From: Pseudomonadota bacterium
GTDB lineage: Bacteria > Pseudomonadota > Alphaproteobacteria > Rhizobiales > Aestuariivirgaceae
DNA: 64,000 nucleotides
NCBI GenBank assembly: GCA_963205315.1
Contig: CAUJIO010000023.1
Span: forward strand, 62,001 to 126,000
Direction: 5' to 3'
In this document: piece after piece, positions 1 to 64,000 of the stretch
Layout: every line of letters begins with the position of its first letter
Numbering within the stretch: position 1 is the stretch's first letter
Position numbers and translations under genes: made by a program
Notes under the pieces: model-generated
What the model was told of the DNA's origin: nothing
Database searches by the model: none
Seen by the model: only the letters and a program-made list of their open reading frames with translations

Positions 1-289
1 TGTCGGCGACATCAAGTGACATTGCGAGCGACAGTTCCTGGTAGACAACGCTGACACCTGCTTGCTGAGCCAGCCTTGGCGTCAAGAACGCGTACTCGCC
101 ATCTCCTACAACAATCACTCCGCTGTCAGGTTTAACCGCGCCCGACAAACACTTAATTAGCGTCGATTTACCAGCACCGTTTGCTCCAAGAAGCACATGG
201 ATCTCGCCGTCTTGGACGGCGAGATCCACTCCCTTAAGCACATCGACACCGCCATAGGATTTGCAGAGATTCATGACAGCAAACGCCAT
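1..289 (-). CDS. Sugar-type ABC transporter ATP-binding protein (partial)
   Basis: The first 96 codons of a leftward gene are visible; the rest lies beyond the window edge. The translation begins MAFAVMNLCKSYGG and contains the Walker A motif GANGAGKST at about residues 37-45, followed by a Q-loop-like VVYQEL. This pattern fits the first nucleotide-binding domain of RbsA/MglA/XylG-type ATPases that energise sugar import. The ATG at 289 is preceded by a strong GGAGAAGG ribosome site. It lies 27 bp downstream of the periplasmic binding protein gene in the same direction, so the two form one importer; the permease would lie outside the window. The true ligand need not be a sugar, given the amidohydrolase genes upstream. 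Confidence 0.88.
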   Translation of the reverse strand, partial: MAFAVMNLCKSYGGVDVLKGVDLAVQDGEIHVLLGANGAGKSTLIKCLSGAVKPDSGVIVVGDGEYAFLTPRLAQQAGVSVVYQELSLAMSLDVAD

Positions 290-316
290 GGCACCTTCTC
301 CCAGTTTTCGAGCCGA

Positions 317-1324
317 TCAGTCTTTCACGCCTTGCTCATCCAGATATTTCTGAGCGTCAGGCGATTTTTCAGTCACGAGCGCAAGCGGCACAATGGTGTC
401 CCCGGTGTTGCTTCCCTTCAACAAGTTATCCGCGGTTGAAACAATCGCATCACCAACGGCCTTGAGCGGAATTGCCATAGATGCCCGATATACAGTTCCG
501 CCTTCTCGCAACAGCTTAAGAGCTGGCGGAGTCCCGTCCATACCTCCGATAAAGGCCTTGGGGTCCTTTGGATCCTTTCCCGAAGCTATCCATGCCTTGT
601 AGGCTCCCTCGGTTGCTGGATCCTCAACACCAAGGATGACGTTCACGTCGGGATGGGCCTGCAGAATCGTTCGGGTGACATTCAATCCGTCCGTTGGATT
701 AATGGCATCTTGCTCCGCGACAATTTCAACATTGGGCGCTTGCGACTTTAGGCCTTCCTTTATGCCATTTCCTCGCAGCTGCCCCCATGATCCCTTCTGG
801 TAGCCCAGTATTGCGACCTTCGCAGACCCGTCAAGGTTCTGCGTAACCCACTTACCTGCATATTCCCCCAACCTGTAGCCGTCGTCGTATTGAGCATAGC
901 CAACAGTTGCATCCTGATTCTCAATCTTGTCACCATAGGTAATCCATTTGATACCCGCGTCATGCGCCTGCTTGGCAAGTGCTACAAACACCTTCGGCTG
1001 GAGCACGACGCAGACAATCACAGAAACCTTCTGCTCAATCCATGTCTTTATCGTGTTTACTTGCTTATTCAGATCAGTTCCAGGATCATCAACGATAACG
1101 TTGAATCCCATCTCTTTACCCTTTGCTTTGGCCTGCTCGAGTGAAGTGATCACCGCACCGATAGTTGACGAGTTCGGGAAACTTATGGCGATTATCCGCT
1201 CTTCAGCATTGGCTGCAGACAATTTCCCTATGCCGAGACTCGCAATTAGCCCCGCTCCTCCTGCTGCAAACAAGCGTCTAGAGATTCGCAACTCAAATTT
1301 GCTGGCAGCGCCTTCTTTGCTCAT
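317..1324 (-). CDS. Sugar-binding-type periplasmic protein of an ABC transporter, Tat signal
   Basis: This 335-residue protein has the size and fold signature of the RbsB/LacI-like periplasmic binding family (Peripla_BP_4). The N-terminus has a twin-arginine export motif, SRRLFAAGG at about residues 15-23, followed by a hydrophobic stretch ending near SAANAEE. The body shows the usual alternation: AISFPNSSTIGAVITSLEQA near the start, KTWIEQKVSVIVC in the first lobe, and AHPDVNVILGVEDPATEGAY in the hinge region. It captures the ligand in the periplasm for the adjacent ATPase. The ATG at 1324 has a GGAAGG ribosome site. It follows the CapA-like gene by 59 bp and probably shares the leftward operon. 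The ligand is unknown; a ureide or N-acylated amino compound is an inference from context only. Confidence 0.88.
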   Translation of the reverse strand: MSKEGAASKFELRISRRLFAAGGAGLIASLGIGKLSAANAEERIIAISFPNSSTIGAVITSLEQAKAKGKEMGFNVIVDDPGTDLNKQVNTIKTWIEQKVSVIVCVVLQPKVFVALAKQAHDAGIKWITYGDKIENQDATVGYAQYDDGYRLGEYAGKWVTQNLDGSAKVAILGYQKGSWGQLRGNGIKEGLKSQAPNVEIVAEQDAINPTDGLNVTRTILQAHPDVNVILGVEDPATEGAYKAWIASGKDPKDPKAFIGGMDGTPPALKLLREGGTVYRASMAIPLKAVGDAIVSTADNLLKGSNTGDTIVPLALVTEKSPDAQKYLDEQGVKD

Positions 1325-1383
1325 GGCAGTTCCTTCCCTATTTTGTGTTTATGGCAGTCGACTAAGGGCACAGGCTATCCCAT

Positions 1384-2472
1384 TCACAATGCACTCGCCC
1401 TCAACTGTGCATCGTGATGTTCGATATTGGCTCCAAGAGGACGTGAAAGTCGCTTTAGTCTCTCGCATATAGAGTCGAACGCTTGCCCCTGCGCCAGCAT
1501 CGGCAACCTGTCCTCCCCGAGTCGAGTCGGAATAATTTCGACTGACGTCCTCTCATCACTGTTGATCCGAATACTGGCAATATAGCCATCGGGAGACATT
1601 GCCTTCCAAAGAGCCTTCACATTTGTTGGGGCGTCTAGGAACACTTGCTGACCAACAAGCGTTCCTAGACTAAACAAGATTGGCTTACCGCGATGAAAAC
1701 CAATTCCATGTACAGCGTGTGGATGGTGACCATGGATGACGTCACCTCCAGCATCCAGCAATCTGCGCGCCAAGGGTTCTTGATACTCGGCCAGCTCCTC
1801 GCCCGACCCGAACCCCCAGTGAATCGTGATTACTACCTTGTCACACATCTTCTTCAGTTCTTTGATCGCGAACTCAGCTTCGACGACATCCCTCTCACGG
1901 GCTGAAGTCCTTACCCGCACAGCCGCAATGTCACCTGGCTCCTCCATTTGGTAATGAGCGTTCACTTCATATCCAGTATCAATGTGAATTGGAGAAATAC
2001 CAGGTCGATCGGGAGAAGCCGCCATCCCGGTTGGTAGCAAACATGAGAACGCAATGACGCCGATCGTCACTCCGCCGACGGTATGCAATGCAGGGCGTCG
2101 AGCCAGTTCAACATTCAAACCAGCTCCAATCACAGCAACCCCGGAATTTTGTAGAAGGTCAACCGTTTGACTTAGCCCATCCCAGCCGAAATCAACCGAG
2201 TGATTGTTTGCAACTGTTACTAGGTCAACACCTAGTTCACCTACTGAACTGGCAATGTCTGGATGAGCACGGATGTTAAGCAACTTCTCAATCGGCCAGC
2301 CCCTGTCCGTAAGAGGCATCTCAAAATTACCCACAGAAAAGTCCGCGCTGGATATGACCTTAAAGACCTCAGCCGCAGACACGGGCAAGTCAGATAGTGA
2401 ACGCGTCGGCAATATGTCGCCGACAAGCGCCACGATAGTGCCTTTCAACTTTTGACCCTTAATCATGGTCAT
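1384..2472 (-). CDS. CapA-family (poly-gamma-glutamate capsule type) metallophosphoesterase-like protein
   Basis: The 362-residue product matches the PGA_cap/CapA family, which adopts a calcineurin-like phosphoesterase fold. Visible family blocks are VGDILPTR near residue 17, FSVGNFEMPLTDRG near 47, TVANNHSVDFGWDGL near 85, VVITIHWGFGSGEE near 213 and VIHGHHPHAVHGIGF near 245. There is no signal peptide or membrane segment, unlike membrane-bound PgsA/CapA of capsule operons, and no pgsB or pgsC homologue is nearby. It sits between two M20 hydrolases and an importer, so a hydrolytic or processing role on a glutamyl or amide compound is more likely than capsule synthesis; this is inference. ATG codons at 2472 and 2466 are both possible starts. 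A 12-bp inverted repeat lies just upstream. Confidence 0.8.
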   Translation of the reverse strand: MTMIKGQKLKGTIVALVGDILPTRSLSDLPVSAAEVFKVISSADFSVGNFEMPLTDRGWPIEKLLNIRAHPDIASSVGELGVDLVTVANNHSVDFGWDGLSQTVDLLQNSGVAVIGAGLNVELARRPALHTVGGVTIGVIAFSCLLPTGMAASPDRPGISPIHIDTGYEVNAHYQMEEPGDIAAVRVRTSARERDVVEAEFAIKELKKMCDKVVITIHWGFGSGEELAEYQEPLARRLLDAGGDVIHGHHPHAVHGIGFHRGKPILFSLGTLVGQQVFLDAPTNVKALWKAMSPDGYIASIRINSDERTSVEIIPTRLGEDRLPMLAQGQAFDSICERLKRLSRPLGANIEHHDAQLRASAL

Positions 2473-2473
2473 C

Positions 2474-2516
2474 CTGTCTGATAGCTTATCGCTGCTGTCT
2501 GAATGCTATCAGACAG
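2474..2516. promoter_or_regulatory. Inverted repeat upstream of the capA-like gene
   Basis: A perfect 12-bp inverted repeat, CTGTCTGATAGC (2474-2485) and GCTATCAGACAG (2505-2516), lies in the 91-bp gap between the M20 gene and the capA-like gene. A third, partial half-site CTGTCTGA occurs at 2495-2502 inside the spacer. Three phased half-sites suggest a regulator binding site. A hairpin in the leader RNA is also possible, but no U-tract follows, so a terminator is unlikely. Confidence 0.4.
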
Positions 2517-2563
2517 CACAATTTCGTCAAGGCAAAAGTTCAACGCGACATTCAAGCATGTCG

Positions 2564-3763
2564 TCATTGCCCCAATTCAGCCGAAAGCGCTGACATAAAC
2601 GACATGCACGCAGATACTTGGTCGACCGCAATGAACTCATTTGGTTGATGAGCCTGGTCTACATTGCCAGGACCACACAGAACCGTAGGGAAGCCGCGCA
2701 CCTGAAATTGCCCCGCTTCAGTTGCAAATGGCATCGCGACTGTAGTGTGGGTTCTGCTCAGTTTAAGCGCTATGGCTTCCGCGAAAGATCCCGGATCTTG
2801 ATTGAGCCCAGGCACTTCCGTAATCACTGTCGTGTCGACACTCGCATCGCTGGTGAACCGACGTAGCCGAGGAAGCACTTTTTCTGCACAGTAACGGTCG
2901 AGATGTCGCTTAGCCAAATCCTGAGGCACACTAGGAAGTCCGCGGAATTCCCAAAGAAACTTGCAGTCTTTTGCCAAAATGTTTCTGGCAGTGCCGCCGG
3001 CTACCGTACCAACCGAGATAGTCGAATACCCCGGATCAAGACGGCCGGACTGATCAGGTTGACCTTCAAGGAATTCGGCGTATCTGTAAAGTTCGCTGAT
3101 CAGATCAGCGGCACCGGCAATCGCGTTCGCGCCCAACGTTGGCTTGGACGAGTGTGCCTCGTGACCGCGCACTGTAGTCATGTAAGTCGAAATGCTCTTG
3201 TGACAGTCTGCCACTTTCATCATCGTCGGCTCTCCGACTATCACCGCTGAAGGTCGCGGCAGGTTTTTTCCGAAATCCTCAATTCCTGGAATCGATCCCT
3301 GGCTGGTAATCTCTTCGTCATAGCTCAGTAGTATATGGATCGGCCTACTGAGGCGGGCGGATGAGAACAGAGGAATGTGCGCCAGAGCAATTGCGCCAAA
3401 CGACTTCATGTCGCATGTTCCCCTGCCAAATAACTTTCCATCATCGCGTCGGAGAGTGTAGGGATCACCTATCCACGACTGACCCTCAACGGGCACGACG
3501 TCGGTATGACCAGACAGCACTATACCCCCATCAACCATCGGGCCAACAGAAATGCACGTTGTAGCTTTGGTCTTCTCCTCGTTGTAATATCTCTTGCAAG
3601 AAACAGGGTAGTCGCCGCTATATCTTTCGGCCCATTCAATGAGCTCCAAGTTTGACCTTTGGCTCTCAGTATTGAAAGAAATAATTTTGGCGATGGCACC
3701 AAGTGTGTCGTCAAGTGTTATTTCTGAGGTCCGCTTCATCTCTATGCTCCGCTTATGGTTCAT
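2564..3763 (-). CDS. ArgE-type M20 metallopeptidase (acetylornithine deacetylase family)
   Basis: This 399-residue protein carries the full set of M20 di-zinc residues: LSGHTDVVPVEG (H-x-D), FGRGTCDMKS (bridging Asp), LSYDEE (catalytic Glu and metal Glu), VIVGEPT (metal Glu), GHEAHSSKP (dimer-domain His) and QAHQPNEF (last metal His). This is the ArgE/acetylornithine deacetylase arrangement, so it probably removes an N-acyl group from an amino acid in the cytoplasm. Its ATG overlaps the stop of the upstream M20 gene (ATGA), which indicates translational coupling. It is the only one of the four M20 proteins in this island, apart from the allantoate-type enzyme, with all canonical ligands. Housekeeping arginine synthesis is unlikely here; context favours catabolic deacylation. 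Confidence 0.85.
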   Translation of the reverse strand: MNHKRSIEMKRTSEITLDDTLGAIAKIISFNTESQRSNLELIEWAERYSGDYPVSCKRYYNEEKTKATTCISVGPMVDGGIVLSGHTDVVPVEGQSWIGDPYTLRRDDGKLFGRGTCDMKSFGAIALAHIPLFSSARLSRPIHILLSYDEEITSQGSIPGIEDFGKNLPRPSAVIVGEPTMMKVADCHKSISTYMTTVRGHEAHSSKPTLGANAIAGAADLISELYRYAEFLEGQPDQSGRLDPGYSTISVGTVAGGTARNILAKDCKFLWEFRGLPSVPQDLAKRHLDRYCAEKVLPRLRRFTSDASVDTTVITEVPGLNQDPGSFAEAIALKLSRTHTTVAMPFATEAGQFQVRGFPTVLCGPGNVDQAHQPNEFIAVDQVSACMSFMSALSAELGQ

Positions 3764-5025
3764 ACGGTCGGTTTCACCAGAAGCTTACTGCAAGCTAGCG
3801 CAACTACTTCTATGGCCACAAAAAGGTCTGATAGCTTCAATTTTTCGTTTGGACCGTGCGCATTGCCATCCGCTGGATCGAGCGGGCCTGCACCGTATAG
3901 AACCGTTGGGATGCCCACCGCGGAATAATGCCGCGCATCCGTATAAATCGGAGCTCCTCCAATCTTAAGAGCAGTTCCTGTAATCGACTCGCCACTTTCT
4001 GCGATCGCTTGCACAAGCTGCGCCTGTCCTGGCAATGACGTTAGGGGCTCCGCCAGCATCAATACCTCGGTAGAACATTGGATCCCTGGCAGGTGCTCTG
4101 TTGCCCGCTCAATTAGCGAGCGAAGCCCACTAGCAACGCTCTGACCATTTTCCTCGGGAATGATCCGCCGGTCGATTCTCAGTACAACTCTATCTGGCAC
4201 TACGTTCGTGTTTATACCGCCACTAATGATACCTACGACCAGCGTTGGACACATAATCCCTGGAGTCGTTGATTTTGCTTCACGAAGTCTATCGCGCTCC
4301 TCATAAAGCCGATTGAGGACTGCGGTCGCGGCCTCAATCGCATCATGACCAAACTCAGGTCGAGCTGCATGGCTCGACTTTCCCTGAATATCCACCTGGA
4401 GATGAAGACACCCATTGTGGGCAGTCACGACTTGGTGTGTGACACCCGCATAAATGACCATGTCGGGGGCGGTGACATTGTCTGCTAGTAGCTTCTTGGG
4501 ACCCAGTTCTCCGCCGATCTCCTCATCGTAGGTGATGTGCAGCTCAATACTGCCTGCCAAGTCTCGATTGATGTCTTTGAGAGCCAGCAATGCAAAAGCA
4601 TAGGTTACAATGTCAGACTTTGAAGCGGTCGCCGCGCGCCCATATATCCAGCCATTTCTAATCTCTCCACCATACGGATCTACAGTCCACCCCTTACCAG
4701 GCGGCACGACATCTCCATGTGTTACCAGCGCTATTGTAGGACCATCTCCAAATTTGTGACGAACAATCAAATTACAGGCACTGATCATGCCGTACTGCCT
4801 GATTTGCTCCTCTGGTATGGTATGCCGTTCTATGGTCAGTCCAAGCTTCTCCAACTGTTCTAACACAGCATTCGCGTGCCGATTACAGTCGCCAGGTGGG
4901 TTGTCCGACGGAACCCTTATCAGGTCTTGCAACATTGATATGGCCACGTTTCTATTCCTCGAAACGTAGCTGTGTACTTCACTCGCCACATCCGCTTGGT
5001 CGTCTGTTGGAGAATTAGGGAACAC
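3760..5025 (-). CDS. M20-family deacylase with non-canonical metal site
   Basis: About 421 residues, with M20 architecture: VTHGDVVPPGKGW (H-x-D), YDEEIGGELGPK (Glu pair), GKSSHAARPE (dimerisation-domain His) and GNAHGPNE (last His). The usual bridging Asp of the GRG-x-x-D motif is replaced (GRAATASKSD), and the GEPT motif is replaced by AGVTH. From memory, these exchanges recur in a subfamily of ArgE/DapE-like proteins with SKSD and AHNGC motifs, so they need not mean inactivity. The start chosen is GTG at 5025, because AGGAGA stands just ahead of it; an ATG at 5043 is the alternative. It overlaps the upstream allantoate-type hydrolase gene by 11 bp. It is a paralogue of the product of 10341-11585. 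Confidence 0.78.
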   Translation of the reverse strand: MFPNSPTDDQADVASEVHSYVSRNRNVAISMLQDLIRVPSDNPPGDCNRHANAVLEQLEKLGLTIERHTIPEEQIRQYGMISACNLIVRHKFGDGPTIALVTHGDVVPPGKGWTVDPYGGEIRNGWIYGRAATASKSDIVTYAFALLALKDINRDLAGSIELHITYDEEIGGELGPKKLLADNVTAPDMVIYAGVTHQVVTAHNGCLHLQVDIQGKSSHAARPEFGHDAIEAATAVLNRLYEERDRLREAKSTTPGIMCPTLVVGIISGGINTNVVPDRVVLRIDRRIIPEENGQSVASGLRSLIERATEHLPGIQCSTEVLMLAEPLTSLPGQAQLVQAIAESGESITGTALKIGGAPIYTDARHYSAVGIPTVLYGAGPLDPADGNAHGPNEKLKLSDLFVAIEVVALACSKLLVKPTV

Positions 5026-6274
5026 TTTTCTCTCCTGGTGCATAGTCACAAATTAATTTGTACATGACTTCCGCAGCCACACTCACATCTTCAATCTTGA
5101 CTGACTCTTCTGGCGAATGACTAATACCTCGATCACATCTGACAAAAATCATCCCAATATCGGTTAACTTCGACATCGCCATGCCGTCGTGGCCAGCACC
5201 ACTAGGCATCAGTAGCGGCCGCTCACCGAGAGACTGAATCGCCGAGGAAATCTTTTCAACTAAAACGGGAGAGCAAGGACAGGCATTCAAATCAATCAGC
5301 TTCTTCGCATCAAATTCTACGCCTCGTTTTCTCGCAATTGACTGCCCAGAAGCGACTATCTCGTCAAAACAAGAAGTTCTCACCCCATCTAATGCAGACC
5401 TTACATCAATGCTGAGTTCGACGGCTCCCGGAATAATGTTCATCGCTCCTGGAAGTGCAAGAAATTGTCCAACAGTCGCGACTGTATCGCTGTGGGACTT
5501 TGCAACCCTCTCTACCACCAGACAAAACTCGCAGGCGGCCAACAGAGGATCATGGCGCAGACGCATTGGCACTGTGCCAGCGTGATTCGGAGCACCCTTG
5601 AACGTAACTTTAGCCCTGGTCTGACCAAAAATTCCGGTCACGACTCCAACTGGCTTACTTTCAGCTTCTAGAACCGGTCCTTGTTCGATATGCACTTCCA
5701 CATAGCCAATTACATCTGTTGAACTATGAGCTGCGTGAGGAACCTTTGAAGGATCCAGTCCGAAATGTTTTAGTGCCTCCTCAACTGAAATGCCATGGCT
5801 ATCCTTGGCATTGAAGTGCGCGTCTCCAAATGAACCCGTTATTGCACTGCTTCCAGCCAACGCGGTTGCAAATCGCGTACCCTCTTCATCGCCAAATGCA
5901 ACAACCTCGAGACCGATCGGCAGTCGCTTGTTTACCTCTTTAAGTCTGGCGACGCAGTCTATCGCGGTAATGACTCCCAACGGACCATCATATTTTCCCG
6001 CATCAATCACGCTGTCAAAATGGGAGCCCAACATCAAATAGGGGCCGTTCCCACTTTGCGACGCATACTTGCCGATGACATTTCCCACTTCATCAATGCG
6101 CGCCGACATGCCAGCCTCGATCATCCAGTTCTGCAGGAGTTCAGCTGCCTTTCGGTGTTCGGCCGTTAGATAAAGCCTCGTAACACCGCTGGATGGAGCT
6201 GAAATCGTAGCCAATTGATCGCAGCGTTGCAGTATTCTAAGACCCGCGTCGGTCTGTGCAGTGTAACCTGACAT
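5015..6274 (-). CDS. Allantoate amidohydrolase / N-carbamoyl amino acid hydrolase family protein
   Basis: The 419-residue product belongs to the M20 branch that hydrolyses ureido compounds (AllC, N-carbamoyl-L-amino acid hydrolase, beta-ureidopropionase). Diagnostic blocks are LGSHFDSVIDAGKYDGPLGV (metal His and Asp), FGDEEGTRFATALAGSSAITG-like sequence (Glu pair), EVHIEQGPVLE (family signature with metal His), PNHAGTVPMRLRHDPL (substrate contacts) and SGAGHDGMAM (last metal His). It would release ammonia and CO2 from a carbamoyl or amidino nitrogen in the cytoplasm. The ATG at 6274 lies 17 bp after the PuuE-type gene, so the ring-opening enzyme and this hydrolase probably act in sequence. 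Whether the substrate is allantoate itself cannot be read from the sequence. Confidence 0.85.
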   Translation of the reverse strand: MSGYTAQTDAGLRILQRCDQLATISAPSSGVTRLYLTAEHRKAAELLQNWMIEAGMSARIDEVGNVIGKYASQSGNGPYLMLGSHFDSVIDAGKYDGPLGVITAIDCVARLKEVNKRLPIGLEVVAFGDEEGTRFATALAGSSAITGSFGDAHFNAKDSHGISVEEALKHFGLDPSKVPHAAHSSTDVIGYVEVHIEQGPVLEAESKPVGVVTGIFGQTRAKVTFKGAPNHAGTVPMRLRHDPLLAACEFCLVVERVAKSHSDTVATVGQFLALPGAMNIIPGAVELSIDVRSALDGVRTSCFDEIVASGQSIARKRGVEFDAKKLIDLNACPCSPVLVEKISSAIQSLGERPLLMPSGAGHDGMAMSKLTDIGMIFVRCDRGISHSPEESVKIEDVSVAAEVMYKLICDYAPGEKSVP

Positions 6275-6291
6275 GCTTGCTCAACCCGCAG

Positions 6292-7197
6292 CTAGTTCGT
6301 CGCCGGATGACTCTTGTGCCAGTGACGGGCGATGTCTACCCGTCGGCAAATCCACACGGCATCATGCTTTTGCACGTAGTCCAGAAAACGCAAGAAGGAC
6401 GCCCAACGTCCGGGTCGCCCAACTATCCGCAGGTGGAGACCTGCCGACATCATGCGTGGCGTCCGATCGCTCTCCCTCCAGAGTACGTCGAAGGTATCTT
6501 TCAAATAGGCGTAATACTGGTCGCCACTGTTGAAGCCAGCAGCCGCGACAAAGCGCATGTCGTTGCATTCAAGGCTGTAAGGAATTCGCAAGTGATTCTT
6601 GCCGTTGATTCTAACCCAATACGGCAGATCATCAGCATATGTGTCGGCGTCGTACAGAAACCCGCCTTCTTCAACGACGAGATTTAGCGTATTCGGACTA
6701 CAACGACCAGTGTACCATCCCAGAGGTCGTTGGCCCGTATGCTTTGTAATTGCGTCGATTGCGAGCTGCATGTGGCTACGCTCTGTGTCGATGCCCATGA
6801 ACTGATGGTCGATCCATTTCCAGCCATGGCTCGCGATTTCATGACCGAGTTCATGCATGATCTTCCCGGCAGCTGGATAGTGTTCCAGGGCAAGACCGTT
6901 GGCTAATACGGTTGTCTCGATCCCGCGTGCTTTGAATTCGTCGAAAATGCGCCAGAAGGCGACTCGTGTGCCGTATTCATACAGGGACTCCATATTGACA
7001 TTTCTGACACCGAACAGTTGGGGCGCGCCAATGATGTCTGAAATGAAATTCTCCGAGTGCGCATCGCCGTGGAGGATACAGTTTTCAGACCCCTCTTCGA
7101 ACGCCACTATGAACTGGAGAGCGAGTTTTGCACCATTCGGCCAATTGGCTTGAGGCGGATTCCGCCCATAGCCCGCCATATCTCGGTCGTACGCCAT
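6292..7197 (-). CDS. PuuE/allantoinase-type polysaccharide-deacetylase-fold hydrolase
   Basis: The 301-residue protein has the family hallmarks of PuuE-type, cofactor-independent allantoinases with the NodB deacetylase fold: GYGRNPPQANWPNGAK at about residues 9-24, LHGDAHSENF, NMESLYEYGTRVAFWR, and EIASHGWKWIDHQ. PuuE enzymes open the hydantoin ring of allantoin; family members also hydrolyse related cyclic amides. It is the first gene of the leftward operon, with an AGAGGAG ribosome site seven bases ahead of the ATG. The divergent MocR-type gene and its repeated ATTGAC boxes lie upstream, so this operon is probably controlled by that regulator. The combination with an AllC-like enzyme points to ureide catabolism, but the other genes in the cluster are not standard allantoin genes. 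Confidence 0.84.
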   Translation of the reverse strand: MAYDRDMAGYGRNPPQANWPNGAKLALQFIVAFEEGSENCILHGDAHSENFISDIIGAPQLFGVRNVNMESLYEYGTRVAFWRIFDEFKARGIETTVLANGLALEHYPAAGKIMHELGHEIASHGWKWIDHQFMGIDTERSHMQLAIDAITKHTGQRPLGWYTGRCSPNTLNLVVEEGGFLYDADTYADDLPYWVRINGKNHLRIPYSLECNDMRFVAAAGFNSGDQYYAYLKDTFDVLWRESDRTPRMMSAGLHLRIVGRPGRWASFLRFLDYVQKHDAVWICRRVDIARHWHKSHPATN

Positions 7198-7225
7198 TCG
7201 AGCTCTCCTCTAAGATATCCAACGA

Positions 7226-7329
7226 ATTGACTCTATTGCACCCGTCACTCACTTAGTCATTGACTCGCTCCGTGCTTCTGATGCAGCCTAAGCAATGTAG
7301 CACAATGGTGTCAATAAAAGCATTGACAC
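7226..7329. promoter_or_regulatory. Repeated ATTGAC boxes between the divergent operons (putative MocR operator)
   Basis: The 153-bp divergent promoter region holds three direct ATTGAC boxes at 7226-7231, 7259-7264 and 7322-7327. It also holds a perfect palindrome, GTGTCAAT (7308-7315) and ATTGACAC (7322-7329), separated by six bases. The spacings of 33 and 63 bp are close to whole helical turns. MocR-type regulators often bind two direct repeats plus one inverted copy, so autoregulation and control of the leftward operon are likely. This is pattern-based inference. Confidence 0.5.
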
Positions 7330-7350
7330 TGATTCAATCGGACACGAACT

Positions 7351-8757
7351 ATGGATTGGCCCAGTCGGATTAAAGCGCGGCAAGGACCGCTCTATCTCGC
7401 GATATCCGAACTTATCGCGCAGGACATTGGCACAGGAATATTGCGGCCAGGGGAGAAACTCCCTCCACACAGGGAACTTGCCTATAAGCTTGGTGTAACA
7501 ATCGGGACGGTTGCCCGCGCATACAACGACGCTACGGAGCGCGGTCTGGTCGTCGGTGAGGTCGGCCGTGGAACATTTGTTACTGAAAATGTAGAAAGGA
7601 CATCAGAGACCACTCACCTTGTCGTCCAAGACGACGCAGATAGGGCAGAGGTGATCGACCTCGGCTTGAATTTGTCGGCTAGTGGTGAATGCGAGACCAT
7701 GTTTCGTGACACCCTTGACAAGCTTGGAGAGCAAATCGATTGCAATAGCATTCTGAGGTATCAACCCGCAGCCGGAATGCACGCGCATCGAGTAGCAGCG
7801 GCGGCTTGGCTCTCGCGGTTCGGATTCAAGCCCGACTGTCAATCGGTTGTCATCTGTAATGGGGGTCAACACGGTGTGTTCTTGAGCTTGATGGCCGTAG
7901 CTTCCCATGGGGATAGCATTGTTACTGAACCCTTGACTTATCCAGGCGCCAAAGCAGCAGCCCAGCAGCTCAATCTTAACTTGATCGGCTCAGCCATGGA
8001 TAGTTCGGGACTCATCCCTGAAGCGTTGCGAGAGATATGTCGACTTCGCCATCCTAAGGCAATCTACACGATGCCAGTATTGCAGAATCCAACGACAGTC
8101 ACGGCAACCCAGGAACGACTTGAAGAAATTGCAGAGATAGCCCGCGAATATGATCTATGGATCATAGAAGATGACGTTTACGGCTTTCTCGAGCCTGTGC
8201 GTCCAAGTCCACTTGCTGCCATCGCTCCTGAACGAACAATTTACATTTCGAGCGCGTCGAAATGCATGGCCCCAGGACTTCGAGTTGGGTTCTTGCATGT
8301 GCCCGAGAGACTCTTGCATACCATTCAAGATCTTGCCGCGATGACGAACTGGATGAGTTCACCTCTTCTAGTGGAGATCGTCGCGCTCTGGATCAGCAAC
8401 GGCAACGCGGATCACTTGGTGTCATGGCATCGAATTCAAGCCCGGATGCGTCAAGACATTGCGCGCAAAGTGCTGGGCGACCATCTGCATGCTCCGCCAC
8501 TGTCCTCGTATCACTTGTGGCTCCCACTTCCCGAAACGTGGCGCATGGACACTTTTGCCACTGCTGCACTTCGAGAAGGAATTCGTGTCATTACAGCAGA
8601 CGCGTTTGCTGTAAAACGCGATCACGCACCACACGCGGTTCGCCTTTGTCTGGGCGCTGCATTTTCTACACAACAGATCGAAGCAGCTCTTCTGAAGCTG
8701 GTCGGATTGATCGACAATCCGCCGCGACAGCGGATGGATCTGGAGATGATCCTGTGA
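7351..8757 (+). CDS. MocR-type PLP-dependent transcriptional regulator
   Basis: A 468-residue fusion of an N-terminal GntR-like winged helix (about residues 12-75, with PPHRELAYKLGVTIGTVARAY) and a C-terminal fold-type I aminotransferase-like domain (about 105-460). The aminotransferase core includes CNGGQHGVFLSL, PVLQNPTTVTA and the PLP-lysine motif ISSASKCMAPGLRVGF, with Lys304 the expected Schiff-base residue. Proteins of this class (PdxR, GabR, EnuR, TauR) sense amino compounds through bound PLP. EnuR governs ectoine catabolism, where M20 and ornithine-cyclodeaminase-like enzymes also occur, a notable parallel to this island. The gene is divergent from the PuuE-led operon and overlaps the IclR fragment by four bases. 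The effector is unknown. Confidence 0.87.
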   Translation: MDWPSRIKARQGPLYLAISELIAQDIGTGILRPGEKLPPHRELAYKLGVTIGTVARAYNDATERGLVVGEVGRGTFVTENVERTSETTHLVVQDDADRAEVIDLGLNLSASGECETMFRDTLDKLGEQIDCNSILRYQPAAGMHAHRVAAAAWLSRFGFKPDCQSVVICNGGQHGVFLSLMAVASHGDSIVTEPLTYPGAKAAAQQLNLNLIGSAMDSSGLIPEALREICRLRHPKAIYTMPVLQNPTTVTATQERLEEIAEIAREYDLWIIEDDVYGFLEPVRPSPLAAIAPERTIYISSASKCMAPGLRVGFLHVPERLLHTIQDLAAMTNWMSSPLLVEIVALWISNGNADHLVSWHRIQARMRQDIARKVLGDHLHAPPLSSYHLWLPLPETWRMDTFATAALREGIRVITADAFAVKRDHAPHAVRLCLGAAFSTQQIEAALLKLVGLIDNPPRQRMDLEMIL

Positions 8758-9053
8758 AAAAGACGCAATTGAGCGATCTAGACAACGCCAATGCAGTCCA
8801 TGGTCACGACAACTCTGTTAAGTCGATACGGAAAGCAGTCCGAATACTGTCGATTCTCAGTGAGAATGCATTTGGGCTGCGACTCGGAGAAATTGCAGAC
8901 CGCCTCGAGATTCCAAAGCCATCTGCCCATAGAATTTTGACGACCCTTCAAGATGTCAATTACGTTCGCTATGAGCCTTTGAACAGATGCTGGCAGATCA
9001 ATTCAGAGGCAAGAACGCCTCGATGGACGACCCACAAGGCGAACATCCCGTAA
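8754..9053 (+). pseudogene. Truncated IclR-family regulator (HTH domain only)
   Basis: A GTG at 8754 overlaps the stop of the MocR gene and opens a 99-codon frame. Residues about 20-80 are a convincing IclR winged helix, with SIRKAVRILSILSEN, LRLGEIADRLEIPKPSAHRI and LTTLQDVNYVRYEPLNRCW. IclR proteins are usually 240-270 residues long with a GAF-like effector domain; here the frame leaves the family at the end of the HTH and stops after some 15 unrelated residues. No continuation of the effector domain is visible in other frames before the next gene at 9180. A deletion that removed the C-terminal two-thirds is the simplest reading. A residual DNA-binding role cannot be excluded. Confidence 0.7.
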
Positions 9054-9179
9054 CCAGTGTCTTCTGGTCTCCGCTCATTTGACACTTGGGCCATTTTTCC
9101 CCGTTCCACAATGCGAAATTGTTATGGCGTGGTCTATCTACGTACGCGATCCTATAGAAGTTAGTTTGGGGACCACACC

Positions 9180-10157
9180 ATGGTTTTGATACTGAGCCGG
9201 AGCAATGTCAGAGACATTATTAGTATTTCCGATGTGATCGCCAGCGTTGAGCGAGCACATTCACTACATGCAAAGGGGCTTGCTGTTCAACCAAACCGCG
9301 CTACAGTTAATGTGACAGGTACATCCAACGCAATTCTACCTATGCCAGCAACGATTCGCGACATGCAGGCCGCAGGCATGAAATTGCTCTCAATATTTCC
9401 TTCAAATCGAGAAACTGGCCTACCCGCACTGAGCGCTGTGGTTGTCCTGGTTGACATCAAAAGTGGTCGCTGTGAGGCCGTACTTGACGGTGGGCTCCTC
9501 ACTGCATTTCGGACCGCTGCCGCTTCGGCAATTGCCACCAAGTACATGGCACGGACCGATGCACGGGTACTTGGCCTCGTTGGTGCCGGTCTCGAGGCAC
9601 GCACACATCTGAATGCAATTTCCACGATCCGACCGATCGATACTGTGCTGGTGTGGAGTCGATCCAAAGCAACGGCGGAGAAATTCGTCAGCGATTCTCG
9701 GAGGTCTGGCATCCTATTCGAGATACTCGACACTCCTAAAGATGTCGTTTTGAAAAGTGATATTCTGTGCACATTGACGCCTTCAAAGACTCCCATCGTG
9801 CTTGGCTCATGGTTCGCTCCTGGACTCCACATAAATGCCGTGGGAACACATTGGATTGATTTTCGTGAGATAGATAGTGAAGCTGTTGCTCGATCTCGCG
9901 TCGTCTGTGACAGTAGAACAGCCAATGAGTTAGAATGTGGTGATTTGATGATTCCGGTCGCAGAGGGATTGATAACTCGCGAGCATTTTCACGATGAACT
10001 TGGCCAAGTGATTAATCAAGAAGTCGATGGACGACGATCTCATGAAGAGATCACAATGTATCAGTCTGTCGGAGTCGCCATTCAAGACATTGCAACTGCT
10101 CAGATGCTAGTGAAGGTTGCCCGAGACAAAGGGATCGGACTTGAGGTTGAATTGTAA
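9180..10157 (+). CDS. Ornithine cyclodeaminase / mu-crystallin family protein
   Basis: A 325-residue member of the OCD_Mu_crystallin family. The NAD(P)-binding motif LGLVGAGLEARTHLNAI lies at about residues 131-147. Substrate-loop residues typical of the family are visible in AGMKLLSIFPSNRETGLPAL (Lys68) and GGLLTAFRTAAASAIATKYM (Arg111). Family members deaminate and cyclise ornithine to proline, or reduce cyclic imines and ketimines, or act as alanine or lysine dehydrogenases; the exact reaction cannot be assigned. It starts the rightward catabolic block, with a GGGG ribosome element before the ATG. A short dyad, ACAAT-6-ATTGT, lies at about 9106-9121 upstream. EutC of ectoine breakdown is from the same family and is the closest contextual analogue. 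Confidence 0.86.
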   Translation: MVLILSRSNVRDIISISDVIASVERAHSLHAKGLAVQPNRATVNVTGTSNAILPMPATIRDMQAAGMKLLSIFPSNRETGLPALSAVVVLVDIKSGRCEAVLDGGLLTAFRTAAASAIATKYMARTDARVLGLVGAGLEARTHLNAISTIRPIDTVLVWSRSKATAEKFVSDSRRSGILFEILDTPKDVVLKSDILCTLTPSKTPIVLGSWFAPGLHINAVGTHWIDFREIDSEAVARSRVVCDSRTANELECGDLMIPVAEGLITREHFHDELGQVINQEVDGRRSHEEITMYQSVGVAIQDIATAQMLVKVARDKGIGLEVEL

Positions 10158-10279
10158 ACTGTTTGAGATGACCTCTATTTTTCCTTCGAGCGCTTCATAC
10201 AAGGACTTGCCACGCAGCGCAAATTCAACAGCTTGTCACCTGTTAGCGAGAACCTCTTAGAGGTCCTAGAAATTACTAC

Positions 10280-10307
10280 TTGTAACAGTCAGTCCATGCT
10301 GTATGAT
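10280..10307 (+). promoter_or_regulatory. Candidate sigma-70 promoter for the second M20/Ldh pair
   Basis: A TTGTAA box (10280-10285) and a TATGAT box (10302-10307) are separated by 16 bp and lie 33 bp ahead of the TTG start at 10341. The 183-bp gap also contains a small dyad, ACCTC-TTA-GAGGT, at about 10252-10264. Together they suggest a separate transcription start for the M20-Ldh pair. Confidence 0.4.
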
Positions 10308-10340
10308 AGGTACCCTATTGGTATAGTACTGGTTTAGACT

Positions 10341-11585
10341 TTGAATAACCATCAATATCAAGCCCTTCGGACTAAACTAGAACTCGCGCAGGATAAGGCT
10401 GGCGCCAGCTCTGCCGCGGTGGAAGAGTTCTTGCTTGACCTGCTCTCGTACGAGACAGACTGCTTAGAGGGATGCGTCAGAGCAAGTGCGGCTATCTCAG
10501 CTGCTATAGATGACGCTAATCTTGATTTGGAACTCCATGCCGCCAGCCAAGACGAGCACGGAACCCAGCCTCCGATTGTAATTGGCTGGCTGGGTCCACG
10601 TACTACTTCTCCGCGAATTCTTCTTTGTGCTCACGTTGACACTTCTCCCGCTGGAGACGGATGGCACTACAATTGCCGTGGTGAGCGGCAGAACGATTAC
10701 ATCTTTGGGCGTGGTGCAGCCGTATCAAAATCCGATATTGCTGTGTTCATTCACGCTTTGAAAGCTGCTCGCGATGCGCTGGGCACGATGCCGCATTCGT
10801 CGGCGGCGGTCGCGATCACTTGCGATGAAGGCAGCGGAGGAGATAAGGGCGCCGCTTACTTGATTGGATCCCTCAAGATGCGACCCGACCTTGTAGTAGC
10901 AGCAGGATTTACAGAAGCGATTACGATCGCGCACAACGGCTGTATCCAGCTCGTCCTGCGTTTGACCGGAACATCTTGCCACCAGTCGCAGGTTCCACCG
11001 CGCAGAGACACTCTTCGCCTAGCAGCGCAAATTTGTGCGCATCTCTACAATTATGCCGACGAGCTTTCCCTCGTACAGAGCAGTATTCCTGGACTTTCAC
11101 ATCCCACTTTAAATGTGACAAGAATCTCTGGAGGAACTGTTTTCGGAATGGCTCCCAGCACAGCCGAGATCTGGATCGATCGAAGAGTTTTGCCTGACGA
11201 GGACATCGAGGTCGCGCAAAGAGAACTGTTATCCACAATTGAGTCGGCATCTCACAGTTCGGATGTGACGATAGAGATCGACATTGTAAGAATCGCAAAA
11301 CCTATGCGCCCATCAGAAGGAATTGCGTTGATTGCGGATGTTCTGCGCGATGAAGCTTATAACGCTTTTGGTCGACGGATGGAGACGCAAGGAACAACGC
11401 TCTATACTGATGCACGTTGGTTTTCTAATGCGAACATTCCCACTGTCATGTACGGCGCGGGCGAAGCCGACGTTGCTGCCTCGGGCGCAAATGGCATCGA
11501 CGAACGTGTTCCTAAAGCGTTTCTCCGCGAGGCAACGGTGGTCCTTGCGAGAACGCTGACAAGATTGCTGTCAGATAGCGAGTGA
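10341..11585 (+). CDS. M20-family protein with degenerate metal site
   Basis: A 414-residue paralogue of the product of 3760-5025; both share AHNGC, LYTDAR and PTVxYGAG blocks. It keeps the first metal pair (LLCAHVDTSPAGDGW) and the domain His (GTSCHQSQ). However, the Glu pair is reduced to CDEGSGG (second Glu to Gly), the bridging Asp is lost (GRGAAVSKSD) and the final metal His region reads GANGIDERV, with Asn in the His position. It may therefore be a pseudoenzyme, a regulator or a diverged hydrolase. The start is TTG at 10341, directly after an in-frame stop, with a poor ribosome site. The next gene starts four bases after the stop, so the two are co-transcribed. Confidence 0.75.
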   Translation: MNNHQYQALRTKLELAQDKAGASSAAVEEFLLDLLSYETDCLEGCVRASAAISAAIDDANLDLELHAASQDEHGTQPPIVIGWLGPRTTSPRILLCAHVDTSPAGDGWHYNCRGERQNDYIFGRGAAVSKSDIAVFIHALKAARDALGTMPHSSAAVAITCDEGSGGDKGAAYLIGSLKMRPDLVVAAGFTEAITIAHNGCIQLVLRLTGTSCHQSQVPPRRDTLRLAAQICAHLYNYADELSLVQSSIPGLSHPTLNVTRISGGTVFGMAPSTAEIWIDRRVLPDEDIEVAQRELLSTIESASHSSDVTIEIDIVRIAKPMRPSEGIALIADVLRDEAYNAFGRRMETQGTTLYTDARWFSNANIPTVMYGAGEADVAASGANGIDERVPKAFLREATVVLARTLTRLLSDSE

Positions 11586-11589
11586 TACA

Positions 11590-12585
11590 ATGGCGCACTT
11601 TAGTTTCCAAGAAGCGACCGATTTGGTATACAATTGTTTCGTTGCAAATGGCTGTTCTGGACCAAATGCCCTGCAAACCGCTCGCGTTGTTGCCCTTGCA
11701 GAGGCGGATGGTTGTGCTTCACATGGACTTTTTCGAGTTCCAGGATATATTAGATCGCTGAGGAGCGGAAAGGTGAGCGGTTCTGCTGTTCCTCAGGTCT
11801 CGCTGAAGGCGCCGTCGGTTATCCAAGTGAATGGGGATGGGGGTTTCGCGCCGCCCGCTCATCATGCAGCCAGATCACTTGTTGTAGATACCGCAAAATC
11901 TGAAGGCATTGCGGTTGTAGGCTTTGTTAACATCTATCATTTCTCTGCTCTTTGGGCCGACATTGAGCCTATATGCGCGGAGAACCTCTGCGCCTTTGCG
12001 TTTACGAGCTACCTGCCCGCTGTTGCTCCCGCTGGTGGGACCAAAGCGTTGTTTGGGACCAATCCTATGGCGTTCGGGTGGCCACGCACTCACGCTCTCC
12101 CAATGATTTTTGATCAAGCATCTAGTGTGGTCGCGCGCGGCGAAGTCATGCTTGCAGCCCGTGACGGCCATACAATGGCTGAGGGTGTCGGTATCGATGC
12201 TCAAGGACACCCCACTACAGATCCGAAGGAGATCCTGGGTGGCGCGATGCTTCCCTTTGGCGGCTACAAGGGATCTGCTATTGCACTGATGGTTGAATTG
12301 CTGGCTGGACCGCTCATTGGTGAGGTTCTCTCATTTGAAGCTGCTGCAATTGATAATGCGGACGGTGGTCCACCTCGAGGGGGCGAACTACTTCTAGTAC
12401 TTTCACCCGATAGGATCGGAGGCGCCGACTGGTCGACGCAGTCTGAGAAACTCTTCGGGAAGATATCAGAGCAACCCGGTGCCCGACTTCCGGCAGATCG
12501 CAGATACTCGAACCGACAACGATCTATGCAATTGGGAATGAATATTCCTGATTCTGTTGTCGATAAAATCAAGGACCTGATGTGA
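11590..12585 (+). CDS. Ldh-family NAD(P)H-dependent oxidoreductase, DpkA/LhpD-like
   Basis: A 331-residue member of the malate/L-lactate/ureidoglycolate dehydrogenase (Ldh_2) family, which does not use a Rossmann fold. Diagnostic stretches are ASHGLFRVPGYIRSL at about residues 43-57, NIYHFSALW, FGTNPMAFGWPR, FDQASSVVARGEV and LPFGGYKGSAIALMVELLAG. The GTNPMAFGWPR and LPFGGxKGSA blocks resemble, from memory, delta1-piperideine-2-carboxylate/pyrroline-2-carboxylate reductase (DpkA/LhpD) more than ureidoglycolate dehydrogenase. It could reduce a cyclic imine made by the nearby cyclodeaminase-family enzyme, giving proline or pipecolate; AllD-type ureidoglycolate oxidation is the alternative, given the PuuE- and AllC-like genes. 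It is in tandem with the degenerate M20 gene. Confidence 0.83.
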   Translation: MAHFSFQEATDLVYNCFVANGCSGPNALQTARVVALAEADGCASHGLFRVPGYIRSLRSGKVSGSAVPQVSLKAPSVIQVNGDGGFAPPAHHAARSLVVDTAKSEGIAVVGFVNIYHFSALWADIEPICAENLCAFAFTSYLPAVAPAGGTKALFGTNPMAFGWPRTHALPMIFDQASSVVARGEVMLAARDGHTMAEGVGIDAQGHPTTDPKEILGGAMLPFGGYKGSAIALMVELLAGPLIGEVLSFEAAAIDNADGGPPRGGELLLVLSPDRIGGADWSTQSEKLFGKISEQPGARLPADRRYSNRQRSMQLGMNIPDSVVDKIKDLM

Positions 12586-12836
12586 ACCTCTTCCATTGTG
12601 ACGAGGCGCATTCAGTTGCGACGCAAGCGTTGCCGACAAAATGGATTCGCCGCCTACGTAAGTACAATTATTTACGCGACCATTGTGGAGAATGATTTAC
12701 AGGTTGACCATGACGCTGAGTCTGGCCGGGGGCGCCTATCTGACTTTGGAGTCGCATACCATGAAGATTGAACAAGCCCCCGCACGCGACCGACTCCATA
12801 ACTCGCTACCAAAGTGTGCGAGAAAAGGGCGAACTC

Positions 12837-13211
12837 ATGGAGCGTAGTATACTAGCCCCGAGCAGTCCAGACCAAGGTTTCAATGGAGTGGTTTGGTGCC
12901 GGATCGATCCTGATACAGCGTGGCGAAAGGCGACAATCGCGATCTCAGTTGCAACTGGCGCTTCAGCTGAGGGTGCGCGCGACTTCCTTGACAGTCAGTA
13001 TGGATGTTGCTCGGCTGATGACTTGTGCTGTGAGATAGAACCCGGCCTAAAATTCGACAGAACTCTGGCCATTGTCATGGAAAGTTGGTGTAATGAACGA
13101 ATTCCGCGAGCAACGAGCTGCGAAACAGGTATTCCGTCGAGCTTCTCGCATCTGACCGGATTTGCTCTGTATTTCACGCGAATTGCGGAGGCGAAGGGCA
13201 AATCGTCCTAA
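12837..13211 (+). CDS. Hypothetical protein of a mobile-element-associated type
   Basis: A 124-codon frame from the ATG at 12837, which has an AAGGG element about eight bases upstream; a longer TTG start at 12768 is less convincing. The protein starts MERSILAPSSPDQGFNGVVW and contains ATIAISVATGASAEGARDFL and a C-terminal TGIPSSFSHLTGFALYF. I have a memory of short hypothetical proteins with this layout on rhizobial plasmids and islands, but no function is known to me. No catalytic motif, signal or membrane segment is visible. The 250 bp before it and 220 bp after it hold nothing recognisable. Several unusual cysteines suggest it may be drifting. Confidence 0.45.
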   Translation: MERSILAPSSPDQGFNGVVWCRIDPDTAWRKATIAISVATGASAEGARDFLDSQYGCCSADDLCCEIEPGLKFDRTLAIVMESWCNERIPRATSCETGIPSSFSHLTGFALYFTRIAEAKGKSS

Positions 13212-13435
13212 TCCTCTAAATGCCAGACGTTCAGAAGTCAAAAACAAGCTAGTGCCTTGGCTTGAGCTAGCGACCATAACCTTGGACACCGCGCGCGGCA
13301 CACTCACGGGCTTTGGCGCTGCAGAACTCGCCTGCGGCAACTGCGACGGGAGGAAGGAATGGATAGCGGTCAAAGCACCAACAGGAAGATTTTGGAACAG
13401 CGGCGGCATGCAGGAAAGCAACCTATGGGAGATTA

Positions 13436-14503
13436 ATGAAGTCGGTGCCAGACGAAACCCAAAAACTTGCGAAAACGTCAGCTGAAGACGCCGCACGTTT
13501 TGTCAGCAAGGGCTCGGCATTCTTCAAGCTGGAGCGCGAGGCTATCCCCCGCGATTTCCACTTCCTGATGTTGCCAAAGATGACCATGCTGGCTTTCTCG
13601 GCGGCAGTGGAACCACTTCGAATCGCCAATCAGCTTACGGGCCAGTGCCTCTACCGCTGGTATCTCCTTACGGAAGAAGGAACGCCAGTCCGTTGCTCGA
13701 ACGGTATCTCCATCGTCGCTGACAATGCAATCGGACCCGTCGGCCGGCAAGACACTGTCTTCATCTGCTCTGGCGTAGACGGTTATCTGGCTGCGTCCGA
13801 GAAGACTTTGTCGTGGATTCGCTTACTCGCCCAGCACGGCCGCACTATTGGTGGATTGTGTACCGGTGCCTTTACACTGGCCCGCGCCGGAATGCTTGCC
13901 GGTAAGCGATTCACCCTCCACTGGGAGAACCAGTCGGCCTTCGAGGAATGCTTTCCTGAGCTTCCACCAACCAATCAGCTTTACTGCAGGGATGGCGCAC
14001 TCATCACCTGTGGCGGTGGCAACGCCTGCATCGACATGATGGTGTCTCTCATCAAGGAGCAGCATGGTGAAGGGCTTGCGACGCGTGTACTCGAGATGTG
14101 CCTGAATAGCGTCCACAGGCTCGGCGACAGAAACCAGCGCTTGTCGGTCGCCGCAGAAATTGGCATCCGTCATCCAAGGCTTATCGATATTCTCAACGAG
14201 ATGCGACGGAGTTTTGCAGAAGAAATCGATCTCGAAGCGATGGCTAATCGCCATTCCCTTTCCCGGCGCCAATTCGAGCGGCTTTTCCATGACAAGCTCG
14301 GCATCTCGCCCGGCCAGAAGCTCCGTGAGATCAGGCTGAACCATGCCAACAGCCTGCTGGCAGAAACTGATATGTCGGTTCTAGATATCTCCGTTGCAGC
14401 TGGATTTACTTCCGCAAACGCCTTTCGCATTGCCTATCGCAAGGCCTTTGGCGCAGCACCTTCTTCCCGCTTCAAAATGATTTATCCCGAAGATCGCACT
14501 TAA
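13436..14503 (+). CDS. GlxA-family AraC-type regulator with DJ-1/PfpI domain
   Basis: A 355-residue regulator with an N-terminal DJ-1/PfpI-like amidotransferase fold (about residues 40-215) and a C-terminal AraC double helix-turn-helix (about 250-350). The nucleophile-elbow cysteine is retained in TIGGLCTGAFTLARAG (Cys142). The HTH part includes EAMANRHSLSRRQFERLF and VAAGFTSANAFRIAYRKAFG. Relatives such as GbdR, ArgR and CdhR respond to betaines, carnitine or basic amino acids in pseudomonads and rhizobia. A GGGAG ribosome site precedes the ATG. It stands alone at the end of the catabolic island with decayed sequence on its right, so its target may be the amino-compound genes to its left; this is inferred. 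Confidence 0.87.
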   Translation: MKSVPDETQKLAKTSAEDAARFVSKGSAFFKLEREAIPRDFHFLMLPKMTMLAFSAAVEPLRIANQLTGQCLYRWYLLTEEGTPVRCSNGISIVADNAIGPVGRQDTVFICSGVDGYLAASEKTLSWIRLLAQHGRTIGGLCTGAFTLARAGMLAGKRFTLHWENQSAFEECFPELPPTNQLYCRDGALITCGGGNACIDMMVSLIKEQHGEGLATRVLEMCLNSVHRLGDRNQRLSVAAEIGIRHPRLIDILNEMRRSFAEEIDLEAMANRHSLSRRQFERLFHDKLGISPGQKLREIRLNHANSLLAETDMSVLDISVAAGFTSANAFRIAYRKAFGAAPSSRFKMIYPEDRT

Positions 14504-14629
14504 TGACCAGGCGACTCGAATAGTGGCCTGTCGGCGAGACAGAGGCTCACAAGTGCCGCTGGTAGACGGTCGCAACCTTTCATAACCCTCGTTGTGCGAA
14601 TGCAATAATTGACCGTCGGCACGCGGGAT

Positions 14630-15086
14630 TTACCCCTTACGCTTAGTGAATCGAAATTCTGTGGCACCTGCTTTCAGAGACAATTCCAGTAATTTTTCAT
14701 CGTAGTTGGGAAGATTCGCGTATTTGGCTGCGGCGGCTGCTACTGCGGCGCAATATGCGATCCCGACATGCACTGTCGAAACTAGAAAATTGAGTAAACG
14801 AGTCATGTCCAGTGGATGAGACCAGGTCTGTATCGCTATCGAAGATGCGGTGTCTCTCGCCGTCGACAAACGTATTGATCGCGGTCTCCAAGATAGCGTA
14901 GCCCAGAAATGAGTCGGCTGACCCATCAGGTTTAGTAAGAACGGTGGTAACTTCCGGTCGCCATTCGAGAGTCTTTTGGCTGAGCGATGGGTTTACATGT
15001 CCAATTGCAATGTTGCTGATGTACTTCGCGAATTCGAAGTTGCGTCGATGCGGTGTAATGATTTCCGATATTGCTGGATGAGTCTT
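14630..15086 (-). pseudogene. Frameshifted gene remnant of unknown function
   Basis: The 640-bp stretch between the GlxA regulator and the CBASS locus has no intact gene. On the minus strand, an open stretch without a start codon runs from 15086 and reads like real protein: ITPHRRNFEFAKYISNIAIG, then SLSQKTLEWRPEVTTVL, then AILETAINTFVDGERHRIF. Near 14800 the coding pattern moves to another frame, which continues with LLNFLVSTVHVGIAYCAAV and KYANLPNYDEKLLELSLKAG to a stop at 14630. Both the start and the reading frame are lost, so this is a dead gene. I do not recognise the family. Confidence 0.5.
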
Positions 15087-15143
15087 CTAAGGCTCACGAC
15101 AGATCAATTCAAGATCGGTAACGTTCGCGCACGAAACCAAAAG

Positions 15144-15263
15144 CTATTTGATAAGGACTAGTCTGACGCCGCGTTCATCTGGCCCGGCTTCAAGTGCAGC
15201 GTCGGCGGCGATGAGATCGCCGTGAGCTAGGCGGGCAGAAATTGCGACATGAACAAAATCCAT
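15144..15263 (-). CDS. Possible 39-residue protein after the capP-like gene
   Basis: A short frame from an ATG at 15263 reads MDFVHVAISARLAHGDLIAA and ends VRLVLIK. It begins 20 bp after the stop of the metallopeptidase gene in the same direction, and its composition is protein-like. An alternative ATG at 15329 would overlap the peptidase gene by 47 bp. The ribosome site is weak and no family is recognised. It could be a genuine third gene of the repressor-peptidase operon or a fragment. Confidence 0.3.
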   Translation of the reverse strand: MDFVHVAISARLAHGDLIAADAALEAGPDERGVRLVLIK

Positions 15264-15282
15264 GATCTGATCCGCTCGGGCG

Positions 15283-16206
15283 TTAGAGATCCGGAGCCTG
15301 ACCGCTTCGCACAAAACGATCGAAGACATCCGTCTCATCCTCTTCCGGCTGGAAACGCGGACCATCCGCCTCGAACTGCAGTACGGTGATTTCCTGATCA
15401 TATCGCTCAGAGCGAAAACACATCTCGTGCAACGGCTCTGGAAACCAGACCCCAGCCTGCTGCGTAACTCCGGTCAACGCAGCGTCGGAATAGTCGCGTT
15501 TTGCAGCAAAGGCCTGCGCGGGAAGTTCGAACAAGGTCTCTCTCGTGCGGATATAGCGCCCCGATCTAAGTGCTGCCGTGCTCGGTTTTGCCCAATGAGC
15601 GAAACCCTCATTCGACACCACCATGATCGCCCGCGTCTCCGTGTATTCGAGCCAGCGCAAGATCGCGGCGGTTAGTGAAACTCCGTAGCGCTTTGAAAGT
15701 CGGCTGAGCGTCTCGAAATCCGCGCGAGCCTTGGCTGGCAGTTGGCGGCGGAAGTCATGAAACGGCATTAGCAACGCAGCGGCAAACTCGTCGGCTTCCT
15801 TCTCGATGCCAGATCCAACTCGACGTACCACGGCATTCTCGTCACAATAAAGGCCACCGTCGAAACGCCTATCCTCCTCAATCAATTGGCGATGTAGAAC
15901 GTAGTGTGCGAACTCGTGTGCCACGGTAAACGAGCGACGGCCGTCAGACTGACCGACATGGTACAATATCGCCCATTGGCGCGGCAGCGCCTCCCCATAG
16001 ACTAACGCGCCGACGCAGCCCGGGATGTTGCGCTCGACGACCTCGTGGATGGGGCTGTCGGGCGCGATCTGACGAGAGTACTCTAGCGCGAGGCCGATCA
16101 CGTCGACCGGCATGCGGTCAAACCGATCCGCTCCAAGGACCACGTCGAGCATCTGGGTAATACGGGCGGCTTCCTTCAGCGGTCGGAGGCGGGTTGGATC
16201 GCTCAT
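15283..16206 (-). CDS. capP: CapP-like ImmA/IrrE (M78) metallopeptidase, CBASS regulator
   Basis: A 307-residue zinc peptidase of the ImmA/IrrE family. The motif VAHEFAHYVLH gives H97, E98 and H101; a downstream EKEADEFAAALLMPF supplies the third ligand region (E137/E140). Cys121 in LYCDENAV lies between these motifs and might act as a zinc-masking residue, which is conjecture. In characterised CBASS loci, CapP cleaves its partner repressor CapH when it senses DNA damage-associated single-stranded DNA and so turns the operon on. The position here fits: it overlaps the HTH gene by four bases and is divergent from a complete CBASS operon. An IrrE-like regulator of a prophage or integrative element is the alternative, but no phage genes are present. 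Confidence 0.8.
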   Translation of the reverse strand: MSDPTRLRPLKEAARITQMLDVVLGADRFDRMPVDVIGLALEYSRQIAPDSPIHEVVERNIPGCVGALVYGEALPRQWAILYHVGQSDGRRSFTVAHEFAHYVLHRQLIEEDRRFDGGLYCDENAVVRRVGSGIEKEADEFAAALLMPFHDFRRQLPAKARADFETLSRLSKRYGVSLTAAILRWLEYTETRAIMVVSNEGFAHWAKPSTAALRSGRYIRTRETLFELPAQAFAAKRDYSDAALTGVTQQAGVWFPEPLHEMCFRSERYDQEITVLQFEADGPRFQPEEDETDVFDRFVRSGQAPDL

Positions 16207-16523
16207 TTGCGGCTCTTCGTGTCAAGGATGCGCGCCATCTCGCGAATCTGCCGGCGCGTTTCCTCGGGTAGGCCGCTGTACTGTCGGAAGAAGGCGGTGT
16301 CCTCCGCCTCGCTGAGCGTCTGCGTGTCAGCTCCGAGCAGATAGTCGACAGTCACCCCCAATGCGCCTGCAATCGCAGAGAGCTTTTCGGCTGACGGCCG
16401 GGGCGGATTCTTATTCTCCAGCTCCCAGATGTAACTCTTCGACGAGCCGGTCGCCTGCGCCAACTGATCGAGTGTGAGGCCTTTTCTTGTTCTTAAGTCT
16501 TTGATCCGTTTCCCAAATGTCAT
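16203..16523 (-). CDS. capH: CapH-like HTH repressor, CBASS regulator
   Basis: A 106-residue XRE/Cro-type protein. The helix-turn-helix occupies about residues 5-65, with LTLDQLAQATGSSKSYIWEL followed by AEKLSAIAGALGVTVDYLL. The remaining 40 residues form a helical tail (LSEAEDTAFFRQYSGLPEET) of the size expected for a dimerisation and cleavage region. Known CapH proteins bind the CBASS promoter and repress it until CapP cleaves them. The stop overlaps the start of the peptidase gene (ATGA), so the two are co-translated. Its start lies 169 bp from the CD-NTase gene on the other strand, and that gap contains repeated GGAGTAG boxes suited to a shared operator. Confidence 0.8.
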   Translation of the reverse strand: MTFGKRIKDLRTRKGLTLDQLAQATGSSKSYIWELENKNPPRPSAEKLSAIAGALGVTVDYLLGADTQTLSEAEDTAFFRQYSGLPEETRRQIREMARILDTKSRK

Positions 16524-16534
16524 AGCGAATCCTT

Positions 16535-16623
16535 CTACTCGATCCGGCCGGCCGCCGTTCGGAGTAGTTATATCCTATGTACCTTGACAGACGCATTCAA
16601 GTTCTCCATTTTGTTCGGAGTAG
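16535..16623. promoter_or_regulatory. Candidate CapH operator and CBASS promoter
   Basis: The divergent gap holds an 11-bp direct repeat, GTTCGGAGTAG, at 16557-16567 and 16613-16623. The first copy is also one arm of an imperfect palindrome, since CTACTC at 16535-16540 mirrors GAGTAG around a GGCCGGCC core. A TTGACA box at 16584-16589 with CATTTT at 16607-16612 forms a plausible rightward promoter, and the second repeat overlaps its -10/+1 region. A leftward TATAAC sits beside the first copy. Binding at both boxes would repress both directions. Confidence 0.5.
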
Positions 16624-16692
16624 ACATATTTTTTGTTTTTACCATCCCGAACATCGCGCGGGCGGTGGCGAGATTCACAGACGTAGCCCGCC

Positions 16693-17952
16693 ATGGAGAT
16701 CGATGTGAGCATGCAGCATGGGCCGATTGGCCTCAATCCGTTCGATGACCCTCTTGACCGTGTCCTCGCGGAGATAGCGCTCAGCGTTCAACTTCCGTCC
16801 TCACTTCACGAAAAGGCGAAGTCGCGCTACGAGGCTGTGCGAAGCCATCTTGAGGCCAAGACCGCCTTTTTCGACCAAATCGAACACTTCTATCCTCAGG
16901 GCTCTATGGCGATCGACGCCACGATTTCGACGCGCGGTACCGACGACGAGTACGATCTCGACATCGTCTCGCAGCTCGGCGGCCGTTTCCGCGGCATGGC
17001 CCCACTTGAAATCCTGACCGAGCTCGAGGCCGCACTCGCTGACTATCCCGTCCAGCGAGTATTACGACAGACACGCTGCGTCACCTTGTTCTACTCCGAC
17101 AAGATGCATCTCGACGTCACGCCTTCTCTGCGGGTCCAGGACACCCTTGATCGCGAGAGCCTAATCACCCACGCCAGGGGCCCCCGCCCTTCGGCCGACG
17201 ATCGCCTCGTCGAGATGAACGCCTGTGGCTTCGCACAGTGGTATGTGAGCAGGACGCCGCTCGAGTTGCGAATGGCGAAGGAGTTCCACCGGCGATGGCT
17301 TGACCAGGCCCATCTTGCTGCCCGCGCCGACGCCGATGTGGACGATGTTCCGGATCAATGCCACTTCATCGTCAAGAACACGGCGACGCTCGCTCTGCAA
17401 CTCCTCAAGCGTTTCCGCAATATTCGTTACACCAGCTACACGGGGCGCATTCCGCCGTCGGTGATGCTGTCCTACTACGCCGGAATCGCTGCGCAGCCGA
17501 ACATGTCACTCAGCGCCATGCTCGTTCGCCTCGCGGGCTGGATCATCCGCGACATCGAGCAGGCCTCCATTTACCGACGGCTCCTGCATGTCGCGAATCC
17601 GGTCTGCATGGCCGATGTCTTCACCGATCGGTGGCCCGAATCCGTTGCACAGCAGGACGAGTTCGCCGAGCATCTGCGCGAGCTCATCCGTTCGCTCGAG
17701 GCAATGCGCAAGGGGGAGGTATTCCCCGACAACATGATGTGCACGTTGCGGGAGAACTTCGGAGACCGCGTCGTAACCCGGGCCGCTGAAGAGATCGCTA
17801 CCGAGATCGGCCGCGGTATCCGACAATCTCGCCAGCTCTACACGCGGCGCGGCGGCATCCTGTTGCCCTCTGCCGTTACGGTCGCTGCACCGATCGTCAA
17901 TCCGGCGGTTCCGGCGGTGAGGCCCCACACCTTCTTCGGGCGCAAGATCTGA
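16693..17952 (+). CDS. CD-NTase (cGAS/DncV-like nucleotidyltransferase) of a CBASS system
   Basis: A 419-residue nucleotidyltransferase that would make a cyclic oligonucleotide signal on phage infection. The catalytic signature is visible: YPQGSMAIDATIS (Gly70-Ser71), EYDLDIV (Asp88 and Asp90) and KMHLDVTP (Asp141 as third metal ligand). A helical C-terminal lobe follows, as in SMODS-type synthases. The C-terminus reads PHTFFGRKI, so the last residue is Ile and the nearest Gly is four from the end. This matters because E2-type partners usually conjugate the synthase through its C-terminus. The stop overlaps the E2 gene start (TGATG). The ribosome site for ATG 16693 is weak, and an ATG at 16711 is an alternative. 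The clade and the signal product cannot be read by eye. Confidence 0.87.
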   Translation: MEIDVSMQHGPIGLNPFDDPLDRVLAEIALSVQLPSSLHEKAKSRYEAVRSHLEAKTAFFDQIEHFYPQGSMAIDATISTRGTDDEYDLDIVSQLGGRFRGMAPLEILTELEAALADYPVQRVLRQTRCVTLFYSDKMHLDVTPSLRVQDTLDRESLITHARGPRPSADDRLVEMNACGFAQWYVSRTPLELRMAKEFHRRWLDQAHLAARADADVDDVPDQCHFIVKNTATLALQLLKRFRNIRYTSYTGRIPPSVMLSYYAGIAAQPNMSLSAMLVRLAGWIIRDIEQASIYRRLLHVANPVCMADVFTDRWPESVAQQDEFAEHLRELIRSLEAMRKGEVFPDNMMCTLRENFGDRVVTRAAEEIATEIGRGIRQSRQLYTRRGGILLPSAVTVAAPIVNPAVPAVRPHTFFGRKI

Positions 17953-18404
17953 TGGCGACGACGATCCTCCCCATCGACAAGCAAGTCGCAGCGATGAAGG
18001 CGACGTGGCCGCAGTTCGCGGCGCGCCGGATTGACCGCCGCGAGCAGACAGCGCGGTGGGAAGGGAGCGTGAGGCCGCAATTTGCGAGCTATATACTTGA
18101 GATCCGCTACGAGCTCGGATCGTTTCCCGACGTGCGGGTGCTGTCGCCAGAGCTGGTCCGATTGCCGGGCAATTCCGAGGGCCAACTTCCCCATGTTTAT
18201 CCACCGGCCGAGGATCCGACGCTGTGCCTGTTCGATCCTCGTGAGGGGGAATGGACACCGGCGATGACCATCGCCAGCACGACCGTCCTTTGGGCGATTG
18301 ATTGGCTCGCCTGCTATGAACTCTGGCTAATGACCGGACGCTGGACCGGCGGCGGGCGGCACGCCGGATCGGCATCCGCCGAAGCAAAGGAGACAATGCA
18401 ATGA
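17952..18404 (+). CDS. Stand-alone E2-like (ubiquitin-conjugating-fold) CBASS accessory protein
   Basis: A 150-residue protein with the layout of bacterial E2-like CBASS accessories: LEIRYELGSFPDVRVLSPEL (strand-rich core), LPHVYPPAEDPTLCLFDP with the likely catalytic Cys92 and His81, and a Trp-rich tail WLACYELWLMTGRWTGGGRH. In E2-only (type II-short) systems, this protein forms a thioester-type link to the CD-NTase C-terminus and raises its activity, without a separate E1 or JAB protease. No E1/ThiF or JAB domain gene is present between the synthase and the effector. It overlaps both neighbours, TGATG upstream and ATGA downstream, so the three proteins are made in fixed ratio. Confidence 0.82.
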   Translation: MATTILPIDKQVAAMKATWPQFAARRIDRREQTARWEGSVRPQFASYILEIRYELGSFPDVRVLSPELVRLPGNSEGQLPHVYPPAEDPTLCLFDPREGEWTPAMTIASTTVLWAIDWLACYELWLMTGRWTGGGRHAGSASAEAKETMQ

Positions 18405-19435
18405 GCTATACACCGCCGCGCCGTTCCGACGGCACCATCCAACATGCTCGCGTAAAGCAGCCATGGCCGCAGGGCAGACCGTTTCGTATTCTGTCGATCG
18501 ACGGTGGTGGCATTCGCGGAGTGTTCCCTGCAGCAGTCTTAGCCGAACTCGAAAAGCGCTTTTTGGACGGTACTTCCACTATCAATCACTTTGACATGAT
18601 CGCGGGTACCTCGACAGGCGGCATCATCGCGCTCGCCCTTGCCCAAGGGATGACGGCACAACAGGCATTGAACATCTATCTAGAGCGCGGCGAGCTTATC
18701 TTCCCGCCAGCAGCCGGGCTCGGCAAGATATCCAGGGTGCTGCGCTGGTTTTTCAAACCGAAGCACGACCAGGCGACCCTGAAGGAGGAGTTGCTGCGGA
18801 TCTTTGGCGATAAGGTACTCGACGATGCCGCCACCCGGCTGGTGATCCCGAGCTTCGAAGGGCGCCACGGTGAGCCGTTCCTCTACAAAACACCGCACCA
18901 CCCCGACTACCAGAAAGACCGGCACAAGAAGTTCGCTCATGTGGCGCTCCACACGACGGCGGCCCCATCTTATTATCCCGGTGTCGAGGACGACGGCTAT
19001 ATTATGATCGATGGCGGCATCTGGGCCAACAATCCGGTCATGAACGCCCTGGTCGATGCCCTCGCATGTTTCGACATCACGCGCGAAGACGTACGTATCC
19101 TGAGCCTGGGAACAGGTGAGTCCACCTTCACTGTCGATGAACGGGCACGCAACGGCGGCATCAAGGATTGGGCGTTCATGCGCTCTTTCAATGCGGCCGC
19201 CCGCGCCCAATCCCGCAATGCTCTCGGCCAAGCCTACCTGCTGGTTGGCAAGAACAACGTCACACGGATCGATATGCCAGAAAACGACGCGCCGATCGCA
19301 TTGGATGACGTGCAGCGCTCCATCCGAGAGCTACCGATGGTAGCGCGCAGCCTCGTCGAAGGCACCGGGCATCACATCCAGCGGGTGTTTCTGGACAGCC
19401 CAGTCGAGCAATTCAGTCGATGGCCGATGATGTAG
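18401..19435 (+). CDS. capV: CapV-like patatin phospholipase, CBASS effector
   Basis: A 344-residue patatin-like phospholipase. The oxyanion motif ILSIDGGGIRGVFPA lies at about residues 30-44, the lipase motif GTSTGG has the nucleophile Ser71, and the DGG motif in IMIDGGIWANNP supplies Asp204 of the Ser-Asp dyad. CapV effectors bind the cyclic nucleotide made by the CD-NTase and degrade the inner membrane, killing the infected cell. The gene is last in the operon and overlaps the E2 gene by four bases. Its 3' end overlaps the convergent cysteine-rich gene by 23 bp. All catalytic motifs are intact, so the system looks functional. The full length fits CapV rather than a fragment. Confidence 0.9.
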   Translation: MSYTPPRRSDGTIQHARVKQPWPQGRPFRILSIDGGGIRGVFPAAVLAELEKRFLDGTSTINHFDMIAGTSTGGIIALALAQGMTAQQALNIYLERGELIFPPAAGLGKISRVLRWFFKPKHDQATLKEELLRIFGDKVLDDAATRLVIPSFEGRHGEPFLYKTPHHPDYQKDRHKKFAHVALHTTAAPSYYPGVEDDGYIMIDGGIWANNPVMNALVDALACFDITREDVRILSLGTGESTFTVDERARNGGIKDWAFMRSFNAAARAQSRNALGQAYLLVGKNNVTRIDMPENDAPIALDDVQRSIRELPMVARSLVEGTGHHIQRVFLDSPVEQFSRWPMM

Positions 19436-19898
19436 GTGTCTCATTGGGCGTTCGTTCCGACCGGAATGTCAGCAGCCGACAGGCGAGCTCGCGTTCGCCC
19501 CACCGGGTCGAGAAGGTATCCGAGACCTCGAACCAGCTGCTGTCATTGCCGATGCCATGGTTGGCACCCATGCAGGAACACTGACATTCGTGGCCTCCTG
19601 CTTCCTGGCATGCTCGCGCGCAGACCTCCTGCTTGCGATATGGCTGGATGATGTACACCTTGCCGTAGCGCTGCAGAGCCCGATTGACAAAGTCGTTGAA
19701 CCAGGATTTCGGCAACTCCCAATATGCGGCTGCCCCGCCGATCCATTCAGGTGACGTTCGTCGCCCGTTTTGAAGCCATCGTCTATTGTCGTCGCCGTAA
19801 GGCACTCTCGCCCGTATCCGCTGGCCACGACCCGTTCGACGTAGAATAACAGGAACGCTGCCTTGCCTCCAGATATGATTGAGGTCGAACAGCGCCAT
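19413..19898 (-). CDS. Cysteine-rich orphan protein next to CBASS
   Basis: A 161-residue protein of no recognised function. The start at 19898 is set by a perfect GGGGGAGG ribosome site; a longer frame to 19961 has none. It begins MALFDLNHIWRQGSV and has a central WELPKSWFNDFVNRAL helix followed by a cysteine cluster at 93, 97, 105, 107 and 109 (VCARACQEAGGHECQCSC), which could bind zinc or an iron-sulfur cluster. I recall similar orphan proteins on alphaproteobacterial mobile elements, without known role. No HTH, membrane or nuclease motif is visible. It converges on capV and overlaps its last 23 bases. A defence accessory role is possible but unsupported. Confidence 0.6.
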   Translation of the reverse strand: MALFDLNHIWRQGSVPVILRRTGRGQRIRARVPYGDDNRRWLQNGRRTSPEWIGGAAAYWELPKSWFNDFVNRALQRYGKVYIIQPYRKQEVCARACQEAGGHECQCSCMGANHGIGNDSSWFEVSDTFSTRWGERELACRLLTFRSERTPNETPTSSAID

Positions 19899-19988
19899 TA
19901 TGACCTCCCCCGAATCAGCAATCCTTCCTAAGATTATTGATTTTCCTAACTCTGGCACCACACACTTGTCTATTTGTGAGGAGACTGA

Positions 19989-20219
19989 TCAGCAAAGGTC
20001 AGCACATTCGACCGATCGCCACCAGCCAAGGCTATCAAGCTCCTGAACCCGGAGAGTACATACTCCACCGGCCTGATACAGACTGTTGCAGAAGGCGCCG
20101 TCGATTGCGACCTCGGCTTCAAACTGGAAGGCGTATCGACCGGCAGGCGTAAAGAAGTTCTGTCTCAAATTCGTTCGACCTTTTCTGCTCGACTTCCGGC
20201 GCAGAGCAAGCATTGCTAG
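19989..20219 (+). pseudogene. Coding-like fragment without a start codon
   Basis: The 437-bp gap between the cysteine-rich gene and the DUF3489 gene contains a 76-codon open stretch with protein-like composition but no ATG, GTG or TTG in frame. It includes LIQTVAEGAVDCDLGFKLEG and ends RSTFSARLPAQSKHC. It looks like the 3' remnant of a gene cut by insertion or deletion at the island junction. The family is not recognised. The rest of the gap shows nothing. Confidence 0.3.
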
Positions 20220-20335
20220 CGACATGAAGATGGGGACGTAGGTGCACCCGATGCGGACAGCGACGGCCTCGCATGATTGCGGGGCTTCAGGTGGTGCAAG
20301 AGCCAGATTGGTTGGCTCTGAACAGGAGCACCACG

Positions 20336-20593
20336 ATGACCAAGACCACCAAACCGAAGGCTAAGAAGGCCACGGCAGCAAAGTCCAGGAGCAAAACCGA
20401 GCAAGTTCTCAACCTACTTGGGCGCCCATCGGGGGCCTCCATCACCGAGATGATGAAGTCGACTGGCTGGCAAGCGCATAGCGTCCGGGGTCTTCTGGAA
20501 GGGAGCCTGAAGAAGAAGGGTCATGCCGTCTCCAGCGAGCTTGATATAGGTGGTGTCCGCCGTTACCGGCTCGCTGCAACGGTGGAAGCATGA
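20336..20593 (+). CDS. DUF3489 domain protein of the integration module
   Basis: An 85-residue basic protein. After a lysine- and alanine-rich N-terminus (MTKTTKPKAKKATAAKSRSK) comes a winged-helix-like region, EQVLNLLGRPSGASITEMMK followed by GWQAHSVRGLL. This is the DUF3489 layout, a small DNA-binding-like domain commonly found beside DUF2924 and recombinase genes in alphaproteobacterial elements. The ATG at 20336 has a GGAG site. Its stop overlaps the start of the DUF2924 gene, so the two are translationally coupled. It may regulate or assist the recombinase, which is inference from gene order. Confidence 0.75.
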   Translation: MTKTTKPKAKKATAAKSRSKTEQVLNLLGRPSGASITEMMKSTGWQAHSVRGLLEGSLKKKGHAVSSELDIGGVRRYRLAATVEA

Positions 20594-21144
20594 ACAGCGG
20601 GTACAACCGACAGGTCACCAAGGCAGGCGGCGTGTTGCCTGCCGGGGATCAGCTGGCCGGCTTAGGGAGCAAAAGCGGCCTGGAAGAAGCTCTCGAGGCC
20701 TTGGAGAACCTCGATATCTCCAAGCTTCAGATGCGCTGGCGGGAGTTGTTCAGCCGCAACGCCCCTGCCCGGCTCGGCGTTGACCTGCTGCGGCGTGCGA
20801 TCGCCAATCGGCTCCAGGAACTGGAGCTCGGCGGCCTCAGCCGACAGGCGCTGCTGCGCCTTAGGGCGTCGAGTGGTAGAGTTGGGAAGACCTCTACTGG
20901 TCGAGGGAGTTCGTCATCGCCAGCTCTGGTTAAACCCGGCACCCGCTTTGTCCGGGAGTGGCAGAACGATGTGCATGAGGTTCAGGCAATCGATACAGGC
21001 GACTTCGTCTACCGGGGCAAGACTTTCCGAAGCCTCTCATTGATCGCAAAGGCGATCACCGGCACCCACCAGTCCGGCCCCCGCTTCTTCGGCATCGGGA
21101 AGAATGTCTCCGCGGCAAGTAACCGGGAGGCGATCTATGGCTGA
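20590..21144 (+). CDS. DUF2924 domain protein of the integration module
   Basis: A 184-residue protein of the DUF2924 family. The core reads LQMRWRELFSRNAPARLGVD followed by LLRRAIANRLQELELGGLSR, and the C-terminal part contains GTRFVREWQNDVHEVQAID and YRGKTFRSLSLIAKAITGTH, which resembles a small beta/helix DNA-binding domain. DUF2924 proteins almost always accompany large serine recombinases in this order. It overlaps the DUF3489 gene by four bases and the recombinase gene by eight. The biochemical role is unknown; a recombination directionality or targeting function is a reasonable guess. Confidence 0.78.
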   Translation: MNSGYNRQVTKAGGVLPAGDQLAGLGSKSGLEEALEALENLDISKLQMRWRELFSRNAPARLGVDLLRRAIANRLQELELGGLSRQALLRLRASSGRVGKTSTGRGSSSSPALVKPGTRFVREWQNDVHEVQAIDTGDFVYRGKTFRSLSLIAKAITGTHQSGPRFFGIGKNVSAASNREAIYG

Positions 21145-22888
21145 GCGTACCCCTGTGAAGCGCTGCGCCATCTATGTCCGCAAATCCTCTGAGGAAGGCC
21201 TCGACATGAGCTATAATTCACTTGAGGCTCAGAGCGATGCCTGTGCCGCCTACATCGCCAGCCAGCGCCATGAAGGCTGGGTGAAGCTCGCAAAGGTCTA
21301 TGAGGACGGTGGCTACTCCGGCGGCAACATGGAGAGGCCCGGTCTGCAGCAACTCCTCGTCGACGTTGCAGGCGGCAAGGTCGACATCATCGTCGTCTAC
21401 AAGATCGACCGCCTCACCCGGTCCCTGACCGATTTCGCACGGTTGAATGAGGTACTGGATCAGAACAACGTGTCCTTCGTGGCCGTCACCCAGCAGTTCA
21501 ACACGTCTACATCGATGGGACGGCTGACCCTCAACGTCCTGCTCTCCTTTGCCCAGTTCGAGCGCGAGGTCGCAGGTGAGCGCATCCGGGACAAGGTCGC
21601 AGCCTCCAAGAAGAAGGGCATGTGGATGGGTGGCCCTCTCCCCTTGGGCTACGCCGTCAAGGACCGGAAGCTCGTCATCGTGCGTGACGAGGCAGAGATC
21701 GTCCGCGGCATGTTCAGGCGGTATCTGGAGCTCCGCTCTGTGCATCTGCTGCAGAAGGAGTTGGAGCAACGGGGTGTCAGATCGAGAATCCGGCCGCTGA
21801 AGGATGGCCGAACGCTGGGCGGTCTCGTCCTCGGCCGGGGCGCCATCGCCCACATGCTGAAGAACCCTCTCTATGTCGGTCAGATCCGCTATCAGGGCGA
21901 ACTGCATGGTGGGCAGCACGAAGCGATCATCACCAAGGAGCTTTTCGACGCTGTTCAGGCAACTTTGGACGAGCAGTCACCCGGAGAGGAAGCGCGGGTC
22001 AAGAGACCGACCGGCGACCTTCTCAAGGGCAAGGTCTTCGACGGCAGCGGCAGCCGCATGCAACCAACCTACAGCAACAAGAAGGGTGTCCGGTACCACT
22101 ACTATACATCGTCGAAGCGCCTGCGGTCGGCAAGCGATGATCCGAATGGCATCCGGGTTCCGGCAGGCGATCTCGAGCGGTTGGTGATCTCGGCTGTCGC
22201 AGATCGGTTGAGGGATGCCAATCAGATGCAGCAGTGGCTCGCACCCCGGACGTCACCGTCAGAGCTCCTTGGCCTTCTGAGGCGCTGCGCAGATCTTGCC
22301 TCGCACACTTCATGCAGACCCTTAACAGACACGACCAAAGCCATTGATCTGATTCAGAAAGTGGCGGTCACGAAAAGGAAGATTGAAGTCCTGATCTCAA
22401 GTCAGGAGCTTCAGAACCAACTCGGTTTCGCGGCAGCGTCTCATCAGCAGCAAGGCATCAGTCGCGACGGAATACATTCCGCCAACACTTGCGAAGAACC
22501 TGATCGAGATACAGATGACGATGCACTGCGTGTCGTCATCGCCAGCCATCTCCTCAGATGTGGCAAACAGGTAAAGCTTGTCCTCGGGCATGAGCCCGAT
22601 GGGACTAAGAAGGCGAATCCACAGCTGGTCGACATGATCGTCAAGACGCGACGCTGGTACGAAGGGCTCACCTCAAGGCGGTATCCAACACTGCGTTCAA
22701 TTGCGGCTGAGGAGCAGTGTGACAAATCTTATGTCAGCCGCCTGCTCTCGATCGCCTTCCTCGCACCCGACATCGTCGAAAGCATCTTGACCGGAGATCA
22801 CGCAGCAACATTCACGCCCGAGCGGCTGCGCAAGGCGTGTCCCCTTCCATTGCGATGGGAAGAGCAGCGCGCCATGTTACTCGACTGA
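21137..22888 (+). CDS. Large serine recombinase (site-specific integrase)
   Basis: A 583-residue recombinase. The resolvase catalytic domain covers about residues 9-160, with CAIYVRKSSEEGLDMSYNSL (catalytic Ser17 or Ser18) and IVVYKIDRLTRSLTDFARL. The recombinase domain follows with PLPLGYAVKDRKLVIVRDEA and MLKNPLYVGQIRYQGELHGG. The zinc-ribbon region lacks the usual cysteines (FDGSGSRMQPTYSNKKGVRY), as in many rhizobial relatives from memory. A GGGAGG site precedes the ATG at 21137; an upstream ATG at 21104 has no such support. It ends 277 bp from the 3' end of tRNA-Val, so it probably drove integration of the island to its left. No second copy of the tRNA end is seen in the window. Confidence 0.88.
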   Translation: MAERTPVKRCAIYVRKSSEEGLDMSYNSLEAQSDACAAYIASQRHEGWVKLAKVYEDGGYSGGNMERPGLQQLLVDVAGGKVDIIVVYKIDRLTRSLTDFARLNEVLDQNNVSFVAVTQQFNTSTSMGRLTLNVLLSFAQFEREVAGERIRDKVAASKKKGMWMGGPLPLGYAVKDRKLVIVRDEAEIVRGMFRRYLELRSVHLLQKELEQRGVRSRIRPLKDGRTLGGLVLGRGAIAHMLKNPLYVGQIRYQGELHGGQHEAIITKELFDAVQATLDEQSPGEEARVKRPTGDLLKGKVFDGSGSRMQPTYSNKKGVRYHYYTSSKRLRSASDDPNGIRVPAGDLERLVISAVADRLRDANQMQQWLAPRTSPSELLGLLRRCADLASHTSCRPLTDTTKAIDLIQKVAVTKRKIEVLISSQELQNQLGFAAASHQQQGISRDGIHSANTCEEPDRDTDDDALRVVIASHLLRCGKQVKLVLGHEPDGTKKANPQLVDMIVKTRRWYEGLTSRRYPTLRSIAAEEQCDKSYVSRLLSIAFLAPDIVESILTGDHAATFTPERLRKACPLPLRWEEQRAMLLD

Positions 22889-22913
22889 TTCAACAGCAAA
22901 ACGCGATGTGACT

Positions 22914-22936
22914 GCCCGGCCGAGTGCCGGGCTTCT
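22914..22936 (+). terminator. Hairpin terminator after the recombinase gene
   Basis: GCCCGGC (22914-22920) and GCCGGGC (22926-22932) form a seven-pair stem with a five-base loop, followed by TTCT. It lies 25 bp after the recombinase stop. The U-tract is weak. The rest of the 277 bp up to the tRNA shows only short dyads and no gene. Confidence 0.5.
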
Positions 22937-23165
22937 CACTTCGTGATCTCGATACGGCACATCGATACGCGCGATGCGCTTTTTCGTGGTGCATCATTCC
23001 GTTGACCAGAATTTGGGGATGCAGAGATTCCAGCCGAGAAACTCGGGCAAAGAGACCGCAAAAACGGATGGTCTCGCAAACAGAGACGACGACGCTCCTG
23101 TAACCTCCGGAAATGTCGGAGGAACTCGCAAAGCACCACGGTACTGAGGTTTGGTCAAAAGAGAA

Positions 23166-23240
23166 TGGTGGGTGGTACAGGGATCGAACCTGTGACCCCT
23201 ACCATGTCAAGGTAGTGCTCTACCGCTGAGCTAACCACCC
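23166..23240 (-). tRNA. tRNA-Val (anticodon GAC)
   Basis: The minus strand folds as a complete 75-nt tRNA with an encoded CCA end. The acceptor stem is GGGTGGT/ACCACCC, the D arm is GCTC-AGCGGTA-GAGC, the anticodon arm is CTACC-TTGACAT-GGTAG with anticodon GAC, and the T arm is CACAG-GTTCGATC-CTGTA-like. The 3' end points left, towards the recombinase and the AT-richer island. It marks the junction between accessory and core sequence. Confidence 0.95.
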
Positions 23241-23628
23241 ACGCCTGACATCAAGAAGCGCCCCTATAGCTGGCCTCGCGGAGGAGCGCAAGCGTTGTCG
23301 AAGCGATTATTTTCAGGGCTGGAATCAGCCCGGACTATGAAATCCGGAGCGTTCGCGTGCTGGCTGCGGGATGTTCAAACGCGGCCTACGCATAAAGGCT
23401 GAAAATTACATCCGGGCTGATCAGCAGGGACAAGACCATCGGCGGTGACGAGCGTGTGTGCTGCCTGATTCGGCGGGAACGGGGTTGTTGGCGCTGGTGA
23501 AATCATTCGCATCGATGTCCGGGCCCGTCGCGCAAAACCCGCACGGCCTCAATCAAGCCGAATTCAACGCAGGGAACTTTCGCGGGAAAGGTGTTGGCCG
23601 GCGGGTGAGGAATCGAATTGCGGGTTTT
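23241..23628. other. Gene-free region upstream of tRNA-Val
   Basis: About 390 bp lie between the 5' end of tRNA-Val and the cpdR stop. The tRNA promoter must be here, but no clear boxes stand out. An open frame on the plus strand from 23458 continues across cpdR and is judged a shadow. I see no RNA gene, repeat or further protein gene. Confidence 0.5.
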
Positions 23629-23988
23629 TCAGGCAGCCATCATGCGCTCGACCTCGGCGACGAGATCGCGCAGATGGAACGGCTTGGAAAGAACCTTGGC
23701 GTCCTTGGGTGCCTTGGAATCGGGATGAAGAGCCACGGCGGCAAAGCCGGTGATGAACATGATCTTCAGCGCCGGATCGAGTTCGGAGGCGCGGCGCGCC
23801 AGTTCGATACCGTCCATTTCCGGCATGACGATGTCGGTGAGCAGCAAGTCGAAGGTCGTCTGCTTGATCTCCTCGAAGGCACTCGCGCCCTCGCCGAAGC
23901 TCTGCACCTGATGGCCAGCCTTCTCCAGCGCTTTCACCAGAAAGCGCCGCATGTCGTCATCGTCTTCTGCAAGAATGATTTTGGCCAT
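23629..23988 (-). CDS. cpdR: Response regulator CpdR
   Basis: A 119-residue single-domain receiver starting MAKIILAEDDDDMRRFLVKA, with the phospho-acceptor Asp52 in LLLTDIVMPEMDG, the Thr in KIMFITGFAAVAL and the conserved Lys in VLSKPFHLRDLV. It has no output domain, as expected for CpdR. In Caulobacter and Sinorhizobium, unphosphorylated CpdR goes to the pole and primes ClpXP to degrade cell-cycle regulators; the CckA-ChpT relay phosphorylates and inactivates it. The ATG at 23988 matches the usual N-terminus; upstream codons in the frame are not conserved-looking. It is monocistronic on the core side of the tRNA. Confidence 0.92.
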   Translation of the reverse strand: MAKIILAEDDDDMRRFLVKALEKAGHQVQSFGEGASAFEEIKQTTFDLLLTDIVMPEMDGIELARRASELDPALKIMFITGFAAVALHPDSKAPKDAKVLSKPFHLRDLVAEVERMMAA

Positions 23989-24158
23989 GGTCTTCGCTGT
24001 CATTCTACCCGTCATCCACCCGGTTTGGGAACACCCCAATGCACCGGAAGCCGTTTTAATGGTCAGGGGTAAATGGGGTATGAAGCCTGCACCGCTCTGG
24101 ACAGTTGATCACGGCTCATGGATGATATGAGCAATACCTTGGCATAGATGTTGCCGGC

Positions 24159-25049
24159 ATGATGGACAAAGACAAGACCTTGGCATTCGAAATCATTCCT
24201 CCCGCCGAATGGACGGCACCCGCCGTGTTCAATTCGCCGCACAGCGGACGGCAGTTCCCCCCGCAATTCCTGCGTCAGTCGCGCTTGTCTCAGTCTGCCT
24301 TGCGGAAATCCGAGGATTGTTATGTCGATGAGCTGTTCGGATCCTGCGTCAGGCATGGTGCGCCAATGTTGCGCGCAATGGTGCCGCGCAGCTTCATCGA
24401 TCTCAACCGGGAGCCCTACGAGCTTGATCCGCGCATGTTTTCCGGCAACCTGCCGGGCTATGCGAACACCGGCTCGCCGCGCGTTGCCGGCGGCCTTGGC
24501 ACCATTCCGCGCATCGTCTCCGAAGGCGAGGACATCTATCGCGGACGTCTCGACTTCGCAGAGGTCCGGCATCGCATAGATCAGGTCTACATGCCCTATC
24601 ACCGCACGCTTGCGGCACTGGTGAAGGAAGTGATGGCCAAGGCCGGCGAGGTTTTGCTGATCGATTGCCATTCCATGCCGGCCAGCGCCACGGCGCATGT
24701 CACGCCTCCGGTATCCGGCAACATCGACATCGTGCTCGGGGATCGCTTCGGCTCCTCATGCTCTGAAGATATTTCCACATTCGCCCAGGAACGTCTGCAG
24801 GCGCATGGCTTGCGTGTTCTCCGCAACAAGCCTTATGCCGGAGGCTTCATCACCCAGAATTATGGTGCACCGCACAAAGGCCAGCACGCTCTGCAAATCG
24901 AAGTCAACCGCAACCTCTACGTGAACGAGACGACACTCAGGAAGACTGCAAACTTCGAAGGCTTGAAAACCACGCTCGAAAGCGTCATCTGCGATCTGCT
25001 TGTTTTCGTGGAAAACCGCTTCAATCCCCGGCAGTTGGCAGCCGAATAG
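24159..25049 (+). CDS. N-formylglutamate amidohydrolase family protein
   Basis: A 296-residue member of the N-formylglutamate amidohydrolase family (PF05013). Conserved blocks include VFNSPHSGRQFP at about residues 23-34, RSFIDLNREPYELDPRMF near 79, LLIDCHSMPA near 166, IDIVLGDRFGSSC and HALQIEVNRNLYVNE near 246. The family releases formate from N-formyl-L-glutamate in the five-step histidine degradation route, but many rhizobial copies stand alone and may cleave other N-acyl amino acids. No hut genes are nearby. Two adjacent ATG codons give the start. The gene is followed by the terminator of the opposite-strand small RNA. Confidence 0.87.
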   Translation: MMDKDKTLAFEIIPPAEWTAPAVFNSPHSGRQFPPQFLRQSRLSQSALRKSEDCYVDELFGSCVRHGAPMLRAMVPRSFIDLNREPYELDPRMFSGNLPGYANTGSPRVAGGLGTIPRIVSEGEDIYRGRLDFAEVRHRIDQVYMPYHRTLAALVKEVMAKAGEVLLIDCHSMPASATAHVTPPVSGNIDIVLGDRFGSSCSEDISTFAQERLQAHGLRVLRNKPYAGGFITQNYGAPHKGQHALQIEVNRNLYVNETTLRKTANFEGLKTTLESVICDLLVFVENRFNPRQLAAE

Positions 25050-25059
25050 CTGCAACAAG

Positions 25060-25141
25060 AAAAAAGGGCCGATGCACCAAGGTGATCGGCCCAAGTCTAG
25101 GGAGGAAACGCCCAGGAAGGGCTGCAAGGCATCGCTGCCTC
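25060..25141 (-). ncRNA. mmgR: MmgR/suhB-type small RNA (alpha-r8 family)
   Basis: On the minus strand, a compact RNA of about 80 nt reads AGGCA-GCGA-TGCCT (hairpin 1), GCCC-TTCCT-GGGC (hairpin 2), a single-stranded TTTCCTCCCT motif, then GGGCCGAT-11 nt-ATCGGCCC followed by TTTTTT (rho-independent terminator at 25060-25092). This architecture matches my memory of the Hfq-binding MmgR sRNA of Sinorhizobium, the suhB RNA family of Rfam. It is placed upstream of an inositol-monophosphatase-family gene, as in the family name. The pyrimidine motif could pair with ribosome sites. The 5' end is estimated from the first stem. Confidence 0.78.
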
Positions 25142-25188
25142 ACAACCGCTATTTGGCAGTGCAAAAGCATTTGTTCAAGTGGATTCCT

Positions 25189-25316
25189 GCAAAATTTTGC
25201 TCAGACGGTCAAATTCTGCTCTGGAAACCCGCTGAAAACCAGTATCATCTATTTGAAATATATATTGAATTTCAGACAGACTTGGCAACCTCATAAAGTC
25301 ATGCAAATTTTGCATG
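25189..25316. promoter_or_regulatory. Two TGCAAA-type palindromes between the sRNA and hisN
   Basis: GCAAAATTTTGC (25189-25200) is a perfect 12-bp palindrome and CATGCAAATTTTGCATG (25300-25316) is a perfect 17-bp one. Both share the core GCAAA(A/T)TTTGC. They lie in the AT-rich gap between the divergent sRNA and hisN genes, where promoters for both must be. They are likely binding sites for one dimeric regulator; TGC/GCA dyads recall PhaR/AniA-type sites, which is speculative. Confidence 0.45.
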
Positions 25317-25407
25317 TCGATGGAATTTATGGTGCAACGCACAAAAACTCTGGCCTTGAGGCCATGGGTCCCCTCTTCTAGGACGTTCTCACAACAAGGA
25401 TTCGAAT

Positions 25408-26199
25408 ATGGCGCAGCCCGATTGGATGGAACTCACGCACTTCGCAATTGCGCTGGCAAAGGCCTCTGCTTCGGAGATCCTGCCGTTTTTCCGCCGCAAC
25501 ACCGCGATCGACGTCAAGCAGGCCATCGCCTGGGATCCGGTGACCGAGGGCGACCGGGCCGGCGAGCGCATTATCCGCCAGATGATTGAAGACCGTTACC
25601 CGGACCACGGCATCAACGGCGAGGAATATGGTATCAAGGAAAGCTCCTCGCCGTTCAGATGGGTGCTGGACCCCGTGGACGGCACGCGGTCCTTTGTCTG
25701 CGGCATGCCGACCTGGGCCACCCTCATCGGCCTGAGCTATGAGGACCGGCCCGTCATCGGCCTGATGAACCAGCCCGTTGTCGGCGACATGTTCTACGGC
25801 AGTCCCGACGGGGCGTGGCACGACTATCAGGGCCAGATGGAGCCCATCCGGACCCGCAGCGGCGTTCCGCTCTCTGGTGCCATGATCGGAACCACGGCGC
25901 CGGAGCTTTATCGCAGCCCGGCCGACCAGGCGGCTTTCCAGCGCCTGCGTGGCAAGGCCCGGCTCACCCGCTATGGTGGGGATGCCTATTTCTTCTGCAT
26001 GGTGGCGGCGGGCCATCTTGATATCGCCATGGACTGCGGCCTTCAGGCCTATGACATTTCCCCCCTGTTGCCGATCGTGACGGGCGCGGGCGGTGCAGCC
26101 GCCGAATGGACCGGCAAGGATCCGGCCAGGGGTGGCAATGTCATCACCGCCGGATCACAGGCCCTGCTGGAGGAAGCCATGGCAGAAATGTCCGGCTGA
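25408..26199 (+). CDS. hisN: Histidinol-phosphatase, inositol monophosphatase family (HisN type)
   Basis: A 263-residue Mg2+-dependent phosphatase of the inositol monophosphatase superfamily. Metal ligands are visible in INGEEYG (Glu72) and WVLDPVDGTRSF (Asp88, Asp91), with a third in AYDISPLLPIVTGAGG. The FVCGMPTWATLIGL and GGDAYFFCMVAAGHLDIAMD blocks match HisN of alphaproteobacteria, which dephosphorylates histidinol phosphate in histidine biosynthesis, better than SuhB. No other his genes are adjacent, which is usual for hisN. It starts with ATG at 25408, downstream of the palindromes. It is followed by ade in the same direction after 49 bp. Confidence 0.85.
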   Translation: MAQPDWMELTHFAIALAKASASEILPFFRRNTAIDVKQAIAWDPVTEGDRAGERIIRQMIEDRYPDHGINGEEYGIKESSSPFRWVLDPVDGTRSFVCGMPTWATLIGLSYEDRPVIGLMNQPVVGDMFYGSPDGAWHDYQGQMEPIRTRSGVPLSGAMIGTTAPELYRSPADQAAFQRLRGKARLTRYGGDAYFFCMVAAGHLDIAMDCGLQAYDISPLLPIVTGAGGAAAEWTGKDPARGGNVITAGSQALLEEAMAEMSG

Positions 26200-26248
26200 T
26201 TGCGCCGCGCGGCCCGGCCCGTATAGTGCGGTGCTCAAGGAGTACAAG

Positions 26249-28042
26249 ATGACCTCATTGCTGACCTGGGCCGAGGCCGCATCCCGCCTGATCGATACCG
26301 CAATGGGCCGCGCCAGGGCCGATATGGTGATCCGCGGTGGCGCCTGGGTGAACGTACATTCCGGCGAGATCATTCCGGACACCGACATCGCCATTTCCGC
26401 CGGGCGCTTCGCCTATGTCGGGCCGGATGCGTCTCACGCCATCGGGCCGCAAACGAAGGTCATCGAGGCCGAAGGCCGCTACATGGTTCCGGGTCTCTGT
26501 GATGGCCATATGCATGTCGAGAGCGGCATGGTGACGGTCACCGAATTCGCCCGCGCCGTCATTCCGCACGGCACCACCTCGATGTTCATCGACCCGCACG
26601 AGATCGCCAATGTGCTGGGCCTGCCCGGCGTCCGGCTGATGCATGACGAGGCGATGGGCCTGCCCGTGAACGTCTTCGTGCAGATGCCGTCCTGCGTGCC
26701 CAGCGCCCCCGGCCTTGAAAACCCTGGTGCCGAACTGGGACCCGGCGAAGTGCGTGAGGCCATGGCCTGGCCCAATATCATCGGCTTGGGCGAGATGATG
26801 AACTTCCCCGGCGTGATCAATGGCGATGCCAAGATGCTGGCCGAAATTGCGGCGACGCAGGCGGCAGGCAAGACCGTGGGCGGCCATTACGCCTCGCCCG
26901 ATCTTGGCCTGCCCTTCCACGCCTATGCCGCGGGCGGACCCGCCGATGACCATGAGGGCACCCGCGCCGAAGATGCCATCGCCCGTGTGCGGCAGGGCAT
27001 GCGCGCCATGCTGAGGCTGGGTTCGGCCTGGTATGATGTCGCGGCGCAGGTGAAGGCCATCACCGAATCCGGTCTAGACTCGCGCAATTTCATTCTGTGT
27101 ACAGATGATTGCCATTCTGGCACGCTCGTCAACGATGGCCACATGAACCGCGTCGTCCGCCATGCCATTGCGCAAGGCCTGAAACCGGTCACCGCCATCC
27201 AGATGGCAACGCTGAACACCGCGCAGCATTTCGGCCTCGAGCGCGAGCTGGGTTCGATCACGCCCGGACGGCGGGCCGATCTCTTCCTCACCTCGGACTT
27301 GTCGACATTGCCGATTGAGCTCGTCATCGCCCGGGGCGTCGTCATGGCCGAAAACGGCAGGCTCCAGGCTGACATCCCCCCGTTTGCCTATCCCGCCTCC
27401 GCCAGGAACACCGTGAAGATGGCGCGCGAACTGACAGCGTCAGACTTCGCCATCGCCGCCCCCAAGGGTGCGAATGAAGTCACTGCCCGGGTCATCGGCG
27501 TGATTGAAAATCAGGCTCCCACCAAAGCCCTCGAAAAACGCCTGAAAGTCTCATCGGGCCTCGTCGACACTGGCCTGGAGTCAGGCGTATGCCAGATTGC
27601 CGTGGTCGAGCGTCACAAGGCGACCGGCGGCGTCGTAAACGCCTTCGTTTCGGGCTTCGGATATGATGTCGACTGTGCCGTGGCCTCGACCGTCGCTCAC
27701 GACAGCCACCACATGATCGTCGTCGGCACCAACCGCTCCGACATGGCGATGGCCGCCAACATCCTTAAGAGCGTTGGAGGCGGCGCCGTGGTTGTGAGCA
27801 AGGGCCGGCAACTGGCGCTCGTGGAACTCCCGATCGCCGGCCTGATGTCGGACGAGCGCGCCGAGATCGTGGCGCGCAAGGCAGACCAGCTGGTTGCCGC
27901 CATGAAGGCCTGCGGCTGCACCCTCAACAACGCCTACATGCAGCACTCGCTGCTGGCTCTGGTGGTCATTCCGGAACTGCGTATTTCGGACGTCGGCCTT
28001 GTCGACGTCCGCACCTTTGAGAAAGTCGACCTGTTCCTCTGA
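26249..28042 (+). CDS. ade: Adenine deaminase
   Basis: A 597-residue amidohydrolase-superfamily enzyme that converts adenine to hypoxanthine and ammonia. Metal-binding blocks are LCDGHMHVESGMVTVTEFAR near residue 83, HGTTSMFIDPHEIANVLG, VGGHYASPDLG and ILCTDDCHSGTLVNDGHMNR. The C-terminal half (AVVERHKATGGVVNAFVSGFG and MQHSLLALVVIPELRISDVG) is typical of Ade. The ATG at 26249 has an AAGGAG site and gives the standard N-terminus; the frame is open further upstream but without support. A GC-rich hairpin follows the stop. It links to purine salvage rather than to the left-hand ureide island. Confidence 0.93.
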   Translation: MTSLLTWAEAASRLIDTAMGRARADMVIRGGAWVNVHSGEIIPDTDIAISAGRFAYVGPDASHAIGPQTKVIEAEGRYMVPGLCDGHMHVESGMVTVTEFARAVIPHGTTSMFIDPHEIANVLGLPGVRLMHDEAMGLPVNVFVQMPSCVPSAPGLENPGAELGPGEVREAMAWPNIIGLGEMMNFPGVINGDAKMLAEIAATQAAGKTVGGHYASPDLGLPFHAYAAGGPADDHEGTRAEDAIARVRQGMRAMLRLGSAWYDVAAQVKAITESGLDSRNFILCTDDCHSGTLVNDGHMNRVVRHAIAQGLKPVTAIQMATLNTAQHFGLERELGSITPGRRADLFLTSDLSTLPIELVIARGVVMAENGRLQADIPPFAYPASARNTVKMARELTASDFAIAAPKGANEVTARVIGVIENQAPTKALEKRLKVSSGLVDTGLESGVCQIAVVERHKATGGVVNAFVSGFGYDVDCAVASTVAHDSHHMIVVGTNRSDMAMAANILKSVGGGAVVVSKGRQLALVELPIAGLMSDERAEIVARKADQLVAAMKACGCTLNNAYMQHSLLALVVIPELRISDVGLVDVRTFEKVDLFL

Positions 28043-28044
28043 AA

Positions 28045-28063
28045 AGCCCGCATTGCGCGGGCT
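28045..28063 (+). terminator. GC-rich hairpin after ade
   Basis: AGCCCGC (28045-28051) and GCGGGCT (28057-28063) form a seven-pair stem with a five-base loop, three bases after the ade stop. There is no U-tract, so it may pause RNA polymerase or protect the 3' end rather than terminate. Confidence 0.4.
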
Positions 28064-28125
28064 CGGTGCTGCGCTATGATCGTCCCTGGCGGGGGCCGTC
28101 AAAGATACAGCACAAGGAGGAAGCC

Positions 28126-28686
28126 ATGGTTCGAGCATTGATCCGGATGGCCGCGACGGCGCTGGCAATGAGCATGATTCCGTCGGCCCTGGCGGAAACA
28201 CGATCGGTCTACATCTCGCCTGCGACGATGGGCGTGCAGCCGGTATACCGGAGCGACATTCTCAATCCGGTCCTTCTGACGGACAAGGGCGATTCGAGCA
28301 TTCGCGTCGGCTTCATGTTGCCGCCCGACTATTCCCCAAACACGACGGTGACGTTGCGCATCCATATGCAGTCCGCGACCAGCTGTTCGATTGTCTTTGG
28401 CGTGCTCTATTTCGACCGCTCGCGGCCGGGCCAGGACATTTACGAAACGTCTCCGCCGAATGTGGACGGCATGACCAAGGCAAATATGGCGGTCGTCAGT
28501 CTTCCGGCGCAGAAACTGACTGCAAAGACATTTCAAATCAGCGCACCGCTGAAAGCGCCATTCACCGGCCAGAAACCCGGCGACGGATTCCTGGCGTGGT
28601 TCGAGCGCAGCAAAACGAATCCGCTCGATACCTGCGGAATCATCACGATCTGGCACGCTGAGGCCCGTTACACGTCGGCACCGTAA
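28126..28686 (+). CDS. Secreted hypothetical protein
   Basis: A 186-residue protein with a clear Sec signal peptide (MVRALIRMAATALAMSMIPS, cleavage after SALA). The mature part is rich in beta-type sequence, such as VTLRIHMQSATSCSIVFGVL and GDGFLAWFERSKTNPLDTCG, with two cysteines that could form a disulfide. I do not recognise the family; the layout suggests a periplasmic or surface beta-sandwich. An AAGGAGG ribosome site sets the start at 28126. It stands alone, convergent with dksA. Confidence 0.75.
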   Translation: MVRALIRMAATALAMSMIPSALAETRSVYISPATMGVQPVYRSDILNPVLLTDKGDSSIRVGFMLPPDYSPNTTVTLRIHMQSATSCSIVFGVLYFDRSRPGQDIYETSPPNVDGMTKANMAVVSLPAQKLTAKTFQISAPLKAPFTGQKPGDGFLAWFERSKTNPLDTCGIITIWHAEARYTSAP

Positions 28687-28714
28687 TCACGATGCCGGCG
28701 CCGGCGGTGAGCGC

Positions 28715-29131
28715 TCAATCGTCCCGGTATACCCGCTCGCGGCGCTCGTGGCGTTCCTGCGCCTCGATCGACAGCGTGGCGATGGGGCGTGCGTCCAGCC
28801 GGCGAAGGCTGATGGGATCACCCGTCTCCTCGCAGTAACCATAGGACCCGTCTTCAATCCGCTTCAGCGCCGCATCGATCTTTGAGATCAGCTTGCGCTG
28901 GCGGTCACGCGTCCGGAGTTCCAGCGAGCGGTCGGTCTCCGAGGAGGCACGGTCCGCAAGATCCGGCAGGACGTGATTCTCATCCTGCAGGTGGGTAATC
29001 GTTTCCCGGCTTTCCTTGAGGATATCTTCCTTCCAGCTCATCAGCTTGGTGCGGAAATAATCCCTTTGCCGCTCATTCATGAACGGCTCGTCATCACTGG
29101 GTTTGTAGTCTTCGTCGACTTCGACAGCCAT
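28715..29131 (-). CDS. dksA: DksA-type RNA polymerase-binding regulator
   Basis: A 138-residue DksA/TraR-family protein. The coiled-coil section includes MNERQRDYFRTKLMSWKEDI and the tip acidic residues in LADRASSETDRSLELRTRDR. The C-terminal zinc-finger region reads YGYCEETGDPISLRRLDARP and then ATLSIEAQERHERRERV. Only one cysteine, Cys100, remains of the usual four, as in several alphaproteobacterial DksA proteins, so zinc binding is unlikely. It modulates transcription with ppGpp during nutrient stress. The ATG at 29131 has a GAGAG site; the frame reaches 29344 but the extra residues look random. It is divergent from the MoxR ATPase gene. Confidence 0.9.
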   Translation of the reverse strand: MAVEVDEDYKPSDDEPFMNERQRDYFRTKLMSWKEDILKESRETITHLQDENHVLPDLADRASSETDRSLELRTRDRQRKLISKIDAALKRIEDGSYGYCEETGDPISLRRLDARPIATLSIEAQERHERRERVYRDD

Positions 29132-29327
29132 CTCGAACTCTCTTTCAACCCTCTCGTGGCGCGGGCTTATAGCGGCACGCCACGGCTTCCACAATAGGCT
29201 GGGATGACAACCGCAAACACCATCCACATGCCCCCTATCGCCATGATTTGGCGACGTTTTCATGACATATGACACAAATCCCTGAAAATCTGGCAAACAG
29301 CTTCGGTGACATCCGAAGGAACCCCGC

Positions 29328-30173
29328 ATGCGCTTTGAAGGCACCGCCGACTACGTCGTCACCGATGATCTCCGCATGGCGGTCAATGCCGCCATCGTGC
29401 TCGAACGGCCACTGCTGGTGAAGGGCGAGCCGGGCACCGGAAAAACCGTACTGGCCCGCGAAATCGCGACGTCAATTGGCTGCCCCATCATCGAATGGCA
29501 CATCAAGTCCACCACCAAGGCGCAGCAGGGACTTTACGAATATGACGCCGTCGCCCGCCTGCGTGATTCGCAGCTTGGCGATTCGCGCGTCCACGACATT
29601 CACAACTACATCCGCCGTGGCAAGCTGTGGGAGGCCTTCACGCTTGAGCAGCGCCCGGTGCTGCTGATCGACGAGATCGACAAGGCCGACATCGAGTTCC
29701 CCAACGATCTGCTGCAGGAACTCGATCGCATGGAATTCTTCGTCTACGAAACCGGCCAGACGGTGAAGGCGGCGCGCCGCCCCATCGTCGTCATCACCTC
29801 CAACAACGAGAAGGAATTGCCGGATGCCTTCCTGCGCCGCTGCTTCTTCCACTACATCAAGTTCCCCGATGCGGAGACCATGCAGCAGATCGTCGACGTG
29901 CATTTCCCCGGCATCAAGAAGAAGCTCGTCGCCGAAGCCCTCAACATTTTCTTTGAACTGCGCGATGTGCCGGGCCTCAAGAAGAAGCCCTCGACGTCGG
30001 AACTCCTCGACTGGCTGAAGCTCTTGCTCAACGAAGACATGGCGCCTGAAACCCTGCGCGAGCGCGATCCCCGCAAGGTCATCCCGCCACTGCATGGCGC
30101 ATTGTTGAAGAACGAGCAGGATGTCATGCTGTTCGAGCGCTTGGCATTCATGGCACGGCGCGAGGACCGCTGA
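29328..30173 (+). CDS. MoxR-family AAA+ ATPase
   Basis: A 281-residue MoxR-type ATPase. Walker A is GEPGTGKT at residues 33-40, Walker B is VLLIDEIDKAD near 117, and sensor-type VVITSNNEKELPDAFLRRC follows. MoxR proteins remodel partners that contain a von Willebrand A domain, often to insert metal cofactors. The usual partner in rhizobia is a CoxE-like VWA protein; the one in this window is at 40572-41747, some 10 kb away. The gene directly after it encodes an ankyrin protein only two bases from its stop, so these two form an operon. A chaperone role in enzyme maturation is inferred. Confidence 0.88.
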   Translation: MRFEGTADYVVTDDLRMAVNAAIVLERPLLVKGEPGTGKTVLAREIATSIGCPIIEWHIKSTTKAQQGLYEYDAVARLRDSQLGDSRVHDIHNYIRRGKLWEAFTLEQRPVLLIDEIDKADIEFPNDLLQELDRMEFFVYETGQTVKAARRPIVVITSNNEKELPDAFLRRCFFHYIKFPDAETMQQIVDVHFPGIKKKLVAEALNIFFELRDVPGLKKKPSTSELLDWLKLLLNEDMAPETLRERDPRKVIPPLHGALLKNEQDVMLFERLAFMARREDR

Positions 30174-30175
30174 TC

Positions 30176-30838
30176 ATGGCAACGCGGCGTGCAGTCCTGC
30201 TCGCATCGGCACTTATCGTCACACACGCGAAGGCGGAGGACTTCATGGAAACCGAACTGCATGTTGCTGCGGCTGCCAATGATGCCGGACGGGTGAAGGC
30301 GTTGCTTGCATCCGGGGCAAAGCGCGATGCCCGCGACAACGCCCAGCGCACGCCCCTGCTCGCCGCCACGCGCGCCAACGCTGTCGAAGCCGCGGCCGCG
30401 CTGATCGAGGCCGGCGCCGACGTCAACGCCAAGGACAATATCCGCGACACGCCCTTCCTCTATGCCGGCGCCGAGGGCCGCCTCGACATCCTCCGGCTCC
30501 TGCTTGCGACAGGAAGAGTGAACCTCAAGGACACCAACCGTTACGGCGGCAACGCGCTCATTCCGGCCTGCCACCACGGCCACCCTGAAACCGTGCGCGA
30601 ACTCCTGAAGACGGAGATCGCCATCGATCACATCAACAATCTCGGCTGGACCGCCCTGCTCGAAACCATCATCCTCTCGGACGGCGGCTCCACGCACCAG
30701 GACATTCTCAGGCAGTTGATCGAGGCCGGGGCCAACGTGAACATCGCCGACAAGGATGGCGTCCCGCCCCTCGCCCACGCCAGGCAGCGCGGCTACGCGG
30801 AAATGATCGTCATGCTGGAAAAGGCAGGCGCGAATTAG
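30176..30838 (+). CDS. Exported ankyrin-repeat protein
   Basis: A 220-residue protein with an N-terminal export signal (ATRRAVLLASALIVTHAKAE, cleavage near residue 21) and about five ankyrin repeats. Repeat cores include ELHVAAAANDAGRVKALLAS, RTPLLAATRANAVEAAAALI, DTPFLYAGAEGRLDILRLLL and VPPLAHARQRGYAEMIVMLE. The twin arginine near the start may suggest Tat export. Periplasmic ankyrin proteins of this kind often protect catalase or act as scaffolds; no partner is obvious here. It begins two bases after the MoxR gene. It converges with the FAD oxidase gene 12 bp away. Confidence 0.87.
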   Translation: MATRRAVLLASALIVTHAKAEDFMETELHVAAAANDAGRVKALLASGAKRDARDNAQRTPLLAATRANAVEAAAALIEAGADVNAKDNIRDTPFLYAGAEGRLDILRLLLATGRVNLKDTNRYGGNALIPACHHGHPETVRELLKTEIAIDHINNLGWTALLETIILSDGGSTHQDILRQLIEAGANVNIADKDGVPPLAHARQRGYAEMIVMLEKAGAN

Positions 30839-30849
30839 CGGCCTGTCCT

Positions 30850-32145
30850 TCACCGATCCTGGCGGCTCATCCACCTAATTGCCGCCGGCACGAACCAGGG
30901 ATTGCCGGTGTAGAAGAACTTCGTAGGCGGCGGCGTATCGAACACGCTCTCGCCGCCCGTCTGGCCCAGAATCCGCTGCGCCAGCTTCTTGCCGAACAGC
31001 GTGCCCATCGGCACCCCGGCGAAACAGTAGCCGCCAGCATAGTGCACGCCCTCATGGCAGCCGATGCGCGGCGTAATGTCGAAAGTGCCGCCGCATTTGC
31101 CCGTCCACACATGGTCGAACTGCAAGTCCGTCAGATCAGGAAACACCCGCAGCAATCGCAGATGCAGCCGTTCCGCCATGATGCGGAGATCGGCGTTTCG
31201 CTCACCCGTGAGCCCGCCGAAGATGATGCGCGACGGATCGCCCGGCGCGCGCCGCATCCAGTCGACGTTGAAATTCCAGTCGATGAACGTGCGGTCCCCC
31301 GGCAGCAACTGCCGCACCCGCTCTTCGCCCAGCGGTGCAGACACGGTCTGATAGGCGTCGAACGGCATGATGCGCCGCTGCAGCCAGCTCCACGCCGGCC
31401 CCGAATAACCATTGGTGGCGACGATCAGGTCCCGCGCCGCAATCCTCTGCCCACGGACGAACAGCGTGAAGCCGTCTTCCGCCCTGCGGAAACCCGCCAC
31501 TGGCGAATAGGCGCAGATGGCAACACCCGCTGCCCGTGCCGCATCGAGAAGCCCGTCATGATAGAGGCCGGGATGCAGCCCGGCATGATCCTCGATCTTC
31601 ACCCCGCCGAAATAGTGGTCGCTGGCGATCTCTACCCGCTGCCCGCCGCGGTCGACCGTTGCAAACGGCTCTCCCAGATGCTTTTCACGCAGGGCAAATT
31701 CCCGCGCCATCGCATCATACATTGCAGTCGAGGTTGCCAGCAGCAACCGCCCCTGCTGCCGGTAGTGGCAGGCGATCTTCTCCTGTTCCACCGTGTCCTT
31801 CACCGCGATGAAGGCCTCCATCAATTCGCCATAGACGCGCTTTGCATGGTCGAGTCCCTGGCCTTCCATGATCTCGCCGAAACCGTGCTTCAGCGTACGC
31901 CCGACATAACCGGCATTGCGTGTCGATGCGCCATGGCCCGGTTCCTGCGCCTCGAACACCGTCACCTGCCGCCCACCGCGCGCCAGATCGATCGCTGCCA
32001 CAAGTCCGGTGATGCCGGAGCCGATGATGGCCACATCCGTCTTGACCGGCAAGGCGGACGGCATTCCGGCCTCATGCGGGGCGGCCCGCCACCAATAGGG
32101 ATCGAACGACGCAGTCGCACTCAGGACGTTGCTGCCAAACGCCAT
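30850..32145 (-). CDS. FAD-dependent amine/amino acid oxidoreductase (DadA/OrdL-like)
   Basis: A 431-residue DAO-family flavoprotein. The dinucleotide-binding motif VAIIGSGITGLVAAIDLARG lies at about residues 38-57, followed by HGASTRNAGYVGRTLKHG, where GASTRNAG is the usual flavin-contact block. A second block, LIVATNGYSGPAWSWL, and the C-terminal GCHEGVHYAGGYCFAGVPMG complete the fold. Members oxidise secondary or primary amines such as sarcosine, gamma-glutamylputrescine or D-amino acids. The ATG at 32145 directly follows the stop of the upstream paralogue, so the frame extension to 32298 is not used. The pair probably serves amine catabolism; the substrate is unknown. Confidence 0.85.
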   Translation of the reverse strand: MAFGSNVLSATASFDPYWWRAAPHEAGMPSALPVKTDVAIIGSGITGLVAAIDLARGGRQVTVFEAQEPGHGASTRNAGYVGRTLKHGFGEIMEGQGLDHAKRVYGELMEAFIAVKDTVEQEKIACHYRQQGRLLLATSTAMYDAMAREFALREKHLGEPFATVDRGGQRVEIASDHYFGGVKIEDHAGLHPGLYHDGLLDAARAAGVAICAYSPVAGFRRAEDGFTLFVRGQRIAARDLIVATNGYSGPAWSWLQRRIMPFDAYQTVSAPLGEERVRQLLPGDRTFIDWNFNVDWMRRAPGDPSRIIFGGLTGERNADLRIMAERLHLRLLRVFPDLTDLQFDHVWTGKCGGTFDITPRIGCHEGVHYAGGYCFAGVPMGTLFGKKLAQRILGQTGGESVFDTPPPTKFFYTGNPWFVPAAIRWMSRQDR

Positions 32146-32146
32146 G

Positions 32147-33436
32147 CTACGCTGCCTTGTCCGAACGGCGCTCGTCGAGCCTGTCCCTGATCTGCATCGC
32201 CCAATAGCCGGCCTGAACGCCAATCCGGCCGAAGGGTCCGCCTGCCCATTGCAGGCCGAAGGGCGCAAAACGGCGGTACTCGTCATCCTTCTGCGCAATG
32301 GCCCGCGCCATCAGGATGCCGCCCATGGCGGTCGTGTTCATCCCATGGCCGCCGAACGCCGTGGCCCACCATTGCCCCTGCCCGTCGCTGCCGATCAGCG
32401 GCATGAAGTGGCGCGCATAGCCCATGAGGCCCGCCCAGGCGTAGTCGATCTTCGGATTACCCAGCGACGGAAACACCGACAGCATGTCGCGCTTCATCCG
32501 TTCGGCCAGCCGCGATGGTTCGGATACGCGCGTGGTGATGGCGCCACCCCACAGCAGCCGGTCCTCGTCCACCAGCCGGTAATAGTTGCCGGCCCGCCGC
32601 GAGTCCGAGATGGCGCTCCGTGTACGGATCACATTCTGGGTGAGCGGCTCGGTCACCGCCACATATGTCGCCACCGGCAGGATGGCCCGGCCGGTTGGCG
32701 GATGGATCGACCGGTCGAGCGACGACACACAATGAACGACGTGCTTGCAACGGACCTCGCCACCAGCCGTCTTCACCCGGTGCCCTGTCCCCTCGGAGTT
32801 CACGGACAGGGCTGGCGCGTTCTCGCAAAGCCGCGCACCGGCCTTTTCGGCCTTGTCGGCGATCATCAGCGCATAGCGAAGCGGATGCATGTGAAACGCC
32901 GTCGGATCGTAGGACGACTGGAAATAGCGCGTGCTGTTCACCAGCGCCCGCGTTTCGGCGACATCGAGAAATTGCATCTCCTGGCCATAGGTCGCAGTCA
33001 TCGCCTGCACCGAAGCCCGCTTCGCTTCCGCATTGGAATAGCGGATGCAGCCAAGCCAGCCTTCGCCCATCTTGATCGATGGATCGCTCTCGGCAATCTC
33101 GCGGCGCACGAACTCGGTGCCAAAACATGACAATTGATACAGCGCCCTGGCGGCCTCGATTCCGACCCGCGCCGCTACCGCATCCATGCCCTCGGCAAAG
33201 CCGTTGGACACGAACCCGCCGTTGCGCCCCGAAGCTCCCCAGGCAATGCGTTTGGCCTCCAGCAGCACCACGCTCACACCGCGCCGCGCCAGTTCCAACG
33301 CCGCCGTCAGGCCAGCCAAACCGCCGCCGATCACACAGACATCGGCCTCCAGGGGACCCGCAGGCCCCGGCCGCACTGGCCCCCGGCTGGCTGTGGCTTC
33401 ATACCAGGTCACTTCAGAGCTATTCACGTCGATCAT
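32147..33436 (-). CDS. FAD-dependent amine/amino acid oxidoreductase (DadA/OrdL-like), first of pair
   Basis: A 429-residue paralogue of the downstream gene. ADVCVIGGGLAGLTAALELA forms the FAD-binding motif and WGASGRNGGFVSNGFAEGM the flavin-contact block; the C-terminus has LIGSDGQGQWWATAFGGHGM. ATG at 33436 is preferred over TTG at 33442 because a GGGAT element sits at suitable distance. The two oxidases are one base apart. This tandem arrangement suggests either a heteromeric oxidase or two steps acting on related amines. A PuuB-like gamma-glutamylputrescine oxidase role is one possibility. No transporter or aldehyde dehydrogenase is adjacent to support a full pathway. Confidence 0.85.
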   Translation of the reverse strand: MIDVNSSEVTWYEATASRGPVRPGPAGPLEADVCVIGGGLAGLTAALELARRGVSVVLLEAKRIAWGASGRNGGFVSNGFAEGMDAVAARVGIEAARALYQLSCFGTEFVRREIAESDPSIKMGEGWLGCIRYSNAEAKRASVQAMTATYGQEMQFLDVAETRALVNSTRYFQSSYDPTAFHMHPLRYALMIADKAEKAGARLCENAPALSVNSEGTGHRVKTAGGEVRCKHVVHCVSSLDRSIHPPTGRAILPVATYVAVTEPLTQNVIRTRSAISDSRRAGNYYRLVDEDRLLWGGAITTRVSEPSRLAERMKRDMLSVFPSLGNPKIDYAWAGLMGYARHFMPLIGSDGQGQWWATAFGGHGMNTTAMGGILMARAIAQKDDEYRRFAPFGLQWAGGPFGRIGVQAGYWAMQIRDRLDERRSDKAA

Positions 33437-33494
33437 GTCCAATCCCGAAACCGGGCAGTTGCTCCTGCCCCATGCCTTCCGCTAAGGAGCGCTC

Positions 33495-34358
33495 ATGCGC
33501 TTCTCATCCGGTAAAGATTTCGCGAACTGGCCCCAGAAGGCCGTGACCATATTCGGCATGTCCGGCGTGGGCAAGACCACATTGGCCCAGCTGCTGCAGG
33601 AATCCGGCTGGTTCCATTATTCGGTCGATTACCGCATCGGCACCCGCTACATGGGCGAGCACATCGTCGACAATTTCAAGCGCGAGGCGATGCGCGTGCC
33701 CTTCCTGCGCGATCTGCTGCTGTCGGACTCGATCCACATCAATTCCAACATCACGTTCGAGAATCTGAAGCCGCTGTCCACCTATCTCGGAAAGCCCGGA
33801 AATCCCGCGCGCGGCGGCATCAGCTTTGCGGAGTACAAGCGCCGCCAGCACCAGCACCGCGAAGCCGAGATCGCATCGCTTCTCGATGTGCCGAGCTTCA
33901 TCGTGAAGGCGCGCGACATTTATCAGTATGGCAATTTCGTTTGCGATTCCGGCGGCAGCCTGTGCGAAGTGGTCGATCCCTCGAACCCGTTTGATCCGGT
34001 GCTCTCCTGCCTCTCGCAGAACAGCCTGCTCCTGTATATAGAAGGGACGCCCGAACACACCCGCATGCTGGTCGAGCGTTTTCGCAAGCACCCGAAGCCG
34101 ATGTATTATCAACCGCAGTTTCTCGAGACGAAATGGGCGGAATACAAGGCGCTGAACGAAATCGAAAACGACGATGACGTCGATCCCGATGGCTTTGCCG
34201 TGTGGGGCTTCGAACAGCTGCTGCATCACCGCATCCCGCTCTACAAGGCAATCGCCGATAATTTTGGCTACACGGTCCGAATGCGAGACATTCCCGCCGT
34301 TCAGTCCATCGCGGACTTCGAAGCCCTTGTCGCGCAAGCCATAGACCAGAAGCAGTAA
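33495..34358 (+). CDS. P-loop ATPase of unknown role next to metA
   Basis: A 287-residue protein with a Walker A motif GMSGVGKTT at residues 21-29, early in the chain, as in shikimate-kinase-like or dephospho-CoA-kinase-like P-loop enzymes. The next region, [20 protein letters not shown], is unusual, and later blocks include [20 protein letters not shown] and [18 protein letters not shown] recall conserved alphaproteobacterial ATPases like this but no established function. The start at 33495 has an AAGGAG site. It lies five bases upstream of metA, so the two are co-transcribed. Confidence 0.78.
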
Positions 34359-34363
34359 CGATC

Positions 34364-35281
34364 ATGCCGATCCGTATTCCGAACGATCTTCCCGCCCGCC
34401 ACACCCTCGAGTCCGAAGGCGTGATGGTGATGACCGAGGCCACGGCCGCCCGTCAGGATATCCGGCCGCTGCGCCTGGGGTTACTCAACCTCATGCCCAA
34501 CAAGATCAAGACCGAGACGCAATTCGCACGATTGATCGGTGCCACGCCGCTGCAGGTGGAGCTGACGCTCGTCAAGATCGGCAGCCACACGCCGAAGAAC
34601 ACCTCTGCCGATCACATGCTGGCCTTCTATGAGGACTGGCAGTCTGTCGCCCACGAGAAATTCGACGGCTTCATCGTCACCGGTGCCCCCGTCGAGTTGC
34701 TGGACTTCGAGGACGTCACCTATTGGGACGAACTCTGCCGCATCTATGACTGGACCCAGACCCATGTGCATTCGACCATGAACATTTGTTGGGGTGCGCA
34801 GGCGGCTCTCTATCACTTCCACAAGGTGCCCAAGCACGCCCTGCCGAAGAAGGCCTTCGGCGTCTACAATCACCGCAACCTGCGGCCGAACTCCCCCTAT
34901 CTGCGCGGTTTTTCCGACGACTTCTCGATTCCCGTCTCGCGCTGGACGGAAAACCATCGGGCCGACCTGCCGGCGGACAAGGGTCTTGAGGTGTTGATGG
35001 AATCGGATCAGGCGGGTCTCTGCCTCATCAACGATCCGACGCGCCGCTCGCTCTACATGTTCAACCACATCGAGTACGACACCAACTCGCTGGGCGACGA
35101 ATATTGGCGCGACACGACGGCAGGCAAGCCGATTGACCTTCCGGCCAACTACTTCCCCAACAACGATCCGAAAATGCCACCGGAAAACCGCTGGCGCAGC
35201 CACGCCCATCTGCTCTTCGGCAACTGGATCAACGAGGTCTACCAGACCACGCCGTTCGACCGCAGGCGAATCGGAAGCTGA
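34364..35281 (+). CDS. metA: Homoserine O-acyltransferase (predicted O-acetyltransferase)
   Basis: A 305-residue MetA-type enzyme that activates homoserine for methionine synthesis. The nucleophile is Cys142 in [13 protein letters not shown], with His in MFNHIEYD and Glu close behind. The specificity position 111 is Glu ([10 protein letters not shown]). In characterised MetA proteins Gly111 goes with succinyl-CoA and Glu111 with acetyl-CoA, so acetylation is predicted despite the common name succinyltransferase. It follows the P-loop ATPase gene by five bases, so there is no room for the SAM-II riboswitch often found before alphaproteobacterial metA; none is seen before the ATPase gene either. 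It ends one base from the convergent TadG-like gene. Confidence 0.92.
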
Positions 35282-36547
35282 TCAGCGCGACATGCGCGCC
35301 ACGCGGTTCTTGATCTGGCTGGTAATCTGATTGAACACCTGCTTGATCTCGTTGCCGTTGGCATCGGGTTCAAAATAGCGGCCCGGCGCACAGGCCTTGA
35401 GCAGGTCGGTGACCTTCGGGTCGGTGATGTCATAGGCAATGGTGAACACCGTTATGCCGGCATCGCGCATGTTGGTGCAGAGGGTCACGAGATTGTCGTT
35501 GCCATGCGACACGGCGCGCCCATTGTCTTCCCCGAACTCGCGCGACGTTTGAACGCCGTCGGTCAGCAGCACCATGAACTTGCGGGTCTTCTTGTCGTTG
35601 TAAGGTGCGCCTTCAGCATAGGGTTCCTGCCGATCGAGCAGGTTCCAGCCGAACTCGGCACCAAGCGGAATATTGGTGTTGCCGAGCGGCCGCATCTTGC
35701 CGATCGCCGTCTTGATGCTGGCGACATTCGATGTCAGCGGCTTGATCATCAGGTTCTTGTTGTCATATGCTGAACAGCCGTACTGCCCGCCATTCTCGCC
35801 ATTGCCGTCGATATATCCCCATTTGGTGGCACTATCGGCCGTCGGCGTATCAACCGTCGTGTTGTAGGGATATTTGCGGTCCTGCGTGCAGCCGGTCCAG
35901 GTTTCGGTGGCCGACGCCTGGTTGACGTAATTCTTGTTCATGCTGGTGTAGACCATGGCCGAGAACGGCACGACGCCGATCTTCAGCGCGTCATCTTTCA
36001 GCGCCGCATCCAGTTCGTCGATCATTCCGGTCGCGGCCGACGCCATGCTCTGATACTTGCCCTTCTGGTTCATCGAACCGGAATAGTCGAGGACCAGCGC
36101 CACCTCGGCCTTGCCGTCGAAGGGCCGCATGACTTCCGCCATCTCGTCGATCACCATGGTATGGATTCCGCCGATGGCCATGAACGATGTTGCCATCCGG
36201 GAGTTGACCCGTGCGGTCACGGTCGTTTCCGCCACCACCACGTCGATGTCGATGTCGCCGCCCTTGTCGTCCTGAACGGAAACATTTTTTCGGAAATAGT
36301 CCTTGGCGAGATTGATGCGCTTGGCGTCCGTCATGTCGGGAGGCAGGGCTGCCGCGAGCGCCGCACCGTCCAGTGCAGCTTGCACCGATGTCTTGGTATC
36401 GACATAGCGCATGTAATCAATTGCCGATCCAGCTGCCAGCAACAACGGAACAGAGGCCAGGGCCAGCATCACCGTGACCTGGCCTTCCGTACGATGAAAC
36501 AACGACTTGAGCGAGCGCTTCACGGCGAAATTCTCCGATCCATCCAA
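35282..36547 (-). CDS. TadG-like pilus assembly protein with von Willebrand A domain
   Basis: A 421-residue protein. The N-terminus is a TadE/G-like segment: a short basic stretch (RSLKSLFHRTEGQVTVML), then a transmembrane helix at about 22-45 (LALASVPLLLAAGSAIDYMR). The remainder is a VWA domain with the metal-site motif LVLDYSGSMN near residue 155 and FMVLLTDGVQTSREFGEDNG near 320. Such proteins belong to the Flp/Tad pilus periplasmic machinery. It stands alone here, with no tad locus beside it, which is common for rhizobial copies. Cysteine pairs in the VWA insert could be disulfides. The ATG at 36547 is preferred. Confidence 0.87.
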   Translation of the reverse strand: MDGSENFAVKRSLKSLFHRTEGQVTVMLALASVPLLLAAGSAIDYMRYVDTKTSVQAALDGAALAAALPPDMTDAKRINLAKDYFRKNVSVQDDKGGDIDIDVVVAETTVTARVNSRMATSFMAIGGIHTMVIDEMAEVMRPFDGKAEVALVLDYSGSMNQKGKYQSMASAATGMIDELDAALKDDALKIGVVPFSAMVYTSMNKNYVNQASATETWTGCTQDRKYPYNTTVDTPTADSATKWGYIDGNGENGGQYGCSAYDNKNLMIKPLTSNVASIKTAIGKMRPLGNTNIPLGAEFGWNLLDRQEPYAEGAPYNDKKTRKFMVLLTDGVQTSREFGEDNGRAVSHGNDNLVTLCTNMRDAGITVFTIAYDITDPKVTDLLKACAPGRYFEPDANGNEIKQVFNQITSQIKNRVARMSR

Positions 36548-36817
36548 TTCGCATCAATTTACGATCGGACGAGTCTCGAAAGGCCTACCGGCATTGATAA
36601 AATTTGAAAGGTTCGCGACAATTTGCTCCTAAGCGCAGTCCAAATCCCTCAAACAATACACGCATATCGAGCAACAGGTTGGCAACGTCAGCCAGAAGCT
36701 GTTTCCCACATAGACCGCCGATCGCGGTGAAGACCGCTGCACATTCGGCAAAGCGCAGCTTTATATTGTCTTTGCGGCTACTTGCCCCCAACTATTGGGT
36801 TCCAGAGGTGACCGGAC
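36548..36817. other. Intergenic region between tadG-like and ycjX
   Basis: About 270 bp without a supported gene. A 68-codon frame on the minus strand (36585-36791) reads partly protein-like, for example AAVFTAIGGLCGKQLLADVA, but has no ribosome site and no recognised family. The right end holds a GAGGTG element (36805-36810) that fits a start for ycjX. No terminator or RNA gene is evident. Confidence 0.4.
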
Positions 36818-36904
36818 ATCGCAACATTTCCCGCCATAACTGATCAGGCCCGCATCGCGGCGGGCGGATTTGCCGATTTTGCAACGGGCCTTATTAGCCC
36901 AACC

Positions 36905-38254
36905 GTGCGCATTGGCGTCACCGGCCTGTCGCGCGCCGGAAAAACCGTTTTCATCACCGCCCTTGTCCAGGCCTTGCTGAAGGGCGGCCGTCTGCCGGCT
37001 TTAGAGGCCATGGCGCAGGGCCGTATCACGCGATGCTATCTGGAACCACAGCCTGACGACACGTTGCCGCGCTTTGCCTATGAGGACCACGTCACTGCCC
37101 TCTCCGGCAAGGACCGGCACTGGCCGGAGGGCACCAACCGCATCAGCCAGCTTCGCATCACCGCCGAATATGAGCCGCGCGGCCTCATTGCCCGCAATCT
37201 GCGCTCCGGCAAGTTGCACATCGATCTCGTCGATTATCCCGGCGAGTGGCTGCTCGACCTGCCGCTGATGCAAATGACTTATGCCGAGTGGTCAGCGGCT
37301 ACCGTTGCCGCCAGCCGCGTTGCGCCACGCCTCAACTGGGCCGAGGACTGGCATCGCCTGCTTGCCAGTCTTGATCCGCTGGCCCCGGCCGTGGAGCAAC
37401 TGGCGATCAGATCGGCAGAGGTCTTCACCGCCTATCTCGCCCGCTGCCGCAAGGACGACGTGTCGCTGTCCACATTGCCGCCGGGGCGTTTCCTCATGCC
37501 CGGCGATTTCGCCGGCTCTCCGCTGCTGGCCTTTGCCCCCCTTGACATTCCTCCGTCTACGGATCTTCCAAGGGGTTCGCTCGGCGCGCTGATGCAACGC
37601 CGCTATGACTCCTACGTCTCGACCATCGTCAGGCCCTTTTTCTTTGGCCATTTCGCGCGGCTCGACCGGCAGATCGTATTGGTCGACACGCTCACCGCCC
37701 TGAATGCCGGGGCTGGCGCCGTGAAGGATCTGCAGCAGGCACTGACCCAGATCCTCACCTGTTTCCGCCAGGGCTCGAACTCCATTCTCTCGGCCATGTT
37801 CGGCCGCCGCATTGATCGCATCCTGTTCGCCGCAACCAAGGCCGACCTGCTCCACCACACCAGCCACGACAAGCTTGAGAACATCCTGAAGCTGATCGTC
37901 GAGGAAGCGATGTCGCGGGCCGAATATGCCGGGGCCGAAATCGAAGTCGCCGCCATCGCTGCCATCCGCGCCACCCGCGAGGCGAGCGTCAGGCAGAAGT
38001 CCGAGACACTGGAATGCATCGTCGGCACGCCGCTCGCGGGCGAAGCCCTGGGCAACACCCGGTTCGACGGAGAGACGGAGGCAGCGATCTTCCCTGGCGA
38101 TTTGCCCGCCGAAGCCCGCAGCGCACTCGACGGGTCGCTCGAAGGTACACTGAAATTCATTCGGTTCCGCCCGCCCCTGCCGAAGGACGGCGCCTTTCCT
38201 CACATCCGGCTCGATCGCGCCATCGAGTTTCTGCTGGGAGACCGTTTCGCATGA
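36905..38254 (+). CDS. ycjX: YcjX-family GTP-binding protein
   Basis: A 449-residue protein from the first canonical start (GTG at 36905). The P-loop LSRAGKT lies very close to this N-terminus, in RIGVTGLSRAGKTVFITALV. Downstream blocks are LHIDLVDYPGEWLLDLPLMQ (G3-like), LVDTLTALNAGAGAV and LFAATKADLLHHTSHDKLEN (NKxD-like TKAD). YcjX and YcjF form a stress-linked pair in many proteobacteria; biochemical function is not settled. The frame is open upstream and reads ITDQARIAAGGFADFATGLI, a stretch expected in the family, back to an ATC at 36818 that has a GAGGTG site seven bases before it. The true start may be that unusual codon. It overlaps the next gene by four bases. Confidence 0.88.
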   Translation: MRIGVTGLSRAGKTVFITALVQALLKGGRLPALEAMAQGRITRCYLEPQPDDTLPRFAYEDHVTALSGKDRHWPEGTNRISQLRITAEYEPRGLIARNLRSGKLHIDLVDYPGEWLLDLPLMQMTYAEWSAATVAASRVAPRLNWAEDWHRLLASLDPLAPAVEQLAIRSAEVFTAYLARCRKDDVSLSTLPPGRFLMPGDFAGSPLLAFAPLDIPPSTDLPRGSLGALMQRRYDSYVSTIVRPFFFGHFARLDRQIVLVDTLTALNAGAGAVKDLQQALTQILTCFRQGSNSILSAMFGRRIDRILFAATKADLLHHTSHDKLENILKLIVEEAMSRAEYAGAEIEVAAIAAIRATREASVRQKSETLECIVGTPLAGEALGNTRFDGETEAAIFPGDLPAEARSALDGSLEGTLKFIRFRPPLPKDGAFPHIRLDRAIEFLLGDRFA

Positions 38255-39285
38255 CCGGCAGCCACAGAACCCCCAAGGCCTTCGTCATCGACGATGAGAA
38301 GCCCGCCGCCAGGCAGCAAGAACAGACGAAGCGCAAGCCGCGGGCGATCACCGGCATCACCTTCGAACCGGACCCGGATGACAACGCGCTGATCGTTATC
38401 CCCCCGAAACCGCCGCGTTCTTCGCGCACCCTGCGCTGGGGCGGCATTCTCTTTGGTGCGCTCGCCACTTTGGTGTCGCTCTGGGCCGGCCTCGCCGTCA
38501 CCCAGTTGATCGAGGAGTTTTACGCCCGATCCCCCGCACTGGGTTGGATAACGCTTGGCGTTGCGGGCATCGCTGCCTTTGCCGCCCTGACCATCATCCT
38601 GCGCGAAGCCTGGGCGCTCGCACGGCTGCGCCGCATCGAACACATCCAGGCGGACGCCGCCCATGCCATCAACACCGACGACCTGGCCTCGGCGAAGCGC
38701 GCCGTCTCGCACCTGCAGAGTCTCTATGCGGCACGATCCGATGCCCAGCTGGGCCTGAAGGACCTGAAGCAGTACGAGTCGGACATTCTGGATGGACGCG
38801 ACCGCGTCAAGCTTGCCGAGCGGCTGCTTGTGTCCACGCGCGATGATGAAGCCCATCGCATCATCGCTCATGCCGCCCGGCGGGTGACACTGCTCACCAC
38901 GGTCACGCCAACGGCCGCGCTCGACATGATCTTTGTCGCGGCTCTGAACTTGCGCATGATGCGCGAAGTCGCGACACTCTACGGCGGCAGGCCTTCGACG
39001 CTCGCCACGTTGCGTCTGGCACGCATGGTGCTGGGCCATCTCGCGGTCACGGGTGGACTGGCGCTGTCCGACAATCTGCTGCAGCATGTGGTCGGCAAGG
39101 GACTGCTCGGAAGGCTGTCCGCGCGCTTTGGCGAGGGCGCCGTCAATGGCATCCTCACCGCCCGGGTCGGTCTTGCGGCGCGTGACGTTTGCCGTCCCAT
39201 TCCGCAGGAAACCTCAGCCAAGGAAACGCTGGGCAGCCTGATGCGCGAACTGACCACGCTGGCCGGAGAGCCGAAGTCCGAATGA
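38251..39285 (+). CDS. ycjF: YcjF/TIGR01620-family membrane protein (DUF697)
   Basis: A 344-residue inner-membrane protein. After a charged, proline-rich cytoplasmic tail of about 65 residues come two transmembrane helices, LRWGGILFGALATLVSLWAG and ALGWITLGVAGIAAFAALTI. A helical middle section and a C-terminal DUF697-like part follow, with TTVTPTAALDMIFVAALNLR and LGHLAVTGGLALSDNLLQHV. It is the standard partner of YcjX. The ATG at 38251 overlaps the ycjX stop (ATGA), and its own stop overlaps the htpX-like start in the same manner, so the three genes are translationally coupled. The function is unknown beyond association with envelope stress. Confidence 0.87.
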   Translation: MTGSHRTPKAFVIDDEKPAARQQEQTKRKPRAITGITFEPDPDDNALIVIPPKPPRSSRTLRWGGILFGALATLVSLWAGLAVTQLIEEFYARSPALGWITLGVAGIAAFAALTIILREAWALARLRRIEHIQADAAHAINTDDLASAKRAVSHLQSLYAARSDAQLGLKDLKQYESDILDGRDRVKLAERLLVSTRDDEAHRIIAHAARRVTLLTTVTPTAALDMIFVAALNLRMMREVATLYGGRPSTLATLRLARMVLGHLAVTGGLALSDNLLQHVVGKGLLGRLSARFGEGAVNGILTARVGLAARDVCRPIPQETSAKETLGSLMRELTTLAGEPKSE

Positions 39286-40247
39286 GCAACTACGCCAACA
39301 TCAATCCCGATGTCCGCCGCAACCACGACCTGCGCAATGCGCTGCATACGCTGATCCTCATTGCCGGCACAGGCCTGCTCGCCGGCGCCATCGCCTGGGT
39401 CGTCTTCGGCTTCGATGGTCTTATATACGCTGCGGTCTTCAGTGCCGTCGGGCTGTTCATGGCCAGCCGGATCTCCCCCAAGATGGTGTTGACGCTCTAC
39501 AAGGCACGCCCGCTAACGGCTGAGGAAATGCCGGAGATTCACGCCCTCGTTGACGATCTGGCCGCCAATGCGCAATTGCCTGCCCGGCCGCAGCTCTATT
39601 ACGTACCGAGCAAGATGCTGAATGCCTTCGCCGTCGGCCGGCGCGAGGACTCGGCGATCGCCGTTACCGATGGCCTTCTGCGCGCCATGACATTGCGCCA
39701 GCTCGGTGGCATTCTCGCCCACGAGATTTCGCATATCCGGTCTGGCGACCTCCGTGTCATGGGCCTCGCCGACGTGCTGAACCGCATCACCGGCTTCATG
39801 TCGACATTGGGCCTTCTGGGCGTGCCGCTGATGTTCGGCACCGGATGGAACATCCCGCTGCTGGGGCTCCTGCTGCTGATCTTCGCGCCCACCATCGGCG
39901 GCCTGTTGCAACTGGCCCTGTCGCGCGCCCGCGAGTATGACGCCGACCTCGACGGCGCCGCATTGACTGGCGATCCCGAAGGCCTGGCCTCGGCCTTGGC
40001 CCTCCTTGAGCGCCGACAGGGCGCGGTCTGGGAAGGTCTGGTGCTGCCCGGCTCGCGTATTCCAGATCCCTCGCTGCTCCGCACCCATCCACGAACCGAA
40101 GACCGCATCGCGCGTTTGCTCGCACTCCGCCGCGATACATCAAACCCGGTGAACGTCTCGACCGCCCGCGCATCACCCGATCCCACCATCGTTCCGGTGG
40201 TGCGTGATCCGCGCATCCACTGGCACCGGCTTGGCATATGGTACTGA
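39282..40247 (+). CDS. HtpX-like M48 zinc metalloprotease
   Basis: A 321-residue membrane protease. Two N-terminal transmembrane helices (LHTLILIAGTGLLAGAIAWV and GLIYAAVFSAVGLFMASRIS) precede the catalytic motif ILAHEISHIRSGD near residue 149. A second membrane pair (MSTLGLLGVPLMFGTGWNIP and GLLLLIFAPTIGGLLQLALS) is followed by SRAREYDADLDGA, which supplies the third zinc ligand. The C-terminal PSLLRTHPRTEDRIARL is typical of M48. It probably degrades damaged membrane proteins. It is coupled to ycjF by an ATGA overlap and overlaps the following small gene by ten bases. Confidence 0.88.
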   Translation: MSNYANINPDVRRNHDLRNALHTLILIAGTGLLAGAIAWVVFGFDGLIYAAVFSAVGLFMASRISPKMVLTLYKARPLTAEEMPEIHALVDDLAANAQLPARPQLYYVPSKMLNAFAVGRREDSAIAVTDGLLRAMTLRQLGGILAHEISHIRSGDLRVMGLADVLNRITGFMSTLGLLGVPLMFGTGWNIPLLGLLLLIFAPTIGGLLQLALSRAREYDADLDGAALTGDPEGLASALALLERRQGAVWEGLVLPGSRIPDPSLLRTHPRTEDRIARLLALRRDTSNPVNVSTARASPDPTIVPVVRDPRIHWHRLGIWY

Positions 40248-40567
40248 GAGCCGCCCTCGCACTGTTGTTGTCTGGCGGTTCCGCAACAGCGGCGAACCGC
40301 AGCACGAATATTGCCATGGCCGTGGCCCTGCTTGATGTCGCCCGGGAACATTGCGCCATCACTGTCGACGCAACGGTCGAGACGAAGCTGATGAAGGACT
40401 TTCACGAGTACGACATCGCAGGCCTGGCCTCGATCCTCTCGGGGCCGCTCAACGCCTTCTACGAAGATTTCCTGCACGAAATGAGAAGCGGCCGCGCCGG
40501 TTTCTGCAAGCAGTCCCCGGTGCAGGCCGCCAGCACCGGCTATCCCGTCATCAGGGCGGCAGAGTAG
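40238..40567 (+). CDS. Small exported hypothetical protein
   Basis: A 109-residue protein with a short signal peptide (MVLRAALALLLSGGSATAAN, cleavage after ATA). The mature part is helical, with NIAMAVALLDVAREHCAITV and GLASILSGPLNAFYEDFLHE, and has two cysteines. No family is recognised. It starts within the last codons of the htpX-like gene and ends four bases before the VWA gene, so it is part of the same transcript. A periplasmic accessory role is possible. Confidence 0.7.
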   Translation: MVLRAALALLLSGGSATAANRSTNIAMAVALLDVAREHCAITVDATVETKLMKDFHEYDIAGLASILSGPLNAFYEDFLHEMRSGRAGFCKQSPVQAASTGYPVIRAAE

Positions 40568-40571
40568 CGCA

Positions 40572-41747
40572 ATGTTTCTCACCTTCTTTACCGAGCTGAG
40601 AGTGGCCGGCGTGCCCGTCTCGCTCAACGAGTATCTGACGCTGATCGAGGCCCTCGAGGCCGGCCTCGCAAGTTACAGTACAGAAGAATTCTACTTTCTA
40701 TCGCGCGCGGCACTGGTCAAGGACGAACGCAACCTCGACCGCTTCGACCGCGTCTTCGGAAACGTCTTCAAGGGCCTCGAACACAACCCCGGAAGCCTGC
40801 TGGCCGAGATTCCCGAGGAGTGGTTGCGCAAGCTCGCCGAAAAGCACCTGACTGACGAAGAGAAGAGACTTATCAAGGCTTTAGGTGGACTTGATAAGAT
40901 TCTGGAGGAACTCCGCAAACGGCTTGAAGAACAGAAAGGCAGGCATCAGGGCGGCAGCAAATGGGTTGGCACGGCGGGCACATCGCCCTTCGCCGCATAT
41001 GGCTACAATCCCGCGGGCGTGCGCATCGGGCAGGACAAGAACCGTAACAATAGCGCCGTGAAAGTCTGGGACAGGCGCGACTTCAAGGACCTCGACGACA
41101 CGGTCGAACTCGGCACCCGCAACATCAAGATCGCGCTCCGGCGTCTGCGCAAGTTCGCCCGCGAAGGTGCCGCCGATGAGCTCGATCTCGATGGCACGAT
41201 TCACTCGACTGCGCGTCAGGGCTGGCTCGATGTAAAGCTGGTGCCGGAACGGCGCAACACCGTGAAGGTTCTGATCTTCTTCGACGTTGGTGGCTCCATG
41301 GATCCGCATGTAAAGATCTGCGAGGAGTTGTTCTCGGCCGCACGCACGCAGTTCAAGCACATGGAATATTTCTACTTCCACAACTGCATCTACGAGAGCG
41401 TGTGGAAGAACAACCGCCGCCGCACGGATGAGCGAATCGACACATGGAAAGTGCTGCATACCTATTCGCACGACTATAAGGTGATCATCGTCGGTGACGC
41501 GTCGATGAGTCCTTTTGAACTGACCCATGCTGGCGGCTCGGTCGAACACTGGAACGAGGAACCGGGCGTCTCCTGGCTGAGCCGCATCGCCGCCGCCTAT
41601 CCCAAGACCGTCTGGATCAATCCCTCGGCGGAGAAATACTGGTCCTATTCGCCTTCAATCGGCCTGGTTTCGCGCGCATTTGGAAATCGCATGTTTCCGC
41701 TGACGCTTGGCGGACTCGATCGCGCGATGCGCGACCTGACCCGCTGA
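40572..41747 (+). CDS. CoxE-like VWA domain protein
   Basis: A 391-residue cytoplasmic protein of the CoxE/DUF58-like VWA family. The N-terminal half is helical, starting MFLTFFTELRVAGVPVSLNE, which is the usual opening of this family. The VWA domain starts near residue 230 with VKVLIFFDVGGSMDPHVKIC, where DVGGS replaces the classical DxSxS, and continues with HDYKVIIVGDASMSP. It pairs functionally with MoxR ATPases in cofactor insertion or protein remodelling. In many rhizobia the two genes are adjacent; here the MoxR gene is at 29328-30173. It is preceded by the small exported gene and followed by an EF-hand gene. Confidence 0.87.
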   Translation: MFLTFFTELRVAGVPVSLNEYLTLIEALEAGLASYSTEEFYFLSRAALVKDERNLDRFDRVFGNVFKGLEHNPGSLLAEIPEEWLRKLAEKHLTDEEKRLIKALGGLDKILEELRKRLEEQKGRHQGGSKWVGTAGTSPFAAYGYNPAGVRIGQDKNRNNSAVKVWDRRDFKDLDDTVELGTRNIKIALRRLRKFAREGAADELDLDGTIHSTARQGWLDVKLVPERRNTVKVLIFFDVGGSMDPHVKICEELFSAARTQFKHMEYFYFHNCIYESVWKNNRRRTDERIDTWKVLHTYSHDYKVIIVGDASMSPFELTHAGGSVEHWNEEPGVSWLSRIAAAYPKTVWINPSAEKYWSYSPSIGLVSRAFGNRMFPLTLGGLDRAMRDLTR

Positions 41748-41835
41748 AGATTACCAAGAATTCATCTGCTGCCACAGACGGAACAGCCGGACCCCGTCCG
41801 TCTTTCATTCATCGGACAACCAATGGAGTTAAACG

Positions 41836-42474
41836 ATGCAGAAGAGAACCAAATTGCTGATCGCCGCCGGAGCCGTGGGTCTCTTGGCAGTGGGCGGTGT
41901 CGCCGGCCTCGCCAATGCCGATATGGGCCGCATGGGCCGGGGCATGATGGGACACGGCATGATGGGTCACGGCATGATGGGCGGTGGCCCGCAGCAGATG
42001 ATGGAGCGCTATGACGCCAACAAGGACGGCAAGCTCACCCAGGACGAGATCGACCAGAACCGCACCAGCTGGCTCAACGAATTCGATACCGACAAGAACG
42101 CCACCCTGTCGCTCGACGAGTTCAAGTCCCTTTGGCTGAAGGCCCGTAACGAAGAGATGGTGCGCGAGTTCCAGTTCTTCGACCGTGATGGCAATGGCCA
42201 GGTGACGCTCGATGAATACAAGCAGCCGATGTCCGATCTGGTCGCCAGCCATGATCGCAACGGTGATGGCGCCTTGAGCAAGGACGACCGTCCGCAACGC
42301 GGCGAAGGCCGCGGCATGGGGCACCGGGGCAAGCACGGCATGGGCCAGGGAATGGGCCAAGGCATGGGTCAAGGAATGGGTCAAGGAATGGGCCAGGGCA
42401 TGATGGACCAGGATGACGACGAAGGTCAGCCGGAAGATACGCCGGACGCACCCGCAGCGCCCGCCAATCCGTGA
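41836..42474 (+). CDS. Exported EF-hand calcium-binding protein with Gly-Met-Gln repeats
   Basis: A 212-residue protein with a signal peptide (LLIAAGAVGLLAVGGVAGLA, cleavage near NA-DM). Four EF-hand loops are visible: DANKDGKLTQDE, DTDKNATLSLDE, DRDGNGQVTLDE and DRNGDGALSKDD. A Met- and His-rich stretch (MMGHGMMGHGMMGGG) precedes the first hand, and five GMGQ repeats follow the last. Met/His clusters of this type can bind copper or silver, so the protein may handle both calcium and copper in the periplasm; this is inference. A TAAACG-spaced GGAG site lies ahead of the ATG. A strong terminator follows. It is a monocistronic unit. Confidence 0.85.
   Translation: MQKRTKLLIAAGAVGLLAVGGVAGLANADMGRMGRGMMGHGMMGHGMMGGGPQQMMERYDANKDGKLTQDEIDQNRTSWLNEFDTDKNATLSLDEFKSLWLKARNEEMVREFQFFDRDGNGQVTLDEYKQPMSDLVASHDRNGDGALSKDDRPQRGEGRGMGHRGKHGMGQGMGQGMGQGMGQGMGQGMMDQDDDEGQPEDTPDAPAAPANP
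42337..42396 (+). repeat. Five tandem 12-bp repeats (GMGQ)
   Basis: Five consecutive 12-bp units of the form GGCATGGGCCAG, each with silent third-base changes, encode five GMGQ tetrapeptides. The silent differences suggest the repeat is old and kept at protein level. Copy-number change by slippage would stay in frame. Confidence 0.85.
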
Positions 42475-42496
42475 TCGAAGAATTCCCTTGAAAGGT

Positions 42497-42527
42497 GGCC
42501 CGGAACAGCGATGTTCCGGGCCTTTTT
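42497..42527 (+). terminator. Intrinsic terminator after the EF-hand gene
   Basis: GGCCCGGAAC (42497-42506) and GTTCCGGGCC (42513-42522) form a perfect ten-pair stem with a six-base loop, followed by TTTTT. It lies 22 bp after the EF-hand gene stop. Confidence 0.9.
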
Positions 42528-42641
42528 GTTGCATCCGTACATTTCGAGGCCTGCCGTTAACGGATGATTCACCAGTGCCGCGTCTCTAAATGATTTCTCA
42601 GGGAATGGCTGCGACACTGCGGTCTCCCAGCGCAGGAAGTC

Positions 42642-43874
42642 ATGACGCATCTTCGTCTCGAACTCGCCGACGGCACCGCACCGGTCTTGCGTGAGGCCGG
42701 GCATTCGCCTGCGCCTGCCGTTCATCCGTTGGCCTCGGGATCCCATCTCCGCACCGTCCATGAGTTCTGTGACTTTCTGGCGCTGGAGACCGAGTGGCGC
42801 CGCCTCGAAACCGGCTGTCGGTCTCACCCTAATATTTTCCAGACGTTCGACTGGCTGAAGACCTGGGCCGAGGTCTACAGCGCAGCCCCCGGGAGCCAGG
42901 AACTCCACGTCATTCTCGGCTACCGCGATAGCCGGCTGGTCTTTGCCTGGCCGCTCATGCGCACCCGCTCCGGTCCCCTCACCATCCTGCGCTGGATGTC
43001 GGAGCCGTTGTCGCAATATGGAGACGTGCTGATAGCCTCCGGCGAATGCGCCAAGGCCTGGATGACGGCGACCTTGATCCAGCTTCGCAGCACTCCCGGT
43101 GTCGACGCCATTCGCCTGCGCCATGTCCGCTGCGATGCCGCGGCCACGCCGTTCCTGCACATGAATTTCCGCAATGCCCGTTTGGCGGAACAGGCGCCCT
43201 GGCTTGATCTCACCCGCTTTGCCGATGAGGCCGCCTACGAGGCCCGTTACACCTCGTCCCAGCGCAAGCGCCGCAAGAAGATCCGCAAAGCCCTCGAAGA
43301 TGCCTTCGGTCCCGTCGCCTTCACCGCGCTGAAACCCGGTCATGCCGGCGATCTTGCCATCGATCAGGCGATTGCCGAGAAATCCGAATGGATCGAGGAA
43401 CGCGGCCGCCAGAATCGTGCCCTGAGTGGTCCTGGCCTCAGTACATTTCTGAAGCGGCTGGCGCGATCGCAGGACGGCGCCATGGATCTTGTGGTGACAG
43501 CCCTCACTGCCGGCGGCAAGCCTGTGTCATGGGAAATCGGCCTCCGCCACGCCGGCACGCACTTCGCTTTCATCACCAGCCATGTGAACGCACTCACCGA
43601 CTACTCGCCCGCCCGCCTGCACATGGATCTGTCGCAGCGGCACGCCCTCAACCACGGCATGCGTGCCTTTGATCTCATGCTCCCGCATGATGTCTACAAG
43701 GACTCCTGGTCGTCCGGCCACACCGATACGGCCGACTTCCACCTGCCGCTGTCGGCCGGGGGCTGGGCCTATGGCGTCATCTATCTCGAGCGCCTGCGGC
43801 CCATGCTCCGCCATGCCTACTATCGGATGTCTCCGGGCCTCCTGCGCCTGCTGAAGCCCATCGTCGGGCATTGA
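42642..43874 (+). CDS. BcsL/CelD-family GNAT acetyltransferase
   Basis: A 410-residue protein with the two-lobed GNAT/FemAB-like layout of the CelD/BcsL family. The N-terminal lobe has FQTFDWLKTWAEVYS near residue 67, and the C-terminal lobe has the basic YTSSQRKRRKKIRKALE and MRAFDLMLPHDVYKDSW. Members act in exopolysaccharide or cellulose modification in rhizobia and other alphaproteobacteria. No polysaccharide genes are adjacent. The ATG at 42642 is preceded by GCAGGAAG. A terminator separates it from the EF-hand gene on the left. Confidence 0.83.
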   Translation: MTHLRLELADGTAPVLREAGHSPAPAVHPLASGSHLRTVHEFCDFLALETEWRRLETGCRSHPNIFQTFDWLKTWAEVYSAAPGSQELHVILGYRDSRLVFAWPLMRTRSGPLTILRWMSEPLSQYGDVLIASGECAKAWMTATLIQLRSTPGVDAIRLRHVRCDAAATPFLHMNFRNARLAEQAPWLDLTRFADEAAYEARYTSSQRKRRKKIRKALEDAFGPVAFTALKPGHAGDLAIDQAIAEKSEWIEERGRQNRALSGPGLSTFLKRLARSQDGAMDLVVTALTAGGKPVSWEIGLRHAGTHFAFITSHVNALTDYSPARLHMDLSQRHALNHGMRAFDLMLPHDVYKDSWSSGHTDTADFHLPLSAGGWAYGVIYLERLRPMLRHAYYRMSPGLLRLLKPIVGH

Positions 43875-43976
43875 CGGCGTGCACATGCCGCATGCGCTTG
43901 GACGGTGATTGCGGCCGGAGCCTCTGCTATAGCCGGATTGATCGAGACTCCTCCTCACCCTGAACCCAGTGAAGCC

Positions 43977-46031
43977 ATGACGACAGTGATCCGCGCCAAC
44001 GATCCCTTGCTGCAGCCCTACAAGCTGAAGCATCTGACCCTCAAGAACCGCATCATGTCGACGGCCCATGAGCCGAACTATGCCGAGGACGGCATGCCGA
44101 CCGACCGCTACCGCCTCTATCACGTCGAAAAGGCCAAGGGCGGCATCGCGCTGACCATGACGGCGGGTTCGGCCATCGTGTCTCGCGACTCGGCCCCGGT
44201 CTTCGGCAACCTGCTTGTCTACAAGGACGAAATCGTGCCGTGGCTGAAGAAGCTGACCGACGAATGCCACGAGCACGGCACCGCCGTGATGATCCAGCTG
44301 ACCCATCTGGGCCGCCGCACGGTATGGAACAAGGCCGACTGGCTCCCGGTGATCGCCCCTTCGCCGCTGCGCGAGCCCGCCCACCGCGCATTCCCCAAGG
44401 AAATGGAAGACTGGGATATCGAGCGCGTCATCAAGGACTATGCCGATGCCGCAGAGCGCATGAAGGCCGCCGGCCTCGATGGTTTCGAACTGCAATGCTA
44501 CGGCCACCTGATGGACGGGTTCTGGTCGCCCGCCACCGGCCAGCGGACCGATGGCTATGGCGGCTCTCTCGAAAACCGCATGCTGTTTGGCCTGCGTGTT
44601 CTGAAAGCGATTCGTGACCGCATCGGCGACTCGCTCGTCGTCGGTCTGCGCATCGCCGCCGACGAGGACTGGGAACAAGGACTGACCCGCGCAGAAGGCC
44701 TTGAGATCTGCAAGCGCTTCCGTGACTCGGGTTTGATCGACTTCCTCAACATCATCAAGGGCCACATCGAACATGATGCCCCTCTGGCCGATGTCATTCC
44801 GGTCGCAGGCATGAAGGCCTCGCCACACCTCGACTTTGCCGGTGAAGTCCGTGCACTGACCAAATTCCCGGTCTTCCACGCTGCCCGCATCAACGATGTC
44901 GCAACAGCCCGCCATGCCGTCGCCGAAGGCAAGCTGGACATGGTCGGCATGACCAGGGCTTTTATCGCCGATCCGCACATCGTCAAGAAAATCACCGAGG
45001 GCCGTGAGCAGGACATTCGCCCCTGTGTCGGCGCCACGTATTGCCTCGACCGCATCTACGAAGGCCACGAGGCACTCTGCATCCACAATCCGGCCACCAG
45101 CCGCGAAGCAAGCATACCGCATGTCATAGCCAGGGCAAAGAAGGCGAAGTCCGTCGTCATCGTCGGCGCCGGGCCGGCGGGACTCGAAGCCGCCCGTGTC
45201 GCGGGCGAGCGGGGCCACAAGGTCACGTTGTTCGAGGCTGCCAACGAAGCCGGCGGCCAGATCCGCATGGCTGCACGTTTGAAGCGACGTCGCGAACTGA
45301 TCGGCATCGTCGATTGGCGCGTGGCACAGGCTGAGCGCCTGAAGGTCGATTTGCGTTTCAACACGCTTGCCGAAGCATCCGACGTCCTTGCCCTCGAACC
45401 GGATACCGTCATCATCGCCACGGGTGGCATGGCCCAGAATCTCAGCATCGAATCCGGCAGCGACCTCGCGGTATCTAGCTGGGACATCCTCTCGGGCGAC
45501 GTGAAGCCAACGGGTGAAGTCCTGCTATTTGACGACAACGGCGCCCATTCCGGTATGACTGCGGCTGAACTCATCGCCGAGGCTGGCACGCCGCTCGAAA
45601 TCGTCAGCCCCGAACGCTTTTTCGCGCCCGAAATGGGTGGCCTCAATCTCGTGCCCTACATGAGAGCGCTGACGGACAAGGGGGTGACCATAACGACCAT
45701 GACGCGCGTCCGCACCCTCGCACGCGAGGGCAACCGGATTCGCGCCACACTGTGGAGCCCCTATACCCAGGCGGACTGCGGCAGCCGTATTGTCGATCAG
45801 GTCGTGGTCGAGAACGGCACCAGCCCGCTGGCCGATCTCTATTTCGATCTGAAGGAACTCTCGTCCAACCGCGGCGAAGTCGACCACATGGCCTTGATCA
45901 ACGGCCGCCCGCAATCCATCGTGAGCAACAGCCAGGGCCGCTTCCAGCTCTTCCGCATCGGCGATGCCGTGGCCTCGCGCAACATCCACGCGTCGATCTA
46001 CGACGCCCTGCGGCTGCTCAAGGATATCTGA
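43977..46031 (+). CDS. FMN/FAD oxidoreductase of the 2,4-dienoyl-CoA reductase / trimethylamine dehydrogenase family
   Basis: A 684-residue flavoprotein with an N-terminal Old Yellow Enzyme-like barrel (about 1-370) and a C-terminal FAD/NAD(P)-binding part (about 385-684). Visible blocks are LTLKNRIMSTAHEPNYAEDG, DGFELQCYGHLMDGFWSPAT and the cysteine region IRPCVGATYCLDR plus ALCIHNPAT for a 4Fe-4S cluster. The dinucleotide motif is VVIVGAGPAGLEAARVAGER. Rhizobial relatives demethylate N-methylated compounds such as N-methylproline (stachydrine route) or dimethylglycine; this is a better guess than fatty acid dienoyl reduction. ATG at 43977 is chosen. The YeeE-like gene follows after two bases, though the link may be fortuitous. 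Confidence 0.85.
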   Translation: MTTVIRANDPLLQPYKLKHLTLKNRIMSTAHEPNYAEDGMPTDRYRLYHVEKAKGGIALTMTAGSAIVSRDSAPVFGNLLVYKDEIVPWLKKLTDECHEHGTAVMIQLTHLGRRTVWNKADWLPVIAPSPLREPAHRAFPKEMEDWDIERVIKDYADAAERMKAAGLDGFELQCYGHLMDGFWSPATGQRTDGYGGSLENRMLFGLRVLKAIRDRIGDSLVVGLRIAADEDWEQGLTRAEGLEICKRFRDSGLIDFLNIIKGHIEHDAPLADVIPVAGMKASPHLDFAGEVRALTKFPVFHAARINDVATARHAVAEGKLDMVGMTRAFIADPHIVKKITEGREQDIRPCVGATYCLDRIYEGHEALCIHNPATSREASIPHVIARAKKAKSVVIVGAGPAGLEAARVAGERGHKVTLFEAANEAGGQIRMAARLKRRRELIGIVDWRVAQAERLKVDLRFNTLAEASDVLALEPDTVIIATGGMAQNLSIESGSDLAVSSWDILSGDVKPTGEVLLFDDNGAHSGMTAAELIAEAGTPLEIVSPERFFAPEMGGLNLVPYMRALTDKGVTITTMTRVRTLAREGNRIRATLWSPYTQADCGSRIVDQVVVENGTSPLADLYFDLKELSSNRGEVDHMALINGRPQSIVSNSQGRFQLFRIGDAVASRNIHASIYDALRLLKDI

Positions 46032-46033
46032 GC

Positions 46034-46471
46034 ATGACCGAGTTCACACCCCTCGCCGGTGCGATCGGCGGCATTCTCATCGGTCTTTCGGCCGTCGTCC
46101 TGATGGCCGGCATCGGCCGCGTCGCTGGCCTGAGCGGCATCTTCGGCGGCTTGCTCACGGTGAACTGGTCCGCGGAACAGGGTTGGCGCGGCACGTTCAT
46201 CCTTGGCCTCTTTGCCGGCGCTGCCTTGACCGCGCTGCTGGGTGGCATCGATGTCTCGGCAATCAGTTTCGCCGGTGGTCCAGTCGGCATCATCGTCGGT
46301 GGATTGCTGGTGGGAATTGGCACGGCGCTGGGCTCGGGCTGCACCAGCGGTCATGGCATCTGCGGTATCGCCAGGCTGTCACGGCGCGGCATCACCGCCA
46401 CGATCATATTCATGGCCGCCGCTGTCGTCACCGTGTTCGTGACGCGTCACATCGTAGGAGCCGGATCTTGA
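46034..46471 (+). CDS. YeeE/YedE-family sulfur transport protein, first half
   Basis: A 145-residue membrane protein with four hydrophobic helices. The family signature is SGCTSGHGICGIARLSRRGI, whose cysteines take part in thiosulfate or sulfide-related transport in YeeE-type proteins. It begins MTEFTPLAGAIGGILIG three bases after the flavoprotein gene. The second half-size YeeE protein follows with a TTG start that overlaps its stop, so the two make a heterodimeric transporter equivalent to full-length YeeE. Confidence 0.87.
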   Translation: MTEFTPLAGAIGGILIGLSAVVLMAGIGRVAGLSGIFGGLLTVNWSAEQGWRGTFILGLFAGAALTALLGGIDVSAISFAGGPVGIIVGGLLVGIGTALGSGCTSGHGICGIARLSRRGITATIIFMAAAVVTVFVTRHIVGAGS

Positions 46472-46905
46472 ACCACATTGCAGCCCTCGTCTCCGGCCTG
46501 CTCTTCGGCGCAGGCGTAGCGCTCTCCGGCATGGTCAACCCGGTGAAAGTTCTGAACTTCATGGACATCGCCGGAACCTGGGATCCGACGCTGATCTTTG
46601 TCATGGCTGCCGGACTGATCGTCACCTTCGCCGGCTATCGCCTCGTCCTCGCCCGCCGACAACCGTTGTTTGCGCCATCCTTCTCGCTCCCGGCCACAAG
46701 CGGCATCGATGCGCGGCTGATTGCCGGCGCAGGGCTTTTCGGCCTCGGCTGGGGCCTCACCGGCTTCTGCCCCGGCCCCGCCGTGGCATCGCTGGTCTTC
46801 GGCTATTGGCAGTCGGCGCTGTTCGTGGCCGCCATGGCGGCAGGCATGATCGCCATGCGGCTGATCACCCACCGCCCGGCAGCAACCGAATCGGTCGAGG
46901 GTTAG
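46468..46905 (+). CDS. YeeE/YedE-family sulfur transport protein, second half (DUF6691 type)
   Basis: A 145-residue membrane protein paired with the preceding one. It contains LVSGLLFGAGVALSGMVNPV and the signature GLGWGLTGFCPGPAVASLVF with its single conserved cysteine. The start is TTG at 46468, overlapping the upstream stop (TTGA), with an AGGAG site; this makes coupled translation likely. Its 3' end overlaps that of the convergent DUF2892 gene by four bases. The pair probably moves thiosulfate or another reduced sulfur species. Confidence 0.85.
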   Translation: MNHIAALVSGLLFGAGVALSGMVNPVKVLNFMDIAGTWDPTLIFVMAAGLIVTFAGYRLVLARRQPLFAPSFSLPATSGIDARLIAGAGLFGLGWGLTGFCPGPAVASLVFGYWQSALFVAAMAAGMIAMRLITHRPAATESVEG

Positions 46906-47105
46906 GCTCTCTTCACCGGGCAGGTGCTGACGCCGAGGATCGAATAGAGCGGACAGTTGCCGATCAATGCCGTCACCAGCGGAATGACGCCGATCCAGCC
47001 GATCCAGTTATAGCCCGTAGGTGCTGCCAGCACAGCATACCACAAGAGTGCGAGGCCGATGATGACGCGAATGACACGGTCGATGGTTCCGACATTGGTG
47101 GTCAT
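46902..47105 (-). CDS. DUF2892 (YgaP transmembrane-type) small membrane protein
   Basis: A 67-residue protein with two transmembrane helices, starting MTTNVGTIDRVIRVIIGLAL and containing TGYNWIGWIGVIPLVTALIG, then NCPLYSILGVSTCPVKR. It matches DUF2892, the membrane part of YgaP rhodanese and a frequent companion of sulfide and persulfide detoxification genes. An AAGGAG site precedes the ATG at 47105. It lies next to the YeeE pair and downstream of a Crp-type regulator, which supports a shared sulfur role. Confidence 0.85.
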   Translation of the reverse strand: MTTNVGTIDRVIRVIIGLALLWYAVLAAPTGYNWIGWIGVIPLVTALIGNCPLYSILGVSTCPVKRA

Positions 47106-47170
47106 GGAATAGCTCCTTCTTTGTTCCGGCCCCGGGATAGGCCATCGGCATCGCGGTTTCTGTGACTTGA

Positions 47171-47815
47171 TCACAGAAGGCTTGGAAATTTTTCCAGCGC
47201 GGGCATATCCGCTACGACAATCTGCCGCCGCTCCAGCCTGACCAGCCCTTCCGACTCGAAATGCTTCAGCAGCCGGCTCACCACCTCGCGTGCCGTGCCA
47301 AGCTCGGTGGCAATCTCCTGATGACTGGCGGCAATCGCTCCCGCGGCGCCCCGCTCGCACAAAAAGCGCGCCAATCGCCGGTCGACATGGCGTTGTGATA
47401 CCTCCTGGACCAACGCAATGAGATCTCGCAGTCGGCTGCCATAAGATGCAAAGACGAAATGCCGGAACGCGGCCGATTGCGCCAGAAGCGACTCGAAGAG
47501 CGCCTTGGGGATCACCACGGCCTTCGTCTCGGTTTCTGATACTCCTTCGGCATCATAGCCGGACGCAGAGAGCAGGCACGCGGTGGTCAGCACGCAGGTC
47601 TCATCCGGCCCCACCCGATAGAGCAGCAGCTCGCGGCCGCTCTCGGTCGTGGTCGAGACTTTCACTGATCCGGCCTTCACCAGCAGGAACGCGGAACAGG
47701 CTTGCCCTGGCGAGAATACCTTATGCCCAGCCTTGAGGTGAACCACGCGCGCGCCCACGGCCACCAATGCCTGACCCGTTGCATCGAGTCCGGGAATGAG
47801 CTGTTCCGCGTCCAT
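47171..47815 (-). CDS. Crp/Fnr-family transcriptional regulator
   Basis: A 214-residue regulator with a cyclic-nucleotide-binding-like beta-roll (about residues 20-130) and a C-terminal HTH with ASHQEIATELGTAREVVSRL near residue 160. Cysteines occur in GQACSAFLL, ETCVLTTACLL and FLCERG, but not as the FNR iron-sulfur cluster pattern. The ATG at 47815 overlaps the peptidase stop (TGATG); a GTG three bases earlier is possible. With DUF2892 and YeeE genes next door, control by sulfide or redox state is a reasonable inference. Relatives in sulfur-oxidation gene clusters have the same arrangement. Confidence 0.85.
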   Translation of the reverse strand: MDAEQLIPGLDATGQALVAVGARVVHLKAGHKVFSPGQACSAFLLVKAGSVKVSTTTESGRELLLYRVGPDETCVLTTACLLSASGYDAEGVSETETKAVVIPKALFESLLAQSAAFRHFVFASYGSRLRDLIALVQEVSQRHVDRRLARFLCERGAAGAIAASHQEIATELGTAREVVSRLLKHFESEGLVRLERRQIVVADMPALEKFPSLL

Positions 47816-48900
47816 CACATGCGTCCGTATCGCCGCATCAACGCGACCAGCTCGTCATGCGGCAGGGCGATGGCCCGATTGTTGTCGCGGCCCACCATGG
47901 TGTCGGCGCTCAGCATCGCGTCGATCACCGCTTCCTCTGTCGCCTCGACCGTCGCCTTGAACAAGGGATCGAGACTGGTATTGGTCAGCGTCCGCATCGA
48001 GACAGTAGCCTTGTCGCGGGACGCGTAGGCATCCTCGTTTGCCGTCGAGAAGGCGAGGAAAATATCCCCAGACGAATTATTGGCGACGGTGCCAGTGCGC
48101 GCCAGTCCCATTGGCACGCGGCGCGCGATGCGTTTCAATTGATGTGCCAGCAGCGGCGCATCGGTCGCAACGATTGCGATCACCGATCCCTGATCCTTGC
48201 CGCGTAACTTGTCATGTGTGATGTGGCGCCCCACCGGTACACCGAGCACCGTCAGGTCCTCGCGGCGCCCGAAGTTCGATTGCACGAAAACGCCGAGCGT
48301 GTAGGCCGCACCATCAACCACAAAACGCCGCGACGCCGAGCCGTTCCCCGCCTTGAAATCATAGGTCAGCATGCCGGTGCCGCCACCAACGCTCCCCATC
48401 TCGATCGGCCCGCCTGAGGCCTTGTCGAGCGCTTCAAGCGTATGTTCCGAAGTCACGTGGAAGCCATTGATATCGTTCAGTTCCCCATCATAGGTTTCGG
48501 CGGCCACGGGGAGCCCCCAATCCTGCCCGGTGCCGACGCCCCTCGACACCAGCCAACGGATTGTTGCGTCACGCGTCACGCCGCAGGAATGCGTATTGGT
48601 GATGGTGATCGGCGTCTGCAGTTCCCCCGCCTCTTCGATCCACACGGCACCTGTCATTTCGCCATTGCCGTTGAGTGCATAGTAACCTGCCGCACATGGC
48701 ACATGCGCCTTCGCCTTGCCGCGCGGCAGGATCGCCGTGACACCAGTGCGCACCGGTCCCTGGCCTGCAACGAGCGGTCCATCGCCGGAGATGAGCGTGA
48801 CGGTGCCAACCTCGACGCCCATGACATCGGTGATGGCATTATTTGGTCCCGTCTCCCCCGGAAACGGCAAACCCAGATCGCGTCCTCTTGGCTTCGGCAT
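47815..48900 (-). CDS. P1-family (DmpA/BapA-type) aminopeptidase
   Basis: A 361-residue peptidase of the P1 family, which is made as one chain and cleaves itself before a catalytic serine. The likely site is the Gly-Ser in GKDQGSVIAIVATDAPLLAH near residue 240. Other family blocks are NAITDVMGVEVGTVTLISGD, ITITNTHSCGVTRDATIRWL and GLARTGTVANNSSGDIFLAF. DmpA removes N-terminal D- or L-amino acids; BapA acts on beta-amino acids. There is no signal peptide. It is upstream of and overlaps the Crp gene by one base. Confidence 0.88.
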   Translation of the reverse strand: MPKPRGRDLGLPFPGETGPNNAITDVMGVEVGTVTLISGDGPLVAGQGPVRTGVTAILPRGKAKAHVPCAAGYYALNGNGEMTGAVWIEEAGELQTPITITNTHSCGVTRDATIRWLVSRGVGTGQDWGLPVAAETYDGELNDINGFHVTSEHTLEALDKASGGPIEMGSVGGGTGMLTYDFKAGNGSASRRFVVDGAAYTLGVFVQSNFGRREDLTVLGVPVGRHITHDKLRGKDQGSVIAIVATDAPLLAHQLKRIARRVPMGLARTGTVANNSSGDIFLAFSTANEDAYASRDKATVSMRTLTNTSLDPLFKATVEATEEAVIDAMLSADTMVGRDNNRAIALPHDELVALMRRYGRM

Positions 48901-48985
48901 TGGCTGGCACTCCTTGCAGTAAGATCTTGCGATCGATGGATGACACAGACAGTATCAAAATCCAAACTTGCACTCTGAGCCCGGC

Positions 48986-50134
48986 ATGCGGATAAAGATG
49001 GCTCAGAAAACCGGAGGATTGAAATTCGTGGCATCGACGGGTCACACAGCCGGAAATCCGTGGTGGACGGTCGCTATGCCGGTGCTGTCTGTCGTGTTCC
49101 TCGCGGCGGTCTTTGCAGGACTCGTCCCCATGTTGAATGGTGGCGTGAAGGCGGTTGCCATGGTCCTCCTCTGCGGCGCCATCTTCGCCGCCGTGCATCA
49201 TGCCGAAATGATCGCTGCGCGCGTTGGCGAACCGTTCGGGTCGATCATCCTCGCCGTCGCTGTGACCGTCATCGAGGTTGGGCTCATTGTCGCCTTGATG
49301 CTGGCCTCGCCCGATGGCGGACCGGCAATCGCCAGAGATACAGTGTATTCGGCGGTGATGATCGTCCTCACCGGGCTGATCGGCCTGTGTCTGGTGCTCG
49401 GCAGCCACCGGCATTTCGAACAGACGATCCGCGTACGCGGAACTTCGTCCTATCTCGCCGTCCTAGGCACACTCGCCACCATCGCATTGATCCTGCCGAA
49501 CTACACAGTGTCCGTGGAAGGCCCGTCTTATAGCAAAGTGCAGCTGGCAGCCGTGGCTCTGGTCTCGCTCGGCCTCTACGTCGCATTCCTGTTTGTCCAG
49601 ACGGTCCGCCATCGCGACTATTTCCTGTCGGCTCCTGATGATTCCGACAGCGCAATGGAACAACACGTCATCCCGGCCAACGGTGTGACCATCGTCAGCA
49701 GCATCCTTCTGCTCTTCGCTCTCACGGCCGTCGTGCTGCTGGCAAAGCTGCTGTCGCCGCAACTGAGCAGCCTCATCGCGCAGGCCGGACTGCCAAGCGA
49801 ATTCACCGGCGTCATCATCGCCGGTCTCGTGCTGGCCCCGGAAAGTATCGCCGCAGTACGCGCGTCACTCGCCAACCGGCCCCAGACAAGCCTCAACCTG
49901 GCGTTGGGCTCGGCTCTGGCCAGCATCGCCCTCACGATACCGGTCATCACGCTCTTCACGGCGTTTTCGACCAGCAACCTTGTGCTCGGCGTATCGCCGG
50001 CCAAGACGGTGCTGCTCGTGCTGGCGATGTTTGTCAGCGTCATCACCTTGCTCCCCGGCCGGACGAGCGTCTTGCAGGGCATGGTCCACCTCGGCATTTT
50101 CGTCATCTTCATCGTGCTGTCCGCCGTGCCCTGA
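48986..50134 (+). CDS. ChaA-type calcium/sodium:proton antiporter
   Basis: A 382-residue membrane protein with about eleven hydrophobic helices in two homologous halves, as in the cation exchanger superfamily. The alpha-repeat motifs are SIILAVAVTVIEVGLIVALM and FTGVIIAGLVLAPESIAAVR, with the acidic residue in each used for ion transport. ChaA exports Ca2+, Na+ or K+ in exchange for protons under alkaline or salt stress. ATG codons at 48986 and 48998 are both possible; the ribosome site is weak in both cases. It is divergent from the P1 peptidase gene. Confidence 0.86.
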   Translation: MRIKMAQKTGGLKFVASTGHTAGNPWWTVAMPVLSVVFLAAVFAGLVPMLNGGVKAVAMVLLCGAIFAAVHHAEMIAARVGEPFGSIILAVAVTVIEVGLIVALMLASPDGGPAIARDTVYSAVMIVLTGLIGLCLVLGSHRHFEQTIRVRGTSSYLAVLGTLATIALILPNYTVSVEGPSYSKVQLAAVALVSLGLYVAFLFVQTVRHRDYFLSAPDDSDSAMEQHVIPANGVTIVSSILLLFALTAVVLLAKLLSPQLSSLIAQAGLPSEFTGVIIAGLVLAPESIAAVRASLANRPQTSLNLALGSALASIALTIPVITLFTAFSTSNLVLGVSPAKTVLLVLAMFVSVITLLPGRTSVLQGMVHLGIFVIFIVLSAVP

Positions 50135-50226
50135 CGGCAGAAGCGCGTCGTCAATTCCGGCGCGCTTGCAATTCCGCCTTCCCTTTGGCCGCCTGATCCC
50201 ACAAGATGCCGCGGGAAGGGGCAGGC

Positions 50227-52026
50227 ATGGCAGCGGAACACGTTTCAAACTACAAGGAATTCCTCATCATTCTGGGTGTCGCAGGACTGGTCGTCCCGCT
50301 GTTCCTGCGCATCGGCGTCAACGCCATCCTGGCTTTTTTGCTGGTCGGCATCCTGCTCAGCCCCGATGTTCTGGGTCGGCTGGTCTACGACATCCCGCTG
50401 CTCAATGCCCTGGTCATCACCGATTCGGAAAACCTGTCGGCGGTCGCCGAACTGGGCGTCGTCTTCCTGCTCTTCCTCATCGGGCTCGAACTTTCGTTCG
50501 AGCGCCTCAACACCATGCGCAGGCTGGTCTTCGGCCTCGGAGGTCTTCAGGTTTTCCTGAGCCTTCTCATCATCGCCGGCAGCGCCGCCCTGATCCTCGG
50601 CTTCGACACGCGTGCCGCCCTGATCGCCGGCGCAGCCCTGTCGCTGTCATCGACCGCCATAGTCGTACAGCTGCTGTCGGACTCGAAGCGCCTCGGCTCG
50701 CAAACCGGCCGCACCAGTTTTGCCATCCTGCTGTTTCAGGATCTTGCCGTCATCCCCTTGCTCTTGCTTGTGTCGATTCTGGGCCAGCAAGCTGAAGCGA
50801 ATCTGGTGCTGAGCATTGCCAAGGCCCTGCTCCAGGCTCTCCTCGCCATCATTCTCATCGTCGGCGTTGGCCGCTACCTGTTGCGCCCCTTGCTCCGCTT
50901 GGTGGCAGGCACCAACAGTGCCGATCTGTTCATGGCGGCAACCCTTCTGATCGCGGTCGGAACCGGCGTGGCCGCCAACATGGCCGGCCTCTCCATGGCG
51001 CTGGGCGCCTTCATCGCCGGACTGATGCTCGCCGAAACGGAATACCGCCGCGCCATCGAAGCCATCATCGAGCCGTTCAAGGGCTTGCTGCTCGGCACCT
51101 TCTTCCTGGTTGTCGGGCTGAGGCTTGATCTCGACGGCTTGCTGCAGCAGCCGCTGTTCATTCTGTCGGCCGCCATTGGCCTCATGCTGCTCAAGGCCGT
51201 CATCATCCACGTATTGGCCCGTCTGTTCCGCGTCAGCCGCGGCGCAGCGCTCGAAACCGCGCTCCTGCTCGGGCCCTGCGGCGAGTTCGGCTTCGTCATC
51301 ATCGGCGCCGCCCTCGGCCTTGGCGTCATTGATGATCCAACCAGCCGCTCGGCGCTGCTGATCGTCACGCTCACGATGATCGCCATTCCGGTTATTGCCC
51401 GCTTTGGCGCAGGAATCACCCGCAAACTGCGCCAGAAGGCTGCCGCTGCGGCCGCACTCCAAACACCGCTGCCAGCCGATCAACAGCCGCGCGTCATCAT
51501 CGCCGGATTCGGCCGCGTCGGTCACCTCGTTGCCGCGATGCTCGAGGAGCACAAGATTCCCTATATCGCCGTCGACTATGACGCCGCCCTCGTGGCGCGG
51601 GAAAGAGACAGCAACCCATTGCTCTTTTACGGCGATGCAGCCAACGCCGAGTTCCTCAAGCGTTGCGGACTCGCCGAAGCCCTGGCACTGGCCGTCACCA
51701 TGGACAATCAGGTGCGCGTCGATGACGTGACGAAGAACGCCCGCGCCTTGCGTGCGGATCTCAAGATCATTGCCCGCGCCCGCGATGAGCGCCACGCCCA
51801 GAAGCTCTATACGCTGGGCGTCACCGAAGCCGTGCCCGAGACAATCGAATCAAGCCTGCAGCTCGGCGAAGCCTTGCTGGTCGAAACCGGCGTCCCCATG
51901 GGCTTGGCGATTGCCTCCGTGCATGAGCGCCGCGACAGCTTCCGCAAATTGCTGGGCCGCCCCAACCGCAAGGAACAGCTCGATCTCGCCAGGAAGCGCT
52001 TGCGCCGCGAGAAGAGTGTCAGCTGA
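50227..52026 (+). CDS. Kef-type monovalent cation:proton antiporter (CPA2) with RCK domain
   Basis: A 599-residue membrane protein. The N-terminal two-thirds (about residues 1-390) contain about twelve helices with the CPA2 motifs GVVFLLFLIGLELSFERL and AAALSLSSTAIVVQLL-type sequence. The C-terminal RCK_N domain has the NAD-binding motif RVIIAGFGRVGHLVAAMLEE. It corresponds to KefB/KefC glutathione-gated potassium efflux systems or close relatives. ATG at 50227 has an AAGGGG site. The 3' end overlaps the convergent acetyltransferase gene by eight bases. Confidence 0.88.
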   Translation: MAAEHVSNYKEFLIILGVAGLVVPLFLRIGVNAILAFLLVGILLSPDVLGRLVYDIPLLNALVITDSENLSAVAELGVVFLLFLIGLELSFERLNTMRRLVFGLGGLQVFLSLLIIAGSAALILGFDTRAALIAGAALSLSSTAIVVQLLSDSKRLGSQTGRTSFAILLFQDLAVIPLLLLVSILGQQAEANLVLSIAKALLQALLAIILIVGVGRYLLRPLLRLVAGTNSADLFMAATLLIAVGTGVAANMAGLSMALGAFIAGLMLAETEYRRAIEAIIEPFKGLLLGTFFLVVGLRLDLDGLLQQPLFILSAAIGLMLLKAVIIHVLARLFRVSRGAALETALLLGPCGEFGFVIIGAALGLGVIDDPTSRSALLIVTLTMIAIPVIARFGAGITRKLRQKAAAAAALQTPLPADQQPRVIIAGFGRVGHLVAAMLEEHKIPYIAVDYDAALVARERDSNPLLFYGDAANAEFLKRCGLAEALALAVTMDNQVRVDDVTKNARALRADLKIIARARDERHAQKLYTLGVTEAVPETIESSLQLGEALLVETGVPMGLAIASVHERRDSFRKLLGRPNRKEQLDLARKRLRREKSVS

Positions 52027-52507
52027 TGTCGCGGGTCCAGTAGCGCACCGTCTTGCCCTTGCCTTCGAGAGCTTGCGAACCGATCGGTCGGAAGCCGAGC
52101 TTCTCGTGGAATGCGTCGGATTGCGGGTTGGGTGGCTCGCTGTTGATCTCGCACACCAGCCGCTCGCGGCCCTCGTCCCTGGTCCGCGCCGCAAGTTCAT
52201 CATAAAACGCCCGCGCCAGTCCGCGCCCGCGCGCGGCATCCGAAACCACCACCCGGTCGATATAATAGAAGCTCTGGAAGCGCTGCTTCAGCCAGTGGAA
52301 ATTCGGATTGTCGTATGTGCAGCTGTCATCGAAGGCCACGATCAGCGCCAACCCGCCTGCCTCCGCCCGCACATGTGAGGCGGCTTCGATCAGCGCGGCG
52401 AAGTCTTCCGGGGTCTTGTATGAAAGTTCCTCGGCATGCGCGTTGTTCAGCGCCAGCAACGCCGCCGTGAGATTGGCATCAAACGGCGGCGCCACGCAGT
52501 CACGCAT
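52019..52507 (-). CDS. GNAT-family N-acetyltransferase
   Basis: A 162-residue GNAT protein. The acetyl-CoA pyrophosphate-binding loop is AARGRGLARAFYDEL near residue 92, preceded by the beta-strand YIDRVVVSD and followed by LVCEINSEPPNPQSDAFHEK with LGFRPIG at the end. The substrate is unknown. It lies seven bases downstream of the ferredoxin reductase gene's end region in tandem orientation, so it may be in the ferredoxin operon. The ribosome site is weak. Confidence 0.83.
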   Translation of the reverse strand: MRDCVAPPFDANLTAALLALNNAHAEELSYKTPEDFAALIEAASHVRAEAGGLALIVAFDDSCTYDNPNFHWLKQRFQSFYYIDRVVVSDAARGRGLARAFYDELAARTRDEGRERLVCEINSEPPNPQSDAFHEKLGFRPIGSQALEGKGKTVRYWTRDIS

Positions 52508-52513
52508 GGCGGC

Positions 52514-54331
<1,818 letters not shown>

Positions 54332-54446
54332 CGTTATGCTTTCTGCCTCCGTCCCGAACATAGAATAGGCCAATTTGCTTGAGCGGGAGGTAAAGGAAGG
54401 CGGTGAATGGAGGATTTCGTGAATCATTTCAATTCGATCCACAATT

Positions 54447-54461
54447 TTAACCAAAACTTAA
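54447..54461. promoter_or_regulatory. CtrA-like binding box upstream of the gpr-like gene
   Basis: TTAA (54447-54450), seven bases, TTAA (54458-54461) matches the CtrA consensus TTAA-N7-TTAA. A GAATC (GANTC, CcrM methylation) site is 22 bp to its left at 54421-54425. The box lies in the 336-bp gap between the Hpt gene and the gpr-like gene, so either or both could be cell-cycle controlled. The rest of the gap shows no gene. Confidence 0.5.
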
Positions 54462-54667
54462 ATTACCCGGGCGGCGGTCGGAGCTTCTGGTTCAACCGGG
54501 GGCCCCGATCAGGTATGGTGAAGATTGCGGACCCACCTCCCGGGGGGACAGGCCATTTCGCGTGCAGGCATTCCAACGCCGGTGCGGGAAGACCTTGAGG
54601 GGGATGGAACAGCGGCACGGTGAAAAAAACACCGTCAACCAGTATGTGAGAGTGCGGGAAAAAGACC

Positions 54668-57600
54668 ATGGCAAATACCACCGAGACGCGCCGTCCAGAC
54701 CGCCGCCCGGGTGAACCCGAGGCACCGCGTCGCGAAGCCCCGCGCCTGTCCGCCGATCCGGCTCCTGTCCGCAACCGCCCCGCCAATGAGAATGATCCCG
54801 GAACGTCGATGATGCTGGCCAGGTTGCGCCGCCAGCCGTCCTATGCTCCCTATTATGTTGCTTTCGCGCTGTCGCTCGCCTGGGTCGGCGGCTGGTTCTT
54901 CATCTTCTCCAACACACTGTTTGGCACGGCCAACGCTGCCGGCGACATGTCGCACACCATGCAGGGCGTTGCCTTGCTCGTCCTGCCCATCGCGATCATC
55001 TGGGTCACCGCCTATTTCCTCTGGCGCGCCTCGCAGATGCGCCTCGTTTCGGAAGTGCTGATGCAGTCGGCCATGCGCCTCATCCGCCCGCAGGATGTCG
55101 CGACCGAAGGATTGACGACGATTGCTCAAGCCGTTCGCTCCGAGGTCGACCTGCTGGTCGGCGGCGTCGAACATGCCGTGCAGCGCGCCGCCGTGCTCGA
55201 GGAAATCGTCCACAAGGAAATCGCCGCCATCGAGCGCGCCTTCGGCGGCAATGAGGAGCGCATCCGCAGCCTCGTCACCGGCATCGAGAACCAGCGAACG
55301 GCACTGCACCAGGCAACGCTTGTCATCAACAACGACGCCAATCCACTGATTGCCCGCCTCGAAGCCAACACCAAGAATCTCGACGGCATCATCGGCACGG
55401 CCCATGATACGCTGGGCCGCCTCGAATCCGGCCTGCGTGATATGGCTGGCGGCGTCGTCCGCGCGCTCGACGACATGACCGAGCGTGCCAACTCTGCCGG
55501 AACAGAAATCGGCGTCCAGACATCGCACATGGAAGACGTGTCGGTTCAGATGGTCTCCCGCCTGCGCGAATTCTCGCGCCAGCTGACCGGCCAGATCGAC
55601 GAGTTGTCCCAGGTCTCCGGCACGCTGCAGAACGACTCCGTCGACTTCAGCCGCTCGATGCAGGACATGGAGTCCAGCATGGCGCAGACCGTCCGCAATT
55701 CCATCGACCAGCTCACCAACATCAACCAGGACATCGCCCGCACCATCGAGCGCGCCAGCGTGACCTCGGCCGATCAGATCAAGGCCCAGGTCGCCGATTT
55801 GGCCGAGGTCGTGCATAATACCAGCAGCAACCTCGCCTATCATCTGAAGAACTCGACGGACGAGGTGACCTCCTCGATCGAACGCGCCGGACTCGACACC
55901 TCGCAGATGATCGAACAGAGCCGCAACCTCGTCACTCAGGGGCTGCAGACGGTCGCCACCGACTATCTGGATCGCGTCGCCCACTCGCGCGCTGAACTCG
56001 TCTCCTATCTGGACTCCTCCGCCCTTGGCGTTTCGGCCGCCATCGAAGACGCCACCGACAACGTGGCAGGCCGCCTCAATGCCGCCGGCACGCAATTTAT
56101 TGCCGGCATCGACCAGACCGCCAACTCCCTGCTCTCGGAGCTCGGCTCGATGAGCACCGGGCTGTCCGGCCGCGTCGAAGAAACCACCGGCAAACTGTTT
56201 GGCGAAATCGGCACGCGCGCCGATTCGATCATCAACCGCCTCGATGATTCGGCTGGCGGCGTCTTCGCCCGTCTCGATGAACAGGCGAACCTCGTCACCT
56301 CGCGCGTCGAGGAGACTGCCAACCGCATTCTCTATTCGATCGAGGACCGCACCAACAATGCAACCTCGCGCGTTGGCGAAACTGCGGCCCAGGTGCTGGC
56401 CGCCATCGACCAGCAAAATCTCGACTCCGCTGCACGCATTACCGACTCGGCATCGCGCGTTCAGATCGCGATTGCCGACGTTACCGAAAATCTCACGCGC
56501 CGCCTCGATGGCTCGTCGAACGATCTTGTCAATCACGTCGAAGGCGCCATTGCCACGGCCTTGAGCCGCTTTGAGCAGGCATCGACGGAACTCCGCAACC
56601 TGGTGGGCGACACCAGCGCCGAAGTCCTCTCCGCACTCGACCAGCGTTCGCACGACGTTGTCGGCCAGCTCGATCTGGCCATCGGCACTGCCCACGGCAA
56701 GATGGACGAAACGGCCCGTCTGTTCCAGACGCTCATCAGTCAGACCACGGACAATCTCGAAGACCGCATCGGCGGCTCCTCCGACAGTCTCAACACCATC
56801 ATGACGGCGGCGGTGAACAATGCCACCAACCGCCTGGAAGAAGCCTCGAACCTCTTCCACACGCTTGTCGAACAGGCCACCGGCGGCGTCGAAAGCCGCA
56901 TGAGTTCGTCCACCGCCCTGCTGCAGGACCAGGTCGCGACGGCACTCTCTGCTGCCACCACGCGCCTCGACGAGACCTCGCGTCTCTTCCAGCAGCTCAT
57001 CGGCGGATCTTCGGATGAACTCGAAGCCCGCATCGACGGCGCTGCGGAACGCATGAGCAGTCATGTCAACACCACCATCACCTCGGTTGCCACGCTGATC
57101 GACGGGGTGTCCAAGACATTCGAGGAAGTGGTCACGGGTTCCGCAGGCGAAATGGAAAGCCGGATCAATCAGGCGGCGGCCACCCTGCAGGGCGTGGTCA
57201 CCGGTTCCGCCGGCCAGATGGAAAGCCGCGTCAATGCAGTTGCCTCCACCTTGCAGCAAGTCGTCACCGGCTCGACGCAAGACATGGAAACCAGCATCAA
57301 CACCGCTGCCGCAACCTTGCAGCAGGTCCTCGGTGGATCGACTGGCCAAATGGAAGAACGCATCGAGACGGCTGCGGCCACCCTGCAGCAGGTTATTGGC
57401 GGTTCCACCGGACAGCTTGAAAACCGCATCAACACGGCAACGTCGACCTTGCAGCAGGTCATCGGCGGTTCGACCAGCGAGATGGAAAGCCGCATCAACA
57501 CCGCGGCCTCTACGCTGCAGCAGCTCATGGGCGGTGCCGGCGAACAGCTCGAAACCACCATCGACAGCGCCGCCGAGCGTCTCTATGGCCATATGAGTGC

Positions 57601-60600
57601 CACGGTGACCTCCGTTGCCGGATCGATCGACGGCGCCACCAAGACGTTCCAGTCGCTCATCAGCGGCACGGCCGGCGAATTGGTCAGCCGGCTGGACGGC
57701 TCGTCGCGCCAGCTCACCAGCGCTCTCGATACGTCCATCAATGATGCCGTGACCCGCTTCGACGCGGCGACGGCCACCTTCCAGAGTCTGGTCGGCGGTT
57801 CGTCCGAAGAACTCGAACAGCGCATCGACAGCGCCGCCGAGCGTCTCTACGGCCACATGAACGCCACCGTCACCTCCGTCTCGGGCAAAATCGATCAGGT
57901 AACGGCCGCAGTTGCAGGCCAGCTCACCCAGACTCAGGCCGGCCTCTCCAGCCAGCTCCAGTCTGTCAGTTCCTCGGTCAACGACCTCATCGTCACCACC
58001 AGCGGCACCATCGTCGCCCACCTCAAGGAAACCGCCGAGATCGTCAACCGCGAGATGACCGACTCCGGCCTTGCACTGGCCGAGCGCATCGAGAACTCGG
58101 GCGGTGTCGTCACCGAGAAGCTCATCAGCGCGTCCGACAGCTTCGTCCACCGCGTCGGCAAGGCACGCGAAGATCTTCTCACCCTGCTGAGCAACTCCGC
58201 CAATGACGTGACCAAGCGTCTGGAGGAAACCTCGACGCAACTCTACAGCAGGCTTGACGGCACCACCGCCTCGATGACCGGCCAGCTGGAACAGACCGCA
58301 TCGAAACTCTACACCCGCCTCGACCAGGTCTCGGCCCACATGGGCGGCGAGCTCGAGCAGACGGCCCAGCGTATCACCGATTACATCAACGCCACGACGT
58401 CGGATGCCACCAGCAAGGTTGCCGTCACCACCGACCGGTTGACGCTGCAGCTTGACCATTCTTCCAAGCAGATCGGCGAACTGCTCGACCAGACCTCCGA
58501 GCGCCTGGGCACCCAGCTCGACTCGGCAACAACCGAGCTGGCCAACATCTTCGGCAACGGCACCGAGATGCTGACCAAGCGCCTTGATGGCACGTCCAGC
58601 ATGCTGTCGGATCTGTTCACCTCGCAGACCGGCAAGCTCTCGACCCAATTGCAGCAGACCTCGTCCGGCCTCTCCAGCCTGTTCTCGAGCAACGCCGAAC
58701 AGCTGTCGCAAACCCTCGACCAGACGTGGAGCAGCCTCTCGGGGCTCTTCACCAGCAAGACCCAGACTCTCACCGAACAGCTTGGCCAGACCTCGGCCGA
58801 AGTCTCCGCCCTGTTCTCCGCCAACACCCGGATGATGACGGAGCAGATCGACCAGACAGCTTCGGAAATGACCAACAGCTTCGCCGAGACCGCCGTGCGC
58901 GTCACCCGCCAGGTCAACGAAGTGAACCAGTTGATGGCCCAGCGATTGGAGAAGACGTCGGCCGACGTCACCAGCCAGCTCGACTCGGCCGGCAACTCGG
59001 TGCTCTCGCGGCTCGATCAGACCGCGCGCGATCTGGGCCAGCGCTTCGACGTCGCCAGCCACCTGCTCGAACGCGTCTCGGGCGATATCTCGGGCAAGCT
59101 CGAAGGCTCCAGCCAGAAGTTCGCCGAAATCATCGACACGGCATCGAGCCAGATTCTCACCGATCTCGGCAAGGCCAGCAATGCCTTCTCCGAGGGCCTT
59201 GGCCAGACGACGATGCAGATCACCGGCCGCCTCGAACAGGACTCCGGCCTGCTGATCGACCGCATCGATCAGGCGGCTGGCAAGCTCGAGCAGGTTTCGG
59301 TTTCGACCGCGGTCAAGCTCGACGAAGCCAACCGCAAGTTCTCGAAGCACGTTGAAACCGCCAACACCTACCTCGCGGATCAACTGGCGACGGCGGCCGG
59401 CGTGATGGACGAGCGTATCGAAACCATCTCGATGCAGCTCACCGGCAAGCTCGAAACCACCAGCTCGCGCGTCTCCGAGCGTCTGGATGATGTGACGCTG
59501 CTGGTCGAACGTTCGCTCGACAAGTTCAACGGCGAAATGGAGCGCGTGCTCGGCAACCGCAAGACGGCGCTCGACTCGCTCATCAACGATGCCGCCAAGC
59601 GCGCCACCGAGATCGACGCGGTCATGACCAGCTACATGAACCTGATCGAGGACTCTCTCTCGGCCTCGGAAGCGCGCGCCAAGGAGATCGGACGCATAAT
59701 CGCGGAGCAGTCAACACTCGCCAGCCGCAACCTCGAGCAGGAAATCGAGAAGCTTGAATCGGCTTCCGGCGGCCAGATCAGCCAGGCCGCGCGCATGCTG
59801 CGCGATCAGCATGAGCGTGCCATGGCGGCAATGAACGAGATGCTCTCCTCCACTGCCACCGACTTCCAGCAAACGGCGCAGGACATGCGCATCACCGCCC
59901 AGCAGGTGGTGAAGGACATCGATGCCGCCCGCAATGAGCTGAAGCGCTCGATCCTCGAACTGCCCGAAGAAACCCGCAGCAATGCCGATGCCATGCGCCG
60001 CGTTGTCTCCGACCAGATCAACGCGCTGAACGCCCTCGCCGACGTGGTGAAGCGCCAGACCGGCACGCTCGACATCTCGGGGCCAGGTGTGTCTCTCAGT
60101 CGAAGTTACAGGGATCCCTCACCGGGAAAAGCTGAGGGCGCCATGGTTTCTGCTCCGCTGACCGGAACCATGAGCGCCCAGGGAATGATCGCCGAGCGGA
60201 GCGAGAAAGCCGTCGAAAGCCTGTCGATCAGGGAGCGGCTCTCCGCCCCTGACCGCCAGCCGGAGGCAAAGCCCGCCAGGACAAAATCGGCACCGACCCC
60301 GCTGCCGCAACTGTCCAAGGACATGGACACGCTGGTGCAGAAACTGCACGCCGCCGCACGCGACATCGTCGAGGCCGTCGATGGCAGCCTGCCGCGCGAT
60401 ATCGAGAAGAAATTCTCGGGCGGCGAACGCGACGTCTACACGCGCCGTGTCTTTGAGGGCCGTGCCAAGCGCCTGGAACGCACCATCGGCGAACGCTATC
60501 GCGCCGACCGGCTGATGCGCTCGCGGGTCGACAGCTACATCCGGCTGTTCGAGCGGTTGCTCGACACCATGAACGCAGCTGCCGATGGCGAGAAACTGGT

Positions 60601-60682
60601 GGAAGCCTGCCTGGCCTCGGATTCCGGCCGCATCTATGTCATGCTGGCTGAAATCGCCGGACGCATTCCTCCTCAAACCTGA
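54668..60682 (+). CDS. Giant membrane-anchored coiled-coil protein, growth pole ring (GPR/RgsE) type
   Basis: A 2004-residue protein. A Pro/Arg-rich cytoplasmic tail (1-60) is followed by two transmembrane helices at about 62-85 and 98-119. About 1700 residues of amphipathic helix come next, and a compact C-terminal domain lies at about 1895-2004 (VQKLHAAARDIVEAVDGSLP onward). The helical part is made of apolipoprotein-like units, with seven perfect-length 22-residue repeats at 821-974. The length, anchor and ApoA/E-like repeats agree with GPR of Agrobacterium and RgsE of Sinorhizobium, which form a ring at the growing pole and direct polar peptidoglycan synthesis. No enzymatic motif is present. 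The gene has a long antisense open frame, which is a shadow of its codon bias. Confidence 0.82.
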   Translation: MANTTETRRPDRRPGEPEAPRREAPRLSADPAPVRNRPANENDPGTSMMLARLRRQPSYAPYYVAFALSLAWVGGWFFIFSNTLFGTANAAGDMSHTMQGVALLVLPIAIIWVTAYFLWRASQMRLVSEVLMQSAMRLIRPQDVATEGLTTIAQAVRSEVDLLVGGVEHAVQRAAVLEEIVHKEIAAIERAFGGNEERIRSLVTGIENQRTALHQATLVINNDANPLIARLEANTKNLDGIIGTAHDTLGRLESGLRDMAGGVVRALDDMTERANSAGTEIGVQTSHMEDVSVQMVSRLREFSRQLTGQIDELSQVSGTLQNDSVDFSRSMQDMESSMAQTVRNSIDQLTNINQDIARTIERASVTSADQIKAQVADLAEVVHNTSSNLAYHLKNSTDEVTSSIERAGLDTSQMIEQSRNLVTQGLQTVATDYLDRVAHSRAELVSYLDSSALGVSAAIEDATDNVAGRLNAAGTQFIAGIDQTANSLLSELGSMSTGLSGRVEETTGKLFGEIGTRADSIINRLDDSAGGVFARLDEQANLVTSRVEETANRILYSIEDRTNNATSRVGETAAQVLAAIDQQNLDSAARITDSASRVQIAIADVTENLTRRLDGSSNDLVNHVEGAIATALSRFEQASTELRNLVGDTSAEVLSALDQRSHDVVGQLDLAIGTAHGKMDETARLFQTLISQTTDNLEDRIGGSSDSLNTIMTAAVNNATNRLEEASNLFHTLVEQATGGVESRMSSSTALLQDQVATALSAATTRLDETSRLFQQLIGGSSDELEARIDGAAERMSSHVNTTITSVATLIDGVSKTFEEVVTGSAGEMESRINQAAATLQGVVTGSAGQMESRVNAVASTLQQVVTGSTQDMETSINTAAATLQQVLGGSTGQMEERIETAAATLQQVIGGSTGQLENRINTATSTLQQVIGGSTSEMESRINTAASTLQQLMGGAGEQLETTIDSAAERLYGHMSATVTSVAGSIDGATKTFQSLISGTAGELVSRLDGSSRQLTSALDTSINDAVTRFDAATATFQSLVGGSSEELEQRIDSAAERLYGHMNATVTSVSGKIDQVTAAVAGQLTQTQAGLSSQLQSVSSSVNDLIVTTSGTIVAHLKETAEIVNREMTDSGLALAERIENSGGVVTEKLISASDSFVHRVGKAREDLLTLLSNSANDVTKRLEETSTQLYSRLDGTTASMTGQLEQTASKLYTRLDQVSAHMGGELEQTAQRITDYINATTSDATSKVAVTTDRLTLQLDHSSKQIGELLDQTSERLGTQLDSATTELANIFGNGTEMLTKRLDGTSSMLSDLFTSQTGKLSTQLQQTSSGLSSLFSSNAEQLSQTLDQTWSSLSGLFTSKTQTLTEQLGQTSAEVSALFSANTRMMTEQIDQTASEMTNSFAETAVRVTRQVNEVNQLMAQRLEKTSADVTSQLDSAGNSVLSRLDQTARDLGQRFDVASHLLERVSGDISGKLEGSSQKFAEIIDTASSQILTDLGKASNAFSEGLGQTTMQITGRLEQDSGLLIDRIDQAAGKLEQVSVSTAVKLDEANRKFSKHVETANTYLADQLATAAGVMDERIETISMQLTGKLETTSSRVSERLDDVTLLVERSLDKFNGEMERVLGNRKTALDSLINDAAKRATEIDAVMTSYMNLIEDSLSASEARAKEIGRIIAEQSTLASRNLEQEIEKLESASGGQISQAARMLRDQHERAMAAMNEMLSSTATDFQQTAQDMRITAQQVVKDIDAARNELKRSILELPEETRSNADAMRRVVSDQINALNALADVVKRQTGTLDISGPGVSLSRSYRDPSPGKAEGAMVSAPLTGTMSAQGMIAERSEKAVESLSIRERLSAPDRQPEAKPARTKSAPTPLPQLSKDMDTLVQKLHAAARDIVEAVDGSLPRDIEKKFSGGERDVYTRRVFEGRAKRLERTIGERYRADRLMRSRVDSYIRLFERLLDTMNAAADGEKLVEACLASDSGRIYVMLAEIAGRIPPQT
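57128..57589 (+). repeat. Seven tandem 66-bp (22-residue) repeats in the gpr-like gene
   Basis: Seven consecutive units of 66 bp encode 22-residue repeats such as VVTGSAGEMESRINQAAATL, VIGGSTGQLENRINTATSTL and LMGGAGEQLETTIDSAAERL. The 22-residue period is that of apolipoprotein A/E helices. Units differ by several residues but share G-S-x-x-x-M/L-E and the final T-L-Q-Q. Confidence 0.88.
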
Positions 60683-60698
60683 GATGACGGGCCAGCCT

Positions 60699-61709
60699 AT
60701 GGAAATTGCCAAACCCTATCTGCTCTTCCTGGGCGACGTGCAGGACCAGCTGGCGGCGAAGACAGCCATGGGGATCGTCGACTGGCGGCCGGAATGGTGC
60801 GTCGGCCAGATCAGGCTGGAGGGCTGCAAAGCCGATACCGGCCTGCCCGACATGTCGATCTCCGAAGCGGTGGCCAAAGGCGCCAAGACCATGGTGGTGG
60901 GCGTTGCCAATGCCGGCGGCGTCCTGCCGGATCACTGGGTTTACGAGATCGTTGCCGCCTTGCATGCCGGCCTCGATGTCGCCACCGGCCTGCACAAACG
61001 CCTGTCGTCATTTCCGCGCATCGCCGATGCCGCGACGCTCAACGGCCGCAAGCTGCATGATGTGCGCTTCTCGGATGTGAACTTTTCCACCGGCAAGGGC
61101 ACCAAGCGCGGCGGCATGCGCCTGCTCACCGTCGGCACCGATTGTTCGGTTGGCAAGAAATACACGGCCCTGGCCATCGACCGCGAAATGCACCGCCAGT
61201 CGATGAGTTCGGACTTCCGCGCCACCGGCCAGACCGGCGTGCTGATTTCAGGCCGGGGGCTGGCGCTCGATGCCGTCGTGGCGGATTTCATCTCCGGCGC
61301 CGCCGAGTGGATCAGTCCCGAAAACGATCCTGGCCACTGGGACATCATCGAGGGCCAGGGTTCGCTGTTTCACCCCTCGTTTGCCGGCGTCACGCTCGGA
61401 TTGCTGCACGGCGCCCAACCCGACGCCTTCGTCGTCTGTCATGAGCCGACACGGTCCACCATGCGCGGCGTCAGCCATCCGCTTCCCAGCATTCAGCAGG
61501 TCATTGACCGCACCATTCTCGAGGGCCAGCTCACCAATCCCAAGATCGCCTGCATCGGCATCGCCATCAACACCGAACATCTCTCCGACGAAGTCGCCCG
61601 CACCTATCTGAAGGAAACCGGCGAGGCTCACGGCCTTCCCTGTGTCGATCCGATTCGAACCGGTGTCGAACCGATTGTCGCCGAATTGATCCGCCGCTAC
61701 GGCCGCTGA
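60699..61709 (+). CDS. dgcN: DgcN-type protein of D-glutamate metabolism (DUF1611)
   Basis: A 336-residue DUF1611-family protein starting MEIAKPYLLFLGDVQDQLAA. The P-loop-like LLTVGTDCSVGKKYTALAID is near residue 143, and the family region SLFHPSFAGVTLGLLHGAQP follows. DgcN is described as the N-acetyltransferase that works with the epimerase DgcA to convert D-glutamate through N-acetyl-glutamate. ATG at 60684 is an alternative start. It lies directly after the gpr-like gene, and dgcA starts one base after its stop. Confidence 0.83.
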   Translation: MEIAKPYLLFLGDVQDQLAAKTAMGIVDWRPEWCVGQIRLEGCKADTGLPDMSISEAVAKGAKTMVVGVANAGGVLPDHWVYEIVAALHAGLDVATGLHKRLSSFPRIADAATLNGRKLHDVRFSDVNFSTGKGTKRGGMRLLTVGTDCSVGKKYTALAIDREMHRQSMSSDFRATGQTGVLISGRGLALDAVVADFISGAAEWISPENDPGHWDIIEGQGSLFHPSFAGVTLGLLHGAQPDAFVVCHEPTRSTMRGVSHPLPSIQQVIDRTILEGQLTNPKIACIGIAINTEHLSDEVARTYLKETGEAHGLPCVDPIRTGVEPIVAELIRRYGR

Positions 61710-61710
61710 C

Positions 61711-62691
61711 ATGCTGAAGCTGGGTGCAGTCGCCGAAAGCTGGCCCATTGCCGGAAGCTTCACCATCTCGCGCGGCAGCAAGACGGCCGCCGATGTCGTG
61801 GCCGTGACGCTGTCGGACGGCACGCATGTTGGCCGCGGCGAATGCGTGCCATATCCCCGCTATGAGGAGACCGTGCCGCAGGTCCTCGCGGCACTGCAGG
61901 AAGCCAGGGGCCGCATCGAGGCGGGCTTCGGCCATGCCGACGTCGCAGCCATCGTCAAACCGCATGCGGCGCAGAATGCGCTCGATTGCGCCCTGTGGGA
62001 TCTTCGCGCCAAGCAGGAAGGCCTGCCCGCATGGCGTCTGGCCGGCCTGCCCGAGCCCAAGCCCACCATCACCGCTTACACCTTGAGCCTCGATACACCG
62101 GAAGCCATGGGCGAGGCCGCAGCCCGTGCTGCCGGGCGCCCCCTGTTGAAACTCAAACTCGGCCGCGATGGCGACATCGAGAGGCTGAAGGCCATCCGCG
62201 CCAATGCCCCGCAATGCCGTCTCATCGTCGATGCCAACGAAGGATGGACACCTGACAATCTCGCCAGCATGCTCAAGGCATGCACGGACGTCGGGGTCGA
62301 ACTGGTCGAACAGCCTTTGCCCGCCGGCAATGACGAAGCACTGCGCAACATGCCGCGCGACGTGGTCGTCTGTGCCGACGAGTCAGCCCACGGCCGCACC
62401 GGACTGGATCAACTCGTCGGCAAGTATGATGCCATCAACATCAAGCTCGACAAGACCGGCGGCCTGACCGAGGCGATCGCGCTGGCGCGGGCCGCGCAAG
62501 CCCGCAAGCTCAAGATCATGGTTGGCTGCATGCTGGCGACATCGCTGGCCATGGCACCAGCCTTCCTCTTGTCGCCGCTGGCCGACTTCATCGATCTCGA
62601 TGGTCCACTGCTGTTGAAGCAGGACCGCGATTCCGGCATCCGCTTTGATGGCAGCCTGATGTATCCGCCCGCTAGTGAACTCTGGGGCTGA
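61711..62691 (+). CDS. dgcA: DgcA-type N-acetyl-D-glutamate racemase / dipeptide epimerase
   Basis: A 326-residue enolase-superfamily enzyme of the dipeptide epimerase group. Catalytic elements are the KxK motif in LLKLKLGRDGD (Lys147, Lys149), metal ligands Asp174 (LIVDANEGW), Glu200 (ELVEQPLP) and Asp223 (VCADESAH), and the opposing lysine in AINIKLDKTGG (Lys245). With DgcN it is assigned to N-acetyl-D-glutamate racemisation; L-Ala-D/L-Glu epimerisation during murein recycling is the alternative. Its last 20 bases overlap the convergent MFS gene. Confidence 0.86.
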   Translation: MLKLGAVAESWPIAGSFTISRGSKTAADVVAVTLSDGTHVGRGECVPYPRYEETVPQVLAALQEARGRIEAGFGHADVAAIVKPHAAQNALDCALWDLRAKQEGLPAWRLAGLPEPKPTITAYTLSLDTPEAMGEAAARAAGRPLLKLKLGRDGDIERLKAIRANAPQCRLIVDANEGWTPDNLASMLKACTDVGVELVEQPLPAGNDEALRNMPRDVVVCADESAHGRTGLDQLVGKYDAINIKLDKTGGLTEAIALARAAQARKLKIMVGCMLATSLAMAPAFLLSPLADFIDLDGPLLLKQDRDSGIRFDGSLMYPPASELWG

Positions 62692-63832
62692 CGCGCCGCA
62701 GGATCAGCGCCAGTGCGAAGGCAATGGCCGAATATGACGCCATGACGAAATAGGCCTTTCCGCCCATCAGCCCATAAAGCGGTCCTGACGACCACATCGT
62801 TGCCGACATGAGGATGCCGCTCGACAGCACCGAGAACAGCCCTTGCATCGAATTGCGCATGTTGTCGGGAACGTTTTCGCGGATGAAGTGCATGGTTCCA
62901 AGATGCGTGAGGCCGAAGGACCCCGCATGCAGGGCGCTGATGACGAACATCATCGCCAGCGGCGGCTCCAGTCCCATGACGAACCAGCGCAGGATTCCAC
63001 AGCCGGTGCCAATGGCGATCAGCGTCACCGATCCGAACCGCTTGTAGAAGACCCCCGAGAAGGCGAACATCAGGATTTCGAACGTGACGCTCACTGCCCA
63101 CAGCTCACCGATGGTGAGTTTGGAAAAGCCGAGATCATCGTAATAGACCGAGCCAAACGCATAGAGCAGCCCGTGGCTGGACTGTCCGATGCTCGCCGCC
63201 GCCATGAAGATGACGAACACCGCTGACAAGGCCACGGCGAAGACAGCCGGCAGGCTGGTTGGCGTTTGTTCTCCCAGTCGCAACGCGCCATCATGCGGCA
63301 GCACCAGTGTCACCAGCGCTCCTAGGCCCTGCGCCGCGGCGATCAGCAGAATGACCGAATGCACCGGAATGACTTCGAGCAGTGCCCCGGCGATCAGGCT
63401 GCCGGCCAGAAAGCTGAGCGACGCCCACAGCCGAATGCGCCCATAGTCGATGCCAAAATGCGCGCTGCCTTCAATCGCCAGAACCTCCGTCAACGGCGCG
63501 ATAGGTGCCAGCATCGCCGCTGCCAGCATTCCGACGATGAGGATCGGCACGAAGCCGTTCATGAAATGCAGCAGGAGATAGGCGGCAAACGTGCCGAAGG
63601 CCGAGACGATAATGATGATCCGGCGGCTGCCCGTCAGGTCGGCCACGAATGTGCCGACTGGAATGGCGAGGATGCGCACGGCCATCATCATCGCCACGAC
63701 GAGTGCGATCTCGCCTTCGCTCAGCGCCTTGTCCTTCAGCCACAGCGGCAGGAACGGCAGCTGGATGCCGCTGCCGAGAAACAGAACTGCATTGAAGAGC
63801 GAAAGCCTGAGGCCGAAAATGCGCGATGACAT
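62672..63832 (-). CDS. MFS transporter, HcaT/MFS_1-like family
   Basis: A 386-residue membrane protein with twelve predicted helices. It begins MSSRIFGLRLSLFNAVLFLG and has the loop motif VADLTGSRRIIIIVSAFG between helices 2 and 3, typical of the major facilitator superfamily. The N-terminal pattern GIQLPFLPLWLKDKALSEGE matches the HcaT/MFS_1-like branch. The substrate is unknown; location next to dgcNA may point to an amino acid or peptide. The ribosome site before the ATG at 63832 is poor. Confidence 0.85.
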   Translation of the reverse strand: MSSRIFGLRLSLFNAVLFLGSGIQLPFLPLWLKDKALSEGEIALVVAMMMAVRILAIPVGTFVADLTGSRRIIIIVSAFGTFAAYLLLHFMNGFVPILIVGMLAAAMLAPIAPLTEVLAIEGSAHFGIDYGRIRLWASLSFLAGSLIAGALLEVIPVHSVILLIAAAQGLGALVTLVLPHDGALRLGEQTPTSLPAVFAVALSAVFVIFMAAASIGQSSHGLLYAFGSVYYDDLGFSKLTIGELWAVSVTFEILMFAFSGVFYKRFGSVTLIAIGTGCGILRWFVMGLEPPLAMMFVISALHAGSFGLTHLGTMHFIRENVPDNMRNSMQGLFSVLSSGILMSATMWSSGPLYGLMGGKAYFVMASYSAIAFALALILRRVSPRVH

Positions 63833-63952
63833 GGATTTTTGGATTGAATGGCACGGGCTCTAAACCAAAGATTCACCACTCGCCACAATAATACCGGGCG
63901 GGCGGCCTTGCGCTGGATGCAGGGGTCGGGCCCGGTGTGAGTGGAGTAGCGT

Positions 63953-64000
63953 ATGTCATCGAACGAACTGGCTGAGGCGGGTGGCCTCAGGCCGCAGGAC
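63953..64000 (+). CDS. Start of an unidentified gene (partial)
   Basis: An ATG at 63953 with a GGAG site seven bases ahead opens a frame to the window edge (MSSNELAEAGGLRPQD, 16 codons). It is too short to identify. The 120 bp between it and the MFS start hold the divergent promoters. Confidence 0.5.
   Translation, partial: MSSNELAEAGGLRPQD

Follow-up and report, generated by a model that had tools for sequence, protein, structure and literature searches.

A type II-short CBASS operon, probably under CapH/CapP control, at the recombinase end of a genomic island

Results

Five intact ORFs lie at the predicted coordinates within positions 15283-19435 of the window (the whole 64,000-nucleotide stretch of DNA that was analysed). 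Two of them, capP and capH, overlap each other on the minus strand and are divergent from an operon encoding a CD-NTase, a stand-alone E2-like protein and CapV (Table 1). The stop codon of the CD-NTase gene and the start codon of the E2 gene share 1 nt (TGATG), the E2 stop and CapV start share 4 nt (ATGA), and the capH stop and capP start also share 4 nt. The operon genes had been described as fused by overlapping stop/start codons; the overlaps are present, but these are separate genes with overlapping ends and there is no fusion. The original prediction of a complete type II-short CBASS with a divergent CapH/CapP module was borne out, with each part matched by both profile and PDB searches. 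In the HMM search PADLOC models matched all five proteins at E-values (8.5e-73 to 6.2e-174, with capH at 8.6e-36 and the E2 at 3.4e-58) that are far beyond chance.

Table 1. Coordinates of the features of the locus within the window
Feature	Position	Strand	Evidence
capP, M78 (ImmA/IrrE-type) zinc peptidase, 307 aa	15283..16206	-	PADLOC capP 8.5e-73
capH, Cro/C1-type HTH repressor, 106 aa	16203..16523	-	PADLOC capH 8.6e-36
O1, upstream GTTCGGAGTAG copy, putative CapH operator	16557..16567	+	13/13 close loci
TTGACA, putative -35 of the CBASS promoter	16584..16589	+	CTTGACAG in 13/13 intergenic regions
O2, downstream GTTCGGAGTAG copy	16613..16623	+	identical in 13/13 close loci
CCGAAC, inverted partial copy of the 11-bp repeat; weak	16647..16652	-	CCGAAC in 9/13 regions, variants in 4/13
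CD-NTase (CBASS cyclase), 419 aa	16693..17952	+	PADLOC cyclase PDLC00800 6.2e-174
Stand-alone E2-like protein, 150 aa	17952..18404	+	PADLOC E2 3.4e-58
CapV, patatin-like phospholipase effector, 344 aa	18401..19435	+	PADLOC phospholipase effector 1.2e-118
DUF3489 gene, island module beside the operon	20273-20593	+	Pfam 8.5e-22
DUF2924 gene, island module	20590-21144	+	Pfam 1.2e-36
Large serine recombinase, island module	21104-22888	+	Pfam Resolvase 1.7e-36, Recombinase 3e-14; PHROG integrase 3.3e-101
tRNA-Val(GAC), 3' end = right island border	23166..23240	-	ARAGORN

All catalytic motifs had been called intact, and those of CapP, the CD-NTase, the E2 and CapV were read in the sequence. The closest solved cyclase to the CD-NTase is PDB 7ljn (1.5e-115 over residues 15-417). 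The active-site motifs of the window CD-NTase, GS (70-71), EYDLDI (86-91) and LDVTP (140-144), are intact. CapV belongs to a known CBASS effector family, scoring 249 bits against NCBIfam CBASS_lipase (cut-off 200) and about 3e-39 against CBASS patatins in the PDB, and carries GGGIRG (35-40), GTSTG (69-73) and DGG (204-206). The Cys-rich gene downstream (19413-19898) was considered as a further member of the system, but this was not supported: it is intact in 5 of 12 close loci, is present as fragments in 2, and has homologues beside other genes as well. With a pLDDT of 60.9, the model of its product was not good enough to be searched by fold.

The divergent pair was matched best by CapP and CapH. 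CapP covered positions 2-242 of the 242 in the capP PADLOC model and matched Pfam Peptidase_M78 (1.2e-16), and the only PDB chain it matched was 7t5t, named 'CapP toxin' (8.3e-47). It carries HEFAH at 97-101 and a presumed third ligand, E135; H97, E98, H101 and E135 are invariant in all 32 aligned proteins. A conserved CapP cysteine reportedly acts as a regulatory switch; in the alignment Cys121 of the window CapP is near the Thauera CapP cysteine, not aligned with it, and several CapPs do not have it. CapH matched Pfam HTH_3 (5.6e-13), and its best PDB match was 7t5u (7.2e-18), which is described in the database only as an HTH protein and which we take to be a CapH structure. Its C-terminal AFFRxY..L segment aligns with one in the CapH of Thauera sp. 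K11. As expected of CapH/CapP, the pair adjoins and diverges from an immune operon. Co-inheritance is supported by a correlation of the distances between cyclases with those between CapPs (Mantel r 0.85, 32 loci including the window, 0 of 2000 permutations as high).

It might be argued instead that this pair is an ImmR/ImmA-type excision switch of a mobile island that came to lie beside CBASS by chance. The two kinds of switch belong to the same fold family, CapH/CapP has been described as parallel to ImmR/ImmA in the available part of one account (PMC10233336), and the pair shares its island with a serine recombinase. However, the capP and capH models and the CapP structure were better matches than the PHROG profiles (2e-26 and 1.3e-18), the pair accompanies the E2 operon across different backgrounds that include plasmids, and both exact copies of the repeat that the genome contains (see below) are found in the capH-cdn gap, away from the recombinase. 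An ImmR/ImmA-type switch is therefore very improbable, and the identification of the genes as CapH/CapP rather than prophage ImmR/ImmA stands. This two-gene switch probably turns the CBASS on upon DNA damage.

The 169-bp gap between capH and the cyclase gene contains a pair of 11-bp repeats, O1 and O2. In all 13 close loci examined they flank a promoter-like box at a spacing of 56-57 bp. O1 starts exactly 26 bp ahead of the start of CTTGACAG in all 13, with an exact sequence in 9 and one or two changes in the other 4. A CATTTT-like -10 is visible by eye about 17 nt past the putative -35 TTGACA, and a generic promoter scan did not report this proposed CBASS promoter. The pair is shared at the same 56-57 bp spacing by three plasmid loci (L096, L097 and L105). 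The 4.67-Mb genome has two exact copies of the 11-mer, both in the capH-cdn gap. Since simple arithmetic gives a chance expectation of about 2 per such genome, and a reversed control had 3 occurrences, the weight of the repeat comes from the location of both exact copies in one gap and from conservation, not from the 11-mer count alone. In Rhizobium rhizogenes pColt5.8d (CapP 55% identical) a single copy precedes capH by 24 bp, and in Methylorubrum extorquens AM1 (CapP 60% identical) a single copy precedes it by 100 bp; in both stretches the profiles used detected no relative of the window cyclase, E2 or CapV. On its sequence pattern the repeat pair is a putative CapH operator.

The 150-residue protein is homologous to E2 by sequence (PDB 8hsb_B, 1.8e-20) and by predicted fold (model pLDDT 85.7; best Foldseek match 8yjy_B of the S. 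marcescens CdnG-E2, E 2.1e-8, TM 0.77), in line with its original assignment. Distances between E2s follow those between cyclases (Mantel r 0.98). Its presumed partner site is the cyclase C-terminus, HTFFG-RKI. Among 79 cyclases read, 63 have an HxxxG end and the 16 others are outside this pattern; none of the 63 stops on that glycine. A Gly or Ala was found at the end of four of the 79 (L067, L074, L076 and L078), and in L076 the Ala directly follows the glycine of the motif, an arrangement that could suit a Cap2-type cyclase. Cyclases of systems with Cap2 and Cap3 end on Gly/Ala, according to the available part of PMC10097602. The tail beyond the glycine is fitting for an E2 that would use it as a leaving group; the 16 cyclases outside the pattern and the four Gly/Ala ends count against this reading.

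One alternative is that the switch is functional but the E2 is dispensable or merely structural, with direct activation of the cyclase of the type I CBASS kind. Pfam gave no match to ThiF (E1) or JAB/Cap3 in the ten proteins scanned between 13.4 and 22.9 kb of the window, a lack that is also expected of a type II-short operon, and a four-gene type II system is reported to stop phage P1 without Cap2 (PMC10097602, available part). However, Cys92, which sits in LCLFD, is invariant together with its neighbours in 35 of 35 aligned E2s, the E2 gene has been retained with its stop/start overlaps, and a conserved glycine followed by a short tail closes the cyclase. This makes a dispensable E2 unlikely.

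The combination of an E2-only core with CapH/CapP had been thought possibly rare. A survey of 80 E2-bearing relatives showed otherwise: two-gene capH and capP were present in 38, with a long peptidase in 32 and a short one in 6. The remaining relatives had a one-chain HTH-peptidase (23/80), a sigma-like gene with a small protein and a CapP-type peptidase (6/80), a WYL regulator (2/80) or no recognised regulator (7/80), and 4/80 were uninformative. The pairing is thus common among relatives; its components all belong to known kinds. In 66 of the 80 a peptidase-type regulator could be read in one form or another. This suggests that the E2-only CBASS group is usually guarded by peptidase switches that respond to damage and, if so, that such systems are normally kept off at the level of the promoter. 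A search with the sigma-like profile gave matches in 62 of 289 genomes, mostly resembling ordinary ECF sigma factors. No trio of sigma-like gene, small protein and peptidase beside CBASS is described in the titles and abstract openings of the literature matches listed.

The operon had also been placed in an island, and a mobile island is supported by its right end, which lies at a tRNA-Val where further inserts of the genus are found. To the right of about 23164 the window is matched by genus relatives. When the tRNA-Val end was sought as a left border, no near-identical second copy was found in the genome (best others 79-80%). A further alternative is that the locus, though intact in sequence, is silent or decaying cargo, and several relatives are visibly incomplete: on B. 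diazoefficiens pNK6c a Mutator-type transposase gene abuts a shortened cyclase, L024 and L030 have no visible cyclase, the cyclase and CapV of L046 are split, and the CapP end of L013 is deviating and shortened. However, in the window the five ORFs are intact, as are their overlaps and the repeats at the promoter, and we consider it highly doubtful that this copy is such cargo. Taken together, we assign a probability of roughly 80% to the locus being a type II-short CBASS under CapH/CapP control, carried by a genomic island at the end that bears the recombinase.

Discussion

The genes, motifs, homologies, predicted E2 fold, conserved repeat architecture, tail signature and right island border come from the present analysis, and relatives provide a model for CapH binding, activation by ssDNA, CapH cleavage, E2 chemistry, the nucleotide made and anti-phage action. 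In uninfected cells, CapH would sit on the repeats bracketing the divergent promoter and keep expression of both operons low. The ssDNA arising from phage attack or DNA damage would activate the zinc peptidase CapP, which would then cleave CapH and derepress the cyclase-E2-CapV operon; this use of CapH/CapP follows the available parts of PMC13373217, PMC10904395 and PMC10233336. Cys92 of the E2 may attack the glycine of the HTFFG-RKI tail, so that RKI is released and a thioester forms with no E1 involved. The E2 could then transfer the cyclase to lysines, perhaps on other cyclases, and so activate it. The E2 chemistry proposed here follows that reported for the S. marcescens type II-short system. 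The cyclic nucleotide would switch on CapV, and degradation of membrane phospholipid would kill the infected cell.

A tentative generalization, which we put forward as possible but somewhat less than probable, is that E2-only CBASS in general relies on a sortase-like transpeptidation that needs neither E1 nor ATP, with the extra tail behind the reactive glycine of the cyclase as leaving group, and that the damage switch is an exchangeable slot holding a CapP-type peptidase with a repressor, fused to it, or with a sigma-like protein and small partner. If this is true, damage-activated proteolysis in the six sigma-type relatives would switch transcription on via a sigma factor and not by removal of a repressor. 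The tail signature offers an easy way to test how an E2 might function on its own when no E1 is present, and the repeat pair is a specific, mutable operator candidate. The locus is a clean five-gene cassette in which transcription control by CapH/CapP and activation of a cyclase by a lone E2 could be studied together.

The locus shares features with several known systems. The S. marcescens CdnG-E2 system (type II-short; PDB 8hsb, 8yjy) likewise has a stand-alone E2 adjoining its CD-NTase, but SmCdnG is matched only weakly by the window cyclase (2.7e-6). The closer structure, 7ljn, is presumably Bradyrhizobium diazoefficiens CdnG. A cyclase that by eye looks identical to 7ljn was found in genome G361 (locus L005), followed by an E2 as in the window, though it ends in HTNMG-ERR and not in HTFFG-RKI. 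A structure of B. diazoefficiens CdnG is on record in the available part of PMC12804361. Thauera sp. K11, whose CapP agrees by eye with 7t5t and whose CapH is similar but not identical to 7t5u, has the same two-gene CapH/CapP switch divergent from a cyclase operon. However, that switch faces a cyclase, a hypothetical protein, an AAA ATPase and NucC, which looks like a type III CBASS and not an E2-only one. A Bacillus cereus type II CBASS with CapP-CapH upstream has already been published (PMC11153139, available part); it combines type II with CapH/CapP like the window, but has Cap2 (E1-E2) and Cap3. In DdrO/PprI and ImmR/ImmA a metallopeptidase also removes a repressor after DNA damage (available parts of PMC10904395 and PMC10233336), but these pairs govern the damage response or mobile elements, whereas the pair in the window best matches CapH/CapP.

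Identity and layout of the locus

The original prediction read this locus as a CD-NTase, a stand-alone E2 and a CapV patatin, with a divergent HTH/peptidase pair named CapH/CapP. An ORF and motif check of the window found the five coordinates right and all reading frames intact. PADLOC models matched capP (8.5e-73, whole model covered), capH (8.6e-36), the cyclase (6.2e-174), the E2 (3.4e-58) and CapV (phospholipase effector, 1.2e-118), and Pfam placed the locus proteins in Peptidase_M78, HTH_3, SMODS and Patatin; these profile searches gave the E2 no match in Pfam or NCBIfam. Against PDB sequences, CapP matched the CapP of 7t5t (8.3e-47), CapH matched 7t5u (7.2e-18; an entry labelled merely HTH protein), the cyclase the CD-NTase of 7ljn (1.5e-115), the E2 the E2 chain 8hsb_B (1.8e-20) and CapV several CBASS patatins (about 3e-39). 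The E2 structure predicted from a 35-sequence alignment, A3 (pLDDT 85.7, pTM 0.80), was closest in Foldseek to the S. marcescens CdnG-E2 partner (8yjy_B, 2.1e-8; 8hsb_B, 1.4e-7), with ubiquitin-type E2 folds ranking next from E 0.055 onward. Because of the PADLOC and PDB matches and this fold search, both tests that could have refuted the naming (whether the pair groups with prophage ImmR/ImmA instead of CapH/CapP, and whether the 150-residue protein is without E2 homology in structure prediction) favour it, and the naming of the parts is correct. Beyond this, three things are worth keeping: the candidate operator, the rule for the cyclase tail and the slot in which regulators are exchanged, particularly its sigma-like version.

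Features of the CBASS locus and its right flank (window coordinates)
Feature	Position	Strand	Remarks
capP	15283-16206	minus	4-nt overlap with capH
capH	16203-16523	minus	4-nt overlap with capP
GTTCGGAGTAG, first copy	16557-16567		candidate CapH operator
GTTCGGAGTAG, second copy	16613-16623		candidate CapH operator
CD-NTase	16693-17952	plus	1-nt overlap with E2
E2	17952-18404	plus	1-nt overlap with CD-NTase, 4-nt with CapV
CapV	18401-19435	plus	4-nt overlap with E2
Cys-rich gene	19413-19898	minus	161 aa, family unassigned; convergent with capV
DUF3489, DUF2924, large serine recombinase	3' of CBASS operon		Pfam/PHROG matches
tRNA-Val(GAC)	23166-23240		right of recombinase

Regulators beside E2-bearing operons

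Run over the species-genome collection, the E2 alignment matched 100 stretches, 92 of which code for relatives. The best 80 of these 92 were surveyed by reading the ORFs around each E2, growing profiles from the window proteins, inspecting exceptions by eye and recounting. One caveat is that the set was drawn with one peptide pattern, which biases it to window-type E2 proteins and alphaproteobacteria, and that E2-only status was judged by ORF size. Two-gene capH+capP, divergent from the cyclase and with a peptidase of at least 239 aa, was found at 32/80 loci; one of these, L013 (4032-4751), is a decayed relative with a shortened CapP and a deviating end. In another 6/80 the peptidase of the two-gene version is short (173-205 aa), and 23/80 have a one-chain HTH-M78 protein (19 by script, to which were added L050 and L075, truncated by a contig edge, L035, with the gene on the opposite strand, and L029, in which only an HTH half without HExxH is readable). 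A sigma-like gene, a small protein and a CapP-type peptidase occupy the slot in 6/80, and a WYL regulator (Pfam) in L078 and L080 (2/80). The regulator was unrecognised by profiles and eye in 7/80 (L073, L085, L086, L087, L088, L090, L092), the cyclase was absent in L024 and L030 (2/80), and readable sequence was too scant in L019 and L083 (2/80). The PADLOC capP model was matched by 32/32 long peptidases (window plus 31 loci; L065, with unresolved residues, omitted), 20/20 one-chain proteins scanned and 12/12 peptidases from the short-peptidase and sigma-type loci; for the single one-chain protein displayed in full, RmrA models outscore it. In the window's own clade (cyclase identity 70-88%), all 12 loci with a readable capH-cyclase region carry two-gene capH/capP; L019, L024 and L030 are incomplete members. 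The pairing of E2 with CapH/CapP, originally thought possibly rare, is thus common by both the survey counts and its presence across the clade.

Over 32 loci, window included, cyclase distances follow those of E2 (Mantel r 0.98) more tightly than those of CapP (r 0.85), and L036, with cyclase 47% and CapP 22% identical, resembles a swap. The E2 model PDLC00877 matched 10/385 sampled genomes of the class, own included, with an internal stop in two. A cyclase match occurred in 2/37 genomes of the genus, own included, the other being 33% identical. By tblastn, E2 relatives were found in 61/72,556 plasmid and 1/50,697 phage records.

Several relatives stood out individually. One-chain regulators (20 proteins of alignment A7, L031-L066) stand in for capH+capP beside many E2-bearing CBASS, and they are adjoined in L035 and L050 by a PIN-like gene whose match stays below the Pfam cut-off, as in toxin-antitoxin pairs. 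Cyclase and CapV are both split in L046 (5255-7995), and a shortened cyclase on B. diazoefficiens pNK6c (L098:5259-8484), another decayed relative, is abutted by a Mutator-type transposase gene.

In the sigma trios (L026:3200-5012, L028:3213-5151, L042:3209-5060, L048:3228-5000, L076:3335-5183, L077:3324-5102) the capH position is held by the sigma-factor-like gene and the small protein (135-155 aa), followed by the capP-model peptidase. Among five sigma-like proteins tested in Pfam, that of L076 passes (Sigma70_r2, 26.8 bits, cut-off 24), those of L077 and L042 match below cut-off and those of L026 and L048 have no match; a profile built from all six matched PDB entries for ECF sigma factors (2e-4). 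The small partner in L026 matches the capH model (8e-7) and is without HTH in Pfam. These matches weakly suggest a sigma-like reading, and a sigma/anti-sigma/peptidase trio could possibly act as a damage switch. On a Roseivivax marinus plasmid (L141:4443-6188), two hypothetical genes and an ImmA/IrrE gene, divergent from a nucleotidyltransferase/hypothetical/SAVED operon, may be a further trio of this kind, serving a different CBASS; beside them lies a gene homologous to the Cys-rich one of the window.

A candidate CapH operator

As described in passages of PMC13373217, PMC10904395 and PMC10233336, CapP activated by ssDNA cleaves CapH and derepresses the adjoining operon. The 169-bp capH-cyclase gap should hold both promoters. 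Our own -35/-10 assignment there defines a putative promoter, which a generic promoter scan of the window did not report. The gap also holds two copies of GTTCGGAGTAG, 56-57 bp apart in 13/13 loci (12 close loci plus the window). All 13 share an identical second copy, while the first has one or two changes in 4/13; from the first-copy start to that of CTTGACAG the distance is exactly 26 bp in 13/13. Plasmid loci L096, L097 and L105 keep the pair at the same spacing, and stray single copies occur in 3/68 other survey loci. The gap copies are the only two exact ones in the 4.67-Mb genome. Since about two are expected by arithmetic (a reversed control pattern was found three times), the weight of the repeat lies in both copies sharing one gap, not in copy number.

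One copy lies 100 bp upstream of capH on the M. extorquens AM1 megaplasmid (L094:2759-6374; CapP 60% identical to the window's), opposite an operon that codes for a metallo-beta-lactamase-like protein, whose match stays below the Pfam cut-off, together with an E2-E1 protein (Prok-E2_A + ThiF). R. rhizogenes pColt5.8d (CapP 55% identical) has one 24 bp upstream of capH, beside patatin-like and CBASS/SAVED genes, and one more elsewhere in its 14.9-kb stretch. Profiles of the window cyclase, E2 and CapV had no match in either stretch. Because these copies adjoin other operons, the motif tracks CapH, not the cyclase, and in AM1 the switch has apparently moved onto another ubiquitin-like operon. 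A passage of PMC13373217 places CapW or CapH+CapP next to 219/544 Bub operons, a count in keeping with switches that, as in AM1, act on other ubiquitin-like operons.

Island and surroundings

Among the matches listed, some part of window 22900-25100 was found in 36/37 genus genomes, own included; a few are the tRNA alone, and all start at about 23164 (tRNA 3' end) or later, with one short exception. At tRNA-Val(GAC), another genome (G398) has the same recombinase module with other neighbours, and G394 carries an insert of 16.6 kb that looks phage-like by eye and is bounded by a tRNA-end repeat of 52 bp. The tRNA is an integration hotspot in the genus (window 23166-23240; L133:2219-18926; L129:8575-11386), taken by the CBASS island, a second island whose recombinase is of the same type, and an insert resembling a prophage. 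G+C is 0.51-0.54 over window 1-16000, 0.59-0.60 over 16001-20000, holding most of the CBASS, and 0.57-0.65 farther right. The low-G+C stretch reaches back about 14 kb beyond the window's left end, and a search of the own genome did not find the left island border. Window 1-15500 and the 14 kb leftward (L139) carry metabolic genes named by eye (M20-type peptidases, hydantoinase-/urease-like genes, an ABC sugar transporter), apparently cargo of the same island.

The Cys-rich gene is a recurrent companion in defence islands. It is intact in 5/12 close loci and in L002, L024, L030 and L096-L098, with fragments in L017 and L027, and its plasmid homologues lie beside Shedu-, AAA/exonuclease- and HipA-type genes. 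Its protein model reached a pLDDT of only 60.9.

The cyclase C-terminal tail

Cyclases were read next to 79 survey E2s, window included (L024 and L030 not among them). With a pattern chosen after the ends had been seen (H[TNR][FNH], one or two residues, then G), 63/79 match and continue for 1 to 6 residues; 0/63 stop on the motif glycine. The 16 off-pattern cyclases comprise 12 with longer tails beyond HNFH, three with NT.FG or NTHFG followed by D or ER, and one with HKFYG and nine more residues. Gly is the last residue in L067, L074 and L078, and Ala, immediately after the motif glycine, in L076.

In a 2024 paper on the S. marcescens type II-short system, the E2 reportedly processes the cyclase C-terminus and the cyclase becomes poly-conjugated. 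A lone E2 has no E1 that spends ATP at the cyclase C-terminus, so energy would naturally come from the peptide bond after the glycine. Cyclase-cyclase conjugation is proposed for a type II-short system in a passage of PMC11153139. The 63 cyclases that fit the pattern carry residues behind the glycine, whereas in Cap2+Cap3 systems, according to passages of PMC10097602 (1,583 cyclases) and of PMC11153139, the cyclase ends on a conserved Gly or Ala.
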